Below, piece after piece: positions 1-64,000 of a DNA stretch of 64,000 nt. The position numbers were made by a program, and so were the translations under genes. The notes beneath the pieces were generated by a model, which was not told where the DNA came from, made no database searches, and worked only from the letters and a program-made list of their open reading frames with translations. Source of the stretch: Cherax quadricarinatus (taxonomy: Eukaryota > Arthropoda > Malacostraca > Decapoda > Parastacidae); assembly GCF_038502225.1 (NCBI RefSeq), contig NC_091312.1, positions 35,241,982-35,305,981 of the forward strand. Direction: 5' to 3'. The stretch's first letter is position 1, and each line of letters opens with the position of its first letter.

Positions 1-910
1 ATGGATGGTCACCTTGACAATGGGGCAAGGTGGACGGTCACCTTGACAATGGGGCAGGGTGGACGGTCACCTTGAAAATGGGCCAGAATGGATGGTCACC
101 TTGACAATGGGACAGGGTGGATGGTCACCTTGAAAATGGGCCAGAATGGATGGTCACCTTGACAATGGGATAGGGTGGACGGTCACCTTGACGGCGGGGC
201 AAGGTGGACGGTCACCTTGACAATGGGACAGGATTGACGTCATCTTGACAATGGGCGAGGATGGACTGTCACCTTGACAATGGGGCAGGGTGGACGGTCA
301 CCTTCACAATGAGGCAGGACGGACGGTCACCTTGACAATGGGGCAGGATGGACGGTCACCTTGACAATGGGCCATGATGGACGGTCACCTTGACAATGAG
401 GCAGAGTGGACGGTATTCTTGACAATGGGGCAGGGTGGAGGATCACCTTGACAATGGGCCAGGATGGATTGTCACCTTGACAATGGGGCAGGGTGGACGG
501 TCACCTTGACAATGGGGCAGGGTGGACGGTCACCTTGACAATGGGGCAGGGTGGACGGTAATCTTGAAAATGGGGCAGGGTGGATGGTCACCTTGACAAT
601 GGGCCAGGATGGATGGTCACCTTGATAATGGGGCAGGGTGGACGGTAATCTTGACAATGGGGCAGGGTGGACGGTCACCTTGACAATGGGCTAGGATGGA
701 TGGTCACCTTGACAATGGGGCAGGGTGGACGCTCACGTTCACAATGGGGCAGGGTGGACGCTCACCTTGACAATGAGCCAGGATGAACGGTCATCTTGAC
801 AATGGGGCAGGATGGACGGTCGCCTTAACAATGGGGCAGGCTGGACGGTCACCTTGAAAATGGGCCGTGATGGACGGTCACCTTCACAATAGGGTAGGGT
901 GGACGGTCAC
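1..910. repeat. 29-bp minisatellite array, left segment
   Basis: Tandem copies of a 29-bp unit built around GGACGGTCACC and TTGACAATGGGGCAGGGT; measured spacing is 29 bp (for example 481 to 510). Units vary mainly at GGGGCAGGGT/GGGCCAGGAT. The array runs off the left edge and is interrupted at 911 by an LTR element, resuming at 17274. Because 29 is not a multiple of 3, minus-strand reading frames cycle through all three frames and give a spurious 29-residue periodic peptide; nothing here is coding. Confidence 0.97.
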
Positions 911-1510
911 TTTGGAAAATTGCATTTACTTGGATGTATCATTATATACTTAACAGTAAATGAACATAGATAATTATTATTTATCAGTTAGACAAGTAGG
1001 AATTTGGGACACCTAGGTCGCAAAAAATGTCCCCCTTCGATACCTACCACTGTCATATCCACAAGTTGCTCTGGACCTATTAATTACCAATGAAATATGT
1101 ATCACCAGGAATACTGGTAAATATGTAAATTTGTGGACTGTATATTAAAAATAATAAATGGTTATATATATACACAATTACATAACAGAAGGAGAATATC
1201 TTAAAAATCACTCGCCAATTTAACTGGAGATTAATGTGTATCATACTCAGAAAACCTCACTGTCTATCTATGAAAATAACACTGGCCAGGTTACTACATA
1301 AGACTTATCTGAGCTTCCTGGAGCTGTCAGTCCAGTCGCCTGATAACCAAGTTATGCAGTAATGCACCTCCAACAATTTCGTCTCCTATTTGAGAGGTGT
1401 CAGCCCAATTTTAACCTCTAGAGCACGAAAAATTCTTCCCATTACACCAACATTTCTAATCAAAATTCAAACAAAATGGCGATTCTCCCTTCTCCCCAGG
1501 CTCAGTTTCC
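911..1510 (-). repeat. BEL/Pao left LTR (3' LTR), truncated
   Basis: About 600 bp almost identical to 16637-17238, with scattered single-base differences and small indels. The match stops at CAGTTTCCCA (about 1510). There the complete LTR continues for another ~35 bp to AATTTTCCACA, whereas this copy switches abruptly to LINE C coding sequence. Near-identity of the two LTRs argues that the element was a recent insertion before being invaded. Confidence 0.85.
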
Positions 1511-3851
1511 CACTAACAATGATGATCTGATAAGAAATGTCACCATATCAAAAACAATATACTCAGATCACAACATAATTGAGGTTCAGTCATGTATGCG
1601 CGGAGCCCCAGACCGACATAATGAGATTAGTCACGAGGGAGCATTCACCAAATTCAACTTCAATAACAAAAACATAAAGTGGGACCAAGTAAACCAAGTC
1701 CTAACCAATATAAGCTGGGAAGATATACTAAGCAACACAGACCCCAACTTATGCCTAGAACAGATTAACTCGGTGGCACTCGATGTATGCACAAGGCTTA
1801 TTCCTCTAAGAAAAAGGAGGAGTAGATGTAAAATAGAAAGAGACAGGCGCTCCCTTTACAGGCGACGGAAAAGAATAACAGAGCGGCTAAAAGAGGTCAA
1901 TATAACTGAAATGCGTAGGGAGACACTGGTCAGAGAAATAGCAAGCATCGAACTTAAGCTAAAAGAATCCTTTAGGAGTCAGGAATCGCGGGAAGAACTA
2001 AAAGCCATAAATGAAATCGAAAGAAACCCAAAGTATTTCTTCTCCTATGCCAAATCAAAATCGAGAACAACGTCCAGTATTGGGCCCCTACTTAAACAAG
2101 ATGGGTCCTACACAGATGACAGCAAGGAAATGAGTGAGCTACTCAAGTCCCAATATGACTCAGCTTTTAGCAAGCCGCTAACCAGACTGAGAGTCGAAGA
2201 TCAAAATGAATTTTTTATGAGAGAGCCACAAAACTTGATTAACACAAGCCTATCCGATGTTATCCTGACGCCAAATGACTTCGAACAGGCGATAAATGAC
2301 ATGCCCATGCACTCTGCCCCAGGGCCAGACTCATGGAACTCTGTGTTCATCAAGAACTGCAAGAAGCCCCTATCACGAGCCTTTTCCATCCTATGGAGAT
2401 GGAGCATGGACACGGGGGTCGTCCCACAGTTACTAAAAACAACAGACATAGCCCCACTCCACAAAGGGGGCAGTAAAGCAACAGCAAAGAACTACAGACC
2501 AATAGCACTAACATCCCATATCATAAAAAATCTTTGAAAGGGTCCTAAGAAGCAAGATCACCACCCATCTAGAAACCCATCAGTTACACAACCCAGGGCA
2601 ACATGGGTTTAGAATAGGTCGCTCCTGTCTGTCTCAACTATTGGATCACTACGACAAGGTCCTCAATGCACTAGAAGACAAAAAGAATGCAGATGTAATA
2701 TATACAGACTTTGCAAAAGCCTTCGACAAGTGTGACCATGGCGTAATAGCGCACAAAATGCGTGCTAAAGGAATAACAGGAAAAGTCGGTCGATGGATCT
2801 ATAATTTCCTCACTAACAGAACACAGAGAGTAGTCGTCAACAGAGTAAAGTCCGAGGCAGCTACGGTGAAAAGCTCTGTTCCACAAGGCACAGTACTCGC
2901 TCCCATCTTGTTCCTCATCCTCATATCCGACATAGACAAGGATGTCAGCCACAGCACCGTGTCTTCCTTTGCAGATGACACCCGAATCTGCATGACAGTG
3001 TCTTCCATTGCAGACACTGCAAAGCTCCAGGCGGACATCAGTGGGCTGCAGAAAACAATATGAAGTTCAACGATGAGAAATTTCAATTACTCAGATATGG
3101 TAAACATGAGGAAATTAAAACTTCATCAGAGTACAAAACAAATTCTGGCCACAAAATAGAGCGAAACACCAACGTCAAAGACCTGGGAGTGATCATGTCG
3201 GAGGATCTCACCTTCAAGGACCATAACATTGTATCAATCGCATCTGCTAGAAAAACGACAGGAGGGATAATGAGAACCTTCAAAACTAGGGAGGCCAAGC
3301 CCATGATGACACTCTTCAGGTCACTTGTTCTATCTAGGCAGGAATATTGCTGCACACTAACAGCACCTTTCAAGGCAGGTGAAATTGCCGACCTAGAAAA
3401 TGTACAGAGAACTTTCACGGCGCGCATAACGGAGATAAAACACCTCAATTATTGGGAGCGCTTGAGGTTCCTAAACCTGTATTCCCTGGAATGCAGGAGG
3501 GAGAGATACATGATTATATACACCTGGAAAATCCTAGAGGGACTAGTACCGAACTTGCACACGAAAATCACTCACTACGAAAGCAGGGGTGTCACTAGCA
3601 CGTTAAGAGACCATACAATAAGTGTCAGGGGCCCGAGACTGTTCAACTGCCTCCCAGCACACATAAGGGGGATTACCAACAGACCCCTGGCAGTCTTCAA
3701 GCTGGCACTGGACAAGCACCTAAAGTCAGTTCCTGATCAGCCGGGCTGTGGCTCGTACGTTGGTTTGCGTGCAGCCAGCAGCAACAGCCTGGTTGATCAG
3801 GGTCTGATCCACCAGGAGGCCTGGTCACAGACCGGGCCGCGGGGGCGTTGA
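1511..3851 (+). pseudogene. LINE C ORF2 fragment: endonuclease C-terminus and reverse transcriptase
   Basis: Retrotransposition polyprotein remnant. The first ~14 residues of the apparent frame starting at 1476 come from the LTR, so the LINE part starts near NNDDLIRN. Visible landmarks in order: SDHNII (end of the endonuclease fold), SAPGPDSW (RT motif 1), YRPIALTS, HGFRIGRSC, DFAKAFDKCDHG (motif A, catalytic Asp), SSVPQGTVLAPILF (motif B), SSFADDTRI (motif C, FADD) and the thumb region WERLRFLNLYS. Two breaks: an extra A in the A-run near 2525-2531 (after TSHIIK), and a second frameshift near 3060. The catalytic aspartates are intact but no continuous protein can be made. Relative to the minus-strand copy at 62.4 kb it lacks a ~14-residue stretch after THYES. 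The CR1 assignment comes from the overall RT pattern and carries moderate confidence. Confidence 0.8.
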
Positions 3852-3882
3852 CCCCCGGAACTCTCTCCAGGTAAACTCCAGG
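1511..3882 (+). mobile_element. CR1-like non-LTR retrotransposon (LINE C), 5' truncated
   Basis: Begins inside the end of the endonuclease domain (SDHN motif) and runs through RT to a 3' end with the direct repeat CCAGGTAAACTCCAGGTA. The same 3' half recurs on the minus strand at 62439-63044. Both flanks are LTR fragments of different families (911-1510 and 3883-4640), which cannot have been adjacent before insertion unless a recombination had already occurred. No target-site duplication is recognisable. Confidence 0.8.
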
Positions 3883-4640
3883 TATAACTAGAAGGGTTAC
3901 TTAACTGTGGGTGATTGATACTCCTTATTCCCTCCATTCACCATCTCATTTCGATGTCCTGCTACACCGACACGGTTCTTATTCCAGCAGGACGAGGTAT
4001 CCGTCAGTTTGTCCCGGTTTAGAAGTCGTGATTCTATAAAGCTTCACTATCCTCGGTACGAGAATCACTCGTTCACTCGGAGCAGGGCGATCTATTTCAC
4101 ATCCCGGATTCTCTTAACTCAATGTTATTATCACTGATTACATTACCATTCACAAGACGATTTAACGTCTCATAATTATTATACACATTAGAGGTCACTC
4201 CATTAAGATCTGAGGCCGATGAGTGAGGATTAACACACTGGTATTTTCCCTGGACACACGCCATGGCCGCGCACCAGTCACACCCGGTCGAACCATTATT
4301 CACTAATTTTACCACCTTTTTACGGTGGTCCCGTAAATCACGTTCCCTCACTCTTCACCAGGAACAGTTACGACACTTCCTATTATGAAGTGAGGCCCAT
4401 ATTAATCCTTAGGCCGCCGTGAACGCCAATTTCCTGGTTCCATGCTTTCCCAGCCTCCTCACTACATTCAAAACACTCCCGCTTCCCCCATGGTCCGAGT
4501 CGACCTCTCCCCCCGCACATCCGCGCATGCGCAAAGGGAACTCCTGGTTCTATCCTCTTGTCAAATATATTTTTGACTCATATCGACACATTAAACACCT
4601 ATTAGGCACTATAGTTTTGGAAAATTATAAATTTTCCACA
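3883..4640. repeat. Partial LTR, second BEL-like family
   Basis: Starting at TATAACTA this segment matches 45535-46299, the right two-thirds of a complete solo LTR, and ends in the same AATTTTCCACA terminus. The left ~400 bp present in the other copy is missing and replaced by LINE C. The remainder (4097-4351, 4419-4658) contains only short chance frames. Orientation of the parent element cannot be told from the LTR alone. Confidence 0.75.
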
Positions 4641-5052
4641 ACAGGTGTGTGTGTATAGGAATGTAATGTCCATATCTGTTTTCGTATGTACTGTTATATT
4701 TTTGTGTTTTGTTTTGTTCATGCATCACCAACTTCTGGTAAATTCCCATTAAGGTTTAATGAGGTAAGGGTATAACCCTAATTGTTAGGTTACTTAAGGT
4801 ATTTCTTAGAACGGTGCATGTAAATATTTTTGCCTGCACTGGCATTATTAATTATTGTAAAAGGAGGGGTTTTGTAGGACATGTTGTTGGATGTGTAACT
4901 GGTTGTAATATGGCTATCAGCTAGTGTTATTTTAAGTATTGGGATTGTGTGATAGAGGTTATTGTTAATATCCAGTATAGTTATTCTTTTATTAAACTCT
5001 TATACATTCTTGAATTTGTTGTAAGTTTTAAATAAAAATATGAAAAAAAAAA
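4641..5052 (+). mobile_element. 3'-terminal fragment of a plus-strand LINE with poly(A) tail
   Basis: About 410 bp of AT-rich non-coding sequence ending GTTTTAAATAAAAATATG then ten A (5043-5052). The ending closely resembles the ends of LINE B (30010-30039) and LINE A copy 2 (32205-32229): GTTTTAAATAAAATAT plus A-run. It is therefore read as a 5'-truncated LINE 3' UTR inserted opposite to the minus-strand LINE B that begins at 5053. No open frame is present. Confidence 0.55.
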
Positions 5053-5987
5053 TGTCCTCACCCAACCCACCACCCTCCCTCCAAACCCCATTCTCACCAT
5101 ACTCTCAATCAAAAATTCCCTATCCACATAATCATAAGCTTTCTCCCAATCCAGACCTAGAATACCTCCCTTACTACTACCCTCAAGGAAATCCCTAATA
5201 CGTCCATGGCCTACCCGCATACTCCTCCCTGGGATTCCAAACTGTCCCCCATGTATCACCGAACGCATGACCTTCTTCAGTCTATTACCCAAAATTTTCG
5301 CAAAAACCTTGTAATCTGCGCACATCAGAGATATTGCTCGGTAAGCACTCAACTCTCTTCCCCCCCCCCTCTGCTTTGGCACCAAAACTATGACACCCGT
5401 ACTTTGCGATGTGCCCAACTTCCCACTAAGTAACATATGATCCAATATCCATTACCCGGGTGGCCCGGTGGTCTGGTGGCTAAAGCTCCCGCTTCACACA
5501 CGGAGGGCCCGGGTTCGATTCCCGGCGGGTGGAAATCCGACACGTTTCCTTACACCTATTGTCCTGTTCACCTAGCAGCAAATAGGTACCTGGGTGTTAG
5601 TCGTCTGGTGTGGGTCGCATCCTGGGGGACAAGATTAAGAACCCCAATGGAAATAAGTTAGACAGTCCTCGATGACGCACTGACTTTCTTGGGTTATCCT
5701 GGGTGGCTAACCCTCCGGGGTTAAAAATCCAAACGAAATCTAATCTAATCTAACAAAGCATTGCCTAATACACCCCCAATGTGCTCTATAAAAATCATTT
5801 GGTATACCGTCTATCCCTGGTGTTTTCCTGGTACTCATCCCGAAAACTGCCTCTTCCACCTCAACCTCACTTATACCACCCTCCAACCCCACTCTATCCT
5901 GCTCACTTAAAACACTATGGATCCCCCCTCCAAAAATACCCTCCCAGGAACCCCCCTCCCTCCAACTCCATTTCTCCCTAAACAAAC
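5053..5987 (-). pseudogene. LINE B copy 1 ORF2, RT segment
   Basis: Continuation of the ORF2 interrupted at 12330. Readable pieces: FREKWSWREGG, RKTPGIDGIPNDFYRAHWG (RT motif region; upstream of the SINE on this strand), then after the SINE GTSQSTGVIVLVPKQ, YRAISLMCADYKVFAKILGN, GIPGRSMRVGHGRIRDFLEG, LGLDWEKAYDYVDREFL (motif A Asp present). It stops within RT before motifs B and C, so no catalytic YVDD is present in this copy. It aligns collinearly with the LINE B copy at 26200-26800. The two halves join in frame once the SINE and LINE A are removed, showing that both insertions came later. Confidence 0.82.
5450..5754 (+). mobile_element. tRNA-derived SINE
   Basis: The tRNA-like head has an A box at 5469-5479 (TGGTCTGGTGG) and a perfect B box at 5512-5522 (GGTTCGATTCC), about 33 bp apart, as in tRNA genes. 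The anticodon-arm region around 5486-5503 does not fold cleanly, so the parent tRNA is unclear (Val- or Glu-like). A ~200-bp body follows, ending in a short (TAATC)n tail at 5740-5753. It splits LINE B ORF2 exactly where flanking RT sequence is otherwise continuous. No convincing target-site duplication was found. It is not a functional tRNA gene: no CCA-side acceptor stem closes and the transcript continues into the body. Confidence 0.82.
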
Positions 5988-7301
5988 TTTTTTTTTTTTT
6001 TTATTTAAAACCATACACAAACATGAGTCACAAGAAAATTCAAACAAATATATTGCCCTGAATGAAAATCCTTAAATCGGATATTGAAACAATACCTATT
6101 ACCATTACATTGTTAACATTATAACAACTATAACCAATACTATATCTGATGCTGAAGCTTAAACTGTCCTACACTAAATACATGTGTATGAGTTAACAAT
6201 AGTAAAAATGCAACCTAATTCTTCATCAAATTAAGCATTCTATCTCTTAATTAGCTCGGAATTGATATATGCACAGTTATTTTTTTTTTTTTTTTTTTTT
6301 TCAAATTCCTTCTGCTCTGAACACAAGAAAGGAATATAGAATAAGAATGGACCTACATAAATTTAGAAACCTCATATGCAAACCACTACACTAATCAGCA
6401 CAGGTCTATTGATACATCCCTCTCTTTATGATAATATATTCAATTTTTTTCCAATAAATTGCTTGCCATAAAAACATTGAACCACCTTGTTATAATAGTC
6501 TTGTAATGTCAAGAAGCATTACGCCATTATCATAAGTTATACCATCTACCTAAGCCTAGTATTCCTACTACAATATGATTATCGTAACAAACCTTAAATT
6601 TACCAAAAACCCACTAACTATTCTAAATCATTGATGTACATATTTACAACGAATAAAAAACAATAAAAAGGAAATCCCACTCTTCTCATTCTAAATATTT
6701 CTGACTGTCAGTTCTCCTACATGTGCTAAACAAAGGAATTTTAATATAAAACATACTGACATATTCAACACATTCACATCCACCTTCAATTATAATAATA
6801 CCTCCATTCAACCAAGAATAATGCATTCACCTGTATTAACTCCAAGAGTACAGAAAATTTTCCGTTAACAAATCTTAGCAATATTCATCATATTCCCTCC
6901 ATCGATGAATACATTAAAAGGAAAAAAAAACTTAAAATATCAAAACTACCTATTTTCTAATTTACACCATTTAAGTTGTGCTTTACATAAAAACTCTGTA
7001 ATTAAACTGAAAATAAAGATATTTTTACCATTTACAATTGAATCAAAATCATTAAAGACACCTATAACATATTTGAATCTCATTGAAAATTTTCATCATA
7101 AAGTCCTTGAAATGATTTATACATGAAAACTAATAATATGCAATCGTAGTGCAACACACTTCCAAATGATAACTGTGAAGTTCCTGAAACCCTCGGGGCA
7201 ATAACCCTATTGCCCCTAGATATCAAAACTCAATTATACATCCATAAAAACAGCTCTCCATGCTCACTCCCCATTCTAGGAAAATAGCCCGTTGTATCCC
7301 C
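5988..7301 (-). other. LINE A copy 1 3' UTR (non-coding)
   Basis: AT-rich stretch with no credible frame. The part nearest ORF2 (about 7300-7025) is homologous to 30160-30430 of LINE A copy 2; beyond the GTAAATGGTAAAAA junction the two copies are unrelated, so the distal 3' UTRs were exchanged or belong to different subfamilies. Contains a second internal T-run at 6280-6301. Confidence 0.7.
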
Positions 7302-10300
7302 TTACCCACTTTGCAAATCCCATAAATCCTTTAATGTGAAATTTCGATAACCCTCACTAAAATCTCTCTCCCATCTCCCTCCATACACCCCTTTATTCCT
7401 ACACTGTGTCCTATAAAAAGTTGCTGCCAACGCATTAATTCTTGCATGCACGTCCGCCTCCCTCATAGCCCACATCATATATATATAATCCGTAATCATA
7501 TACCCAATCGCATTCTCAACCCTTTTATTCACCCCAGTTATATCTAAACTTAAAACCCTCAAGACCTGCAAACCCCCTCCCCCCACTAACCTTAAAACCT
7601 TACCCATCCAAACCCTTATAAGTTCAATACAATCGCAAAAATACACCGTATGATAAATAGTCGCCAATCCTCCACAATCCTTGCATTTCCCATCCTCTCG
7701 TATTCTCTTATAGCATAAAACCATTCCTGACGGCAAGATTCCATATAAAAATCTATACATAACTTCTCTGACTTTAGGTTTTAAACATAATTTGTTTAAA
7801 CGCCCCCAAATATTAAGCCAATCATACATCGGATAAACTCCTTCTACCGCCGCTACCACAGCCTTACCATCTACCCTATCAAGATTTCTCAATTTAATAT
7901 GTGAAGGATCCCTCACGTTTATTAAGACCCGTAACATTGCCTCACCTATCATGAACTCCCTACCCACCCACCACCGTCGCATATCCCGATGTATCCTCTG
8001 AAGACCATCTTCTTTCGCCCCCCCTCCCGCTTATAACTACTTTTTAAATACATACTTATTATCCTCTTTTCGACATCTATAAGACCCAGCCCTCCACGGC
8101 CAACCGGGAGTGTGACAACCGCTCTACTTAACCATTCGCTCCCTGTTCCCCAAATGAATCTAAAAACACTTTTTTGTAACCTTTTTAACTCACAACGAAG
8201 TATCGGAAATATTACTGTAACATGCCATACTTTACTATATAATAGCACATTCGTTGTAATCACCCTTTGTTGCAAACTTAAATTAGCAGCTCTTAAACCA
8301 CTGAGGCGCTTCAGAACACTATCAACGATACGCACGGAATTTATTTGTTGTGCTAACTTGATATCACTTACATAAACGATCCCACATATCTTTATTTGGT
8401 CCACCCTTTCCCACCTTTCAGCAACCATTCCTTCCTCACATGACCCTTTTCCAAGATTCATATACTTTGTTTTCCCCGTATTAATCGTCATGCCAGAAGC
8501 CTTTTCAAAAATTTTCACTAACTTTTCTACCCGAAGCAAATCCATGTTTTCTCTCACCAAAATCGTCGTATCGTCGACATATCCAACAATGCCTGCTCCC
8601 CCACCCCTTACATTACCCATCCTATTTGCTTCCAATAAAACCCTTACCCCTCTATAAAAGGGGTCTTGAAAACAAGCAAAAAAAATTTGTGAAAGGGGAC
8701 AACCTTGACGCAAACCCCTACCCATCTGAATTCGATCTCCCAACCTCCTATTCACCTGCACACGCAAGGTTGCCTCCTGATACATTAATTTGGCCCATGA
8801 TATAATTTCCGCCCCAAACCCCTGCCATCTCATGATCTACCATAATGTCTCCCATTCCACACTATCATATGCCACCTCCCAATCTATAGCCAATACCCCC
8901 CCCTCCCAATCTTACTCTTTCTTCAATAAAACTTCTAATCATACCGTGACCTTCATACATAGACCTGCCCGGCACCCCATATTGTCCCTTGTCAATCACT
9001 TTGCCCAGGACTTTTTTTATTCTGTTAGCCAAGATCCTTCCAAAAATTTTATAGTCCCCACATAATAACGAGATTGCACGATAATCTTTAACCGTTAATG
9101 GCTCACCTTTAGGAACTAGGACGACCACAGCCAACCTTTGTTGTTCCCCTAAAACCCCATCCCGCTTCATTATATTGAATAAACGTACCAAAAACCCCTT
9201 TAAAACGTTCCAATTTTGAAGATAAAAGTCACTGGGCAACCCATCAATTCCTGGTGCCTTGCCTAATTGCGCCCTAGATAAAGCTTCCCAAGTCTCACAC
9301 TCCGTTATCTGCCCTCCCAACATCAAACGATCATGCTCCATCAGCTCACACTGCACAAACCTACCGATTGACTGCAATGCAATTTCACTTATTCCAACAC
9401 TTTGCGTTTTCAGTTTAACCCAAGCATCAATATACCCACTCATACCCTCCGTCGTCATCAACACCTGATTCACTCTATACCCCTGCATACCTACCTGAAC
9501 ATTTAACCCCATTAACTCCATTGCCTTGCGACGCCTGTGTTGATTCCTCAACACACACGCCGACGGCCGATATCCCCACAAAACCTCTTCGATTCCACCC
9601 TGTTGTGATAGAAACACAGACCTTATCTCTAGGCTTTATTGAACATAGAATCTTCATAGTACTTCTGCAACAACAAAATATAATGACTAGTACATCTAAT
9701 AATGGCTTCTACAGGGATGGTGATGTGTTGCACATGTCAAGAGAAAAGTTATAACTACAGGCCACATATTTAAACTCACCATGTAATCTGCATTACTAAT
9801 ATAGGGATAGTAGAAGAGAAGAGAATCACAAACCATGTGTTGGCGCCCATGACACACACCAAACTGTTGTTGTTGTTAAGGGCCCCGAGAGGTGGTGCAG
9901 TATTATCCTGCTGCTGCTCCCCACAGGAGCAGTATCACTACACACCCTTAAGCCTTTCCCCATCAAACCTTTCGTTTTGTAAATTTCGTAGTTGCTCCTT
10001 AATTCTTTCAATTTCTATAACAGGATAATTAGCATTCGCTTGTACATAGCAGTCGCGCAACTGCCCCTCTAAATATCGTTGGAAACCATACTGTAACTGA
10101 TTATATCTCACCCCTTGACTAATATATTCCTTAATTCGCTTTTTGGCTATCGTTTCCCACCAATTAACCAAAGCCACATCTCCAGGTGCTTCAACCACAA
10201 GGCGTTCCCACATATGCCCGAAAGACAAACGACTTTCCTCTCTCTTCAATAACTTTACATTCAATTTCCAAAATGATGGACCCCTCCTAGGCACGCCCTC

Positions 10301-10975
10301 AATATCTACATGCATTACAACTCCTCTATGATCCGATAAAACAACATTTATCACATTCACTCTCCGCACTGTAACTGCACAAGACACGTACATTCTATCC
10401 AATCTCGCGGCATAATCTCGTCTAATGAAAGTATGCTCCACCATGCCACCCCCCCACACACATCCATTAAACCCACACTCGTCAATAAATCTCCCAGGAA
10501 CCCCAAGCAACAACCAGCTCCTCGAGGCTCCACATCTTTTCGTCGTATTACACAATTCCAGTCGCCCCCTATTATCGCTACATTTGGTAAACTACGTAGA
10601 TAATAAACTAATACATCTTGTACAAAATGAGTTTTAAGTCATACATCTCCCTCGGCCGGCCCATATACACCTACAAAATTTATGTATACTCTACCCAATA
10701 AACCATCCACCCTAATCACTCTCCCCTCGCCCTTTCACTATGCCGTACAACAAACGGGCTATTTTCCTTTACAAGAATGGCGACGCCCCCTTTTAACCTC
10801 GTCGCATATTCCATATACACATCGTAACCATCCATTTCTAACTCATATCCAATTCTGTAATTGTGTTCTTGGAGAAATGCCACATCCACATCTAGATGCA
10901 CCAAAAATTCATTAAACCACTTTTGCTTCCGCTCAGATCTCAAACCGTTAATATTTATTGTCAAAACCTTGAAGT
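7302..10975 (-). pseudogene. LINE A copy 1 ORF2: endonuclease-RT, broken
   Basis: Encodes the retrotransposition enzyme: apurinic-like endonuclease nicks target DNA and RT copies the RNA in place. Minus order: endonuclease start TININGLRSERKQKW and FLQEHNYR (10964-10716), SDHRGV (near 10340), RT APGIDGLPSDFY and AISLLCGDYKIFGRILANR (9617-8865), AIDWE.AYDSVE motif A (near 8870), GRGLRQGCPLSQIFFACFQ motif B, VGYVDDTTIL motif C (8833-7949), and a C-terminal CX2CX7HX4C finger CKDCGGLATIYHTVYFC (7982-7302). Frameshifts separate the pieces near 10560-10716, 8840-8870 and 7950-7982, and a 342-bp solo LTR sits at 9601-9942. All catalytic motifs remain recognisable, so decay is recent. Confidence 0.87.
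9601..9942 (-). mobile_element. 342-bp solo LTR inside LINE A ORF2
   Basis: Begins TGTTGTGATA and ends TATCACTACA: TG...CA termini with imperfect inverted ends. It is flanked by a 5-bp duplication CACCC (9596-9600 and 9943-9947), and its removal rejoins the ORF2 sequence ERLKG|GIEEVLW in frame. On the minus strand an AATAAA lies about 35 nt from the end, as expected for an LTR polyadenylation signal. A short MITE is the alternative, but TG...CA with a 5-bp duplication favours an LTR. Confidence 0.72.
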
Positions 10976-11161
10976 CAATTAATGGGATTTTCCTTTTTCG
11001 TATGACTTTTCACTTATACATTTTACAACACCTCTATCCCTCCCCCCTTTTTTCGTGGTTTCACTGTTCCCTTTCCTCTGTACATTCGCCCAAGACTTTT
11101 TTCCTGGCCTTTTAGCAGGAGTAAGCACGTCGTCTGAATCCGATGGGGTCGAAGTTCGCTT

Positions 11162-12196
11162 TCACATCCTACCCTCCACCTGCATTGGGATTTGTTTAGT
11201 ACTATCGTGATGCACCTCCACTTCTGCTACATTCACCGTCATACCATGCGACACACTAGACTCAATGCTTCCATCCATCGCCTCACCATGATGCTCAACC
11301 GATCCCAAAATTGCACCTGGATCCTCCACACGGTTGACGATCGACTCGTCTAACAAAACATCCAGTGCCTTCACTAAAGACGCCGCTACATCCTCTTCCT
11401 CCATAGTGGGCAGAGTCTCTTCAAATACTTTATTTGTGTCCAGTGACGGTGATTCTCCTCGCTGTATTGCATCCTCCAAAGCATTCTCCTGTGCTTTTTC
11501 TACCTCATCACTCCAAGATGACCGTTGTCGAGACGGGTTAGCATAAGACTGTTCTCGTCCCTCACCTTCATCGACCTCTTCCAATTGTTGCTGTTGCGGT
11601 AGTTGGAGATTCCCACGACGCTTACCACACTGTGCCGCTATGTGGTCATACGGCCCACACAGCTGACACGTACGACGTTGCCCTGCATATGTTACATATA
11701 CTTGAGTTCGAAATGTTTGCAACATAACATAGGATGGTATGGGATGGCGTAAGGTCATTTTGACTGAATATGTTCCCTCCAACGCTCCAGCATATGGCCC
11801 AGTGGCCCACCGACCTGCAGAGGCCATATGAACCGTACCATAATTACGTAGTTCATCTTTTATAACAAAATCAGTCGCCTCAAAAGGCACATTCCTGATT
11901 TTTACGCATGTGTAATGTCGACATACATCATGAAGACGTACTGATACAGCTGAATTGATGGCTATAATGGTCTCTTGATACTTATCAACCACCGCCTCGT
12001 AGACATTTGCTGACGTCAATTTAACGAAGATCCGTGTCGTCCCATTAAGTGCTACACCACATATCTCTTCATTTGCGATACCGTAGGTATCACGGATAAT
12101 CGCCGATAGTAACAAATCCATCGTGGCTCCCGTGACAGCCCCACGGGTCAACTGAACGCAGACATTGTTGATGCGCTTGCTGCTATGCAGCTCCAT
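11162..12196 (-). pseudogene. LINE A copy 1 ORF1, CCHC nucleocapsid-like, premature stop
   Basis: RNA-binding ORF1 protein of the LINE. I place the start at 12196 (MELHSSKR...), eight codons into the longest frame, because the ORF1 of LINE B also begins just before this conserved segment. N-terminal half (about residues 1-150): a conserved fold containing VKIRNVPFEATDF. Then a single CCHC-like knuckle CQLCGPYDHIAAQC, a Q/E-rich linker and an acidic tail. The frame ends at VEGRM followed by TGA; copy 2 has CGA there, so a CpG-type transition truncated the basic C-terminus that would otherwise run to about 10985. Confidence 0.85.
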
Positions 12197-12336
12197 GTTG
12201 GAAAATAAAGTTTTCACCAGCTAACGCCAGGGGTAGCAGCTCAAACAGGTAAACTGCGCACAAGCCAACTGAATCAGGAGCGTCTGCGCAGCCTGTCCAC
12301 ACGGCCCAATAGCGATGCGAACAATGCGACCTAAAC

Positions 12337-13545
12337 CAACTATCAGCATAGAGACTCATACTTTCCATATTGGATAGGACCCGACCCTCTGGATACCCTC
12401 CCACCCCAGGGTTTGTCTCCAATTGTAGAATGGTGGTTACTCTCTGCCGATCTCGAAATTTACGTAAAACAAACCCGGACGGCTTATCACCCCACAATAC
12501 GTCCTCTAACCCCGCTCTAACCCTAATTGCATCAAACCTATCATTGTGTAATTCAGCTATTCTACTCCGAAGACTGGCCATGTCATCCCTCCTACCAACT
12601 CCCCCAACATAACAGTCTTGCAACTGTCCCTCCAGATAATTTTGCAACCCAAAACGCCACCTCGCCTCTTCTCGTCCCCTAACCTTAAAAAAATTCGCTA
12701 TTTCAGGTTTGGCCTGCATTTCCCACCAATCTAACAGATCTATCTCCCTGTCCCTAGCCTCCCAAAAATGCAACCACCAATCACTGAAAAAGGCCCCTCC
12801 CTCTCCTCCTTAAGAAGCCTAACATTTAATTTCCAGTACCCAGAATAAATATGCACCACTCCATTCCACATCAGATCTGCTATTACCGCCCTGTGATCAG
12901 AAAACCCCACATCGAAGGTTTGCACCCTCACAACATCTATACCCTGCTTAATATAGATTCTGTCCAATCGCGCCTCATATCCCCTACCGACGAACGTATG
13001 CTCCACTAGGTATCCCCCCCTCCCCACCACATCAACAACCCCAATATCTCGCAATACATCCCTCAGAACACTCAACACACAACCCGCCCCTCTCGGTTCG
13101 ACATCACCACTCCGAATCACACAATTCCAATCACCTCCTATTACTGTTATAGCAGGCAAACCTCTCAAGTGATACAGCAATACCTCCCTGACAAAATCTA
13201 CTTTTACCCTGGTATTACTAGTTGCTGGCATGTAAACTCCTACAAAACTAGCTCGACTCTCACCCCAGACACCATCCACCCTCACGACCCTCCCACCCCT
13301 CCCCCTCTTCCCAACCGATGACACGCAAGGGGCTGGTCTCCTTTACTGCCACTGCTACCCCACCTTTCAATTGAAAACCACTGGTAACATACATCCGATA
13401 TCCTTTCACCCGCAACTCACATCCAGCCCTGTGATTATGCTCTTGCAAAACGCAAATGTCAACATCAAACCGCCGTAAAAACCACTCCAACCAAACTTTC
13501 TTGACCTCAGTCTTAAGTCCATTAACATTAAGCGTGACACATCTG
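12337..13545 (-). pseudogene. LINE B copy 1 ORF2, endonuclease segment
   Basis: 5' half of ORF2 before the LINE A insertion. Readable motifs: FDVDICVLQEHNH (catalytic Glu), VIGGDWNCVIRSGDVEP (GDWN box), RLDRIYI, FDVGFSDHRAVIADL (SDH box), then the linker (YLEGQLQDCYVGG, LEDVLWGDKPSGFVLRK) to SMSLYADSWF, where LINE A enters. Frameshifts lie near 13260-13324 in a G/C-rich run and near 12740-12773. After 12337 the apparent frame continues into LINE A 5' UTR sequence and is meaningless. Confidence 0.83.
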
Positions 13546-13549
13546 AAAT

Positions 13550-14800
13550 TTATAGATGGGGCGGCTTTCCCCTATGCCGCTGGGATTTACTCACTGCACT
13601 TTTCACATTACGTGTTCCCTTGCCACTCGAGTTTTCCTGTGCAGTCACCTCCCCCCTCCCTCTCCCACTGTGCAACTCAGGCGCACCTCTACCACTATGA
13701 GGCATCGGCTCCACCACCGCTGCCCATGACTTCTTCCCCGGCCTCTGCCCCGGGGTAATGACCTCGTCTATCTCTGACGCAGCAGTTCTTTTCCTAGAAC
13801 TTCCACTTACACACATATCACCATCAGGCGATTCCTCCTGGTGTACCTCCACGACCACCACACGCTCCAGTCCTTTCTTACTCAAGTCTTCCTCCACGAT
13901 TTGTTGTCCCTCCAGCACTCCGTCCTCACATAAACTGAGGACACCTTCTGCACAGGGCTCCTCCCCATCCAGAAAATCCTTGATCACATCTGCTAATGAA
14001 CCATCCTGGGTCGAAGCATCCTGGACTAAGGACTCCTCAGATGTCACCTTCGACTCCCCCGACGCCCCTGGGAGAGTGACACACGTCTCTGCCGCCACCA
14101 CCTCCCGTTCGACCTCCTCGCTCCAGAGGTCAGTCCTCCGGCCTCCCGAGGCACCAGAGCCAGGCACCAAATCACACGGCTGCTGAATCACAAATGGAGT
14201 TCCCAGAACTCGAGGAGCCTGCCTCCTAGGACACTGGGCTGCCATGTGCTCATAAGAGCTACACAGACGACATGTTTTCCTCTGACCAGCATAGTACACA
14301 TAAACCTGTGTTCTATGACCGGTCATCGTAACATAGGATGGTATAGGCCTTGTTAAAGACATTTTAAGGGTGTAAGAACCCTCTGGCAGCCCTTCATACG
14401 GACCATCCCTCCACACCCCCATGGTTGCAGAATGCACTGTCCCATAACTGCTAAAAAACTCCTGTAGACCATATGCCGTGGCCTCGAAGGGTACATTTCG
14501 TACCTTCACCCATGTGAAGTACTTAGAGACGTCATGTAAAACGACATCCATCACTGAATTCACACTCATGCATTGTTCCTGGTAATGCTCTACAATTCTT
14601 GTGTAGAAGCCGGTTCGTACAAATTTCACGAAGATTCTTGTCAAGCCATTAAGAGCGGCGCCATACAATTCCTCATTGGGAATACCATATGTATCCCTGA
14701 TGATGTTAGGGAGAAGGACGTTCATCGTATCTCCACTTAGCGTACCACGAACCAGCTCAATGCAGATAGTATTTATTCTCCGTCCTGTATGTTCCGCCAT
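13550..14800 (-). CDS. LINE B copy 1 ORF1, CCHC nucleocapsid-like protein, intact
   Basis: 416-residue uninterrupted ORF1. I prefer the start at 14800 (MAEHTGRRINT...) because the plus-strand LINE B ORF1 starts at the equivalent MADRQGRRVNT; the 14 upstream codons of the longest frame lie in 5' UTR. A conserved N-terminal domain (about 1-160, with VKVRNVPFEATAY) is followed by a CCHC-like knuckle CRLCSSYEHMAAQC near residue 190, a long acidic Ser/Glu-rich middle, and a basic C-terminus (KRTAASEIDEV, TPGQRPGKKSW). Such proteins coat LINE RNA and escort it to chromatin. About 75-80% similar by eye to LINE B copy 2 over the N-terminus. Intact although ORF2 is broken. Confidence 0.87.
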   Translation of the reverse strand: MAEHTGRRINTICIELVRGTLSGDTMNVLLPNIIRDTYGIPNEELYGAALNGLTRIFVKFVRTGFYTRIVEHYQEQCMSVNSVMDVVLHDVSKYFTWVKVRNVPFEATAYGLQEFFSSYGTVHSATMGVWRDGPYEGLPEGSYTLKMSLTRPIPSYVTMTGHRTQVYVYYAGQRKTCRLCSSYEHMAAQCPRRQAPRVLGTPFVIQQPCDLVPGSGASGGRRTDLWSEEVEREVVAAETCVTLPGASGESKVTSEESLVQDASTQDGSLADVIKDFLDGEEPCAEGVLSLCEDGVLEGQQIVEEDLSKKGLERVVVVEVHQEESPDGDMCVSGSSRKRTAASEIDEVITPGQRPGKKSWAAVVEPMPHSGRGAPELHSGRGRGEVTAQENSSGKGTRNVKSAVSKSQRHRGKPPHL

Positions 14801-14899
14801 TTTGATATCCAAGTGAAAACAGGTAAACTGCGCAAAAGCCAACTCAATCAGGAGCGACTGCGCAGCACGTCCGCACAGCCCAATAGCGATGCGAACAAT

Positions 14900-16163
14900 A
14901 CATTGTGATTACCTAAACACCTGATACATCCGTCAAGTTCCTCCAATCTTTCAACTTCATCATTCCATGAATTGTATGCATTTCAATTCTTAGAAAAATG
15001 AGTACCCTTGCAGAAAAGGCAATCTCTCTTTTCTTTGACTGGTTTCTTATTAACTGGGCTACTCTTAGGAGGGTACTTATTCTTCTTACCTTGTGGAGAG
15101 TCATTATTTCTGATTCCTGCTAATTGATATGCATCTATGCAACTCTTTTTAGGAAATGAATTTTGATTATTACTATTGGGATAATTTTTCCCTTTGTGAA
15201 ACTTGACAGATACCTCAGAGTTATTATGTGTTGCATCTTTAAAATGAGTTAGTTGGCTGGTCTGCAACTGCACAATTAATTCTTGTAGACCTAATCTTAT
15301 TTCCTCCAGTCCAAAATAACCTTCGTGATATTTATTCGAGAGCCATTCAAGTGTTTTACAGCTTAATTTATTCTGTACCATGGCACTCAATAACCAGTCT
15401 GATTCCTTCAGATTATATTTATTACTTAAAGTTTTGAGAGTGCTCTCCAGTTTAACTCTAAACTGCTGTAAACCTTTGTAAGTGTGATCTGGAGATTTTA
15501 AATTAACAATGATATTCACTAGATCCAACCCACTTTGTTCTATATTACCATAAGTGACCTTCAACAAGTCAACTGCTTCCTTGTAAGAGTCATCTACATT
15601 GGGAAAGGCTTTTATCAGTATGTGAGCATCTCCTCTTACCTGTCCTTTGAGGTAAAATAATTTAGTTACACAGGCTAGGTCACTCCTGTCACGCACAGCT
15701 GCTTTAAAAATTTACCAAAATTTCTCCCAATTTTCACCAGGATTAAATACAGGTAAACATAGTTCTGGGAGTTTTGGCAAAGACATATTATTTGTTGGAG
15801 CAGACTGACCAACTGCCCAGTTTACACATTTAATTTATTCAAGGCCTGACTTTTACAAGAAAGAATCTTTTCTTCTAATTCATAATACTGATTATTCATG
15901 AGATCTACTTCAGTCTCATCTACACAGTTTACTAACAAATCTCCTTCATATTTGCTGTAATATAATTTGTATGAATCATATCTATTACTTAAAGCATCTA
16001 AATACAATTTTAAATCATCAGTATTCACAGTTTCTTGATTCATTAATTGCAAACATTTATTATATGCCTTGGTTACATGACCCTTTCTAGCTTGCAATGA
16101 CGCTTTCTTTGCTCTATATCCCATATGTTTGTCTTCCATATTAATTTCCTCATTTTCAGCCAT
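14900..16163 (-). pseudogene. BEL/Pao gag, truncated
   Basis: Structural Gag of the host LTR element. Start at 16163 (MAENEEINMEDKHMG), shortly inside the 5' LTR. The N-terminal part (16163-15822) is helical. A frameshift near 15822 leads to NMSLPKLPELCLPVFNPGEN, the conserved LPKL.LP.F.G entry to the capsid-like domain of BEL gags, and a TAA interrupts ENWEKFW|IFKAAVRDRSDL near 15715. The 15696-14983 part carries the rest of the domain and the knuckle CLFCKGTHFSKN, where the last Cys codon is TGA. Readable homology continues past it (NAYNSWNDEVERLEELDGCI, CLGNHN) and is cut by LINE B at 14899. Family assignment by pattern; pol absent. Confidence 0.82.
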
Positions 16164-16636
16164 GATGCAATGTATTAAATTCAACTTAATAACACTGATT
16201 ATGTACTAAATTATGCACTTTATAAAGGTAAATAGTACAACTTACCCTTGAATAAATCCTAGCTACTTGAGCTTAGCAATTACATGTAAGAAAATTATAT
16301 AAATTTTAAATGTACATTAATACAAACTTGGCTCATCAAAATTAATATTATACAAATTAATAAATCCTTGCCAGAATTTGGCATAGCAAAATTAATATTA
16401 TACACAATATAATCTTTAGCCACAATTGTCTTATCAATTACACATACACTGATATAAATCTTGGCCAGAATTGTCTATCAAATTAATATTGTAATAATTA
16501 TAATCCACTACACATTAAGTAAATTTGAGAACTTAACATCCACCTCCTTCTGTCATTTCGCATATAATTATTAAGTAATTAACTGATGACTTCACTAATT
16601 ACCTCCGGTTCAAGAAGGACCAACAGGCAAATTAAA
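16164..16636 (-). other. BEL/Pao 5' leader, non-coding
   Basis: AT-rich untranslated leader between the 5' LTR and gag. It holds degenerate ~70-bp direct repeats (around 16325-16500: ATCAAAATTAATATTATACA-like blocks recur three times). No frame of interest. Confidence 0.6.
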
Positions 16637-17273
16637 TGTGGAAAATTGCATTTACTTGGATGTATCATTATATACATAACAGTAAATGAACATAGATAAT
16701 TAATATTTATCAGTTAGACAAGTAGGAATTTGGGACACCTAGGTCGCAAAAAATGTCCCCCTTCGATACCTACCACTGTCATATCCACAAGTTGCTCTGG
16801 ACCTATTAATTACCAATGAAATATGTATCACCAGGAATACTGGTAAATATGTAAATTTGTGGACTGTACATTAAAAATAATAAATGGTTATATATATACA
16901 CAATTACATAACAGAAGAAGAATATCTTAAAAATCACTCACCAATTTAACTGGAGATTAATGTGTATCATACTCAGAAAACCTCACTGTCTATCTATGAA
17001 AATAACACTGGCCAGGTTACTACATAAAACTTATCTGAGGTTTCTGGAGCTGTCTTGTCCAGTCGCCTGATAACCAAGTTATGCAGTAATGCACATCCAA
17101 CAATTTCGTCTCCTATTTGAGAGGTGTCAGCCCAATTTTAGCCTCTAGAGCACGAAAAATTCTTCCCATTACACCAACGTTTCTAATCCAAATTCAAACA
17201 AAATGGCGACTCTCCCTTCTCCCCAGGCTCAGTTTCCCATTTTCTATGGAAAATATATACAGAATTTTCCACA
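16637..17273 (-). repeat. BEL/Pao right LTR (5' LTR), complete
   Basis: 637 bp bounded by TGTGGAAAATT and AATTTTCCACA, a perfect 11-bp terminal inverted repeat. Followed immediately by GTCAC, the duplicated target, and the 29-bp array. It matches 911-1510 over ~600 bp. Confidence 0.9.
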
Positions 17274-18973
17274 GTCACCTTGACAATGGGCCAGGATGGA
17301 CGGTCACCTTGACAATGATCCATGATGGACGGTCACCTTGACAATGGGGCAGGGTGAACGGTAATTTTGACAATGGGCCAGGGTGGACGGTCACCATGAC
17401 AATGGGCCAGGATGGATGGTCACCTTGACAATGGGGCAGGGTGGACGGTCACCTTGACAATGGGGCAGGGTGGACGGTCACCTTGACAATGGGGCAGGGT
17501 GGACGGTAATCTAGACAATGGGGCAGGGTGGGCGGTCGCCTTGTCAATGGGGCAGGATGGATGGTCACCTTGACAATGGGGCAGGATGGAAGGTCACCTT
17601 GATAATGGGGCAGGGTGGACGGTCACCTTGACAGTGGGCCAGGATGGACGGTCATCTTGACAATGGGCGAGGATGGACAGTCACCTTGACAATGGGGCAG
17701 GATGGACAGTCACCTAGACAATAGTGCAGGATGGATGGTCACCTTGACAATGGGGCAGGGTGGACGGTAATCTTGACAATGGGCTAGGATGGATGGTTAC
17801 CTTGACAGTGGGGCAGGGTGGACGGTCACCTTGGCAATGGGCCAGGATGGATGGTCACCTTGACAATGGGGCAGGATGGACGGTCATCTTGACAATGGGC
17901 CATGATGGATGCTCACCTTGACGATGGGGCATGGTGGACAGTCACCTTGACAATGGGGCAGGATGGACGGTCACCTTGACAATGGGGCAGGATGGACGGT
18001 CACCTTGACAATGGGGCACAAAGGACAGACACCTTGACAATGGACCATGATTGACGGACACCTTGACAATAGGCTAGCATGGATGGTCACCTTGACAATA
18101 AGCTAGGATGGATGGTCACCTTGACAGTGGGCCAGGATGGACGGTCACCTTAACAATGGGCAAGGATAGACTGTCACCTTGACAATGGGCCAGGATGGAT
18201 TGTCACCTTGACAATGGGCCAGGATGGACTGTCACCTTGACAATGGGGCAGGGTGGGCGGTAATCTTGACAATGGGGCAGGGTGGACGGTAATCTTGACA
18301 ATGGGCTAGGATGGATGGTCACCTTGACAATGGGGCAGGGTGGACGGTCACCTTGATAATGGAACAGGGTGGACGGTCACCTTGACAGTGGGCCAGGATG
18401 GACGGTCATCTTGACAATGGGGCAGGATGGACGGTCATCTTGACAATGGGCCATGATTGATGGTCACCTTAACAAAGGAGCAGGGTGGACGGTCACCTTG
18501 ACAATGTGCCAGGATGGACGGTCGCCTTGACAATGGGCCATGATGGACGGTCACCTTGACAATGAGGCAGGGCGGACGGTAATCTTGACAATGGGGCAGG
18601 GTGGTCGGTGACTTTGACAATGGGCCAGGATGGATGGTCACCTTGACAATGGGCCATGATGGACGGTCACCTTGACAATGGGGCAGGGCGGACGGTAATC
18701 TTGACAATGGGGCAGGGTGGTCGGTGACTTTGACAATGGGCCAGGATGGATGGTCACCTTGACAATGGGGCAGGGTGGACGCTCACCTTGACGATGGGGC
18801 AGGATGAACGGTCATCTTGACAATGGGGCAGGATGGACGGTCACCTTGAAAATGGGTCATGATGGACGGTCACCTTGACAATGGGGTAGGGTGGACAGTC
18901 ACCTTGACAATAAGCCACGATGGATTGTCACCTTGACAATGGGGCAGGGTGGACGGTCACCTTGACAATGGAC
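17274..18973. repeat. 29-bp minisatellite array, second segment
   Basis: About 58 units of the same 29-bp repeat as 1-910, more heterogeneous (AGCCAGGATGG, GGGGCAGGGTGG, single-base variants). A ~145-bp block is repeated with few changes (around 18535-18620 versus 18655-18740, both containing GGTCGGTGACTTTGACAATG), showing local segmental amplification. Split from the next segment by LINE A copy 2. Confidence 0.96.
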
Positions 18974-19175
18974 AAACTCATTCTGCTGATGAACAGGTTA
19001 GGGAATTGTTCCCCCACTTCCCAGTTGTTACTGACTGGAATAGTGGTTTACATAGGAAAGCATTCACTGCCTGACCACGGTAGAGTGTGGTTGTGCTCAG
19101 CACCCCTCTGCTGTTTTCAGGCGAGCTACCTCATTTCGTCACTCAACCTTTGAGTAGTGAGGACGTGAGCTGCTC
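18974..19175 (+). other. LINE A copy 2 5' UTR
   Basis: About 200 bp without a frame. It is unrelated to the 5' UTR of LINE A copy 1 apart from TTTTCCAAC just before the ORF1 start, so the two LINE A copies carry different promoters. Confidence 0.6.
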
Positions 19176-20400
19176 ATTTTCCAACATTGCGCTGCATAGC
19201 AACAGGCGCATCAAAAACTGTTTGCATTGAGTTGACCCGTGAGGCTGTCACGGGAGCCACGATGGATTTGTTACTACCGGCGATTATCCGTGATACCTAC
19301 GGTATCGCAAATGAAGAGATATGTTTTGTAGCACTTAATGGGACGACACGGATCTTCGTTAAAATGACGTCAGCAAATGTCTACGAAGCGGTGGTGGATA
19401 AGTATCAAGAGACCATTATAGCCATCAATTCAGCTGTATCAGTACGTCTTCATGATGTATCACGACACTACACATGGGTAAAAATCAGGAATGTGCCTTT
19501 TGAGGCGACTGATTTTGTTATAAAAGATGAACTACGTAATTATGGAACGGTTCATATGGCTTCTGCAGGTCGGTGGGCCGCTGGACCTTATGCTGGAAGT
19601 TTGGAGGGATTATATTCAGTCAAAATGACCTTACGCCATCCCATACCATCCAATATTATGTTGCAAGCATTTCGAACTCAAGTATATGTAACATATCCGG
19701 GGCAACGTCGTACGTGTCGGCTGTGTGGGTCGTATGACCACATAGCGGCACAGTGTGGTAAGCGTCGTGGGAATCTCCAAATATCGCAACAGCAACAATC
19801 GGAAGAGGTCGAGGAAGTTGAGGGACGAGAACAGTCTTATGCTAACCCGTCTCGACAACGGTCATCTTGGAGTGAAGAGGTAGAAAAAGCACAGGAGAAT
19901 GCTTTGGAGGATGCAAAACAGCGAGAAGGATCACCGTCACTGGACATAAATAAAGTATTTGAAGAGACTCTGCCCACTATGGGGGAAGAGGATGTAGCGG
20001 CGTCTTTAGTGAAGGCACTGGATGTTTTGTTAGACGAGTCGATCGTCAACCGTGTGGAGGATCCAGGTGCAATTTTGGGATCGGTTGAGCATCATGATGA
20101 GGCGACGGATGAAAGCATTGAGTCTAGTGTGTCGCATGGTATGATGGTGAATGTAGCAGAGGTGGAGGTGCATCACGATAGTACTACAGAAATCCCAATG
20201 CAAGTGGAGGGTAGGATGCGAAAGCGGACTGCGACCCCATCGGACTCAGACGACGGCCAGGAAAAAAGTCTTGGGCGGATGTACAGAGGAAAGGGAACAG
20301 TGAATCCACGAAACAAGAGTTTATCAAGGTGATTCCCAAAAAAGGGGGGAGGGATAGAGGTGTTGTAAAATGTTTAAGTGAAAAGTCTTTACCTAGAACG
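19176..20400 (+). pseudogene. LINE A copy 2 ORF1, CCHC nucleocapsid-like
   Basis: Same protein as 11162-12196. The ancestral start codon (ATGGAGCTG in copy 1) reads ATTGCGCTG here, and a one-base insertion follows within ~35 nt, so the longest frame begins at a non-ancestral position (19187). The body is well kept: VKIRNVPFEATDF, knuckle CRLCGSYDHIAAQC, Q-rich linker QISQQQQSEEVEEVEG. It reads through the codon that is TGA in copy 1 (RMRKRTATPSDSDD), then shifts frame near 20262 after DDGQEK; in the shifted frame KSWADVQRKGN and the basic C-terminus continue to about 20400. Fragments only; not expected to produce a normal ORF1p. Confidence 0.85.
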
Positions 20401-20424
20401 AAAGGAAAATCCTATTAATTGACT

Positions 20425-23400
20425 TTAAGGTTTTGACAACAAATATTAACGGTTTGAGATCTGAGCGGAAGCGAAAGTGGTTTAATGAATTTTTGGTGCG
20501 TCTAGATGTGGATGTGGTATTTATCCAAGAACACAATTACAGAATTGGATATGAGTTAGTAATGGACGGTTACGATGTGTATATGGAATATGCGACGAGG
20601 TTAAAAGGGGGCGTCGCCATTCTTGTAAAGGAAAATAGCCCGTTTGTAGTACACCATAGTGAAAGGGGGGAGGGGAGAGTGATTAGGGTCGATGGTTTAT
20701 GGGGTAGAGTACACATAAGTTTTGTATGTGTATATGGGCCGGCCGAGGGAGATGTACGACTTAAAACTCATTTTGTACAAGATGTATTAGTATATTATCT
20801 ATGTAGTTTACCAAATGTAGCGATAATAGGGGGCGACTGGAATTGTGTAATACGACGAAAAGATGTGGAGCCTCGAGGAGCAGGTTGTTGCTTGGGGTTT
20901 CTGGGAGATTTATTGATGAGTGTGGGTTTAATGGATGTGTGTAAGGAGGGGGGTGGCATGGTGGAGCATACTTTCATTAGACGAGATTATGCGGCGAGAT
21001 TGGATAGAATGTACGTGTCTTGTGCGGTTACAGTGCGGAGAGTGAATGTGTTAAATGTTGTTTTTTCGGATCATAGAGGAGTTGTAATGCATGTAGATAT
21101 TGAGGGTGTGCCTAGGAGGGGTCCATCATTTTGGAAATTAAACGTAAAGTTATTGAAAAGAGAGGAAAGTCGTTTTGGGCATATGTGGGAACGCCTTGTG
21201 GTTGAAGCACCTGGAGATGTGGCTTTGGTTAATTGGTGGGAAACGATAGCCAAAAAGCGAATTAAGGAATATATTAGTCAAGGGGTGAGATATAATCAGT
21301 TACAGTATGGTTTCCAACGATATTTAGAGGGGCAGTTGCGCGACTGCTATGTACTAGCGAATGCTAATTATCCTGTTATAGAAATTGAAAGAATTAAGGA
21401 GCAACTACGAAATTTACAAAACGAAAGGTTTGATGGGGAAAGGCTTAAGGGTGGAATCGAAGAGGTTTTGTGGGGAGATCGGCCGTCGGCGTGTGTGTTG
21501 AGGAATCAACACAGACGTCGCAAAGCAATGGAGTTAATGGGGTTGAATGTTCAGGTAGGTATGCAGGGGTATAGAGTGAATCAGGTATTGACGACGACGG
21601 AGGGTATGAGTGGGTATATTGATGCTTGGGTTAAATTGAAAATGCAAATTGTTGGAATAAGTGAAATTGCATTGCAGTCAATCGGTAGGTTTGTGCGTTG
21701 TGAGCTGATGGAGCATGATCGTTTGATGTTGGGAGGGCCGATAACGGAGTGTGAGACTTGGGAGGCTTTATCTGGGGCGCAATTGGGTAAGGCGCCAGGA
21801 ATTGATGGGTTGCCCAGCGACTTTTATCTTCAAAATTGGAACGTTTTAAAGGGGTTTTTGGTACGTTTATTCAATATAATGAAGCGGGATGGGGTTTTAG
21901 GGGAACAACAAAGGTTGGCTGTGGTCGTCCTAGTTCCTAAAGGTGAGCCATTAACGGTTAAAGATTATCGTGCAATCTCGTTATGTGGGGACTATAAAAT
22001 TTTTGGAAGGATCTTGGCTAACAGAATAAAAAAAAGTCCTGGGCAAAGTGATTGACAAGGGACAATATGGGGTGCCGGGCAGGTGTATGTATGAAGGTCA
22101 CGGTATGATTAGAAGTTTTATTGAAGAAAGAGTAAGTTTGGGAGAGGGGGGGGTATTGGCTATAGATTGGGAGGCGGCATATGATAGTGTGGAACGGGAG
22201 ACGTTATGGAAGATCATGAGATGGCAGGGGTTTGGGGCGGAAATTATATCATGGGCCAAATTAATGTATCAGGAGGCAACCTTGAGTGTGCAGGTGAATG
22301 GGAGGTTGGGAGATCGAATTCAGATGGGAAGGGGTTTGCGTCAAGGTTGTCCCCTTTCACAAATTTTTTTTGCTTGTTTTCAAGATCCCTTTTATAGAGG
22401 GATAAGGGTTTTATTGGAAGCAAATAGGATGGGTAATGTAAGGGATGGGGGAGGGGGCATTGTTGGATATGTCGACGATACGACGATTTTGGTGAGAGAA
22501 AACATGGATTTGATTCGGGTAGAAAAGTTAGTGAAAGTTTTTGAAAAGGCTTCTGGCATGACGATTAACACGGGGAAAACAAAGTATATGAATCTTGGAA
22601 AAGGGTCACATGAGGAAGGAATGGTTGCTGAAAGGTGGGAAAGGGTGAACCAAATAAAGATATGTGGGATCGTTTATGTAAATGATATCAAGTTAGCACA
22701 ACAAATAAATTCCGTGCGTATCGTTGATAGTGTTCTGAAGCGCCTCAGTGGTTTAAGAGCTGCTAATTTAAGTTTGCAACAAAGGGTGATTACAACGAAT
22801 GTGCTATTCTATAGTAAAGTATGGCATGTTACAGTAATATTTCCGATACTTCGTTGTGAGTTAAAAAGGTTACAAAAAAGTGTTTTTAGATTCATTTGAG
22901 GAACAGGGAGCGAATGGTTAAGTAGAGCGGTTGTCACACTCCCGGTTGGCCGTGGAGGGCTGGGTCTTGTAGATGTCGAAAAGAGGATAATAAGTATGTA
23001 TTTAAAACATAGTTATAAGCGGGAGGGGGGGGCGAAAGATGGTCTTCATAGGATACATCAGGATATGCGATGGTGGTGGGGGGTAGGGAGTTCGGATAGG
23101 TGAGGCAATGTTACGGGTCTTCATAAACGTGAGGGATCCTTCACATATTAAATTGAGAAATCTTGATAGGGCAGATGGTAAGGCTCTGGTAGCGGCGGTA
23201 GAAGGAGTTTATCTGATGTATGATTGGCGTAATATTTGGGGGCGTTTAAACAAATTGCGTTTAAAACCTAAAGTCAGAGAAGTTATGTATAGATTTTTAC
23301 ATGGAATCTTGCCATCAGGAATGGTTTTATTCTATAAGAGAATACGAGAGGATGAGGAATGCAAGGATTGTGGAGGATTGGCGACTATTTATCATACGGT

Positions 23401-23635
23401 GTATTTTTGCGATTGTATTGAACTTATAAGGGTTTGGATGGGTAAGGTTTTAAGGTTAGTGGGGGGAGGGGGTTTGCAGGTCTTGAGGGTTTTAAGTTTA
23501 GATATAACTGGGGTGAATAAAAGGGTTGAGAATGCGATTGGGTATATGATTACGGATTATATATATATGATGTGGGCTATGAGGGAGGCGGACGTGCGTG
23601 CAAGAATTAATGCATTGGCAGCAACTTTTTATAGG
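20425..23635 (+). pseudogene. LINE A copy 2 ORF2: endonuclease-RT, interrupted
   Basis: N-terminal endonuclease (about residues 1-230): TNINGLRSERK, VVFIQEHNYR (Glu), IIGGDWNCVIRRKDVEP (GDWN), RLDRMYVS, FSDHRGVVMH (SDH), all catalytic residues present. Linker: YLEGQLRDCYV, IEEVLWGDRPSAC. RT: APGIDGLPSDFY, VPKGEP, YRAISL-CGDYKIFGRI (one Leu missing relative to copy 1). Frameshift in the A-run at 22028-22035, then QYGVPGRC, AIDWEAAYDSVE (motif A), GRGLRQGCPLSQ (motif B), VGYVDDTTIL (motif C). A TGA at 22897-22899 replaces the Trp of FRFIWGTGSEW, and a frameshift lies near 23020-23100. The C-terminal finger CKDCGGLATIYHTVYFC is intact. LINE B enters at LAATFYR; the last ~37 residues resume at 30041. 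Confidence 0.88.
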
Positions 23636-23727
23636 TCATTCGTCTCTCAACCTGCGGGCTGAGAGGACGCTTTCTAAGCCTGCTCCTGCTTACACCTGGT
23701 GGTGAACCGTGTACTACAGTACGCAAG

Positions 23728-25006
23728 ATGGCGGATCGTCAGGGTAGAAGAGTAAACACGGTCTGTGTTGAATTCATTTGTGGCTCTCTCAGTGGTGCAA
23801 CGACGCATGTCTTGTTGCCTACCATTATTCGCGACGTCTACGGCATCCCAACTGAGGAATTATATGGTGTGGCTCTCAATGAGATGTCGAGGTTTTTTGT
23901 AAAATTCGCAAATGCCGGCTTTTACTCCAAGATTGTGGAAGCTTTTCAAGAGAGGAAAATGGCGGTGAATTCAGCAGTAGAGGTATGCCTGCATGACGTC
24001 TCCACATACATCACCTGCGTCAAAGTAAGGAACGTGCCTTTTGAGGCGGAGGAGTATGTTATTCGGAAAGTTTTTGGTAAATACGGCACGGTACATGCAG
24101 CGACCAAGGGAGTGTGGAGGGAGGGCCCATACGAGGGGCTCCCGGAAGGCTCCTGCACCCTCAAGATGACTTTAAAACAGCCGATTCCATCTTACGTGCA
24201 TCTATAACACTTCAGGACAAGTTTTTGTTCACTATGCAGGCCAACGTAAGACATGCAGGTTATGCAACTCGTATGACCATATGGCTGCTCAGTGCTCCAG
24301 ACGCCTGGTTGTACGCATCCGGGAACCTTCTCCTGTGGTCCTAAGAACCGAGGCCTTTGATCTGGAGACTGGTCCCTTGCCTGAACAAGGACCTAAGCTT
24401 TGGAGTGAGGAAGTACAACAAGAGGAGATGCGGTCTATGGTGTGTGCCACCCTGTCGGTGGACACTACAAACGTGCCCACGCCACCTGTGGGGCCTACGG
24501 AGCCTGTGGGGTTGTCACAGGAAAGTTTGCTGGAGAACGTGCTAAACGATCTCCTGGATGGGGCAGAGCATAGCCCAGACGTTTCACCGGAGTGTCAAGA
24601 AGTGGTGAAGGACGATTCGCCAAAGATGGGAGACCTGGACGTGCCTACAATGACACGGATGGATGAGGTGGTGGTGGAAGTCCACCAGGAGGCTTCGTCT
24701 GGTGAGGAGATGTGTGTGGAAGTTAGTTCCCGCAAACGGACGGCAGGAGTGTCGGATATGGACGAGGTCCTGACACCGGGACAGCGTCCAGGGAAGAAAT
24801 TATGGTCGAAAGTGGCTGAGGCGCCTCCTGCAGACGGGGTTGGGGCAAGCGCCCAGCATATGGGTAGGGCACGGGAGGGTGAGGGGGGCCTTGGGAAGTC
24901 AAAGGTCAAAGAAGGTCAGTGTAATGTACGTGTGGGAACGGGAAAGACCCACAAGCATAGAGGAAAACCTCCTTTTGTGAATTCAAGTGTGTTACCATCA
25001 ATGTAA
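23728..25006 (+). pseudogene. LINE B copy 2 ORF1, one frameshift
   Basis: Starts at MADRQGRRVNTVCVE following an AAGATGG context. Conserved N-terminal domain with VKVRNVPFEAEEYV; the frame breaks at about 24205, just after PIPSYVHL. Shifting +1 recovers NTSGQVFVHYAGQRKTCRLC and the CCHC knuckle CRLCNSYDHMAAQC, then the acidic middle (VVVEVHQEASSGEEMCVEV) and basic tail (KRTAGVSDMDEV, TPGQRPGKKLW) to a stop at 25004-25006. The break is a single-base change, so the copy is young. The 3' end overlaps the start of ORF2. Confidence 0.88.
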
Positions 25007-28000
25007 ATGGCCTGCAGGCAGAGTTTAAGTGTGTGTGGATGGAGTGGTTCTTGTGCAGGTACACTGTGGACGTATGTTTCATACAAGAACACAATTATAA
25101 GTTTGGGCGAGAGTTACGGTTAAAAGGCTACCGAATGTATGTTAGCAGTTCTTTAAAATTAAAGGGTGGGGTAGCTATAGCGGTGAAGGAGTCCAGCCCT
25201 TGGCGAGTCTTAAGATGGGAGGAGGGGGGAGGTGGGAGGTGGGAGGGTGGTGAGGGTAGATGGGTACTGGGGTGAGGTGAGGGTTTGTTTTATTGGCGTT
25301 TACATGCCAGCGGAAAGCAACACTAAAGTTAAAATAGAATTTGTGAGGGAGGCTTTAACGTTTTACTCTCGGGGTTTGCCGTTCATTACCGTCATGGGTG
25401 AGGATTGGAATTGCGTTATCCGCCATGGCGATGTTGAGCCGCGGGGGGCGGGGTGCATTTTACCTGTCTTACAGAATCTGCTGGGGGATGCAGGGGTTTA
25501 TGATGTGGTGGGGCGGGGTGGGTGGGGGGTGGAGCATACGTCCGTTCGCAGGGGCTATGCGGCCCGTCTGGATAGACTTTATGTAACACAAGGGATTAGA
25601 GTTGGGCACGTACAGACCTTTGATGTGGGGTTTTCAGATCACCCTGCAGTGCTAGTGGACTTGAACTGGGATGGAATGATCAGGGTTTATCCAGGTTATT
25701 GGAAACTGAACGTGCGGCTATTGGAGGGGGAGGGGGATGGGTCAGCTTTTCAGGACTGGTGGAAGACTATCTGGGAAACGCGACGGGCAGGTGAATGTTT
25801 GTTGGAATGGTGGGAAACGCGTGCCAAACCTGGAATAGCGAGTTATTATAAGAAGCGGGGAAAAGAGGAGGCGAGGTGGAGGTATGGGCTGCAAAACTAT
25901 CTGGAGGGGCAGCTAAATGATTACTATGTGGGGGGCGGGAGTAGTAGTCGGTATGACGACATTGAACACCTTCGTAGTCGACTTGCAGAAATTCACAATG
26001 AACGTTTCAATGCGGTTAGAGTCAGAGCAGGTATGGAAGACGTGCTATGGGGTGACAAACCTTCGGGTTGTGTCTTGCGCAAATTTAGGGTCAGGCAACA
26101 GGTGACGTCCCTCTTGCAATTGGAAGTATGCACGGGTTTGGGTGGTTACCTGCCGGGTCAAGTACTTCTCACCACGGACAGCATGAGTTTTTATGCTGAT
26201 CTATGGTTTGGGGAAAAACTACGGAGGGGAGTAGGGGGGGTCCATGCGGGTGGCCTGGTGAGGAGGGATTTCAGAAAAGTTATAAGTGACAGGGATAGAA
26301 AGGTACTAGAAGGTAGAATTCGAGTGGAGGAGGTAGAGGAGGCGATTTTCAGTATGAGTAAAGGAAAGGCACCAGTTATAGATGGCATTTCGAATGATTT
26401 TTATAGGGCGCATTGGGGAAGTATTAAGCATTGTTTGGTTGATGTATTAAATTGCGTGCTCACTGAGGGGAGGTTAGGTATGTCACAAAGTACGGGGGTA
26501 GTTGTGTTGGTGCCCAAAAAGGGAGGGGAAAGGGGTCTGAGTGCATATAGAGCAATATCTCTTATGTGCTCTGACTATAAAATCTTTGCAAAAGTTTTAG
26601 GAAACAGAATGAGGAAGGTTATGGGGTCGGTTATTCACGAGGGACAGCTAGGCATACCAGGTAGGAGCATGAGGGATGGACATGTACGTATTCGGGAGTT
26701 TTTGGAGGAATGTCAAGGGGAGGGGGTGTCCTCGGACTTGACTGGCAAAATGCTTATGACTGTGTTGATAGGGATTTATTGAGGCTTATTTTATTGAAGC
26801 AGGGTTTTGGAGAGGGGATTGTCAGATGGGTTGATACCTTGTATGTCACGGCTATGGTACGTGTACAGGTAAACGGTAAATTGGGGCAGCCGGTCCGTAT
26901 GGAAAGGGGTTTGAGGCAAGGGTGCCTCCTCTCCCAGCTGCTTTTTGCTTGTATGCAAAACCCCTTTTATGAGCTGGTGGATGGTGGTTTGAGGCGTGGA
27001 ACGCTGAGCAGTGACCATGCAGCGCGTGTGGTCGGGTACGTAGATGATACCACAATTTTGTTAAAAGGGGAGGAGGATTTGCAGATCGTGGGATGGATTG
27101 TTGAGTTTTTTGGGGAAGAGTCTGGCATGTGCGTCAATAAGGCAAAATCGAAATTATTGGAGGTGGGTACATGGGTGGGGGGGAGGTTGGGCGAAAGGTA
27201 TGGGTGGTCAGTCGTGGTGCAACTTAGAATATGTGGTATCGTGTACATGGCAGATGAGAGGGAGAGCCGAAGGGTAAACTCTGAATTGGTGGTTAACAAG
27301 GCTTTAGATCGACTTCGGGGGTTAAGAGCTGGGGATGTCTCATTGCAACAGAGGACAGTAGTGGTCAATACACTTGTTTATAGTAAAGTATGGGGTGTGG
27401 CTGTGGTGTACCCTTTAAGAGATATGGATATTCAGGAACTGCAGAGAAGGGTCTTACGTTATGTTTGGGGTTTCGGGAGAGCTTGGTTAAGTCGGGAAGT
27501 TGTCATGACCCATGTTCGTCGTGGGAGTTTAGATCTCTTGGCTTTGGGGGCTACGGGTGAAGGCTCTCTATGTAAAGCAGTGGTTCCTCAGGGCGGGCGG
27601 TGAGAAGGGCATCCGGGTGGGTCGGGTAATGATCGAAATGCGTAAATGGTGGAGCGGCAGGGGATTAATCGAGTGTGAGGACATGCTGCATTTATTGTTA
27701 AAGTTGAGAAATGCTCAATGGATCCAGGTGGGGCAAATGGTCAGCATATGTTGTCGTAGGGAAATTGTACAGGGATGGTCTGTTTTTCCGCTGTATAATT
27801 GGGGGGAAATATGGGAAGGATTTTGTAAACTTAAGTTGGCACCAAGGGTTCGTGAATTGGTGTACAGATTTGTCATGGGGATTTTAGCATCAAAATCGGT
27901 CTTACATAGGATGGGTTTGGTAAGGGAGGCGGATTGCTTGCGTTGCGGTCTCGAAGAAACAGCTTTTCATGCTGTCTACTTTTGTGATACCTTGGACAAA

Positions 28001-28314
28001 GTTCGTTCGTGGCTGGGGCAGGTTTTAGATTTTCTTAGTGGGGGAAGTATTTCAACCTTATGGGCCTTAACATTGGACGTTAGCGAAGTTTCAAGTGAGG
28101 TACGAAGAGCAATAATGTGGTGGCTGATTGCCTCTTTATCTCGTGGGGTATGCGGGAAACCGGGGGATCAGTTAGGATCAGGGCAATTGCGGCAGGTATC
28201 TACAGAACGTATTGCAGAAATAAACTCATATATGGTAGAAGTTGGGATAATAGTTTTCCTGCAAAGTATCGAAGTCTTACTGTTAAAATGTTGCTGCAAC
28301 TGCGGATGGGGTAA
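24988..28314 (+). pseudogene. LINE B copy 2 ORF2: endonuclease-RT, multiple frameshifts
   Basis: No ATG precedes the first conserved residues (TINVNGLQAEFK), which overlap the ORF1 tail; translation may depend on reinitiation or frameshifting, or the start is lost. Endonuclease: VDVCFIQEHNYK, TVMGEDWNCVIRHGDVEP (GGDWN changed to GEDWN), RLDRLYV, FDVGFSDHPAVLV. Frameshift near 25232-25275 in a G-rich run. RT: KGKAPVIDGISNDFY, YRAISLMCSDYKIFAKVLGN, GIPGRSMRDGH; frameshift near 26715-26735; LGLDWQNAYDCVD (motif A), MERGLRQGCLLSQLLFACMQ (motif B), VGYVDDTTIL (motif C). Further shifts near 27560-27600 and 28120-28140; C-terminal finger CLRCGLEETAFHAVYFC; ends LQLRMG at 28314. Confidence 0.88.
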
Positions 28315-30040
28315 GGCAACGGGGGCTGGACTCCCCCCGTGGTATAACCAAACGGTATGTTAGAGACTTCAGGGTAGAGGGCGGGGTTTAGGGAGTGACG
28401 TGTATGTATTATGAATGGTTCCGTGCGTCTGTGTGTGTATGGTTGTGGCGTTGTGTGGCACTGAGATCTTGGATTAATCATAAAATGGTCATACATTTTG
28501 ATAATACAGACAAAAAGCAATATTTCAGTATATGTTCCAGCCTCTAACAAGACTGAATTGGTTCCCGACTATGGCCGGGGTTTGGTGAAGTATGTTGGGT
28601 CTTTTCTGGAATTCCCGTTAGGTTTAGTTTAGTCTTTTGTAAGCGGAAGCCACGCTGATGTCACCGCTAAAAGTACAACGTTATACTGGCCTTTAAGGGG
28701 AATGTTCATAAGCAGACCTTTTGGTGATGATTGTAAACTTTTGATGAAGGGCAAAAAGTGTCATTTGCCTGAGATTGTTTTTGTATATGTAGTAGCGGTC
28801 TCCGCTGTGAGGGGGGGGTTGAGATGTATAATGTCCTATATTGTAATCTATGGCCATTCAAGTTCCTTGGGCAGCAGCTTTTGTGGGATGTTGTTCCCTC
28901 ACCCAGTGATATCACATGTATTTTTTTTTTCATTTATGGTGCATAATAGTCAGTTGATGTTTATTTAAGCACCTTTACTAATATCACTGTATAAAAGCAA
29001 GGTATACTTTTTGTGTGTTTATAATTAGTTTGAGAAACTAAATATGGGGTTGGTCGGGGTATTAGGAGTCTTAGTGTTTCCTCATATGTAATCATGCATG
29101 CTAGATCTGTGAAAGTCTTACGTTAATTATTAAAGGATTTTTGAAAGTTTTGATTCCTTTTTCAACATATGCAAAACCAAAAATAAAGAACATCATGTGT
29201 AAATTTCAAGAGTCATGCAGGTTTCTGATAGTTATTTTATATAACCATAGTACCATTGAGTGTACAATGTATTAGTTTATATGATATTGTTTTTGTATAT
29301 AATTTTTTTTATATAATCATAGTACCATGGAGTGTGCAATGCATTAGTTTATATGAAATTGTTTTTGTATATAAAATTTCATATATAAAATGAATAAGAC
29401 TGTCAGGTTTTGGTTATATAGCTATTTTGTGGTTAAGATATGTTCCGGTAGTTCTCTGTTTAGTTATATGTTGTCTTCTTATATAAAGTTTCCATGTATA
29501 CTGTATTTAAAAAAAAAAAATATGCTCCTAGGTTTAAATTATTTTGGTTATTAGTTTATAAATTAAATGAACAACGGTGAGATGTTCAATATGGTGAACT
29601 GAGGTAAATGGGGAGAGGGGAGGGTTTAGTTATAATGATTGAGTTTTTACTGAATGTAATTATTCAGTGTATATATTGTAATTAGCAGATGGGAAGGGGT
29701 AAGAAGATTGTCTTTATTTTGTATTACTTGCACAGTTTTATTTTGTTTTAAAGTAATAATGCATTATACATCTATCAGCTGCGTGAAGTGTAAATATTTG
29801 ACATATTACTGCATATTGCATTTTTTTGTTATTGATGTCAAGCCTAACATTGTATAATCTTGTATTTAGCATAAGTGTTGAAGGATGAACTGTACAGGTG
29901 ATGAGGGATTTTTTTATGTAAAACTTGCAGTGTGTTTAGACAATGAAGAATTTATGTTGTCTGTTGATGATCTGATACTGTATACTTTTATTTATTTAAT
30001 GTATTGTATGTTTTAAATAAAATATAAAAAAAAAAAAAAG
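28315..30040 (+). other. LINE B 3' UTR
   Basis: 1.7 kb of AT-rich non-coding sequence with an internal near-duplicate of ~90 bp (around 29235-29300 versus 29313-29375, both with ATATAATCATAGTACCAT and TTTTTGTATATAA). Ends in AATAAAATAT and a poly(A) run. Several A/T homopolymers; no credible gene. Confidence 0.75.
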
Positions 30041-30158
30041 TTTTTATAGGACACAGTGTAGGAATAAAGGGGTGTATGGAGGGAGATGGGAGAGAGATTT
30101 TAGTGATGGTTATCGAAATTTCACATTAAGGGATTTATGGGATTTGCAAAGTGGGTAA
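30041..30158 (+). pseudogene. C-terminal end of LINE A copy 2 ORF2, displaced by LINE B
   Basis: Reads FYRTQCRNKGVYGGRWERD and continues to DLWDLQSG and a TAA at 30156-30158, matching the C-terminus of LINE A copy 1 (7302-7430). The first 10 bp are the duplicated target of LINE B. Too short for a standalone gene. Confidence 0.88.
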
Positions 30159-30975
30159 GGGAACACAACGGGCTATTTTCCTAGACATGGGTGTGAGCAT
30201 GGAGAGCTGTTTATATGGATGTATAATTGAGTTTTGATATCTAGAGGCAATAGGGTTATTACCCCGAGGGTTTCAGGTACTACACAGTTATCATTTGAAA
30301 ATGTGTTGCACTACGATTGCATATTATTATTTTTCATGTATAAATCATTTCAAGGACTTTATGATGAAAATTTTCAATGTGACTCAAATATGTTATAGGT
30401 GTCTTTAATGATTTTTATTCAATTGTAAATGGTAAAAAAAAAAAAAAAATTGTGATTCCTAGCATAAGCAATTGGTTCTTATTTATGTTTACATTTTATG
30501 CTGTGTTACAGTGTGCTTTTCAGTAATATTATATTACATGTAACTAATTGCATAATTTTTTTCTTTGTTTTGCTGAGATGTAAAATATCACATCTTAGTT
30601 TTGTTTAGTTATATTGGATGTTTTTATAGTGACTTTTAGTATTATCCCGTATCCTTCTTTGAATCCTAAATACCTATGTATGTTAAGATCTCGTGATAAT
30701 CGCCTAAATTAATGTTTGAGTATCGTGGTGCTCTGTTGGGCACCTGAGATCTTAGATTTAGTCTTGCATACGTGTGTGTTGACAGGCGGAAACCTCACCT
30801 AGTATGTGCCTGATGTAGTCTCATGTAGTGTATACGTGTGTGCTTGTGTATGTGTGTCATTGTGTGTGTTTGGTTTTTTATCTCTGTTTTATTGTACAAT
30901 CTTCATAATTTCCAGTGTTTGATGTTTTGTAATATGTAACCTTGTTAGAGATGTTCTTTAACAAATAAAACAATA
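30159..30975 (+). other. LINE A copy 2 3' UTR, proximal part
   Basis: Homologous to the copy 1 3' UTR up to GTAAATGGTAAAAA (about 30430); an A-run of 16 follows and the rest is unrelated to copy 1. The A-run may mark an old poly(A) end, or the crossover point of a 3' UTR exchange. Confidence 0.65.
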
Positions 30976-32103
30976 TTACTGTAATGTACAGTGTTGTGTG
31001 TGAGAGTGTATTATCACTGTAATATACGGTGTGTTGTGTGTGAGAGTGTATTACCACTGTAATATACGGTGTGTTGTGTGTGAGAGTGTATTACCACTGT
31101 AATATACGGTGTGTTGTGTGTGAGAGTGTATTATCACTGTAATATACGGTGTGTTGTGTGTGAGAGTGTATTACCACTGTAATATACGGTGTGTTGTGTG
31201 TGAGAGTGTATTACCACTGTAATATACGGTGTGTTGTGTGTGAGAGTGTATTACCACTGTAATATACGGTGTGTTGTGTGTGAGTGTGTATTACCACTGT
31301 AATATACGGTGTGTTGTGTGTGAGAGTGTATTACCACTGTAATATACGGTGTGTTGTGTGTGAGAGTGTATTACCACTGTAATATACGGTGTGTTGTGTG
31401 TGAGTGTGTATTACCACTGTAATATACGGTGTGTTGTGTGTGAGAGTGTATTACCACTGTAATATACGGTGTGTTGTGTGTGAGAGTGTATTACCACTGT
31501 AATATACGGTGTGTTGTGTGTGAGAGTGTATTACCACTGTAATATACGGTGTGTTGTGTGTGAGAGTGTATTACCACTGTAATATACGGTGTGTTGTGTG
31601 TGAGTGTGTATTACCACTGTAATATACGGTGTGTTGTGTGTGAGAGTGTATTACCACTGTAATATACGGTGTGTTGTGTGTGAGAGTGTATTACCACTGT
31701 AATATACGGTGTGTTGTGTGTGAGAGTGTATTACCACTGTAATATACGGTGTGTTGTGTGTGAGTGTGTATTACCACTGTAATATACGGTGTGTTGTGTG
31801 TGAGAGTGTATTACCACTGTAATATACGGTGTGTTGTGTGTGAGAGTGTATTACCACTGTAATATACGGTGTGTTGTGTGTGAGTGTGTATTACCACTGT
31901 AATATACGGTGTGTTGTGTGTGAGAGTGTATTACCACTGTAATATACGGTGTGGTGTGTGTGAGAGTGTATTACCACTGTAATATACGGTGTGTTGTGTG
32001 TGAGAGTGTATTACCACTGTAATATACGGTGTGTTGTGTGTGAGAGTATATTACCACTGTAATATACGGTGTGTTGTGTGTGAGTGTGTATTACCACTGT
32101 AAC
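30976..32103. repeat. 40-bp tandem repeat in LINE A 3' UTR
   Basis: About 28 highly homogeneous copies of a 40-bp unit composed of AATATACGGTGTGTTGTGTG and TGAGAGTGTATTACCACTGT. Variation is limited to a few positions (GAGA/GAGT, ACCA/ATCA), so amplification is recent or actively homogenised. It ends about 125 bp before the LINE poly(A), inside the transcribed 3' UTR. Confidence 0.97.
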
Positions 32104-32227
32104 TGTATGGTGTCGTTATTATGTTTCGGGTTAAGTGGGATTCTTGTGCAGTAATCTTTTGTCGTGTATCTTTTTAATATATTTCTGTCATTTGTATCGC
32201 ACTGTTTTAAATAAAATATAAAAAAAA

Positions 32228-32623
32228 AATGGACCACGATGGATGGTCACCTTGACAATGGTCCAGGATGGATGGTCACCTTGACAATGTGCCAGGATGG
32301 ATGGTCACCTTGACAATGGGCCAGGATGGATGGCCACCTTGACAACGGGCCAGGATGGCCCGTTTCCTTGACTATGGGCCCGGATTGATGATCCCCTTGA
32401 CAATGGGGCAGGGTGGACGGTTACCTTGACAATGGGCCAGGATGGACGGTCACCTTGACAATGGGGCAGGGTGGACGGTAATCTTGACAATGGGGCACGG
32501 TGGACGGTCACCTTGACAATGGGGCAGGGTGAACGGTTACCTTGACAATGGGCCAGGATGGACGGTCACCTTGACAATGGGGCAGGGTGGACGGTCACCT
32601 TGACAATGGGCGAGGATGGACGG
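32228..32623. repeat. 29-bp minisatellite array, third segment
   Basis: About 13 units between the LINE A poly(A) tail and the solo LTR at 32624; includes a divergent unit around 32350-32400 (CCGTTTCCTTGACTATGGGC). The array is continuous in phase with 40699 across the solo LTR. Confidence 0.95.
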
Positions 32624-32653
32624 TGTTACGGCCCCCTGCCAAACTAGCGGTTA

Positions 32654-32948
32654 TCGACACCATGCCTAACCCTTCTAGGGTAGGGTAGGTGCCTGAGCCC
32701 GAGCCTTTAGCTCATAAGACTGTCATTCCCATTTGCCCCCTTGGGGTGGGGATGGCAGACCAGAGAGGCCTAGCTTGTGGCTAGGCCTGGGGACAGTTGG
32801 TCCCAAAGATGAGGAGGTACTTGTGCCTCCTCCCATGGGAGACTTAGGTCTCAGACACTCCCTAAAGAGGGAGCCAAGGCCGGGCCACCACTTGGAAAAG
32901 GCCCGGGCCGGGAGAATACCGGCTAATCTTTAACTAACTAACTAACTA
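32654..32948 (+). mobile_element. 295-bp SINE-like element with (TAAC)n tail
   Basis: Flanked by ACTAGCGGTTA at 32643-32653 and 32949-32959; ends in (TAAC)n. GC-rich body with self-complementary stretches (GAGGCCTAGCTTGTGGCTAGGCCT; GGCCCGGGCC). No RNA polymerase III A/B boxes are evident, so it may be a deletion derivative of a LINE rather than a tRNA/5S SINE. The 66-codon frame at 32733 is not considered coding. Confidence 0.75.
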
Positions 32949-32959
32949 ACTAGCGGTTA

Positions 32960-33889
32960 AATATTTAACCTGCCGGCCGGCAGTACCACTGGGTACGTCA
33001 TCAAACCCATTGTGGGGACTGCTGAACCGGCCTTAGCAGCAGTAAGTACCTGTACACCTTACGGAAGACATCTACTGGCAGTAGAGTATTCGTCTGACCG
33101 TCTTATTATATATATCTACTGGCGTTAGAGGAAGCGCTCACCGTTGCTCACTGTGACTGTTGGCCTCAGTTACTTGACGGCCGCATTTAGTGAGCTTGCA
33201 GCATGGTGTTCTGCAAACAGTGTTTATCAACTTGTCTTGAAGGCGGTAGAAAGTACTCACCAGACCATCTTACATTGTACTTCTACTGGCCTTAGAGAGT
33301 ATTTACAGGACTACCGGTGATGTCTACGGACTCGCCGCCTACGTTAGTCAACTGTGGGCCAAGTCATCGGATGCTGTTTTAGTGTGACTTTACGTGAAGA
33401 AAAGGTTGGAGTGTGACACTGAACTGGGCTGGGACCGTAGTGTGACACTTAAGGAAGAATGATGGAGTGTAACACTGAGATATGCTATAGGACCGTAGTG
33501 TAACACTGAGAAGAAAAGGGTGTCGTGTGACACTGAAGAAGGTATGGTTGTAGTTTACATTGAAAAGTGTCATGTGACTGGCTTCTAATAACAAAGACGC
33601 TGTGGGTGATAGTGTGCAACGCAGAGACAAGGGTGTCAAGAGTGACACAGTAGAGATAGTGTATGACCCAGAGAAAAGGGTGTCCTGTGACACGGAGAGT
33701 AGGACTGTCGTGTGACAGAGAAAAGGGTGTCTAGTGACACGGTTGAGCAGGAGCGTCATTACACGGAAAAAAGGGTAAAGTGACAGTTGAGAGGGAGCGT
33801 CACAACACACCACGGATAAGTGTCGTGAGACACGGAGCATCATAAGTTCATTTTAATTTATTTATTGTACAAATGTTATAACTTATTTT
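32960..33889. repeat. Solo LTR body with degenerate GTGTGACAC repeats
   Basis: From about 33375 to 33840 a degenerate ~30-45 bp motif recurs (AGAAAAGGGTGTC, GTGTGACACTGA), interrupted and diverged. Nothing codes here; the 154-codon minus frame at 33379-33843 follows the repeat. Confidence 0.6.
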
Positions 33890-34635
33890 CCTCTTCAAGG
33901 GGGGGCTCCTTGGCGTGGTGAAGAGGCTCTTGGTCTGAGGAATTAGACCTGTCGGTCTACTTCCTCAGACCGAACCTAATTACCCCCCAATCCCCCGTTC
34001 CCTATCCCATCCTCCCCATCCTCCCCTTTTTCCTTTCCTCCTCCTCCTCCCCACCCCTCCCTTTTGCCCTTCCTTTTTGGCCGTTTTTTTTTTTTTTTTT
34101 TTTTTCCACAGGCACGCTAGTTCCTAGGTAGGGGAAAGGGTACCGGGGTCCATCCCATTCCATTGAGGTTATTGGCGGTGGCGTAGTTTGCCGTGGAATC
34201 TGGATTGCCTGGGGATGTCCTGATCCCTCTCCGGTATCCTGGAGGGTGGCTTTGGGTGTCTCTCGGGCGACGGGTGTATCTCTGGAAGCCACCTTTCGGA
34301 TTCCGGGGGTGGTGGCCGAAGGAGGTATGCTTTGTGGCGGATTTCCGGCCGCCCACTCTTTTGTCCACCGAGGTAGCTCGGCAGATGTGAGGTTGCTATC
34401 CCAGATTGCCGGTTTACTGGCATGATGGGTAGGGTATGGCGCGGGTTCCATGCTGCATCTACGCTACTTGCGGAGCTGAGGTCCTCTTGGGCACGGAGGG
34501 AGATTTCTGGCCCTTTCATTCCTCCTAGGAACTATCCCTCCCCGGTCCCCCCCTTTTTTTTATTCTTTTTGTTTTTATTTTCTTTTCTTCTTTCTTTTTT
34601 TTTCTTAAAAACAAAAAGAAAGAAGTAACCTAACC
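33890..34635 (+). other. LINE F 5' UTR
   Basis: Starts CCTCTTCAAGGGGGGG and contains CTCTTGGTCTGAGGAATTAG and CTTCCTCAGACCGAA, an inverted pair able to form a hairpin, followed by C-rich and poly-T (34085-34105) tracts. Short frames on both strands (34002-34519) overlap each other and look fortuitous. Confidence 0.6.
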
Positions 34636-36561
34636 ATGGCAGCCCTAGTCCATGAACCTGCTACCCCCGGGCCCCTTCTTGATACCGCACCCCGTTCTGA
34701 CCCCGCCTCGTCTTTGGACCACTCTTTGGACACTCCTCATGCCTCTGTACCTCTTGCCGGTGCTGTTTCCTCACCCGCTTCAGGTACTGAGGCCTCGACT
34801 GACTCCTTCGATTTATCTGACCTTCGCTCTCCTCTGACTATGCTTCCGGCCTCTCCCTCTACGGTGCGGCAATTTTCGAATCGCCAGCCCGTTCCACGTC
34901 GGACCAACTCTGGTCCCACGCCTAAACGACAACGACAATTACCTGCTGATGATACTTCTCCACCTTCTCGTTCTTCTCAGAAAAGATCGACACGTCCTTC
35001 ACTACCTTTCCACGCTCAGTTTCAGACCGCACAATGGACTAAATTCTTCACTTTACGACCGACTTCCTCTACTGCCTATCTTTCTGACCACAGTATTGGC
35101 AAGGCACTCCTATGCCATGTTGGTAAAGATATTTCTTTTCATGCTCTTAAGAGCGGTACGCGCATCGTCACCATACAGAATGCTACCCAGGCTCATGAGC
35201 TTTCTCGTCTTTCCCATATCGATACTGTTCCTGTAACTATTGAAAAGCATCATTCCCTCAATTCTTGTAGTGGTACCATCATTCTGCCCCATACCATAGT
35301 TCAACAAAATTTCCAGACATGTGGCACTGACATTCTTGAACAGCTGGAACTCCAAGATCTCCCAATCCTCAAGGTAGACACTTACGTTCTTCCTGCCCGC
35401 GGGCGGAGACGATACCCTAGCAATGTGGCTCGTTTAACTTTTGACAGCCGTGAACTCCCATCCTCAGTTTATGTAGCAGGACATCAGTTACAAGTTCGAA
35501 AGGTGATCCCTACACCGCAACAGTGTAGAAATTGCTGGCGATTTGGCTATCCAGCGAAATATTGCAGATCTATCGCCGAATGCCCAATCTGTGGTGCCGA
35601 TGACCATTCTAATACATCTTGCAACCGACCTCCCTCTTGCCTTAATTGTCATAAGGCTCACCCTTCGTACTCTCGCCATTGTCAAGTCTACTTAAACGAG
35701 CGGGAAATCCGTTACCTCAAAGAGGCAGAAGGTCTCCCTTATGCCATGGCAGTTTCTCATCTCCGCCTCCAAGGGAGACTACCTCGTGTTTCTTATTCCC
35801 GTGTTTCAAAACGTCCCCCCACTTCTGGTATCCCATCTTCTGCACCCACCTCTGTGGTTACCTCTCCCATAGTCACTCCTGTAGCTAATTCTTTTGCTGT
35901 CCTCGGCTCAGACGTCCCTACTTCAATGTCTCAGTCTGATCTTGCTTCTTCGTGTTCTCTCTCACAAGCCTCAGTAGCGACGAGATCTTGTATGACACCT
36001 CCTCCCAATCGTCCCTCTACTTCTCAAAAGTCAAAAAAAGGTCCGTTAACACCTCCTACCCATCTTCCACCTCCTCATTTTCCCTTCCCTGTCTCTGTAC
36101 CTGGTTCTCCCCCTCTCACTGGCTCTGTTACAAGTGTAGAGGTTCACCCTCCTCCTCGTACTGTACCTTCCTCCCCTGTTCCCTCCCAAGTTTCTTCCTC
36201 TTCTGCCACCTCCCAGGTTTCTGCCTCTTCTGTCCCCTTCCACGCTTCTCCAGTTCCCTCCACCCTTCCGTCCCCCCCTACCTTGGTACAGTCCATTACA
36301 GTTCCAATCTTTACTCATCCTCCCCCTACCATTTCCGATATTGTCTCGCATACGACGTCTCTGAATTCTGAAACACTTGAAGCAATCTCTGAATATATTG
36401 CAGAGACCAAACCATCAATGGACACTGATCCACCCTCCGCTCCTTCTCTCTCCTCTACTCCATCTGCGCAACTCCTTTCTTCACAGCACACCGTTCCTTC
36501 GCTGCTTGAACGTTTTCCACTGCCTCTGCATGTGGACTTTTCTAACCCCTCTAGTCCGTAG
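34636..36561 (+). CDS. LINE F ORF1, Gag-like zinc-knuckle protein, intact
   Basis: 641 residues, start MAALVHEPATPG in the context ACCATGG. Ser/Pro/Thr-rich N-terminus (1-125), a folded middle with RRM-like character (about 130-290), then three consecutive zinc knuckles near residues 295-350: CRNCWRFGYPAKYC, CPICGADDHSNTSC and CLNCHKAHPSYSRHC. The first has Tyr where related ORF1s carry His (FGH), so it may not bind zinc. A long Pro/Ser-rich C-terminus (about 395-600) follows. Expected to coat LINE RNA in ribonucleoprotein particles. ORF2 begins 35 bp after its stop. Uninterrupted, unlike ORF2. Confidence 0.88.
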   Translation: MAALVHEPATPGPLLDTAPRSDPASSLDHSLDTPHASVPLAGAVSSPASGTEASTDSFDLSDLRSPLTMLPASPSTVRQFSNRQPVPRRTNSGPTPKRQRQLPADDTSPPSRSSQKRSTRPSLPFHAQFQTAQWTKFFTLRPTSSTAYLSDHSIGKALLCHVGKDISFHALKSGTRIVTIQNATQAHELSRLSHIDTVPVTIEKHHSLNSCSGTIILPHTIVQQNFQTCGTDILEQLELQDLPILKVDTYVLPARGRRRYPSNVARLTFDSRELPSSVYVAGHQLQVRKVIPTPQQCRNCWRFGYPAKYCRSIAECPICGADDHSNTSCNRPPSCLNCHKAHPSYSRHCQVYLNEREIRYLKEAEGLPYAMAVSHLRLQGRLPRVSYSRVSKRPPTSGIPSSAPTSVVTSPIVTPVANSFAVLGSDVPTSMSQSDLASSCSLSQASVATRSCMTPPPNRPSTSQKSKKGPLTPPTHLPPPHFPFPVSVPGSPPLTGSVTSVEVHPPPRTVPSSPVPSQVSSSSATSQVSASSVPFHASPVPSTLPSPPTLVQSITVPIFTHPPPTISDIVSHTTSLNSETLEAISEYIAETKPSMDTDPPSAPSLSSTPSAQLLSSQHTVPSLLERFPLPLHVDFSNPSSP

Positions 36562-36596
36562 GAACCCTTACCTGCGGATTTCAGGTATCTTCATCA

Positions 36597-39500
36597 TTGC
36601 CAATCATGGCCTATTTACAGTGGAAAATACGCAGCCTCAGGGGTAATCGGGGTGAGCTTCAGATGTTACTCTCCCAGCTTTCCCCTGTTGGTGTTTGCTT
36701 ACAGGAACCAAAATTACACTCTGCTGTTATTTCTCCCATCTCAGGCTATAATTTATTGTATTCTTCAGATCCTTTTCCTGATGGGACCTTTAATGAAAGT
36801 GCCCTTCTTCTACGCACTGATATTCCGTACCATCAGCTATTTGTTCGTACTTTGCTGCATTACACAGCAGCCCGTATCCACTTGCATAGGTGGTATACGC
36901 TCTGTTCTTTATATCTCTCTCCTTCTCGGGCATTATCTATTCTGGATATTGCCTTTCTTGTTTCATCATTACCACCACCGATTCTGTTACTCGGTGATTT
37001 TAATGCCCACCATTTCCTCTGGGGGGGGGGTCTCACTGTGATTCCCGTGGCATTCAGTTAGAGGCTTTTCTTGCCACCCACCCCCTCCATGTTTTAAATA
37101 CAGGTACTCACACCCATTTTGATCCTCGGACTCACACTCTCTCTTGCATCGATCTCTCAGTCTGCTCTTCCTCCGCCGCATTAGACTTCACTTGGTCTGT
37201 TCTTCCGGACTTATTTGACAGCGATCATTTCCCAATCATTCTTACTTCCCCTTCATATTCACCACCTCTTCGCATCCCACGCTGGCAATTTGATCAGGCA
37301 AATTGGAACCTTTACTCACACCTAACTGCTTTTAGAGAAGTTCCTTCTTCGTCCTCCATTGATGAGCTTTTACACCTCTTCTCGTCCTCCGTTTTAACTG
37401 CAGCTTCTCATTCTATACCCCAAACTTCGGGCAGGCATTCTCAGAAATGCGTGCCTTGGTGGTCTCCTACTTGTGCTCGTGCAGTACGTTTGAAACGCGC
37501 TGCATGGGGCAGGTACCGGTACAATAGAACCACAGAGAGACTTCTTGAATTTAAGCAGAAGCATGTGACCGCTCGCCGTGTCATCCGTGATGCTAAACAC
37601 ACTTGCTGGCGAGATTATGTCTCCACCATCACCTCTGCTTCCTCTATGAGTGCAGTCTGGAAAAAAAGTACGGAAACTGAGTTGTAAATATTCTCCTGAC
37701 CCGGCTCCTGTTCTGCGGGTTACCGGTGTTGATATAGCAAACCCACTAGATGTTGCCAATGAAATTGGCAATCATCTGGTCTGTATTTCTCAGGGACTCC
37801 ATCTATGCCCCTCATTTCTTTCCTCAAAGTCTGCCAGAGAGATAGCACCCTTGGACTTTTCTTCTCTCAGAGAAACAGTATAATGTGCCTTTTACACTTC
37901 AAGAACTGGAGGCAACACTCTCAGCTTGCCGATCATCGGCAGCTGGGCCCGACGACATTCATATTCGTATGCTACAACATTTACATCAGTCAGCCCTTGC
38001 AGTCCTATTACGCCTTTACAATCTTATTTGGTCACAAGGAGTTCTTCCACAGCTGTGGAAATCCGCCAATGTTCTCCCTTTCCGCAAACCAGGCACTACC
38101 GGACATGAAACCTCCCACTATCGTCCCATTGCTCTTACCAGTGCAGTTTGCAAAGTGATGGAACGCCTAGTAAATAGACGTTTAGTGTGGTATTTAGAGA
38201 CACACAACAGTCTCTCCACTTGTCAATATGGCTTTCGTAAGGGACGTTCTACCATAGACCCCTTACTACGCTTGGATACGTATGTTCGTAATGCCTTTGC
38301 GAATAACCACTCAGTTATTGCCATATTTTTTGACCTTGAGAAGGCATATGACACAACTTGGGCCTTCGAGGCAATCTACCATCCATCCTTAAGAACTTTT
38401 TAACTGACAGGCATTTCCGTGTTCGGGTTAATAATGTGCTCTCCCCGGACTTTATCCAAGCTGAAGGTGTCCCCCAGGGATGTGTTCTGAGCACAACACT
38501 TTTTCTCCTTGCTATTAATGATTTGGCCTCTAGTCTTCCATCAAATATTTGGTCATCACTCTATGTTGATGACTTCGCTATTGCCTGTGCAGGCGCTGAC
38601 TGTCACCTTATTACAGTTTCTCTCCAGCATGCAGTCGACCGTGTTTCCAATTGGGCCACCACACGTGGGTTTAAATTTTCCAGCACTAAAACCCACCAAA
38701 TTACTTTCACTAGACGCTCTGTCATCTCCGATCATCCTTTGTACCTCTATGGCTCCCGTATCCCTGAACGTGATACAGTCAAGTTTCTGGGCCTCCTCTT
38801 TGATCGTAGGTTATCCTGGAAACCTCACATTACCTCTCTGAAGGCAACTTGCCACAGCCGGCTGAACCTCCTTAAAACCCTTGCTCATCTTTCATGGGGA
38901 GCTGATCGTCGAACCCTCCTTCGCCTACATTCCACCCTTATCTTATCGAAACTTGATTATGGTGACCAGATCTATTCAGCGGCATCTCCTGCTACTCTCT
39001 CTAGCCTTAACCCCATTCATCACCAAGGATTACGTTTATGCCTTGGTGCTTTTCGCTCTTCCCCTGTCGAGAGCCTCTATGCAGAAGCGAATGTTCCATC
39101 CTTATCTGATCGCCGTGATGCCCATTGCCTTCGCTACTATGTATGCTCTCATGATCTCCGCAATCCTTCCATTTATAGAATGGTCACTGATATTAGTAGA
39201 CATTCTTTATTTGTTCGCCGCCCCTGTTTACTCCGTCCCTTCTCTCTTCGCTTTCATTCGCTCTTGTCTTCTCTTCAATTACCACCTTTCTATGTACATG
39301 TAGCATCTCACTTTTCCCTACCCCCCTGGGAAGTTCCAGCTGTTCGAGTCTGTTCTTTCTCTCTCCATTGCTCGAAAGCCCAACTGTCTACGGTCGCTTC
39401 CCGCTCTCATTTTCTTGACCACTTTCACTCTCATTCTCATGCCATTGCTGTGTACACAGATGGCTCTAAGTCTTCTGACGGCGTAGGATTCGCAGCAGTG

Positions 39501-40303
39501 TTTCCGGACAGCGTCGTACAAGGGCATTTACTATCTTCGGCTAGTACTTTTACTGCTGAATTGTATGCCATCCTTACAGCACTTATCCGTATATGCCTGT
39601 GTCATCATTTGTGGTTGTCTCAGACTCCCTTAGTGCTTTACAGGCTATACAGAAATTTGATACACCTCACCCCATAGTCCTCCATATCCAACTTTGGCTA
39701 CACCCTGGTCATGTTGACGTACAGGGCAATGAACAGGCAGACACTGCTGCGCGGTCAACAGTACATGACCTACCAGTTTCATGTAGAGGTATTCCATTTA
39801 CGGACTATTTTGCTGCAATATCTTCCCAACTTCACACCCGTTGGCAACAACGTTGGTCTACTATGCTCGGCAACAAACTTCAATCTATTAAACCGAGTAT
39901 AGGTTACTGGCCGTCTTCTTATCACCAGTGTCGAGGTTGGGAGACTACTCTCTCCCGTCTTCGCATTGGCCATACTCGTCTTACTCATGGATATCTCATG
40001 GAGAGACGCCCTGCTCCTCCCTATGAGAATTGCCAAGTTCCATTATCAGTCAGCCACATTCTGTTGGACTGCCCACTTTATCAACAAGCACGCAGAATTT
40101 ACCTCCGTCGTCGTCTTCGCTCTGCTGCTCTCTCTTTACCTTCCCTTCTCGCTGATGGACCCACCTTTCATCCAGACTCTCTCATTGACTTTTTGATAAC
40201 TGACTTCACAAATTCTGATACCTTCAGCCCTTTCTACTTCAAACTCTTGCTACCCTCTACCCCCGTACTATCCCCTGCCCTGCTGTTTTCTGTAACCTAC
40301 TGA
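36597..40303 (+). pseudogene. LINE F ORF2: endonuclease, RT and RNase H, frameshifted
   Basis: Begins at 36597 or at the overlapping 36606 ATG. Endonuclease: GVCLQEPKL (Glu), LLLGDFNAHHFLWG (GDFN), SCIDLSV, FDSDHFPIIL (SDH). Frameshift in the G-run 37021-37030, others near 37670, 37885, 38370 and 39600. RT: SSAAGPDDIHIRML, YRPIALTSAVCKVMERLVNR, YGFRKGRSTIDPLL, FFDLEKAYDTTW (motif A), EGVPQGCVLSTTLF (motif B), SLYVDDFAI (YVDD), TVKFLGLLFDRRLSW. RNase H: VYTDGSKSSDGVG, TAELYAI, VVSDSLSALQAI, GNEQADTAARS; all four catalytic acidic residues are visible. C-terminal Cys/His region near 39990-40080 (SHILLDCPLY). The number of frame breaks says the copy is dead, but every motif survives. Confidence 0.9.
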
Positions 40304-40698
40304 TCATCCCTCCTCCCTTCTGCCATCCAATACCCTCGCTTCCTTCCCTACCCTGCAGCGCTGTATAGCCCTTGTGGCTTAGCGCTTCTTTTTGATTATA
40401 ATAATAATAATAATATAACTTATTTTAGCATAGATATATATAGTGACACAGGAGTGTCAAGAAAGTTGTACCCTGTGTAGGGTTACGAATTATTATTTAT
40501 TTTACAAAGATGTTACAATAAAAAATTATTAGCATGTATATATTATCAGATGTTTATTTACAAAATACCTCTAGACCAAAGATAGTTGCTTTTTATACAA
40601 TATTAAAGATTAATTTATTTTAACGTGTATTTATGAATCCCGAACTCTTTATTACAAAATGAGTAACTTACCATCTAAAAATCACTTGTTTTGTAATA

Positions 40699-41705
40699 GA
40701 CGGTCACCTTGACAATGGGGTAGGGTGGACGGTCACCTTGACAATGGGGTAGGGTGGACGGTCACCTTGACAATGGGGTAGGGTGGACGGTCACCTTGAC
40801 AGTGGGGTAGGGTGGACGGTCACCTTGACAGTGGGCGAGGATGGACGGTCACCTTGACAATGGGGCAGGATGGACGGTCACCTTGACAATGGGGTAGAGT
40901 GGACGGTCACCTTGACAATGGGCGAGGATGGACGGTCACCTTGACAATGGGGTAGGGTGGACGGTCACCTTGACAATGGGGTAGGGTGGACGGTCACCTT
41001 GACAGTGGGCGAGGATGGACGGTCACCTTGACAATGGGGCAGGATGGACGGTCACCTTGACAATGGGGTAGAGTGGACGGTCACCTTGACAATGGGCGAG
41101 GATGGACGGTCACCTTGACAATGGGGTAGGGTGGACGGTCACCTTAATAGGGCAGGATGGACTGTCACCTTGAAAATGGCCATGATGGATGGACACATTG
41201 ACAATGGGCCAGGAAGGATGGACTGTCACCTTGACAATGGTCCATGATGGACTGTCACCTTGGCAGTGGGCCATGATGGACGGTCACCTTGACAGTGGGC
41301 CATGATGGACTGTCACCTTGACAGTGGGCCATGATGGACTGTCACCTTGACAGTGGGCCATGATGGACTGTCACCTTGACAATGGGTAGGATGGATGGCC
41401 ACCTTGACAATGGGGCAGGATAGATGGTCACCTTGACAATGGGCCATGATTGACGGTCATCTTGACAATGGGCGAGGATGGACTGTCACCTTGACGATGG
41501 GGCAGGATAGATGGTCACCTTGACAATGGGGCAGGATAGATGGTCACCTTGACAATGGGCCAGGATGGACGGTCACCTTGACAATGGGCCAGGATGGACG
41601 GTCACCTTGACAATGGGCCAGGATGGACGGTCACCTTGACAATGGGCCAGGATGGATGGTTACCTTGACAATGGGCCAGGATGGACGGTTTTTTGACAAT
41701 GGGCC
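40699..41705. repeat. 29-bp minisatellite array, fourth segment with higher-order unit
   Basis: About 34 units. Unit variants from ~40820 to ~41140 recur in the order AGTGGGCGAGGAT, GGGGCAGGAT, GGGGTAGAGT, GGGCGAGGAT, GGGGTAGGGT, GGGGTAGGGT, then the same series again, giving a six-unit (174-bp) higher-order period. Later units are GGGCCATGAT and GGGCCAGGAT types. Confidence 0.95.
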
Positions 41706-41966
41706 AGGATGGCCCATTGTCAAGGTGACAATTGACCATCCTGGCCCTGATCCACTTTTAGGAAAGTAACGCAACGATGAGGTGGCCATCCATCCTGGCC
41801 CATTGTCAAGGTGACCAACCATCCTGGCCCATTGTCAAGGTGACCAACCATCCTGGCCCATTGTCAAGGTGACCGTCCATCCTGAAGGATGGACGGTCAC
41901 CTTAACAATGGGCCAGGATGGATGGCCACCTCATCCTTGAGTTACTTTCCAAAAAGTTGGTTTTGG
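41706..41966. repeat. Inverted duplication at the minisatellite edge
   Basis: From 41711 the repeat unit is reversed (GGCCCATTGTCAAGG). It is followed by a piece of non-satellite flank (about 41752-41790: AGGAAAGTAACGCAACGATG), more reversed units to 41882, a sharp centre at CCATCCTGAAGGATGG, then forward units and the same flank in forward orientation (about 41925-41966: CATCCTTGAGTTACTTTCC). The right arm has fewer units than the left. The result is a long near-palindrome. Confidence 0.85.
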
Positions 41967-42182
41967 TGAATAAATAGGTCTATGAAAACAAACATATGGC
42001 AAATAATATTCCTTTTCTCCATAAATTCTAAGTGATAAATAAACAAATACATAGTTAAATAAATGTATCTAGTCAGTGGATAACTTTAATGATGTTATAA
42101 AAGCTAGCCAGGAAATGTTCAACAAAGAGTGAACTCTCATAAGACTATGTTCAAATGTTGAAATAACATGTATCTTTCTTAC
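41967..42182 (-). other. Unique AT-rich sequence (possible intron)
   Basis: No repeat or frame recognised. If the exon at 42183-42266 is real, this is the start of the downstream intron on the minus strand. Confidence 0.35.
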
Positions 42183-42266
42183 CTTGTTTTTATAAAACTC
42201 GACAAGATCTTCCGCTCCTGCCCTGGTGAGCTGAATCCAACGTAGATTTGTTAGTCGTTCTACAAC
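42183..42266 (-). CDS. Candidate host-gene exon, 2-hydroxyacid dehydrogenase-like
   Basis: Minus-strand 84-bp segment encoding 28 codons with both splice sites in phase 0: acceptor TATAACTTTAG before GTT GTA GAA, donor AAG|GTAAGAAAG after TAT AAA AAC AAG. Just upstream of the acceptor is a pyrimidine-containing CCGCCTCTC stretch, and an in-frame TAG forms the acceptor itself, so the frame cannot simply extend upstream. The peptide includes LTNLRWIQLTRAGAEDLVEF, resembling the N(L)RW.Q.T.AG.E.L segment in the substrate-binding domain of D-isomer-specific 2-hydroxyacid dehydrogenases. It matches none of the retroelements here. Neighbouring exons would lie beyond the window or beyond repeats. 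The exon call is moderate and the family call is tentative, from a 28-residue pattern only. Confidence 0.42.
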
Positions 42267-42289
42267 CTAAAGTTATATTGAGAGGCGGT

Positions 42290-42505
42290 CCATCTTAGTA
42301 CATTTTCTTGAATATACTAATATTAATACTATTACCAACATTAACACTAATATTAGTGTTAATAAAAATACTAGCATTAACATTATCATTTTTATTAATA
42401 CTAACACATTAGCATTTATACTGATTCTAATACTAACACTAATAAAAACAATAACACTTTTAATACTAGTTCCAATAATACTACTACTAATAATTCTAAT
42501 GCTGA
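42290..42505. repeat. AT-rich degenerate ACTAAT-type simple repeat
   Basis: Interleaved AATACTAACACTAATA-like triplets and hexamers. Similar sequence reappears after LINE D at 47660-47680, suggesting LINE D inserted in this tract. Confidence 0.75.
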
Positions 42506-42574
42506 GGCCAGTGGTCACCTGCGGTCATACCTGCCTAAGCTCTTGCGAGTTAGCGTAGGCTGTTACCAAGCACC

Positions 42575-43405
42575 ATGGCTTGTTGTAGTGTTTTAGAATC
42601 CCAGGTTCAAGTGTTGAAGGAGATTCTACTTCTTCACGAGGAAAATGGGAGGCTGAAGCTTCGCATAGATGAGTTTGGGAGCGAGTGAGAAGGATTTAGC
42701 TGGTAAGGTAGGAATGGTCACCAGCAGTGATAGTGGCAGCCGCTTTAAGTGGCAAGTGGTTCACAGTTCAGGAAGAAGGAAGATGAGAGAGAAGATGTGA
42801 AGGAAAGAAATCGATTCTGTTCTCCAAGACGAGTGTACTTCAGTGGTTAGTGAGGTTGAAGGTACCACTCATTCCCCTGCTAATCAAGGTAAGAATATTT
42901 TAATAGTAGGAGATTCTCAGGTAAGAAATATGGACCATGCATTTTGTAACAGACAGAGAAAGGTCAGACAGTGTGTGTCTTCCTGGAGCTGGTGTTGGTG
43001 ACAGTGAGCACGTTGGATAATATTATGGCAGGTAATGGGAACAAGCCCATTATCTGTCTTTGTGCTGGGGGTAATGACATTGGGAAGGGCAAGAGAGAGG
43101 AGCTGCTGGATAAGTACAGGTCAGCTATAGAAGTAGCTAGGTCTAAGGGAGGGATCCCAGTCATATGTAGCATCTTGCCTAGAAAGGAGTGGGCAATGAA
43201 TGGATGTCTAGGGCAATTGGTATAAATTACTGGCTAGACAGGTACTGCAAGGAACTTGCAATCCCGTTCATTGATAACTGGGGCCTATTCTTTGGCAAAT
43301 GTGATATGTATGCAAGGGATGGGGTTCATCTCTGGGGATGGAGTGGCTGCATTAGCTAGTTCACTTCAGAGGGTAATTGATGACTTGTCTAGGAATTTAA
43401 ACTGA
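42575..43405 (+). pseudogene. LINE D ORF1: coiled-coil and SGNH-esterase-like domain, broken
   Basis: Start ATG 42575 gives MACCSVLESQVQVLKEILLL, then EENGRLKLRIDEF, a short heptad-like coiled coil, then a stop; the intervening region is degenerate. From about 42895 an SGNH hydrolase pattern is readable: ILIVGDSQVRNMDHAF (block I GDS), CVCLPGAGVGDSE across a frameshift near 42975, ICLCAGGNDIGKGKREELL (GGND block), VARSKGGIPVICSILPR, AIPFIDNWGLFFGKCDMYA and ARDGVHL (Asp-His block). Ser, Asn, Asp and His catalytic positions are all recognisable, although frameshifts (near 43205 and 43335) break the chain. Esterase domains are known in ORF1 of some CR1 elements, where their function is unclear. 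Confidence 0.75.
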
Positions 43406-45137
43406 TATATTATAGATGTATGGGTGTTTGTGGGAAACAATCAGGCTGCAGCATTAGGGTAAAAAACAGCAGTTATTACCGGGATACCTCAGGGATATGT
43501 TTAAAAGACAATATTCAAAATAAAGTTACTAGTAATGGTAAATCAACTGATCAACAGACACAGTAGAGGGCAACGAGTGACTAGCTCCCTTAAGATTTAC
43601 TATACAAATAGTAGAAGTCTAAGAAATAAGATAGATGATTATGATTACTTGCAAGTGTAGGCAATATAGATATTATTGGTATAACAGAGACCTGGTTCAA
43701 CCTGAAAGATAGCGAAATGCCTTCTGAATCCAACATACAGGGTTATAAACTATTCCACACTGATAGGGTCAACAGGAGGGGTGGTGGTGTGGCGATGTAT
43801 GTCAGAGAAAATTTAAATTGTTATCTTAGACATGATATAAGGTTAGAAACATCGAACACAGAATCTGTTTGCCTACAGTTTCTCGAGGGACGTGACAAAT
43901 TTATTTTGGGTGTGATTTATAAAGTCTAGTGACTTTCTTGATACGGTTCATGATTGCTTTTTAGAACAGGTTGTGACAGAACCAACTAGAGGAAACAATC
44001 TGCTTGACTTGGTTCTTGCCAACAAAGATTCACTAATTAATAATCTTGAGGTTAATGATGAGCTTGAGGAAAGTGATCACAAATCACTTAGTTTTAATAT
44101 ATCATGGAATTACCCAGATAACTGCAATCAAATCTCTGTCCCAGATTTTCGCTTGGCCGACTTCATGGGACTGAAAAATTACCTGGGTGGGCTAAACTGG
44201 GATGTCCTGACTATGGGTCAGGTAGGTGATCTTGGTTGCCAATATGACGTTTTTCGGAGCATAGTTCTAGCTGCCCAGACAACTTTTGTTCCGAGTAGAG
44301 AAATTAGATCTTACAAAAATTATCCCAAATGGATGAACAATAGATTAAAACATCTCATTGGTCAAAAGAGAGGCATATATAGGCGTATCAAAAGAGGGGA
44401 TGGACAGTTAAGAAATCAATATACTCAATTAGAGAAAGAAAGAAAGAAAAGAATAAGAAAAGCAAAAAGGGATTATGAGGCTAAGGTCGCAAGGGATTCA
44501 AAGACTAACCCAAAAGGGTTCTTTCAGGTATACAGAAGTAAGATTAGGGACAAGACTGGCCCACTTAAGAGTAACTCTGGTCAGATCACTGACAGTGATA
44601 AGGAATATGTGTGAAATTCTCAATACCTACTTCCTCTCAGTTTTCACCCAGGAAAATACTAGCAATATTACTGAAATAATAGATTATGTAGAACAGAATA
44701 ATAAACTATGTACGATTGCGGTAACTAGTAACATGGTCCATAGACAAATAGAAAAACTAAAACCTAACAAATCCCCAGGCCCTGATGAACTGTTTGCAAG
44801 GGTGTTAAAGGAATGTAAAGAGGAACTTAACATTCATTTGGCTAATCTTTTTAACATATCACTACAAACTGGCATAGTGCCTGATAAGTGGAAAATGGCA
44901 AATGTAATACCCATTTACAAGGCAGGTGACAGGTCCTTGGCTTAGAACTATAGACCAATAAGCCTTACCTCCATAGTGGGAAAATTTATGGAATCAATAA
45001 TTGCCGAAGCAATTCGTAGCCATCTTGATAGGCACAGATTGATTAATGAATCTCAACACAGTTTTACAAAGGGGCGTTCCTGTCTTACGAATTTACTAAT
45101 TCTTTTCACTAAGGTGTTTGAGGAGGTAGATCATGGT

Positions 45138-46299
45138 TATGGAAAATTTTATAGGGGTGATTACTTTTACATACCTCAACATTACATGCATACGAGTAAT
45201 CTCCTTGGGAGACAACAACTATATTGTTTACCGTAGTCACCCGTGTAAACATGTGAGAAAACTTAACCACCTCTGGTCACTGCAGGTGGCCCCTCGACCC
45301 TCACAATCTTATCCATATCTATCCGAGACCAGTATAAATTGGGTAGCACCCTCAAGTACGGCGCTACTAATTAATTGTGGACTATATAGATTATATTAGT
45401 TTAACTGAATGAAGGGGGGAATGTAGGATGCACATGGATACATCCATCAAGGTCACATCTGGTGGTCACTTGATGTGGCTGGATCACCCATAACCTATCC
45501 AATTAAAACATACCTAACTGGCCAGTATCAGTCTGCTATAACTAGGAGGGTTACTTAACTGGGGGTGATTGATGCTCCTTATTTCCTCCATTCACCATCT
45601 CATTGCAATGTCCTGCTACACCGACACGGTTCTTATTCCAGCAGGATGAGGTATCCGTTGGTTTGTCCCGGTTTAGAAGTCGTGATTCCATAAAACTTCA
45701 CTATCCTCGGGACGAGAACCACGCGTTCACTCGGAGCAGGGCGATTTATTTCACATCCCGCATTCTCTTAACTTAATGTTATTATCACTGATTACATTAC
45801 CATTCACAAGACGATTTAACGTCTCATAATTATTATACATATTAGAGGTCACTCCATTAAGATCTGAGACCGATGAGTGAGGATTAACTCACGGGTATTT
45901 CCCCTGAACACACACCATGGCCGCGCACCAGTCACACCCGGTCGAACCATTATTCACTAATTTTACCACCTTTTTACGGTGGTCCCGTAAATCACGATCC
46001 CTCACTCTTCACCAGGAACAGTTACGACACTTCCTATTATGAAGTGAGGCCTATATTAATCCTTAGGCCGCCGTGAATGCCAATTTCCTGATCCCATGTT
46101 TTCACAGCCTCCTCACTACATTCAAAACACTGCCGCCTCCCCGTGCCCCAGCTCGACCTATACCCCCCCCCCCGCACATCTGTGCAGGCGCAGCGGGAAC
46201 CCAGTTGGTTCCATTCAAAATACAAATACATTTCGACCCAAATCAACACATTAAACACTTATTAGGCACTATAGCTTCGGAAATTAAATAATTTCCACA
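45138..46299. mobile_element. Solo LTR (1,162 bp), BEL-like family 2, in LINE D
   Basis: TATGGAAAATTTT at the left and AATTTCCACA at the right, flanked by ATGGT (45133-45137 and 46300-46304). Excision restores the RT reading GAGGTAGATCATGGT|AATGAATATGC. Its right 760 bp equals 3883-4640. The ends resemble the TGTGGAAAATT...AATTTTCCACA of the BEL/Pao element at 911-17273, so a BEL relative is the likely source. Confidence 0.88.
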
Positions 46300-46732
46300 A
46301 TGGTAATGAATATGCTATTCTGTGTATAGACTTCAGTAAGGCTTTCGATAGTTTCACACCAGAGGCTATTGAGGAAACTTAAGGCCCACCGAATAGGAGG
46401 AGAAATTTTTTCCTGGGTAGAGGCATGGCTAACAAATAGACAGCAGAGAGTTTGCATAAATGGGGAGAAATCAGAATGGGGGCACGTCACAAGCGGTGTT
46501 CCTCAGGGGTCAGTGTTGGGCCCGTTGTTGTTCACAATTTACATAAACGACATAGATGAGGGAATAAATAGCGACATAAGCAAATTTGCTGGTGACATCA
46601 AAATAGGCCGTCCAATTCATTCTAATGAGGACACTAGAGCACTCAAGGATGATTTGAATAGACTGATGCAATGGTCGGAGAAGTGGCAGGTGCAGTTTAA
46701 TATTGACAGATGCAAAGTTCTAAATGTTGGAC

Positions 46733-46894
46733 CCCTCAAGGAAGGTTCCTTGATGTTGGTGAGGGGCTCTTGATTTAGGGAATTGGATCTGTGCTCCAGT
46801 TCCCCGAATTAAGCCTGAATGCCTTCCACATCCCCCCCCCAGGCGCTGTATAATCCTCCGGGTTTAGCGCTTCCCCCTTGATTATAATAATAAT
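46733..46894 (+). mobile_element. 162-bp non-autonomous element sharing both ends with LINE F
   Basis: Flanked by a 13-bp duplication CTAAATGTTGGAC (46720-46732 and 46895-46907). The 5' part (CCCTCAAGGAAGG, GAGGGGCTCTTGATTTAGGGAA, CCCCGAATTAAGCC) parallels the LINE F 5' end (CCTCTTCAAGG, GAAGAGGCTCTTGGTCTGAGGAA, CCTCAGACCGAACC). The 3' part (GGCGCTGTATAATCC, TTTAGCGCTTC, TTGATTATAATAATAAT) parallels the LINE F 3' end. Everything between is missing, so it looks like an internally deleted derivative that uses LINE F machinery. Confidence 0.82.
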
Positions 46895-47439
46895 CTAAAT
46901 GTTGGACAGTTAAATAACCATGCCACATATAAACTAAATAATGTAGATCTTAATACTACTGATTGCAAAAAGGATTTAGGAGTTCTGGTTAGCAGTAATC
47001 TAAATGCAAGACAACAGTACATTAGTGTTCGCAAAAAAGCTAACAGAATTCTTGGCTTCATATCTGTAATGATAAATAATGGACGTACAGAGGAGGATGA
47101 CAAAGATGATCCCATGTATCAGAAATCTTCCCTATGAGGATCTATGAGGATAGACTGAGGGCCCTGAATCTGTTCTCTCTCGAAAGGCTTAGAATATGAT
47201 CGAGGTGTATAAAAGGAAAACAGGAATAAATAAAGGGGATGTAAATAGTGTGCTGAAAATTTCCAGCCAAGACAGGACTCGCAGCAATGGTTTCAAGTTG
47301 GAAAAATTCAGATTCAGGAAGGATATAGGAAGGCACTGGTTTGGTAATAGAGTTGTGGATGAGTGGAACAAACTCCCGAGTACAGTTATTCAGGCTAAAA
47401 CGTTGTGTAGTTTTAAAAATAGGTTAGATTAATACATGA

Positions 47440-47653
47440 GTGGGTGTGGTTGGGTGTGAGTTGGACCTGACTAGCTTGTGCTGCTGGGTCTGGAGCAGTG
47501 CTCCATCCTTGAGTGGCGATGACCAGACTGGGTGGGTCATTGGGCTAATCCTGGGGGGTCATTGGTTTAATCCGGAGGGGGGACATGGACCTGCTTCGCA
47601 TGGGTCAGTAGGCCTGTTGCAGTGTTCCTTCTTTCTTATGTTCTTATGTTTTA
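47440..47653 (+). other. LINE D 3' UTR
   Basis: Follows the truncated RT C-terminus and ends in the repeated TTCTTATG hexamer-rich tail. The matching 3' end of the minus-strand copy is at 57569-57741 (ATAAGAACATAAGAAC). The 75-codon frame here is not considered a gene. Confidence 0.8.
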
Positions 47654-47659
47654 AATACA

Positions 47660-47989
47660 AACACTAATACTAATACTATTTTTAACACACCGGCCGTCGC
47701 CCACCGAGGTATGGTGACCTGTGAAAGAAGCAACACTGTCACAATCACTCACTCCATAAGTCTTCTGCCAGAGTTGCGCCGATAATATAGCTCAGATGAC
47801 TTCTACAAACTGCTATATCTGCACCCTTCCTTCAAAGGGCAGACACTACTCTATACCTCCAGGACTCATGTCTGGCTAATCAATTTCCTTGAATCTCTTC
47901 ATAAATGTTATGTTGCTCACTCACACTCAAATAGCACATCAAGTCATAAAAACCACTTCCATTCTTATATAACACACACACACAGAACA
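47660..47989. repeat. Unclassified interspersed repeat
   Basis: Starts near GGCCGTCGCCCACCGAGGTATGG and runs to AACCACTTCCATTCTTATATAAC, ending at a short (CA)n. I recognise its wording from memory as a dispersed decapod repeat, but its class is unknown to me and no second copy is in the window. No coding frame of note. Confidence 0.4.
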
Positions 47990-48166
47990 CAAGAAGAAAG
48001 GCAGAAGCTGAGAGAGATGGTACAAAGGCGAAAGGAGGAAAGAGAGGGGATGGAGGAGACAGACAGGAGATCCCAGACCCAGGAAGAAGAACAAATACAG
48101 CCTCCCTCACAACTTCCTATAGAAGCCCCCCAACCAGGTCAACCCCAGTGCAACCAAACACTCTAA
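47990..48166 (+). pseudogene. LINE E ORF1 C-terminal fragment
   Basis: 58 codons open to the left boundary: QEERQKLREMVQRRKEEREG, then acidic and Q/P-rich residues, stop TAA at 48164-48166. A highly charged helical segment is typical of CR1 ORF1 C-termini. The rest of ORF1 is absent. Confidence 0.6.
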
Positions 48167-48289
48167 ACCAAAACACCCATGTCATATCCAATGCCCCCAC
48201 CCACTGCATTACAAACTTCACTCCCACAGCAACCACCCATAGTTCCTTATCAGGTCTCCCACTTCCCCAACCCCAATATACCTCCCAGA

Positions 48290-51182
48290 CCACAGTCTTA
48301 GAAAAGAAGTTGAAGGTGTGGTATACAAATGCAGATGGAATAACAAATAAGTATGAGGAGTGGCATGAAAGAATCAAGGAGACATCCCCAGACATAATAG
48401 CACTCAAAGAAACAAAACTCACCAGAATAATAACAGATTCAATCTTTCCATCCGGATATCAAATCCTCAGATAAGACAGAGGGAGGAGAAGGGGAGGAGG
48501 AGTTGCACTGCTCATTAAAAACCAGTGGGGTTTTGAGAAAATGGAAGGAATGGATGACACGGGCGAAAGGGACTACTTAGTAGGAACAATCCAGTCTGAG
48601 GGACATAAGGTGATAATTGCAGTAATGTACAAACCGCCACAGAACTGCAGGAGGCCAAGAGAAGAATACGATGAGAGCAACAGAGCAATGGTCGACATAC
48701 TAGCCGAGGTGGCCAGGAGAGCACACATGGGGGGAGCAAAGTTACTAGTTATGAGTGATTTCAATCACAAGGAGATTGACTGGGAAAACCTGGAGCCACA
48801 TGGGGGTCCCGAAACATGGAGAGCCAAGATGATGGATGTGGTACTGGAAAACCTCATGCATCAACATGTTAGAGACACTACCAGAGAGAGAGGAGAGGAT
48901 GAACCAGCAAGACTGGACCTTGTATTCACCTTGAGTAGTTCGGCCATCGAGGATATCATGTATGAAAGGCCCCTGGGAGCTAGTGATCATGTGGTTCTGT
49001 GCTTCGACTACATAGTTGAACTTCAAGTGGAGAGAGTAGCAGGAATAGGATGGGAAAAGCCAAACTACAAGAGGAGGAACTACTCAGGCATGAGGAACTT
49101 CCTGCAAGACATTCAGAGGGAGAGGGAACTGACAGGAAAACCAGTACAAGAAATGATGGACTATATGGCAATAAAATGCAAGGAGGCAGAGGAGAGGTTT
49201 GTTCCCAAGGGAAACAGAAATAATGGGAAGAACAGAACGAGTCCTTGGTTCACCCAAAGGTGTAGGGAGGCAAAAACTAGGTGTACTAGAGAATGGAAAA
49301 GGTACAGAAGACAGAGAACTCAGGAAAATAAAGGGATTAGCCGAAGAGCCAGAAACGAATATGCACAGATAAGAAGGGAGGCTCAGCGACAATATGAAAA
49401 TGGCATAGCATCGAAAGTCAAGACTAACCCGAAGCTGTTGTATAGCCACATCAGGAGGAAAACGACAGTCAAGGACCAGGTAATCAGACTGAGGAAGGGT
49501 GATGGGGAGTTCACAAGAAATGACCGAGAGGTATGTCAGGAGCTCAACACGAGATTTAAAGAAGTATTTACAGTGGAAACCAGTAGGACTCAAGGAAATC
49601 AGAACAGGGGGGTACACCAGCAAGTGCTGGATGAGGTACATATAACCAAGGAGGAGGTGAAGAAGCTGCTATGCAAATTTGAGACCTCAAAGGCAGTGGA
49701 ACCAGACAACATCTCTCCATGGGTCCTTAAAGAGGGAGCAGAGATACTGTGTGTACCATTAACAAAGATCTTCAACACATCAATTGAAATCGGGCAACTC
49801 CCTGAGGTATGGAAGATGGCAAATGTAGTCCCAATTTTTGAAAAGGGAGACAGACATGAGGCACTAAACTACAGACCTGTATCACTAACGTGTATAGTAT
49901 GCAAAGTCATGGAGAAGATCATCAGGAGGAGAGTGGTGGAGCACCTGGAAAGAAACAAGTGTATAATTGACAACCAGCACGGTTTCAGGGAAGGAAAATC
50001 CTGTGTCACAAACCTACTGGAGTTTTATGACAAGGTGACAGAAGTAAGACAAGAGAGAGAGGGGTGGATCGACTGCATTTTTTTGGACTGCAAGAAGGCC
50101 TTCGACACAGTTCCTCAAAAGAGGTTGATGCAAAAGCTAGAGGATCAGGCACACATAACAGAAAAGGCACTGCAATGGATCAGAGAATACCTGACAGGGA
50201 GGCAACAACGAGTCATTCTACGTGATGAGGTGTCAGAGTGGGCGGTTGTGACAAGCGGGGTACCATAGGGGTCAGTCCTAGGACCTGTGCTGTTCTTGGT
50301 ATATGTGAATGACATAACGGAAGGGATAGACTCAGAAGTGTCCTTGTTTGCAGATGATGTGAAGCTAATGAGAAGAATCAAATCGGATGAGGATCAGGCA
50401 GGACTACAAAGAGACCTGGACAGGCTACAAGCCTGGTCCAGCAACTGGCTCCTTGAGTTTAACCCTGCCAGATACAAAGTCATGAAGATTGGGGAAGGGC
50501 AAAGAAGGCCGCAGACACAATATAGTTTAGATGGCCAAAGACTGCAAACCTCACTCAAGGAAAAAGATCTGGAGGTGAGTGTAACACCGAGGATATCTCC
50601 TGAGGCGCACATCAATCAGATAACTGCTGCAGCATACGGGCGCCTGGCAAACCTACGGATAGCGTTCCGATACCTCAGTAAGGATTCGTTCAAGACTCTG
50701 TATACCATTTACGTCAGGCCCATACTGGAGTATGCAGCACCAGTTTGGAATCCACACTTAGTCAAGCACGTCAAGAAATTAGAGAAAGTGCAAAGGTTTG
50801 CAACAAGACTAGTCCCAGAGCTAAGGGGATTGTCCTACGAAGAAAGGTTGAGGGAAATCGGCCTGACGACACTGGAGGACAGGAGGGTCAGGGGAGACAT
50901 GGTTTACCCGGAGTTTACCTGGAGACGACATATAAAATACTGCGCGGAATAGACAAGGCAGACAAAGACAGGATGTTCCAGAGAAGGGACACAGACACAA
51001 GAGGTCACAATTGGAAGTTGAAGACTCAGATAAATCAAAGGGATGTTAGGTAGTATTTCTTCAGTCATAGACTAGTCAGGGCGTGGAATAGCCTAGAAAG
51101 TGACGTGGTGGACGCCGGAACCATACATAGTTTTAAGGCGAGGTATGATAAAGCTCATGGGGCAGGGAGAGAGAGGACCTAG
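48290..51182 (+). pseudogene. LINE E ORF2: endonuclease-RT with three breaks
   Basis: Endonuclease: LKVWYTNADGITNKYEEW, IIALKETKL (Glu), a TAA at 48472-48474 after GYQILR, then RRRGGVALLIKN, VMYKPPQN, LLVMSDFNHKEIDW (GDFN changed to SDFN), ARLDLVFT, LGASDHVVL (SDH). RT: SKAVEPDNISPWVLKEG (usual GPD is EPD), YRPVSLTCIVCKVMEKI, HGFREGKSCVTNLLEF, FLDCKKAFDTVP (motif A), a TAG at 50266-50268 inside SGVP|GSVLGP where Gln is expected, SLFADDVKLM (FADD intact), YEERLREIGLTTLEDRR. A frameshift near 50905 before VYLETTYKILRGIDKADKDR, then further stops (51048-51050, 51180-51184). A late, lightly damaged copy. Confidence 0.9.
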
Positions 51183-51264
51183 TAGCAATCAGCAAAGAGG
51201 CAGGGCCAGGAGCTCTGAATCGACCCCTGCAACCACAAATAGGTGAGTACAAATAGGTGAATAT

Positions 51265-51267
51265 ACA

Positions 51268-51351
<84 letters not shown>
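51265..51351. repeat. (AC)n microsatellite
   Basis: About 43 dinucleotide repeats directly after the LINE E tail; a microsatellite seeded at a LINE 3' end is a common arrangement. Confidence 0.98.
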
Positions 51352-51352
<1 letters not shown>

Positions 51353-53299
51353 CGGTACCCCTCCTCAGCTCTGAGAAATACTGATAGTAACTCTAGCACC
51401 ATCAATACCCTTCCTCAGCTCTCTGAGTAATAATGATAGTAACTCTAGCACCATCAATATCCCTCCTCAGCTCTCTGAGTAATAATGATAGTAACTCTAG
51501 CACCATCAATATCCCTCCTCAGCTCTCTGAGTAATAATGATAGTAACTCTAGCACCATCAATATCCCTCCTCAGCTCTCTGAGTAATAATGATAGTAACT
51601 CTAGCACCATCAATATCCCTCCTCAGCTCTCTGAGTAATAATGATAATAACTCAAGCAAGATCAACACCCCTACTCAGCTCTATGAATAATAATGATAGT
51701 AACTCAAGCACCATCAATACCCTTCCTCAGCTCTCTGAGTAATAATGATAGCAACTCAAGCACCATCAATACCCTTCCTCAGCTCTCTGAGTAATAATGA
51801 TAGCAACTCAAGCACCATCAATACCCTTCCTCAGCTCTATGAGTAATAATGATAGCAACTCAAGCACCATCAATACCCTTCCTCAGCTCTCTGAGTAATA
51901 ATGATAGTAACTCAAGCACCATCAATACCCTTCCTCAGCTCTCTGAGTAATAATGATAGCAACTCAAGCACCATCAATACCCTTCCTCAGCTCTCTGAGT
52001 AATAATGATAGTAACTCAGGCACCATCATATCCCTTCTCAGCTCTCCAAGTAATAATGATAGTAACTCAAGCACCATCAACATCCCTCCTCAGCTGTCTG
52101 AGCAATAATGATAGTAACTCAGCCACCATCAATACCCTCCTCAGCTCTCTGAGTAATAATGATAGTAACTCTAGCACCATCAATACCCTCCTCAGCTCTC
52201 TGAGTAATAATGATAGTAACTCAGGCACCATCAATATCCCTTCTCAGCTCTCCGAGTAATAATGATAGTAACTCAGGCACCATCAATATCCCTCCTCAGC
52301 TCTCCGAGTAATAATGATAGTAACTCAAGCACCATTAATATCCCTCCTCAGCTCTCTGAGTAATAATGATAGTAACTCTAGCACCATCATATCCCTCCTC
52401 AGCTCTCCGAGTAATAATGATAGTAACTCAAGCACCATCAATACCCCTCCTCAGCTCTCCGAGTAATAATGATAATAGCTCAGGCACCATCAATATCCCT
52501 CCTCAGCTCTCCGAGTAATAATGATAGTAGCTCAAGCACCATCAATACCCCTCCTCAGCTCTCTGAGTAATAATGATAGTAACTCAGGCACCATCAATAT
52601 CCCTCTTCAGCTCTCTGAGTAATGATGATTTCACTCAAGCACCATTAATATCCCTCCTCAGCTCTCTGAGTAATAATGATAGTAACTCTAGCACCATCAA
52701 CATCCCTCCTCAGCTCTCTGAGTAATAATGATAGTAACTCTTGCACCATCAATATCCCTCCTCAGCTCTCTGAGTAATACTGATTGTAACTCTTGCACCA
52801 TCAACATCCCACCTCAGCTCTCTGAATAATGATGATAGTAACTCAAGCACCATCAATATCCCTCCTCAGCTCTTTGAGTAATGATGATAGTAACTCAAGC
52901 ACCATCAATATCCCTCCTCAGCTCTCTGAATAATGATGATAGTAACTCAAGCACCATCAATATCCCTCCTCAGCTCTTTGAGTAATGATGATAGTAACTC
53001 AAGCACCATCAATATCCCTCCTCAGCTCTCTGAATAATGATGATAGTAACTCAAGCACCATCAACATCCCACCTCAGCTCTCTGAATAATGATGATAGTA
53101 ACTCAAGCACCATCAATATCCCTTCTCAGCTCTCTGAGTAATGATGATAGTAAATCAAGCACCATCAATATCCCTTCTCAGCTCTCTGAGTAATACTGAT
53201 TGTAACTCTTGCACTGTCGATGCCCCACCTCAGCTCTATGAGTAATAATGGTAGCAACTCTAGCACCATCAATACCCCTCCTCAGCTGTTTGAGTAATA
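51352..53299. repeat. 52-bp satellite array
   Basis: Unit of 52 bp containing CCTCCTCAGCTCTCTGAG and TAATAATGATAGTAACTC and AAGCACCATCAATATC; spacing measured as 52 (51421 to 51473). About 37 copies with variant blocks (ATACCC/ATATCC, TAATAATG/TAATGATG). Interrupted at 53300 by an inverted-repeat element, resuming at 54112. Confidence 0.97.
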
Positions 53300-53487
53300 G
53301 GTAGTGTCACATTTGTTCAATGTGGAAGTAGGTTGTGCCCAAGAATTAGGCAAGCGAAGAATTCCTAAGTATTAAGATCCCAAGAAGTTGCAGTGTCTGA
53401 CAGGTTTGTAGATGAATGGTTCAGAGAACCGACATGTTGATAAATTAGACACATGTGCAACTCTTGGGTATCTTTGTTGAGGAAACG

Positions 53488-53512
53488 TTTCGCCACACAG
53501 TGGCTTCATCAG
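53488..53512 (-). ncRNA. Hammerhead-ribozyme-like core, copy 1
   Basis: Minus strand: CTGATGA, an extra A, stem II GCCAC-TGT-GTGGC, then GAAA. Preceded by GGA and followed by CGTTTCC, so the core lies between potential stem I strands GGA/TCC and a palindromic ACGT. The extra A between CTGATGA and stem II departs from the canonical core. Activity is inferred, not shown. Confidence 0.5.
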
Positions 53513-53928
53513 TCCATACATAGGAGAAACTTGAAGAACAGGAGGAGAATGAGGTAATCAGTCCCTCAACCTAGAGTCGATGTGTTCAGTCCATCAATCT
53601 TGTGTAGAATACGGGAGATGAGCGGAGAAGCAGCTTATAAACCGTATGGCAGGAGAGGTGCAGCAGTCATAGGTAGTGTCACATTTGTTCAATGTGGAAG
53701 TAGGTCGTGCCCAAGAATTAGGCAAGCGAAGAATTCCTAAGTATTAAGATCCCAAGAAGTTGCACTACCTATGACTGCTGCGCCTCTCCTGCCATACGGT
53801 TTATAAGCTGCTTCTCCGCTCATCTGCCGTATTCTACTCAAGATTGATGGACTGAACACATCGACTCAAGGTTGAGGGACTGATTACCTCATTCTCCTCC
53901 TGTTCTTCAAGTTTCTCCTATGTATGGA

Positions 53929-53953
53929 CTGATGAAGCCACTGTGTGGCGAAA
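53929..53953 (+). ncRNA. Hammerhead-ribozyme-like core, copy 2
   Basis: Plus-strand partner of copy 1 in the right arm: CTGATGA, A, GCCAC-TGT-GTGGC, GAAA, followed by CGTTTCCTCAATAAAG. AATAAA begins 10 nt after the GAAA. Confidence 0.5.
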
Positions 53954-54111
53954 CGTTTCCTCAATAAAGATACCCAAGAGTTGCACATGTGTCTAATTTA
54001 TCAGCATGTCGGTTCTCTGAACCATTCATCTACAAACCTGTCAGACACTGCAACTTCTTGGGATCTTAATACTTAGGAATTCTTCGCTTGCCTAATTCTT
54101 GGGCACAACCT

Positions 54112-54295
54112 GTTTGAGTAATAATGATAGTAATTCTAGCACCATCAATACCCCTCCTCAGCTCTTTGAGTAATGATGATAGTAACTCAAGCACCATCAA
54201 TATCCCTCCTCAGCTCTCAATAGTACTGATAGTAACTCCAGCACCATCAGTACCCCTCCTCAGCCCTCAGTAATTCTTTTAGTAACTCCAGCACT
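54112..54295. repeat. 52-bp satellite, right remnant
   Basis: Three to four diverged units of the 51352-53299 array to the right of foldback element 1, grading into a TACTAAT-type simple repeat. Confidence 0.85.
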
Positions 54296-57266
54296 GACAC
54301 TAATGCTACCACAAATACTAATTCTAATATTTATACTAACGCTAATACTAATGGTAACACAAATACTAATTCTAATGTTAATACTAACACTAATACTAAT
54401 ACTGATCTATTAGTACCATTAACACGAAAATTATTATTTATGGTCAATACTACTACTACCACTGCGATTACTATTACTACTACTAATTCTAATATCATTA
54501 TTAGGACTAGTACAACTACTACTTCTACTACTACCGCTATTACGACTAGTACTACAATTACTTCTTCTACTACGGCTATTACGACTAGTACTACTACTAC
54601 TTCCACTACTACTAAAACTACTACTACTAGCAATACAACTACTAGTACTGTTTCTACAACGACTACTACTACGATTACTACTACTACTACAACTACTACT
54701 GCTACGACTACTACTACCACGACTACTCCGACGACTACTACTTCTCTTACTACTACTAATAGAGCGACTTCTACTACTGCCACTACTATTACTAGACCTA
54801 CTATTGCCAGTACTATTACTAGCACTACTACTACTACGACTAACTCTACTACTGCTTCTACTACTACGACTACTACGACTACTATTACTACTACTACTAA
54901 CACCACTACTACTGCCTCGACTACTGCTGCTACTACCACTACTTCCATTAGTACCACTACTGTTACTACCTCTACGACTACTACTGCTACTACCACTTCT
55001 AATACTACTATCACCACCACTACTACTACTACTAAGACTACCACTACTACAACTACTACTACTACTACTACAACGACAACCAACACTACTACTACTACCA
55101 TGACTACCAACACTACTACTACGACTACCACTACTACAACTACTACTACTACCACGACTACCAACACTACTACTATGACTACCACAACTACAACTACTAC
55201 TACCACGACTACGAACACTACTACTAAGACTACCACTACTACAACTACTACTACCACGACTACCAACACTATTACTAAGACTACCACTACTACAACTACT
55301 ACTACTACCACTACTACAACTACTACTACTACCACGACTACCAACACTACCACTACTACAACTACTACTACTACCACGACTACCAACACTACCACTACGA
55401 CTACCACTACTACAACTACTACTACTACAACGACTACCAACACTACTACTAAGACCACCACTACTACAACTGCTACTACCACGACTACCAACACTACTAC
55501 TACGACTACCACTACTACAACTACTACTACTACCACGACTCTACTACGACTACTACAACACTACTACTACTTCTACTACGACTACTACAACACTACTACT
55601 AAGACTACCAACACTACTACTACGACTACCACTACTACAACTACCACTACTACAACAACTACTACCACGACTACCAACACTACTACTAAGACTACCACTA
55701 CTACAACTACTACTACTACCACGACTACTAACACTACTACTACGACTACCACTACTACAACTACTACTACTACCACGACTACCAACAGTACTACTAAGAC
55801 TACCACTACTACAACTACTACTACTACAACGACTACAATTGCTACTACCACGACTACCAACACTACTACTACGACTACCACTACTACAACTACTACTACT
55901 TCCACGACTACCAACACTACTACTACCACGACTACCAACACTACTACTAAGACTACCACTACTACAACTACTACTACCACGACTACCAACACTTCTACTA
56001 CGACTACCACTTCTACAACTACTACTACTACCACGACTACCAACACTACTACTAAGACTACCACTACTACAACTACTACTACTACCACGACTACCAACAC
56101 TACTACTAAGACTACCTCTACTACAACTGATACTACCACGATTATCAACACTACTACTAAGACTACCTCTACTACAACTACTACTACTACCACGATTATC
56201 AACACTACTACTAAGACTACCACTACTACAACTACTACTACTACCACGACTACCAACACTACTACTAAGACTACCACTACTACAACTACTACTACTACTA
56301 CCACGACTACCAACACTACTACTAAGACTACCTCTACTACAACTACTACTACTACCACGATTATCAACACTACTACTAAGACTACCACTACTACAACTAC
56401 TACTACTACCACGACTACCAACACTACTACTAAGACTACCACTACTACAACTACTACTACTACCACGACTACCAACACTACTACTAAGACTACCTCTACT
56501 ACAACTACTACTACTACCACGATTATCAACACTACTACTAAGACTACCTCTACTACAACTACTACTACTACCACGATTATCAACACTACTACTAAGACTA
56601 CCTCTACTACAACTACTACTACTACCACCACGATTATCAACACTACTACTAAGACTACCACTACTACAACTACTACTACTACAACGACTACCAACACTAC
56701 TACTATGACTACCACTACTACAACTGCTACTACCACGACTACCAACACTACTACTACGACTACCACTACTACAACTACTACTACTTCCACGACTACCAAC
56801 ACTACTACTACCACGACTACCAACACTACTACTAAGACTACCACTACTACAACTACTACTACCACGACTACCAACACTTCTACTACGACTACCACTTCTA
56901 CAACTACTACTACTACCACGACTACCAACACTACTACTAAGACTACCACTACTACAACTACTACTACTACCACGACTACCAACACTACTACTAAGACTAC
57001 CTCTACTACAACTACTACTACTACCACGATTATCAACACTACTACTAAGACTACCTCTACTACAACTACTACTACTACCACGATTATCAACACTACTACT
57101 AAGACTACCACTACTACAACTACTACTACTACCACGACTACCAACACTACTACTAAGACTACCACTACTACAACTACTACTACTACCACGACTACCAACA
57201 CTACTACTAAGACTACCTCTACTACAACTACTACTACTACCACGATTATCAACACTACTACTAAGA

Positions 57267-57297
<31 letters not shown>

Positions 57298-57568
57298 CAC
57301 GATTATCAACACTACTACTAAGACTACTACTACTACGATTATCAAACTACCACTACTACAACTACTACTACTACCACGACTACCAACACTACTACTAAGA
57401 CTACCTCTACTACAACTACTACTACTACCACGATTATCAACACTACTACTAAGACTACCACTACTACTACTACCACGACTACCAACACTTCTACTACGAC
57501 TGCCACTTCTACAACTACTACTACTACCACGACTACCAACACTACTACTAAGACTACCACTACTAAGA
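54296..57568. repeat. Degenerate ACN triplet array with 54-bp higher-order unit
   Basis: About 3.2 kb of ACT/ACC/ACA/ACG/AAC triplets. From ~55400 rightward an 18-triplet (54-bp) unit is apparent: ACTACTACTAAGACTACC, ACTACTACAACTACTACT, ACTACCACGACTACCAAC. One variant class has ATTATCAAC and ACCTCT and recurs in blocks; a block around 55705-56160 is repeated near 56715-57060. Enormous open frames (1,044 Thr-rich residues on plus, 586 Val-rich on minus) exist only because the triplets lack stops. Confidence 0.96.
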
Positions 57569-59298
57569 ACATAAGAACATAAGAACGAAGGAACACTGCA
57601 GAAGGCCTACTGGCCCATGCGAGGCAGGTCCAAGTCTCCTACCGGCTTAAGCCAATGCACCCAACCTAGTCAGGTCAGGTCACATTGACTTAAGGGAGGA
57701 ACACGGCAACCGACCTGGTAGCACAAGCTATCAGGTCTAACTCACACCCACCCACATCTACTCATGTATTTATCCAACCTATTTTTAAAGCTACACAACG
57801 TTCTAGCCTCTATAACGGTACTTGGGAGTTTGTTCCACTCATCCACAACTCTATTACCAAACCAGTACTTTCCTATATCCTTCCTGAATCTGAATTTTTC
57901 CAACTTAAAACCATTGCTGCGAGTCCTGTCTAGGCTAGATATTTTCAGCACACTATTTACATCCCCTTTATTTATTCCTGTCTTCCATTTATACACCTCA
58001 ATCATATCCCCCCTAATTCTACGTCTTTCTAGAGAGTGCAGTTTCAGGGCCCTTAGTCTATCCTCATAGGGAAGGTTTCTGATACATGGGATCAACTTTG
58101 TCATCCTCCTTTGTACATTTTCCAGAGAATTTATATCCAGTCTGTAATACGGTGACCAAAACTGTGCAGCATAATCTAAATCAGGCCTAACCAAGGATGT
58201 ATAGAGTTGAAGAACAACCTGAGGACTCCTATTATTTATGCTTCTTGATATGAAGCCAAGGATTCTATTAGCTTTATTGCGAACACTTATGCACTGTTGT
58301 CTTGGTTTCAGATTACTGCTAACCAGAACTCCTAAATCTTTTTCGCAATCCGTAATATTAAGATCTACATTATTTAGTTTATATGTGGCATGGTTATTGT
58401 CCTGTCCAACATTTAGAACTTTGCATTTGTCTATATTAAACTGCATCTGCCACTTCTCCGACCACTGCATCAGTCTATTCAAATCTTCCTGGAGTGCTCG
58501 AATGTCCTCGTCAGAATGAATTCGACGGCCTATTTTGGTGTCATCGGCAAACTTGCCGATGTCGCTCTTTATGCCCTCATCTATGTCGTTTATGTAGATT
58601 GTGAACAGCAGGGGGCCCAACACTGACCCCTGTGGAACACCGCTCGTGACACTTCCCCACTCTGATTTCTCCCCATTTATGCAAACTCTCTGCTGCCTAT
58701 TTGTCAACCATGCCTCTATCCAGGAAAAAATTTCTCCTCCTATTCCATGTGCTTTAATTTTCCTCAACAGTCTCTGATGTGGGACCCTGTCAAAAGCCTT
58801 ACTGAAGTCCATATACACAATATCATATTCATTACCATGATCTACCTCCTCAAATACCTTAGTGAAAAAAGTTAATAAATTCGTAAGGCAGGAACGCCCC
58901 TTTGTAAAACCATGCTGAGATTCGTTGATTAATTTATGCTTTTCAAGGTGGCTACGAACTGCCTCGGCAATTATTGATTCCATAAATTTTCCCACTATGG
59001 AGGTCAGGCTTATTGGTCTATAGTTCGAAGCTAAGGACCTGTCACCTGTTTTGAAAATAGGTATCACATTTGCCATTTTCCACTTATCTGGCACCATGCC
59101 AGTTTGTAGTGATATGTTGAAAAGATTAGCCAAAGGTGTGCTAAGCTCCTCTTTACATTCCTTTAGAACCCTTGCATACAGTTCATCAGGGCCTGGGGAT
59201 TTGTTAGGTTTTAATTTATCTATTTGCCTAAGGACCATGTCACTTGTGACCCTAATAGTGCACAGTTTATTATCGTCCTGTTCTACATAATTTATCAT
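57569..59298 (-). mobile_element. CR1-like LINE D copy 2, 5' truncated, young
   Basis: Inserted in the ACN array with TACTAAGA on both sides (57561-57568 and 59299-59306), although this octamer also occurs in the array. 3' end at the left (ATAAGAACATAAGAAC). About 1.73 kb, with an uninterrupted RT frame. Confidence 0.9.
57742..59298 (-). CDS. LINE D copy 2 reverse transcriptase, 5' truncated but open
   Basis: 518 codons with no stop: first LINE codons read MINYVEQDDNKLC, where the ATG coincides with the insertion boundary, and the frame is open further upstream into the triplet array (spurious Val-rich leader). Motifs: KSPGPDELYARVLKEC, NYRPISLTSIVGKFMESI, HGFTKGRSCLTNLL, MDFSKAFDRVPHQRLL (motif A), SGVPQGSVLGPLLFTIYIND (motif B), KFADDTKIGR (motif C), and the CR1 thumb/tail YEDRLRALKLHSLERRRIRG to SRCGWV. 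The endonuclease and ORF1 are missing, so the fragment cannot retrotranspose alone, but all RT catalytic aspartates are present. It serves as the reference for the degraded copy at 43590-47432. Confidence 0.9.
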   Translation of the reverse strand: MINYVEQDDNKLCTIRVTSDMVLRQIDKLKPNKSPGPDELYARVLKECKEELSTPLANLFNISLQTGMVPDKWKMANVIPIFKTGDRSLASNYRPISLTSIVGKFMESIIAEAVRSHLEKHKLINESQHGFTKGRSCLTNLLTFFTKVFEEVDHGNEYDIVYMDFSKAFDRVPHQRLLRKIKAHGIGGEIFSWIEAWLTNRQQRVCINGEKSEWGSVTSGVPQGSVLGPLLFTIYINDIDEGIKSDIGKFADDTKIGRRIHSDEDIRALQEDLNRLMQWSEKWQMQFNIDKCKVLNVGQDNNHATYKLNNVDLNITDCEKDLGVLVSSNLKPRQQCISVRNKANRILGFISRSINNRSPQVVLQLYTSLVRPDLDYAAQFWSPYYRLDINSLENVQRRMTKLIPCIRNLPYEDRLRALKLHSLERRRIRGDMIEVYKWKTGINKGDVNSVLKISSLDRTRSNGFKLEKFRFRKDIGKYWFGNRVVDEWNKLPSTVIEARTLCSFKNRLDKYMSRCGWV

Positions 59299-59382
59299 TA
59301 CTAAGACTACATCTACTACAACTACTACTACTACCACGATTATCAACACTACTACTAAGACTACAACTACAACAAAATCAAT
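59299..59382. repeat. ACN triplet array, right remnant
   Basis: Same ACT/ACC/ACG triplet sequence as 54296-57568, including CCACGATTATCAACACTACT, separated by LINE D copy 2 and ending in the target site of foldback element 2. Confidence 0.9.
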
Positions 59383-59424
59383 GTGACACTTATGCAACAC
59401 ATGGGAATCTTTATTGAAGAAACG

Positions 59425-59449
59425 TTTCGCCACACTGTGGCTTCATCAG
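59425..59449 (-). ncRNA. Hammerhead-ribozyme-like core, copy 3
   Basis: Minus strand CTGATGA, A, GCCAC-AGT-GTGGC, GAAA. Only the apical loop differs (AGT instead of TGT) while the stem is conserved. First member of the 378-bp tandem pair. Confidence 0.5.
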
Positions 59450-59802
59450 TCCAATACAAAGTTGAAATGGGTAAGGAGAGTAGAAGTATGAGGTAATCAG
59501 TCCTTCAACCTGGATTCGATGTGTTCAGTCCATCACTCTTGTAGTAAGTGCAGCATAGGGCCAGAGAGGTGGCTTATATACTGCGGTGAGATGAGTTGAA
59601 GCAGGAGGAGGCGGGATCTTAGTGGGACCTGCCACTAATGTAAGTAGGTCATCGTCCAAAGGTTTGGGCAAGCGTTGAAGTCTTTGTACCAAGATTCCAT
59701 TATGTTGCAGTGTCTGACAGATGTGATGAATGGTTTTGAAAACCGACAAGTTGAAGAATTGAGACACTTATGCAACACATGGGAATCTTTATTGAAGAAA
59801 CG

Positions 59803-59827
59803 TTTCGCCACACAGTGGCTTCATCAG
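59803..59827 (-). ncRNA. Hammerhead-ribozyme-like core, copy 4
   Basis: Minus strand CTGATGA, A, GCCAC-TGT-GTGGC, GAAA; second member of the tandem pair, exactly 378 bp from copy 3. Confidence 0.5.
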
Positions 59828-60190
59828 TCCAATACAAAGTAGAAATGGGTAAGGAGAGTAGAAGTATGAGGTAATCAGTCCCTCAACCTGTATTCGATGT
59901 GTTCAGTCCATCATCACATCTGTCAGACACTGCAACATCATGGAATCTTGGTACAAAGACTTCAACGCTTGCCCAAACCTTTGGACGATGACCTACTTAC
60001 ATTAGTGGCAGGTCCCACTAAGATCCCGCCTCCTCCTGCTTCAACTCATCTCACCGCAGTATATAAGCCACCTCTCTGGCCCTATGCTGCACTTACTACA
60101 AGAGTGATGGACTGAACATATCGAATCCAGGTTGAGGGACTGATTACCTCATACTTCTACTCTCCTTACCCATTTCTACTTTGTATTGGA

Positions 60191-60215
60191 CTGATGAAGC
60201 CACTGTGTGGCGAAA
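60191..60215 (+). ncRNA. Hammerhead-ribozyme-like core, copy 5
   Basis: Plus-strand copy in the inverted unit; preceded by TTGTATTGGA and followed by CGTTTCTTCAATAAAG. Stem I would be GGA with TCT (one G-T wobble) instead of GGA/TCC in foldback element 1. Confidence 0.5.
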
Positions 60216-60293
60216 CGTTTCTTCAATAAAGATTCCCATGTGTTGCATAAGTGTCTCAATTCTTCAACTTGTCGGTTTTCAAAACCATTCATC

Positions 60294-60765
60294 ACAACAA
60301 AATCAATAAAGATCAACAACAACAACAGTATTATTTTCATCAACAAAACCATACCTCAACAACACTAACAAATTAAACAACTAAAACAAGAACAGCATCA
60401 TAAAAAACTATTAACAAAGCAACTAAAACAAAAAAGCATCAGCAACATCAATACCAACAACAACAACTTCTACTAATACTTATACTTATGCTTCAGCATC
60501 ATCAGCAACTACAACTTCAGCATCAACATCAATAAGAAAAACATCAACAGTAACAGAAACACAAACAACAATAATATATTACTTAACAAAACAACAACAA
60601 CAATGAAAAGAACAACAAATACAAAAATAACACTAAAAACGACAGCAACAACAATAATAATATTAACAACATCAATAATAACAACAATAATAACAACAAA
60701 ACAATAGTAACAATAACAATGAAGAAAACTGAACAAATATCAGGAAACTTTTAACTATGTATTGA
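60294..60765. repeat. CAA/ATC-rich low-complexity sequence
   Basis: A-rich mixture of AACAACAAC, ATCAATAAC and AACAATAAT words without fixed period. No gene seen. Confidence 0.8.
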
Positions 60766-62175
60766 TTCATTATATCTGAGGTATACAATGATGTGTTTAT
60801 TATATCTGAGGTATACAATGATGTGTTTATTATATCTGAGGTATACAATGATGTGTTTATTATATCTGAGGTATACAATGATGTGTTTATTATATCTGAG
60901 GTATACAATGATGTGTTTATTATATCTGAGGTATACAATGATGTGTTTATTATATCTGAGGTATACAATGATGTGTTTATTATATCTGAGGTATACAATG
61001 ATGTGCTCATTATATCTGAGGTATACAATCATGTGTTTATTATATCTGAGGTATACAATGATGTGCTCATTATATCTGAGGTATACAATGATGTGTTTAT
61101 TATATCTGAGGTATACAATGATGTGTTTATTATATCTGAGGTATACAATGATGTGCTCATTATATCTGAGGTATACAATGATGTGTTTATTATACCTGAA
61201 TTATACAATGATGTGGTCATTATACATGAGGTATACAAAGAACTATTCATTATACACGAGATATACAATGATCCGATCATTATACCTGAGGTATATAAAG
61301 ATGTGTTCATTGTACCTGAGTTATACAATGATGAGATCATTATACCTGAAGTATACAATGAGGTGTTCATTATACCTTAGGTATAGAGTGATGTGTTCAT
61401 TATACTTGAGTTATACAATGATGTGTTCATTATACCTGAGGTATACAATGATGTGCTCATTATACGTGAGATATACAATGTGTTCATTATTCCTGAGGTA
61501 TACAATGAAGTGTCCATTACACGTGTGGTATACAATGATGTGTTCATCATACCTGAGGTATGCAATGATGTTTTCATCATACCTGAGGTATACAATGATG
61601 TGTTCATCATACCTGAGGTATACAATGATGTGTTAATCATACCCGAGTTATACAATGATGTGATCATTATACCTGAGGTATACAAATATGTGTTCATTTT
61701 ACTTGAGGTATACAATGTGCTCATTATACCTGAGGTATACAATGATGTGTTCATTATACCTGAGGTATACAATAATGTGATCATTATACCTTAGGTATAC
61801 AATGATGTGTTCATTGTACCTAAGGTATACATGGATATGTTCATTATACCTGAGGTATACAATAATGTATTCTTTGCACCTAAGGTATACAATGATGTGT
61901 TTATCATATCTGAGGTATACAATGATGTGTTCATCATACCTGAGGTATACAATGATGTGTTCATTATGCATGAGTTATACAACGATGTGATCATTATACC
62001 TGAGATATACAATGTGTTCATTATTCCTGGGATATACAATGATGTGTTCATAATACCTAAGGTATATATGAATATGTTCATTTTACCTGAGGTACACAAT
62101 GATGTATTCATTATACCTGAGGTATAAAATGAGGTGTTCATTTTACCTCAGGTATATAGTGATCTCTTCATTATA
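60766..62175. repeat. 30-bp satellite array
   Basis: About 47 copies of a 30-bp unit, GTATACAATGATGTGTTTAT plus TATATCTGAG. The first ~14 copies (to ~61190) are almost identical; copies to the right diverge progressively and include 27-bp and other variants. A period divisible by 3 keeps frames open on both strands (for example MMCLLYLRYT repeats), which are artefacts. Confidence 0.97.
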
Positions 62176-62438
62176 CCTGATGTGTTCTTCTCTACAATGT
62201 TGACCATGGACTCCGTTTTAAAGTCTATCGAAAACCTACCAACCAACACGATCTTCTCCACTTGTACTCTCACCAAGACACCAAAACTATACCTGGTGTA
62301 ATTATAGACTTTTTCCTGCGCGCACTCAGAATCTGCAGCAATGAGTTCCTTGAGAAAGAATTCTCTCTAATTGAACAAGTATTTTCCAAACTTCGGTATA
62401 CTCGTCATTTCATCAGACACTGTAGACGAAGGGCATTA
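62176..62438 (+). pseudogene. Penelope-like element reverse transcriptase, C-terminal fragment
   Basis: Open frame of ~85 codons from VDHGLRFKVYRKPTNQHD through the His/Ser-rich stretch LLHLYSHQDTKTIPGVIIDF to FLRALRICSNEFLEKEF and LRYTRHFIRHCRRRAL. The order YRKPTN..D..H.YS......K.GV...FLRALRICS..FL..E......F..L.Y...FI is the characteristic end of Penelope-like RTs, just before their GIY-YIG endonuclease linker. The frame is cut on the right by LINE C (62439) and on the left merges into the 30-bp satellite. No catalytic RT motifs or endonuclease remain. It is the only coding evidence for a Penelope-like element here, near the two ribozyme-bearing foldbacks. Confidence 0.78.
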
Positions 62439-63044
62439 CCTGGAGTACCTGGAGTTTACCTGGAGAGAGTTTCGGGGGTCAACGCCCCCGCGGCCCGGTC
62501 TGTGACCAGGCCTCCTGGTGGATCAGCGCCTGATCAACCAGGCTGTTGCTGCTGGCTGCACGCAAACCAACGTACAAGCCACAGCCCGGCTGATCAGGAA
62601 CTGACTTTAGGTGCTTGTCCAGTGCCAGCTTGAAGACTGCCAGGGGTCTGTTGGTAATCCCCCTTATGTGTGCTGGGAGGCAGTTGAACAGTCTCGGGCC
62701 CCTGACACTTATTGTATGGTCTCTTAACGTGCTAGTGACACCCCTGCTTTTCATTGGGGGGATGGTGCATCGTCTGCCAAGTCTTTTGCTTTCGTAGTGA
62801 GTGATTTTCGTGTGCAAGTTCGGTACTAGTCCCTCTAGGATTTTCCAGGTGTATATAATCATGTATCTCTCCCTCCTGCGTTCCAGGGAATACAGGTTTA
62901 GAAACCTCAAGCGCTCCCAGTAATTGAGGTGTTTTATCTCCGTTATGCGCGCCGTGAAAGTTCTCTGTACATTTTCTAGGTCGGCAATTTCACCTGCCTT
63001 GAAAGGTGCTGTTAGAGTGCAGCAATATTCCAGCCTAGATAGAA
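62439..63044 (-). mobile_element. CR1-like LINE C copy 2, 3' fragment
   Basis: Minus-strand 3' end of the family at 1511-3882, starting at the left with TACCTGGAGTACCTGGAG-type tail repeats and running into the assembly gap on the right. Inserted in the Penelope-like fragment. Confidence 0.9.
62479..63044 (-). pseudogene. LINE C copy 2 RT C-terminal region, cut by gap
   Basis: Open from the gap to a stop at 62479: LEYCCTLTAPFKAGEIADLE, NVQRTFTARI, YWERLRFLNLYSLERRRERY, IIYTWKILEGLVPNL, then KRLGRRCTIPPMKSRGVTS (a segment absent from copy 1), VRGPRLFNCLPAHIRGI, FKLALDKHLKSVPDQPGCG. This is the thumb/connection part only; catalytic motifs would lie in or beyond the gap. No stop or frameshift in the visible part. 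Confidence 0.85.
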
Positions 63045-63144
63045 NNNNNNNNNNNNNNNNNNNNNNNNNNNNNNNNNNNNNNNNNNNNNNNNNNNNNNNN
63101 NNNNNNNNNNNNNNNNNNNNNNNNNNNNNNNNNNNNNNNNNNNN
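63045..63144. other. Assembly gap (100 N)
   Basis: Exactly 100 N, the conventional placeholder for a gap of unknown size, so distance across it is not meaningful. Confidence 1.
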
Positions 63145-63348
63145 TGATAATTACAATTTTTAGTAGTTCTTGTCATTCCATAACCAATCTTTGTTCTGAC
63201 ACTAGCATTAGGTATGGAAATTGTACTCAAATTGTCACAAACACATTGACAAGTGGACATTTACACCTGCCTTGGCCACTTACTATTGTCCTGGAATATA
63301 TACAAAGTATTTATAGGTCCCAGCAATCTTTTGGATATGTGGAAGCAA
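63145..63348. other. Unique sequence, nothing recognised
   Basis: About 200 bp of ordinary AT-rich sequence between the gap and the GGA tract. No frame, repeat or LINE C homology was identified. Confidence 0.6.
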
Positions 63349-64000
63349 AGGAGGAGGAGGAGGAGGAGGAGGAGGAGGAGGAGGAGGAGGAGGAGGATGA
63401 GGAGGAGGAGGAGGAGGAGGAGGAGGAGGAGGAAGAGGAGGAGGAAGAGGAGGAGGAAGAGGAGGAAGAGGAGGCAGAAGAGGAGGAAGAGGAGGAGGAA
63501 GAGGTGGAGGAAGAGGAGGAAGAGGAGTAGGAAGTGCAGGAGGAAGAGGAGGAAGAGGAAGAGGAGGAAGAGGAAGAGGAAGAGGAAGAGGAGGAAGAGG
63601 AGGAGGAATAGGAGGAAGAGGAGGAGGAGAAGAGAAGGAGGAAGAGGAGGAAGTGGAGGAGGAAGAGGAGGAGGAAGAGGAGGAGGAAGTGGAGGAGGAA
63701 GAGGAGGAGGAAGTGGAGGAGGAAGAGGAGGAGAGGAGGAGAAGGAAGAGGAGGAGGAAGAGGAGATGGAAGAGGAGAAGGAAGAGGAGAAGGAAGAGGA
63801 GAAGGAAGAGGAGAAGGAAGAGAAGGAAGAGGAGAAGGAAGAGGAGAAGGAAGAGGAGAAGGAAGAGGAGAAGGAAGAGGAGAAGGAAGAGGAGAAGGAA
63901 GAGGAGAAGGAAGAGGAGAAGGAAGAGGAGAAGGAAGAGGAGAAGGAAGAGGAGAAGGAAGAGGAGAAGGAAGAGAAGGAAGAGGAGAAGGAAGAGGAGA
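63349..64000. repeat. (GGA)n/(GAAGAG GAG)n purine microsatellite
   Basis: Pure purine-strand tract: GGA triplets to ~63410, mixed GGA/AGA to ~63770, then a regular 12-bp unit GAGGAGAAGGAA to the window end. Poly-Glu frames on plus are artefacts. Long homopurine tracts like this can form triplex DNA and are hard to assemble. Confidence 0.97.

Follow-up and report, generated by a model that had tools for sequence, protein, structure and literature searches.

Candidate Penelope-type minimal hammerheads in two head-to-head insertions of a small non-coding repeat family from Cherax quadricarinatus

The window analysed here, a stretch of 64,000 nucleotides of the Cherax quadricarinatus genome (NC_091312.1, positions 35,241,982 to 35,305,981), carries two insertions of one non-coding family: insertion A at 53300-54109, with a unit of 372 bp, and insertion B at 59383-60293, with a unit of 378 bp. 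In each, 1.25-1.4 minus-strand units meet about one plus-strand unit head-to-head, and each has its own target-site duplication (Table 1). The GC content of the unit is 44%. The longest open stretch starting from a methionine in the four copies is 49 aa, and an open reading frame for a reverse transcriptase with GIY-YIG domain is absent from them. Nor does Pfam detect a Penelope reverse transcriptase/GIY-YIG gene in 8 of the 49 window open reading frames (of at least 130 aa); three of these eight are without a match, and the others match a LINE-type reverse transcriptase or endonuclease or DUF1759. One LINE protein encoded in the window matches a Cherax quadricarinatus protein at 99% identity over 93%. 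Blastn searches of the window with the four copies give matches confined to insertions A and B, and no further good copy was found within the window.

Table 1. Features of insertions A and B. Unit position 1 is the first base past the predicted cut. The C of CTGATGA is at 53929 and 60191 on the plus strand and at 59827, 59449 and 53512 on the minus strand. Bit scores are from the covariance model built on the five cores.
Feature	Position	Strand	Remarks
Left target-site duplication, A	53286..53299		CTGTTTGAGTAATA; perfect 14-bp copy at 54110-54123; sole pair in window
Minus copy, A	53300..53763	-	464 nt = 1.25 x 372-nt unit; positions 93-372, then 1-184
Hammerhead core A-	53484..53512	-	CTGATGA to predicted cut, between 53484 and 53483; 86.5 bits
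Plus copy, A	53764..54109	+	346 nt = unit less 26 nt; positions 179-372, then 1-152
TATA-like box TATAAG, A+	53802..53807	+	127 nt upstream of core; putative promoter
Second conserved block, A+	53840..53891	+	upstream of core; AAGATTGATGGACTGAAC...GGGACTGATTACCTCA; 4/52 differences vs B+
Hammerhead core A+	53929..53957	+	predicted cut after 53957; 88.0 bits
Right target-site duplication, A	54110..54123		perfect copy of 53286..53299
Left target-site duplication, B	59369..59382		ACAACAAAATCAAT; perfect 14-bp copy at 60294-60307; sole pair in window
Minus copy, B	59383..59913	-	531 nt = 1.4 x 378-nt unit, two hammerheads; positions 264-378, full unit, 1-38
Hammerhead core B-1 (loop AGT)	59421..59449	-	predicted cut between 59421 and 59420; 88.7 bits
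Hammerhead core B-2 (loop TGT)	59799..59827	-	predicted cut between 59799 and 59798; 90.1 bits
Plus copy, B	59914..60293	+	380 nt, very nearly one lap; positions 73-378, then 1-74
TATA-like box TATAAG, B+	60062..60067	+	129 nt upstream of core; putative promoter
Second conserved block, B+	60100..60151	+	4/52 differences vs A+
Hammerhead core B+	60191..60219	+	predicted cut after 60219; 90.1 bits
Right target-site duplication, B	60294..60307		perfect copy of 59369..59382

Hammerhead-like cores are present in both insertions. A scan of the window for CTGANGA, 0-1 nt, a stem of 3 bp or more, a loop of 3-9 nt and GAA returns exactly five elements, two on the plus and three on the minus strand, the number that a sequence-only reading of this DNA had given. 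The motif content described in that reading is also seen: all five have the CUGANGA and GAAA core with stem II, an extra A before the 5-bp stem II, a 3-nt loop (AGT in the core at 59449, TGT in the other four) and GAAACGTT next. The three bases past the predicted cut are TCC in the two cores of insertion A and TCT in the three of insertion B, again as described, so that stem I is GGA/TCC or GGA/TCT; the cut-site base is U, a non-G base. All the letters that we take to be conserved in hammerhead cores are in place. An outer extension of stem I, UAUUG/CAAUA in insertion B, is not retained in insertion A. Stem II is invariant across the four distinct alignment rows of the cores, with no covariation visible. 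The proposed pairing of the ACGT palindrome between copies agrees with a check of the base pairing; within a single copy there is no space for a loop between the self-complementary halves, and stem III thus requires a second copy.

Could such cores occur by chance? The word CTGATGA is found 16 times in the window where 10.3 are expected and is therefore uninformative by itself. The loose scan pattern has a mean of 0.58 in 100 first-order surrogates but reaches a maximum of five, and so is not decisive alone. A stricter pattern, which requires GAAA and 4 bp or more in the stem, is present five times in the window; 300 order-3 surrogates average 0.09 occurrences and never have more than two. The five cores are non-independent copies inside two insertions of one repeat family. 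A covariance model made from the five cores gives them 86-90 bits, which is no added proof, as the model was built on the same five; in the window and 13 other loci, with default filters, the next best match has just 16.3 bits. The exact core pattern is found in no viral contig, and looser patterns are found in two and four viral contigs and in seven bacterial contigs. Two of the looser-pattern loci (L001, L002) are by eye GC-rich and without a matching stem, and are regarded as chance. Another 11 matches to looser CTGATGA...CGAAACG patterns (L003-L013) are also taken as chance: stem II is absent in ten and has 3 bp in one (L006). Copy A+ (346 nt) has no match in phage records.

Between A+ and B+ the core has changed at 1 of 36 sites and the rest at 42 of 193 (82 gap columns excluded; Fisher p = 0.005), the core being the less diverged part. 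Did the core persist for a non-catalytic reason, e.g. protein binding or a start-codon context such as ATGAAGCCACTGTGTGGC? The second upstream block, 52 nt long, is conserved as well, with just four differences, and conservation alone therefore does not single out a ribozyme. There is also an ATG in the core, though the frame it opens is short: a stop follows after 11 codons in four copies and after 45 in the remaining one. What makes this alternative quite improbable is that the full set of hammerhead core letters occurs together with a perfect stem II, a combination that the 11 chance matches lack.

The sequence-only reading had also called for a covariance-model check, and here the outcome was negative: Rfam lists no hammerhead family at threshold in the whole window, and none for either whole insertion up to E = 10. 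Scans of 86-base stretches covered cores A+, A- and B+; both A cores match Hammerhead_3 at 14.5 bits, vs a threshold of 48.5 (E = 0.75), and B+ has no match up to E = 10. The Rfam hammerhead models presumably expect helix III. SNORD36 matches at 60783-61682 (Rfam, E 0.34-0.49) sit in a 30-bp tandem repeat and were dismissed. With ViennaRNA, the double-hammerhead fold has -18.1 (A) and -13.3 (B) kcal/mol, two separately folded monomers -21.2 and -26.8, and the best predicted dimers, with folds other than the double hammerhead, -27.3 and -32.7. The calculated folding energies thus do not favour the dimer, and the double hammerhead is not the predicted energy minimum, although the parameters neglect the tertiary structure of the catalytic core.

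Cervera and de la Pena in 2014 and Lunse, Weinberg and Breaker in 2017 reportedly described minimal dimeric hammerheads in Penelope-like elements. According to excerpts of two papers, Penelope-like elements conserve minimal hammerheads that lack helix III, for which cleavage as dimers has been proposed (PMC6155905; PMC7761336). The assignment of the cores to this class, tandem or dimeric, has partial support in core letters, between-copy ACGT pairing and core conservation, while the sub-threshold Rfam scores, the invariant stem II, the energetically disfavoured dimer and the conservation of the 52-nt block stand on the other side; by sequence, the elements are probably minimal dimeric hammerheads of the Penelope type.

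The units are structured retro-insertions, beyond mere ribozyme copies. The 378-bp tandem that had been noted is confirmed: two 154-nt stretches, at 59382 and 59760, are 97% alike and include the hammerhead. In insertion A the direct repeat is 93-100 nt, with a spacing of 372, and does not include it. The inverted-repeat arms are 349 and 348 nt long and 98% complementary. At the inner junctions there is a microhomology of 2 nt (A) and 3 nt (B), and a match of 2-3 nt to the target is seen at three of the four outer ends; the outermost 2 nt of the minus copy of B fit neither the unit nor the target duplication. The flanks of insertion A, joined with one duplication copy, align to the remainder of a 52-bp minisatellite (89% identity over 237 nt). 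These elements of anatomy are read directly from the DNA.

Near-palindromes are a known product of fold-back reads, and A and B both have this form. Are the inverted structures then sequencing or assembly artefacts? The arms differ at 6 of 345 sites in A and 6 of 348 in B, the end points differ, and a separate perfect 14-bp duplication flanks A and B, which together leave an artefact very hard to credit. Identity is 98% between the arms of A and 98-99% between those of B, whereas seven longer alignments between A and B give 80-85% and four short ones 73-77%. The arms of an insertion thus probably came from a single template, or else from a tandem of very recent origin. The minus copies are longer than one unit and run from different starts to different ends (93 to 184 vs 264 to 38), so the template lacked a fixed end. 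In insertion B, a comparison of three copies gives four, one and one private differences; as each simple difference is private with three copies, a circle and a fresh tandem give the same picture. Reverse transcription would have started at four distinct unit positions, 38, 74, 152 and 184.

Alternatively, the units might have served an autonomous Penelope-like element as its pseudo-LTRs (pLTRs), and insertions A and B would be ordinary pLTR-ORF-pLTR insertions that lost the coding region, with no circular RNA; apart from the circle this overlaps with the reading preferred below. A typical animal Penelope insertion has direct and inverted pLTRs with a TATA box in the pLTR, and direct and inverted repeats, TATA box and target duplications here match those described for Adineta vaga Penelope, where solo pLTRs and pLTR-mediated mobilization in trans are known, according to excerpts of PMC3846280. 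Fixed pLTRs that lose a coding region should, however, leave an identical repeat, and the difference between the repeat of A, without a hammerhead, and that of B, with one, counts against this explanation, as do the permuted unit ends and the lack of any open stretch above 49 aa in the four copies. We regard it as unlikely.

How then did the insertions form? The preferred reading, which we consider rather likely, is of Penelope-type minimal hammerheads on a 372-378-nt non-coding retroelement family, probably a non-autonomous Penelope-like derivative, with a dual-primed cycle. Both insertions have direct and inverted terminal repeats, head-to-head and with target duplication, as expected of a non-autonomous Penelope derivative. 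RNA would be made from the TATA-like box of the unit or via read-through. Two hammerheads, carried either by one tandem RNA or by separate molecules, would pair through the palindromic ACGU as a double hammerhead. Cutting after ACGUU would give a 372-378-nt RNA, to be ligated into a circle (the B-1 and B-2 cuts could free one of 378 nt); an uncut multimer would be equally usable. A helper reverse transcriptase-endonuclease, probably from an autonomous Penelope-like element, would cut the target strands 14 bp apart, and both target 3' ends would prime reverse transcription on the same template, sometimes for more than one lap. The two cDNAs would then join head-to-head at the 2-3 nt microhomology, and gap filling would give the 14-bp duplication. 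Cleavage, circle, helper and order of events are proposed parts of the cycle; judged from the DNA, reverse transcription apparently began at each of the two staggered target ends, with one circular or multimeric RNA as the common template. In its narrower form, in which the two cut strands simultaneously prime reverse transcription on a small self-cleaving RNA circle, for up to 1.4 laps, and the products are joined head-to-head, the proposal is tentative, possible rather than probable.

A metazoan retrozyme of the published kind, with tandem non-LTR repeats and a type I hammerhead and spreading via circular RNAs, overlaps with the dual-primed cycle and seems to us somewhat doubtful. The criteria in excerpts of PMC7229834 are a unit of 150-450 bp, GC below 50% and target duplications above 4 bp, and the units, their GC, the copies longer than one unit and the duplications fit them; circular fold energies (z = -2.8 and -2.2, vs 100 shuffles each) also point this way. 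The tandem extends to only 1.25 and 1.4 units. Against this class, the retrozyme features in the excerpted text of PMC7229834 and PMC7761336 do not include inverted copies joined head-to-head. Moreover, the cores have no helix III space within one copy and are of the minimal Penelope type, not canonical type I hammerheads, in which helix III and loop contacts are present.

Dimer geometry and ribozyme class are already published biology, and the ribozyme is one more case of it; the insertion anatomy is the added part and the more useful one. Two separate copies retain target duplications, permuted ends, more than one unit and microhomology joints, so the proposal of a hammerhead-circle template becomes directly testable in any decapod assembly. 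Astacidea genomes contain Penelope elements at an average of 2.3%, according to excerpts of PMC10454600. The inverted repeats of Penelope-type insertions have been attributed, in the excerpted account, to self-priming on an antisense template (PMC3846280). Dual-primed circles, if true, would be a sense-template explanation for these repeats, and one integration pathway would connect Penelope elements and retrozymes.

How do the insertions compare with known systems? The Penelope minimal dimeric hammerheads share the CUGANGA/GAAA core, stems I and II, the lack of a within-copy helix III, tandem copies and a proposed dimer; the units here differ in being ORF-less and 372-378 nt long, with the extra A before stem II as a possible further difference. 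Adineta vaga Pen2a is alike in its head-to-head direct and inverted terminal repeats, TATA box in the repeat, target duplication and preference for simple AT-rich targets, as far as the excerpts of PMC3846280 go; unlike it, the insertions here have no reverse transcriptase/GIY-YIG coding region, and their unit ends are circularly permuted. The duplication is 14 bp here vs 8-10 bp in the animal Penelope examples given, and some rotifer insertions have none (PMC3846280, excerpts), so that a target duplication is not diagnostic.

In Anolis carolinensis, the protein of the Penelope-like element PAc (Poseidon) acts on both strands of the target, cutting and extending them, which favours the dual-primed cycle; the element resembles the family here in a hammerhead near the start codon and AT-rich targets (PMC11167929). 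In PAc, however, reverse transcription starts at fixed internal sites (one or two adjacent) and the element has a coding region, vs four start positions and non-coding units here; the scattered starts count against the preferred reading. The PAc start codon follows G8; here the ATG is A6-U7-G8, with a stop after 11 codons in most copies. A distance of 26 nt from ATG to cut, which recalls the Anolis cut 26 bp past the start codon, was rejected as a parallel, since G8 precedes the start codon there and lies inside the ATG here. Insertion in vitro persists when the Anolis hammerhead is mutated, so cleavage may be dispensable, and the RNA by itself, without protein, does no cutting (PMC11167929). 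Metazoan non-LTR retrozymes, in the excerpts of PMC7229834, are alike in unit size, low GC, tandem copies of more than one unit and lack of an open reading frame; they differ in having canonical type I hammerheads, where the insertions described here have minimal Penelope-type ones and inverted joined copies.

The probable ribozyme of this non-coding repeat family is of a known kind, and the more informative part is the anatomy of the two insertions, A and B, that carry it. Insertion A lies in a 52-bp minisatellite and is bordered on both sides by the 14-mer CTGTTTGAGTAATA; insertion B lies between simple repeats and is bordered by the 14-mer ACAACAAAATCAAT. Each 14-mer is present in the window at just its two border sites, and the A flanks, joined with one 14-mer copy, give a 237-nt alignment with the minisatellite at 89% identity. 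Within each insertion a minus- and a plus-strand copy (A- and A+, B- and B+) stand head-to-head, each ribozyme-sense strand having its 3' end toward the flank. The copies comprise 464 nt (A-) and 346 nt (A+) of a 372-nt unit, and 531 nt (B-) and 380 nt (B+) of a 378-nt unit; B- holds two cores spaced 378 bp apart. Arms are 98% identical (6/345 sites differ in A, 6/348 in B), and identity between A and B is 80-85% across seven longer alignments and 73-77% across four short alignments. A TATA-like box is found 127-129 nt upstream of the core, as measured in A+ and B+. Open stretches starting at an M reach at most 49 aa across the four copies. The arms are also 98% complementary, with a predicted hairpin of ~350 bp in read-through RNA; such a hairpin is a possible small-RNA source and could also mask the ribozymes.

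Features of the window (unit positions are counted from the predicted cut)
Feature	Position	Strand	Detail
Insertion A	53300-54109
Insertion B	59383-60293
Core	53512	-	insertion A, pattern scan
Core	53929	+	insertion A, pattern scan
Core	59449	-	insertion B, pattern scan
Core	59827	-	insertion B, pattern scan
Core	60191	+	insertion B, pattern scan
Copy A-		-	unit positions 93 to 184
Copy A+		+	unit positions 179 to 152
Copy B-		-	unit positions 264 to 38
Copy B+		+	unit positions 73 to 74
52-nt block	53840-53891, 60100-60151		upstream of hammerhead
Hairpin arms	53330-54111, 59382-60258
LINE ORF group	7302-14842	-
LINE ORF group	19187-28363	+
29-bp arrays	2-914, 17274-18971, 32228-32624, 40699-41712, 41780-41884		last inverted
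40-bp array	30991-32102
30-bp array	60766-62180
DUF1759 ORF	14983-15696	-
LINE protein	57742-59433	-

How did these structures arise? The duplication geometry implies a 14-nt 3' overhang at the end of the left flank's top strand and of the right flank's bottom strand. As both overhangs are continued by DNA that is complementary to RNA of the element, each of the two target ends appears to have primed a separate cDNA. Reverse transcription of a sense template would have proceeded from both ends, and the two cDNAs would have met at the inner junctions, where the overlap is 2 nt (A) or 3 nt (B). At three of the four outer ends, element and target have 2-3 nt in common; the fourth has two bases that fit neither unit nor duplication. 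Two of the four copies are longer than one unit and the ends of all four are permuted, so the template, judged from sequence, had to be a circle or multimer. A circle would arise from a hammerhead pair and a ligase, as in the model for retrozymes (small non-coding hammerhead retroelements) in the available part of PMC7229834; a multimer is the alternative.

The sequence-only reading had claimed five hammerhead-like cores (CTGATGA to the cut), and this is borne out: a pattern scan made without its coordinates found exactly five in the 64-kb window, all with the sequence GGA CTGATGA A GCCAC NNN GTGGC GAAA CGTT TCY. In 100 first-order surrogates the loose pattern occurred 0.58 times on average and five times at most; a stricter one (stem >=4 bp plus GAAA), again with five matches in the window, had a mean of 0.09 in 300 order-3 surrogates (26/300 with any match, maximum 2). 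As the cores are related copies, the excess supports the reality of the motif and not five independent events.

Are the cores ribozymes? Between A+ and B+ the core is spared relative to the rest, with one substitution in 36 nt against 42/193 in other aligned columns (82 gap columns, mostly beyond the B+ end, excluded; Fisher p = 0.005), but the 52-nt upstream block is also well conserved (4 differences), so that this is support and not proof. The block includes two more GGACTGA words. Stem II is identical throughout the cores and thus gives no covariation signal either way. Single-core Rfam scans of 86-base stretches covered three of the five cores, A-, A+ and B+. Both A cores matched Hammerhead_3, their sole match up to E = 10, but below threshold (14.5 versus 48.5 bits, E 0.75); B+ had no match up to E = 10, and scans of whole insertions A and B gave no hammerhead. 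Predicted folding energies do not favour a double hammerhead, at -18.1 (A) and -13.3 (B) kcal/mol versus separate monomers at twice -10.6 and -13.4. The best monomer folds pair core letters G5-G8 with CGUU, and the best predicted dimers (-27.3 in A, -32.7 in B) are other folds. In the parts available, PMC6155905 describes minimal hammerheads without helix III as conserved in Penelope-like elements, and PMC7761336 describes minimal Penelope hammerheads as occurring in tandem, perhaps cleaving as dimers, with most minimal motifs of animal genomes dispersed in non-coding regions. Because of these published minimal hammerheads, the earlier interpretation as minimal, dimeric Penelope-type ribozymes is likely and largely right, despite the sub-threshold Rfam matches and unfavourable folding energies. 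The primary papers on such hammerheads are reportedly those of Cervera and de la Pena in 2014 and Lunse et al. in 2017.

Other repeats are present. Two LINE ORF groups, opposite in orientation and very similar by eye, lie on either side of a 29-bp minisatellite (17274-18971), with a flip in the sign of GC skew, as if they formed a large inverted duplication. Related 29-bp minisatellites (GGACGGTCACCTTGACAATGGGNCAGG-like) form five distinct arrays along the window. The very homogeneous 40-bp array (28 copies, 98% matches) is probably recent. SNORD36 scored just above the Rfam threshold at five places in the 30-bp array (E 0.34-0.49); this identity is most likely spurious, as the tandem unit has words that mimic C/D boxes. 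The DUF1759 ORF (E 9.5e-11) is possibly part of a BEL/Pao-type element; a protein search with it scored 130 candidates, none of them reaching E 0.001. The LINE protein matches one from Cherax quadricarinatus at 99% identity over 93%.

In Astacidea genomes, Penelope elements make up 2.3% on average, according to the available part of PMC10454600. By term count, both 'hammerhead' and 'retrozyme' are absent from the main texts of PMC10454600 and PMC7859515. A literature search of titles and abstract starts, with the main Penelope-hammerhead papers outside its coverage, found no description of crustacean hammerhead insertions that are ORF-less, permuted and joined head-to-head, a weak indication of novelty.

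How do A and B compare with known Penelope systems? In purified form, the Penelope protein of Anolis can cut as well as extend both strands (PMC11167929), which matches the two-ended priming proposed here. Unlike in the Anolis element, however, the four reverse-transcription starts in A and B all differ; this and the dispensability of hammerhead cleavage for Anolis insertion in vitro (PMC11167929) count against a close match. In rotifer Penelope, as far as the available part of PMC3846280 goes, the most frequent inverted form is head-to-head inverted terminal repeats, attributed to self-priming on an antisense template, with target duplications of 8-10 bp or none. A and B are also head-to-head, with a duplication of 14 bp instead, and priming from both target ends on a sense template accounts for them without antisense RNA.
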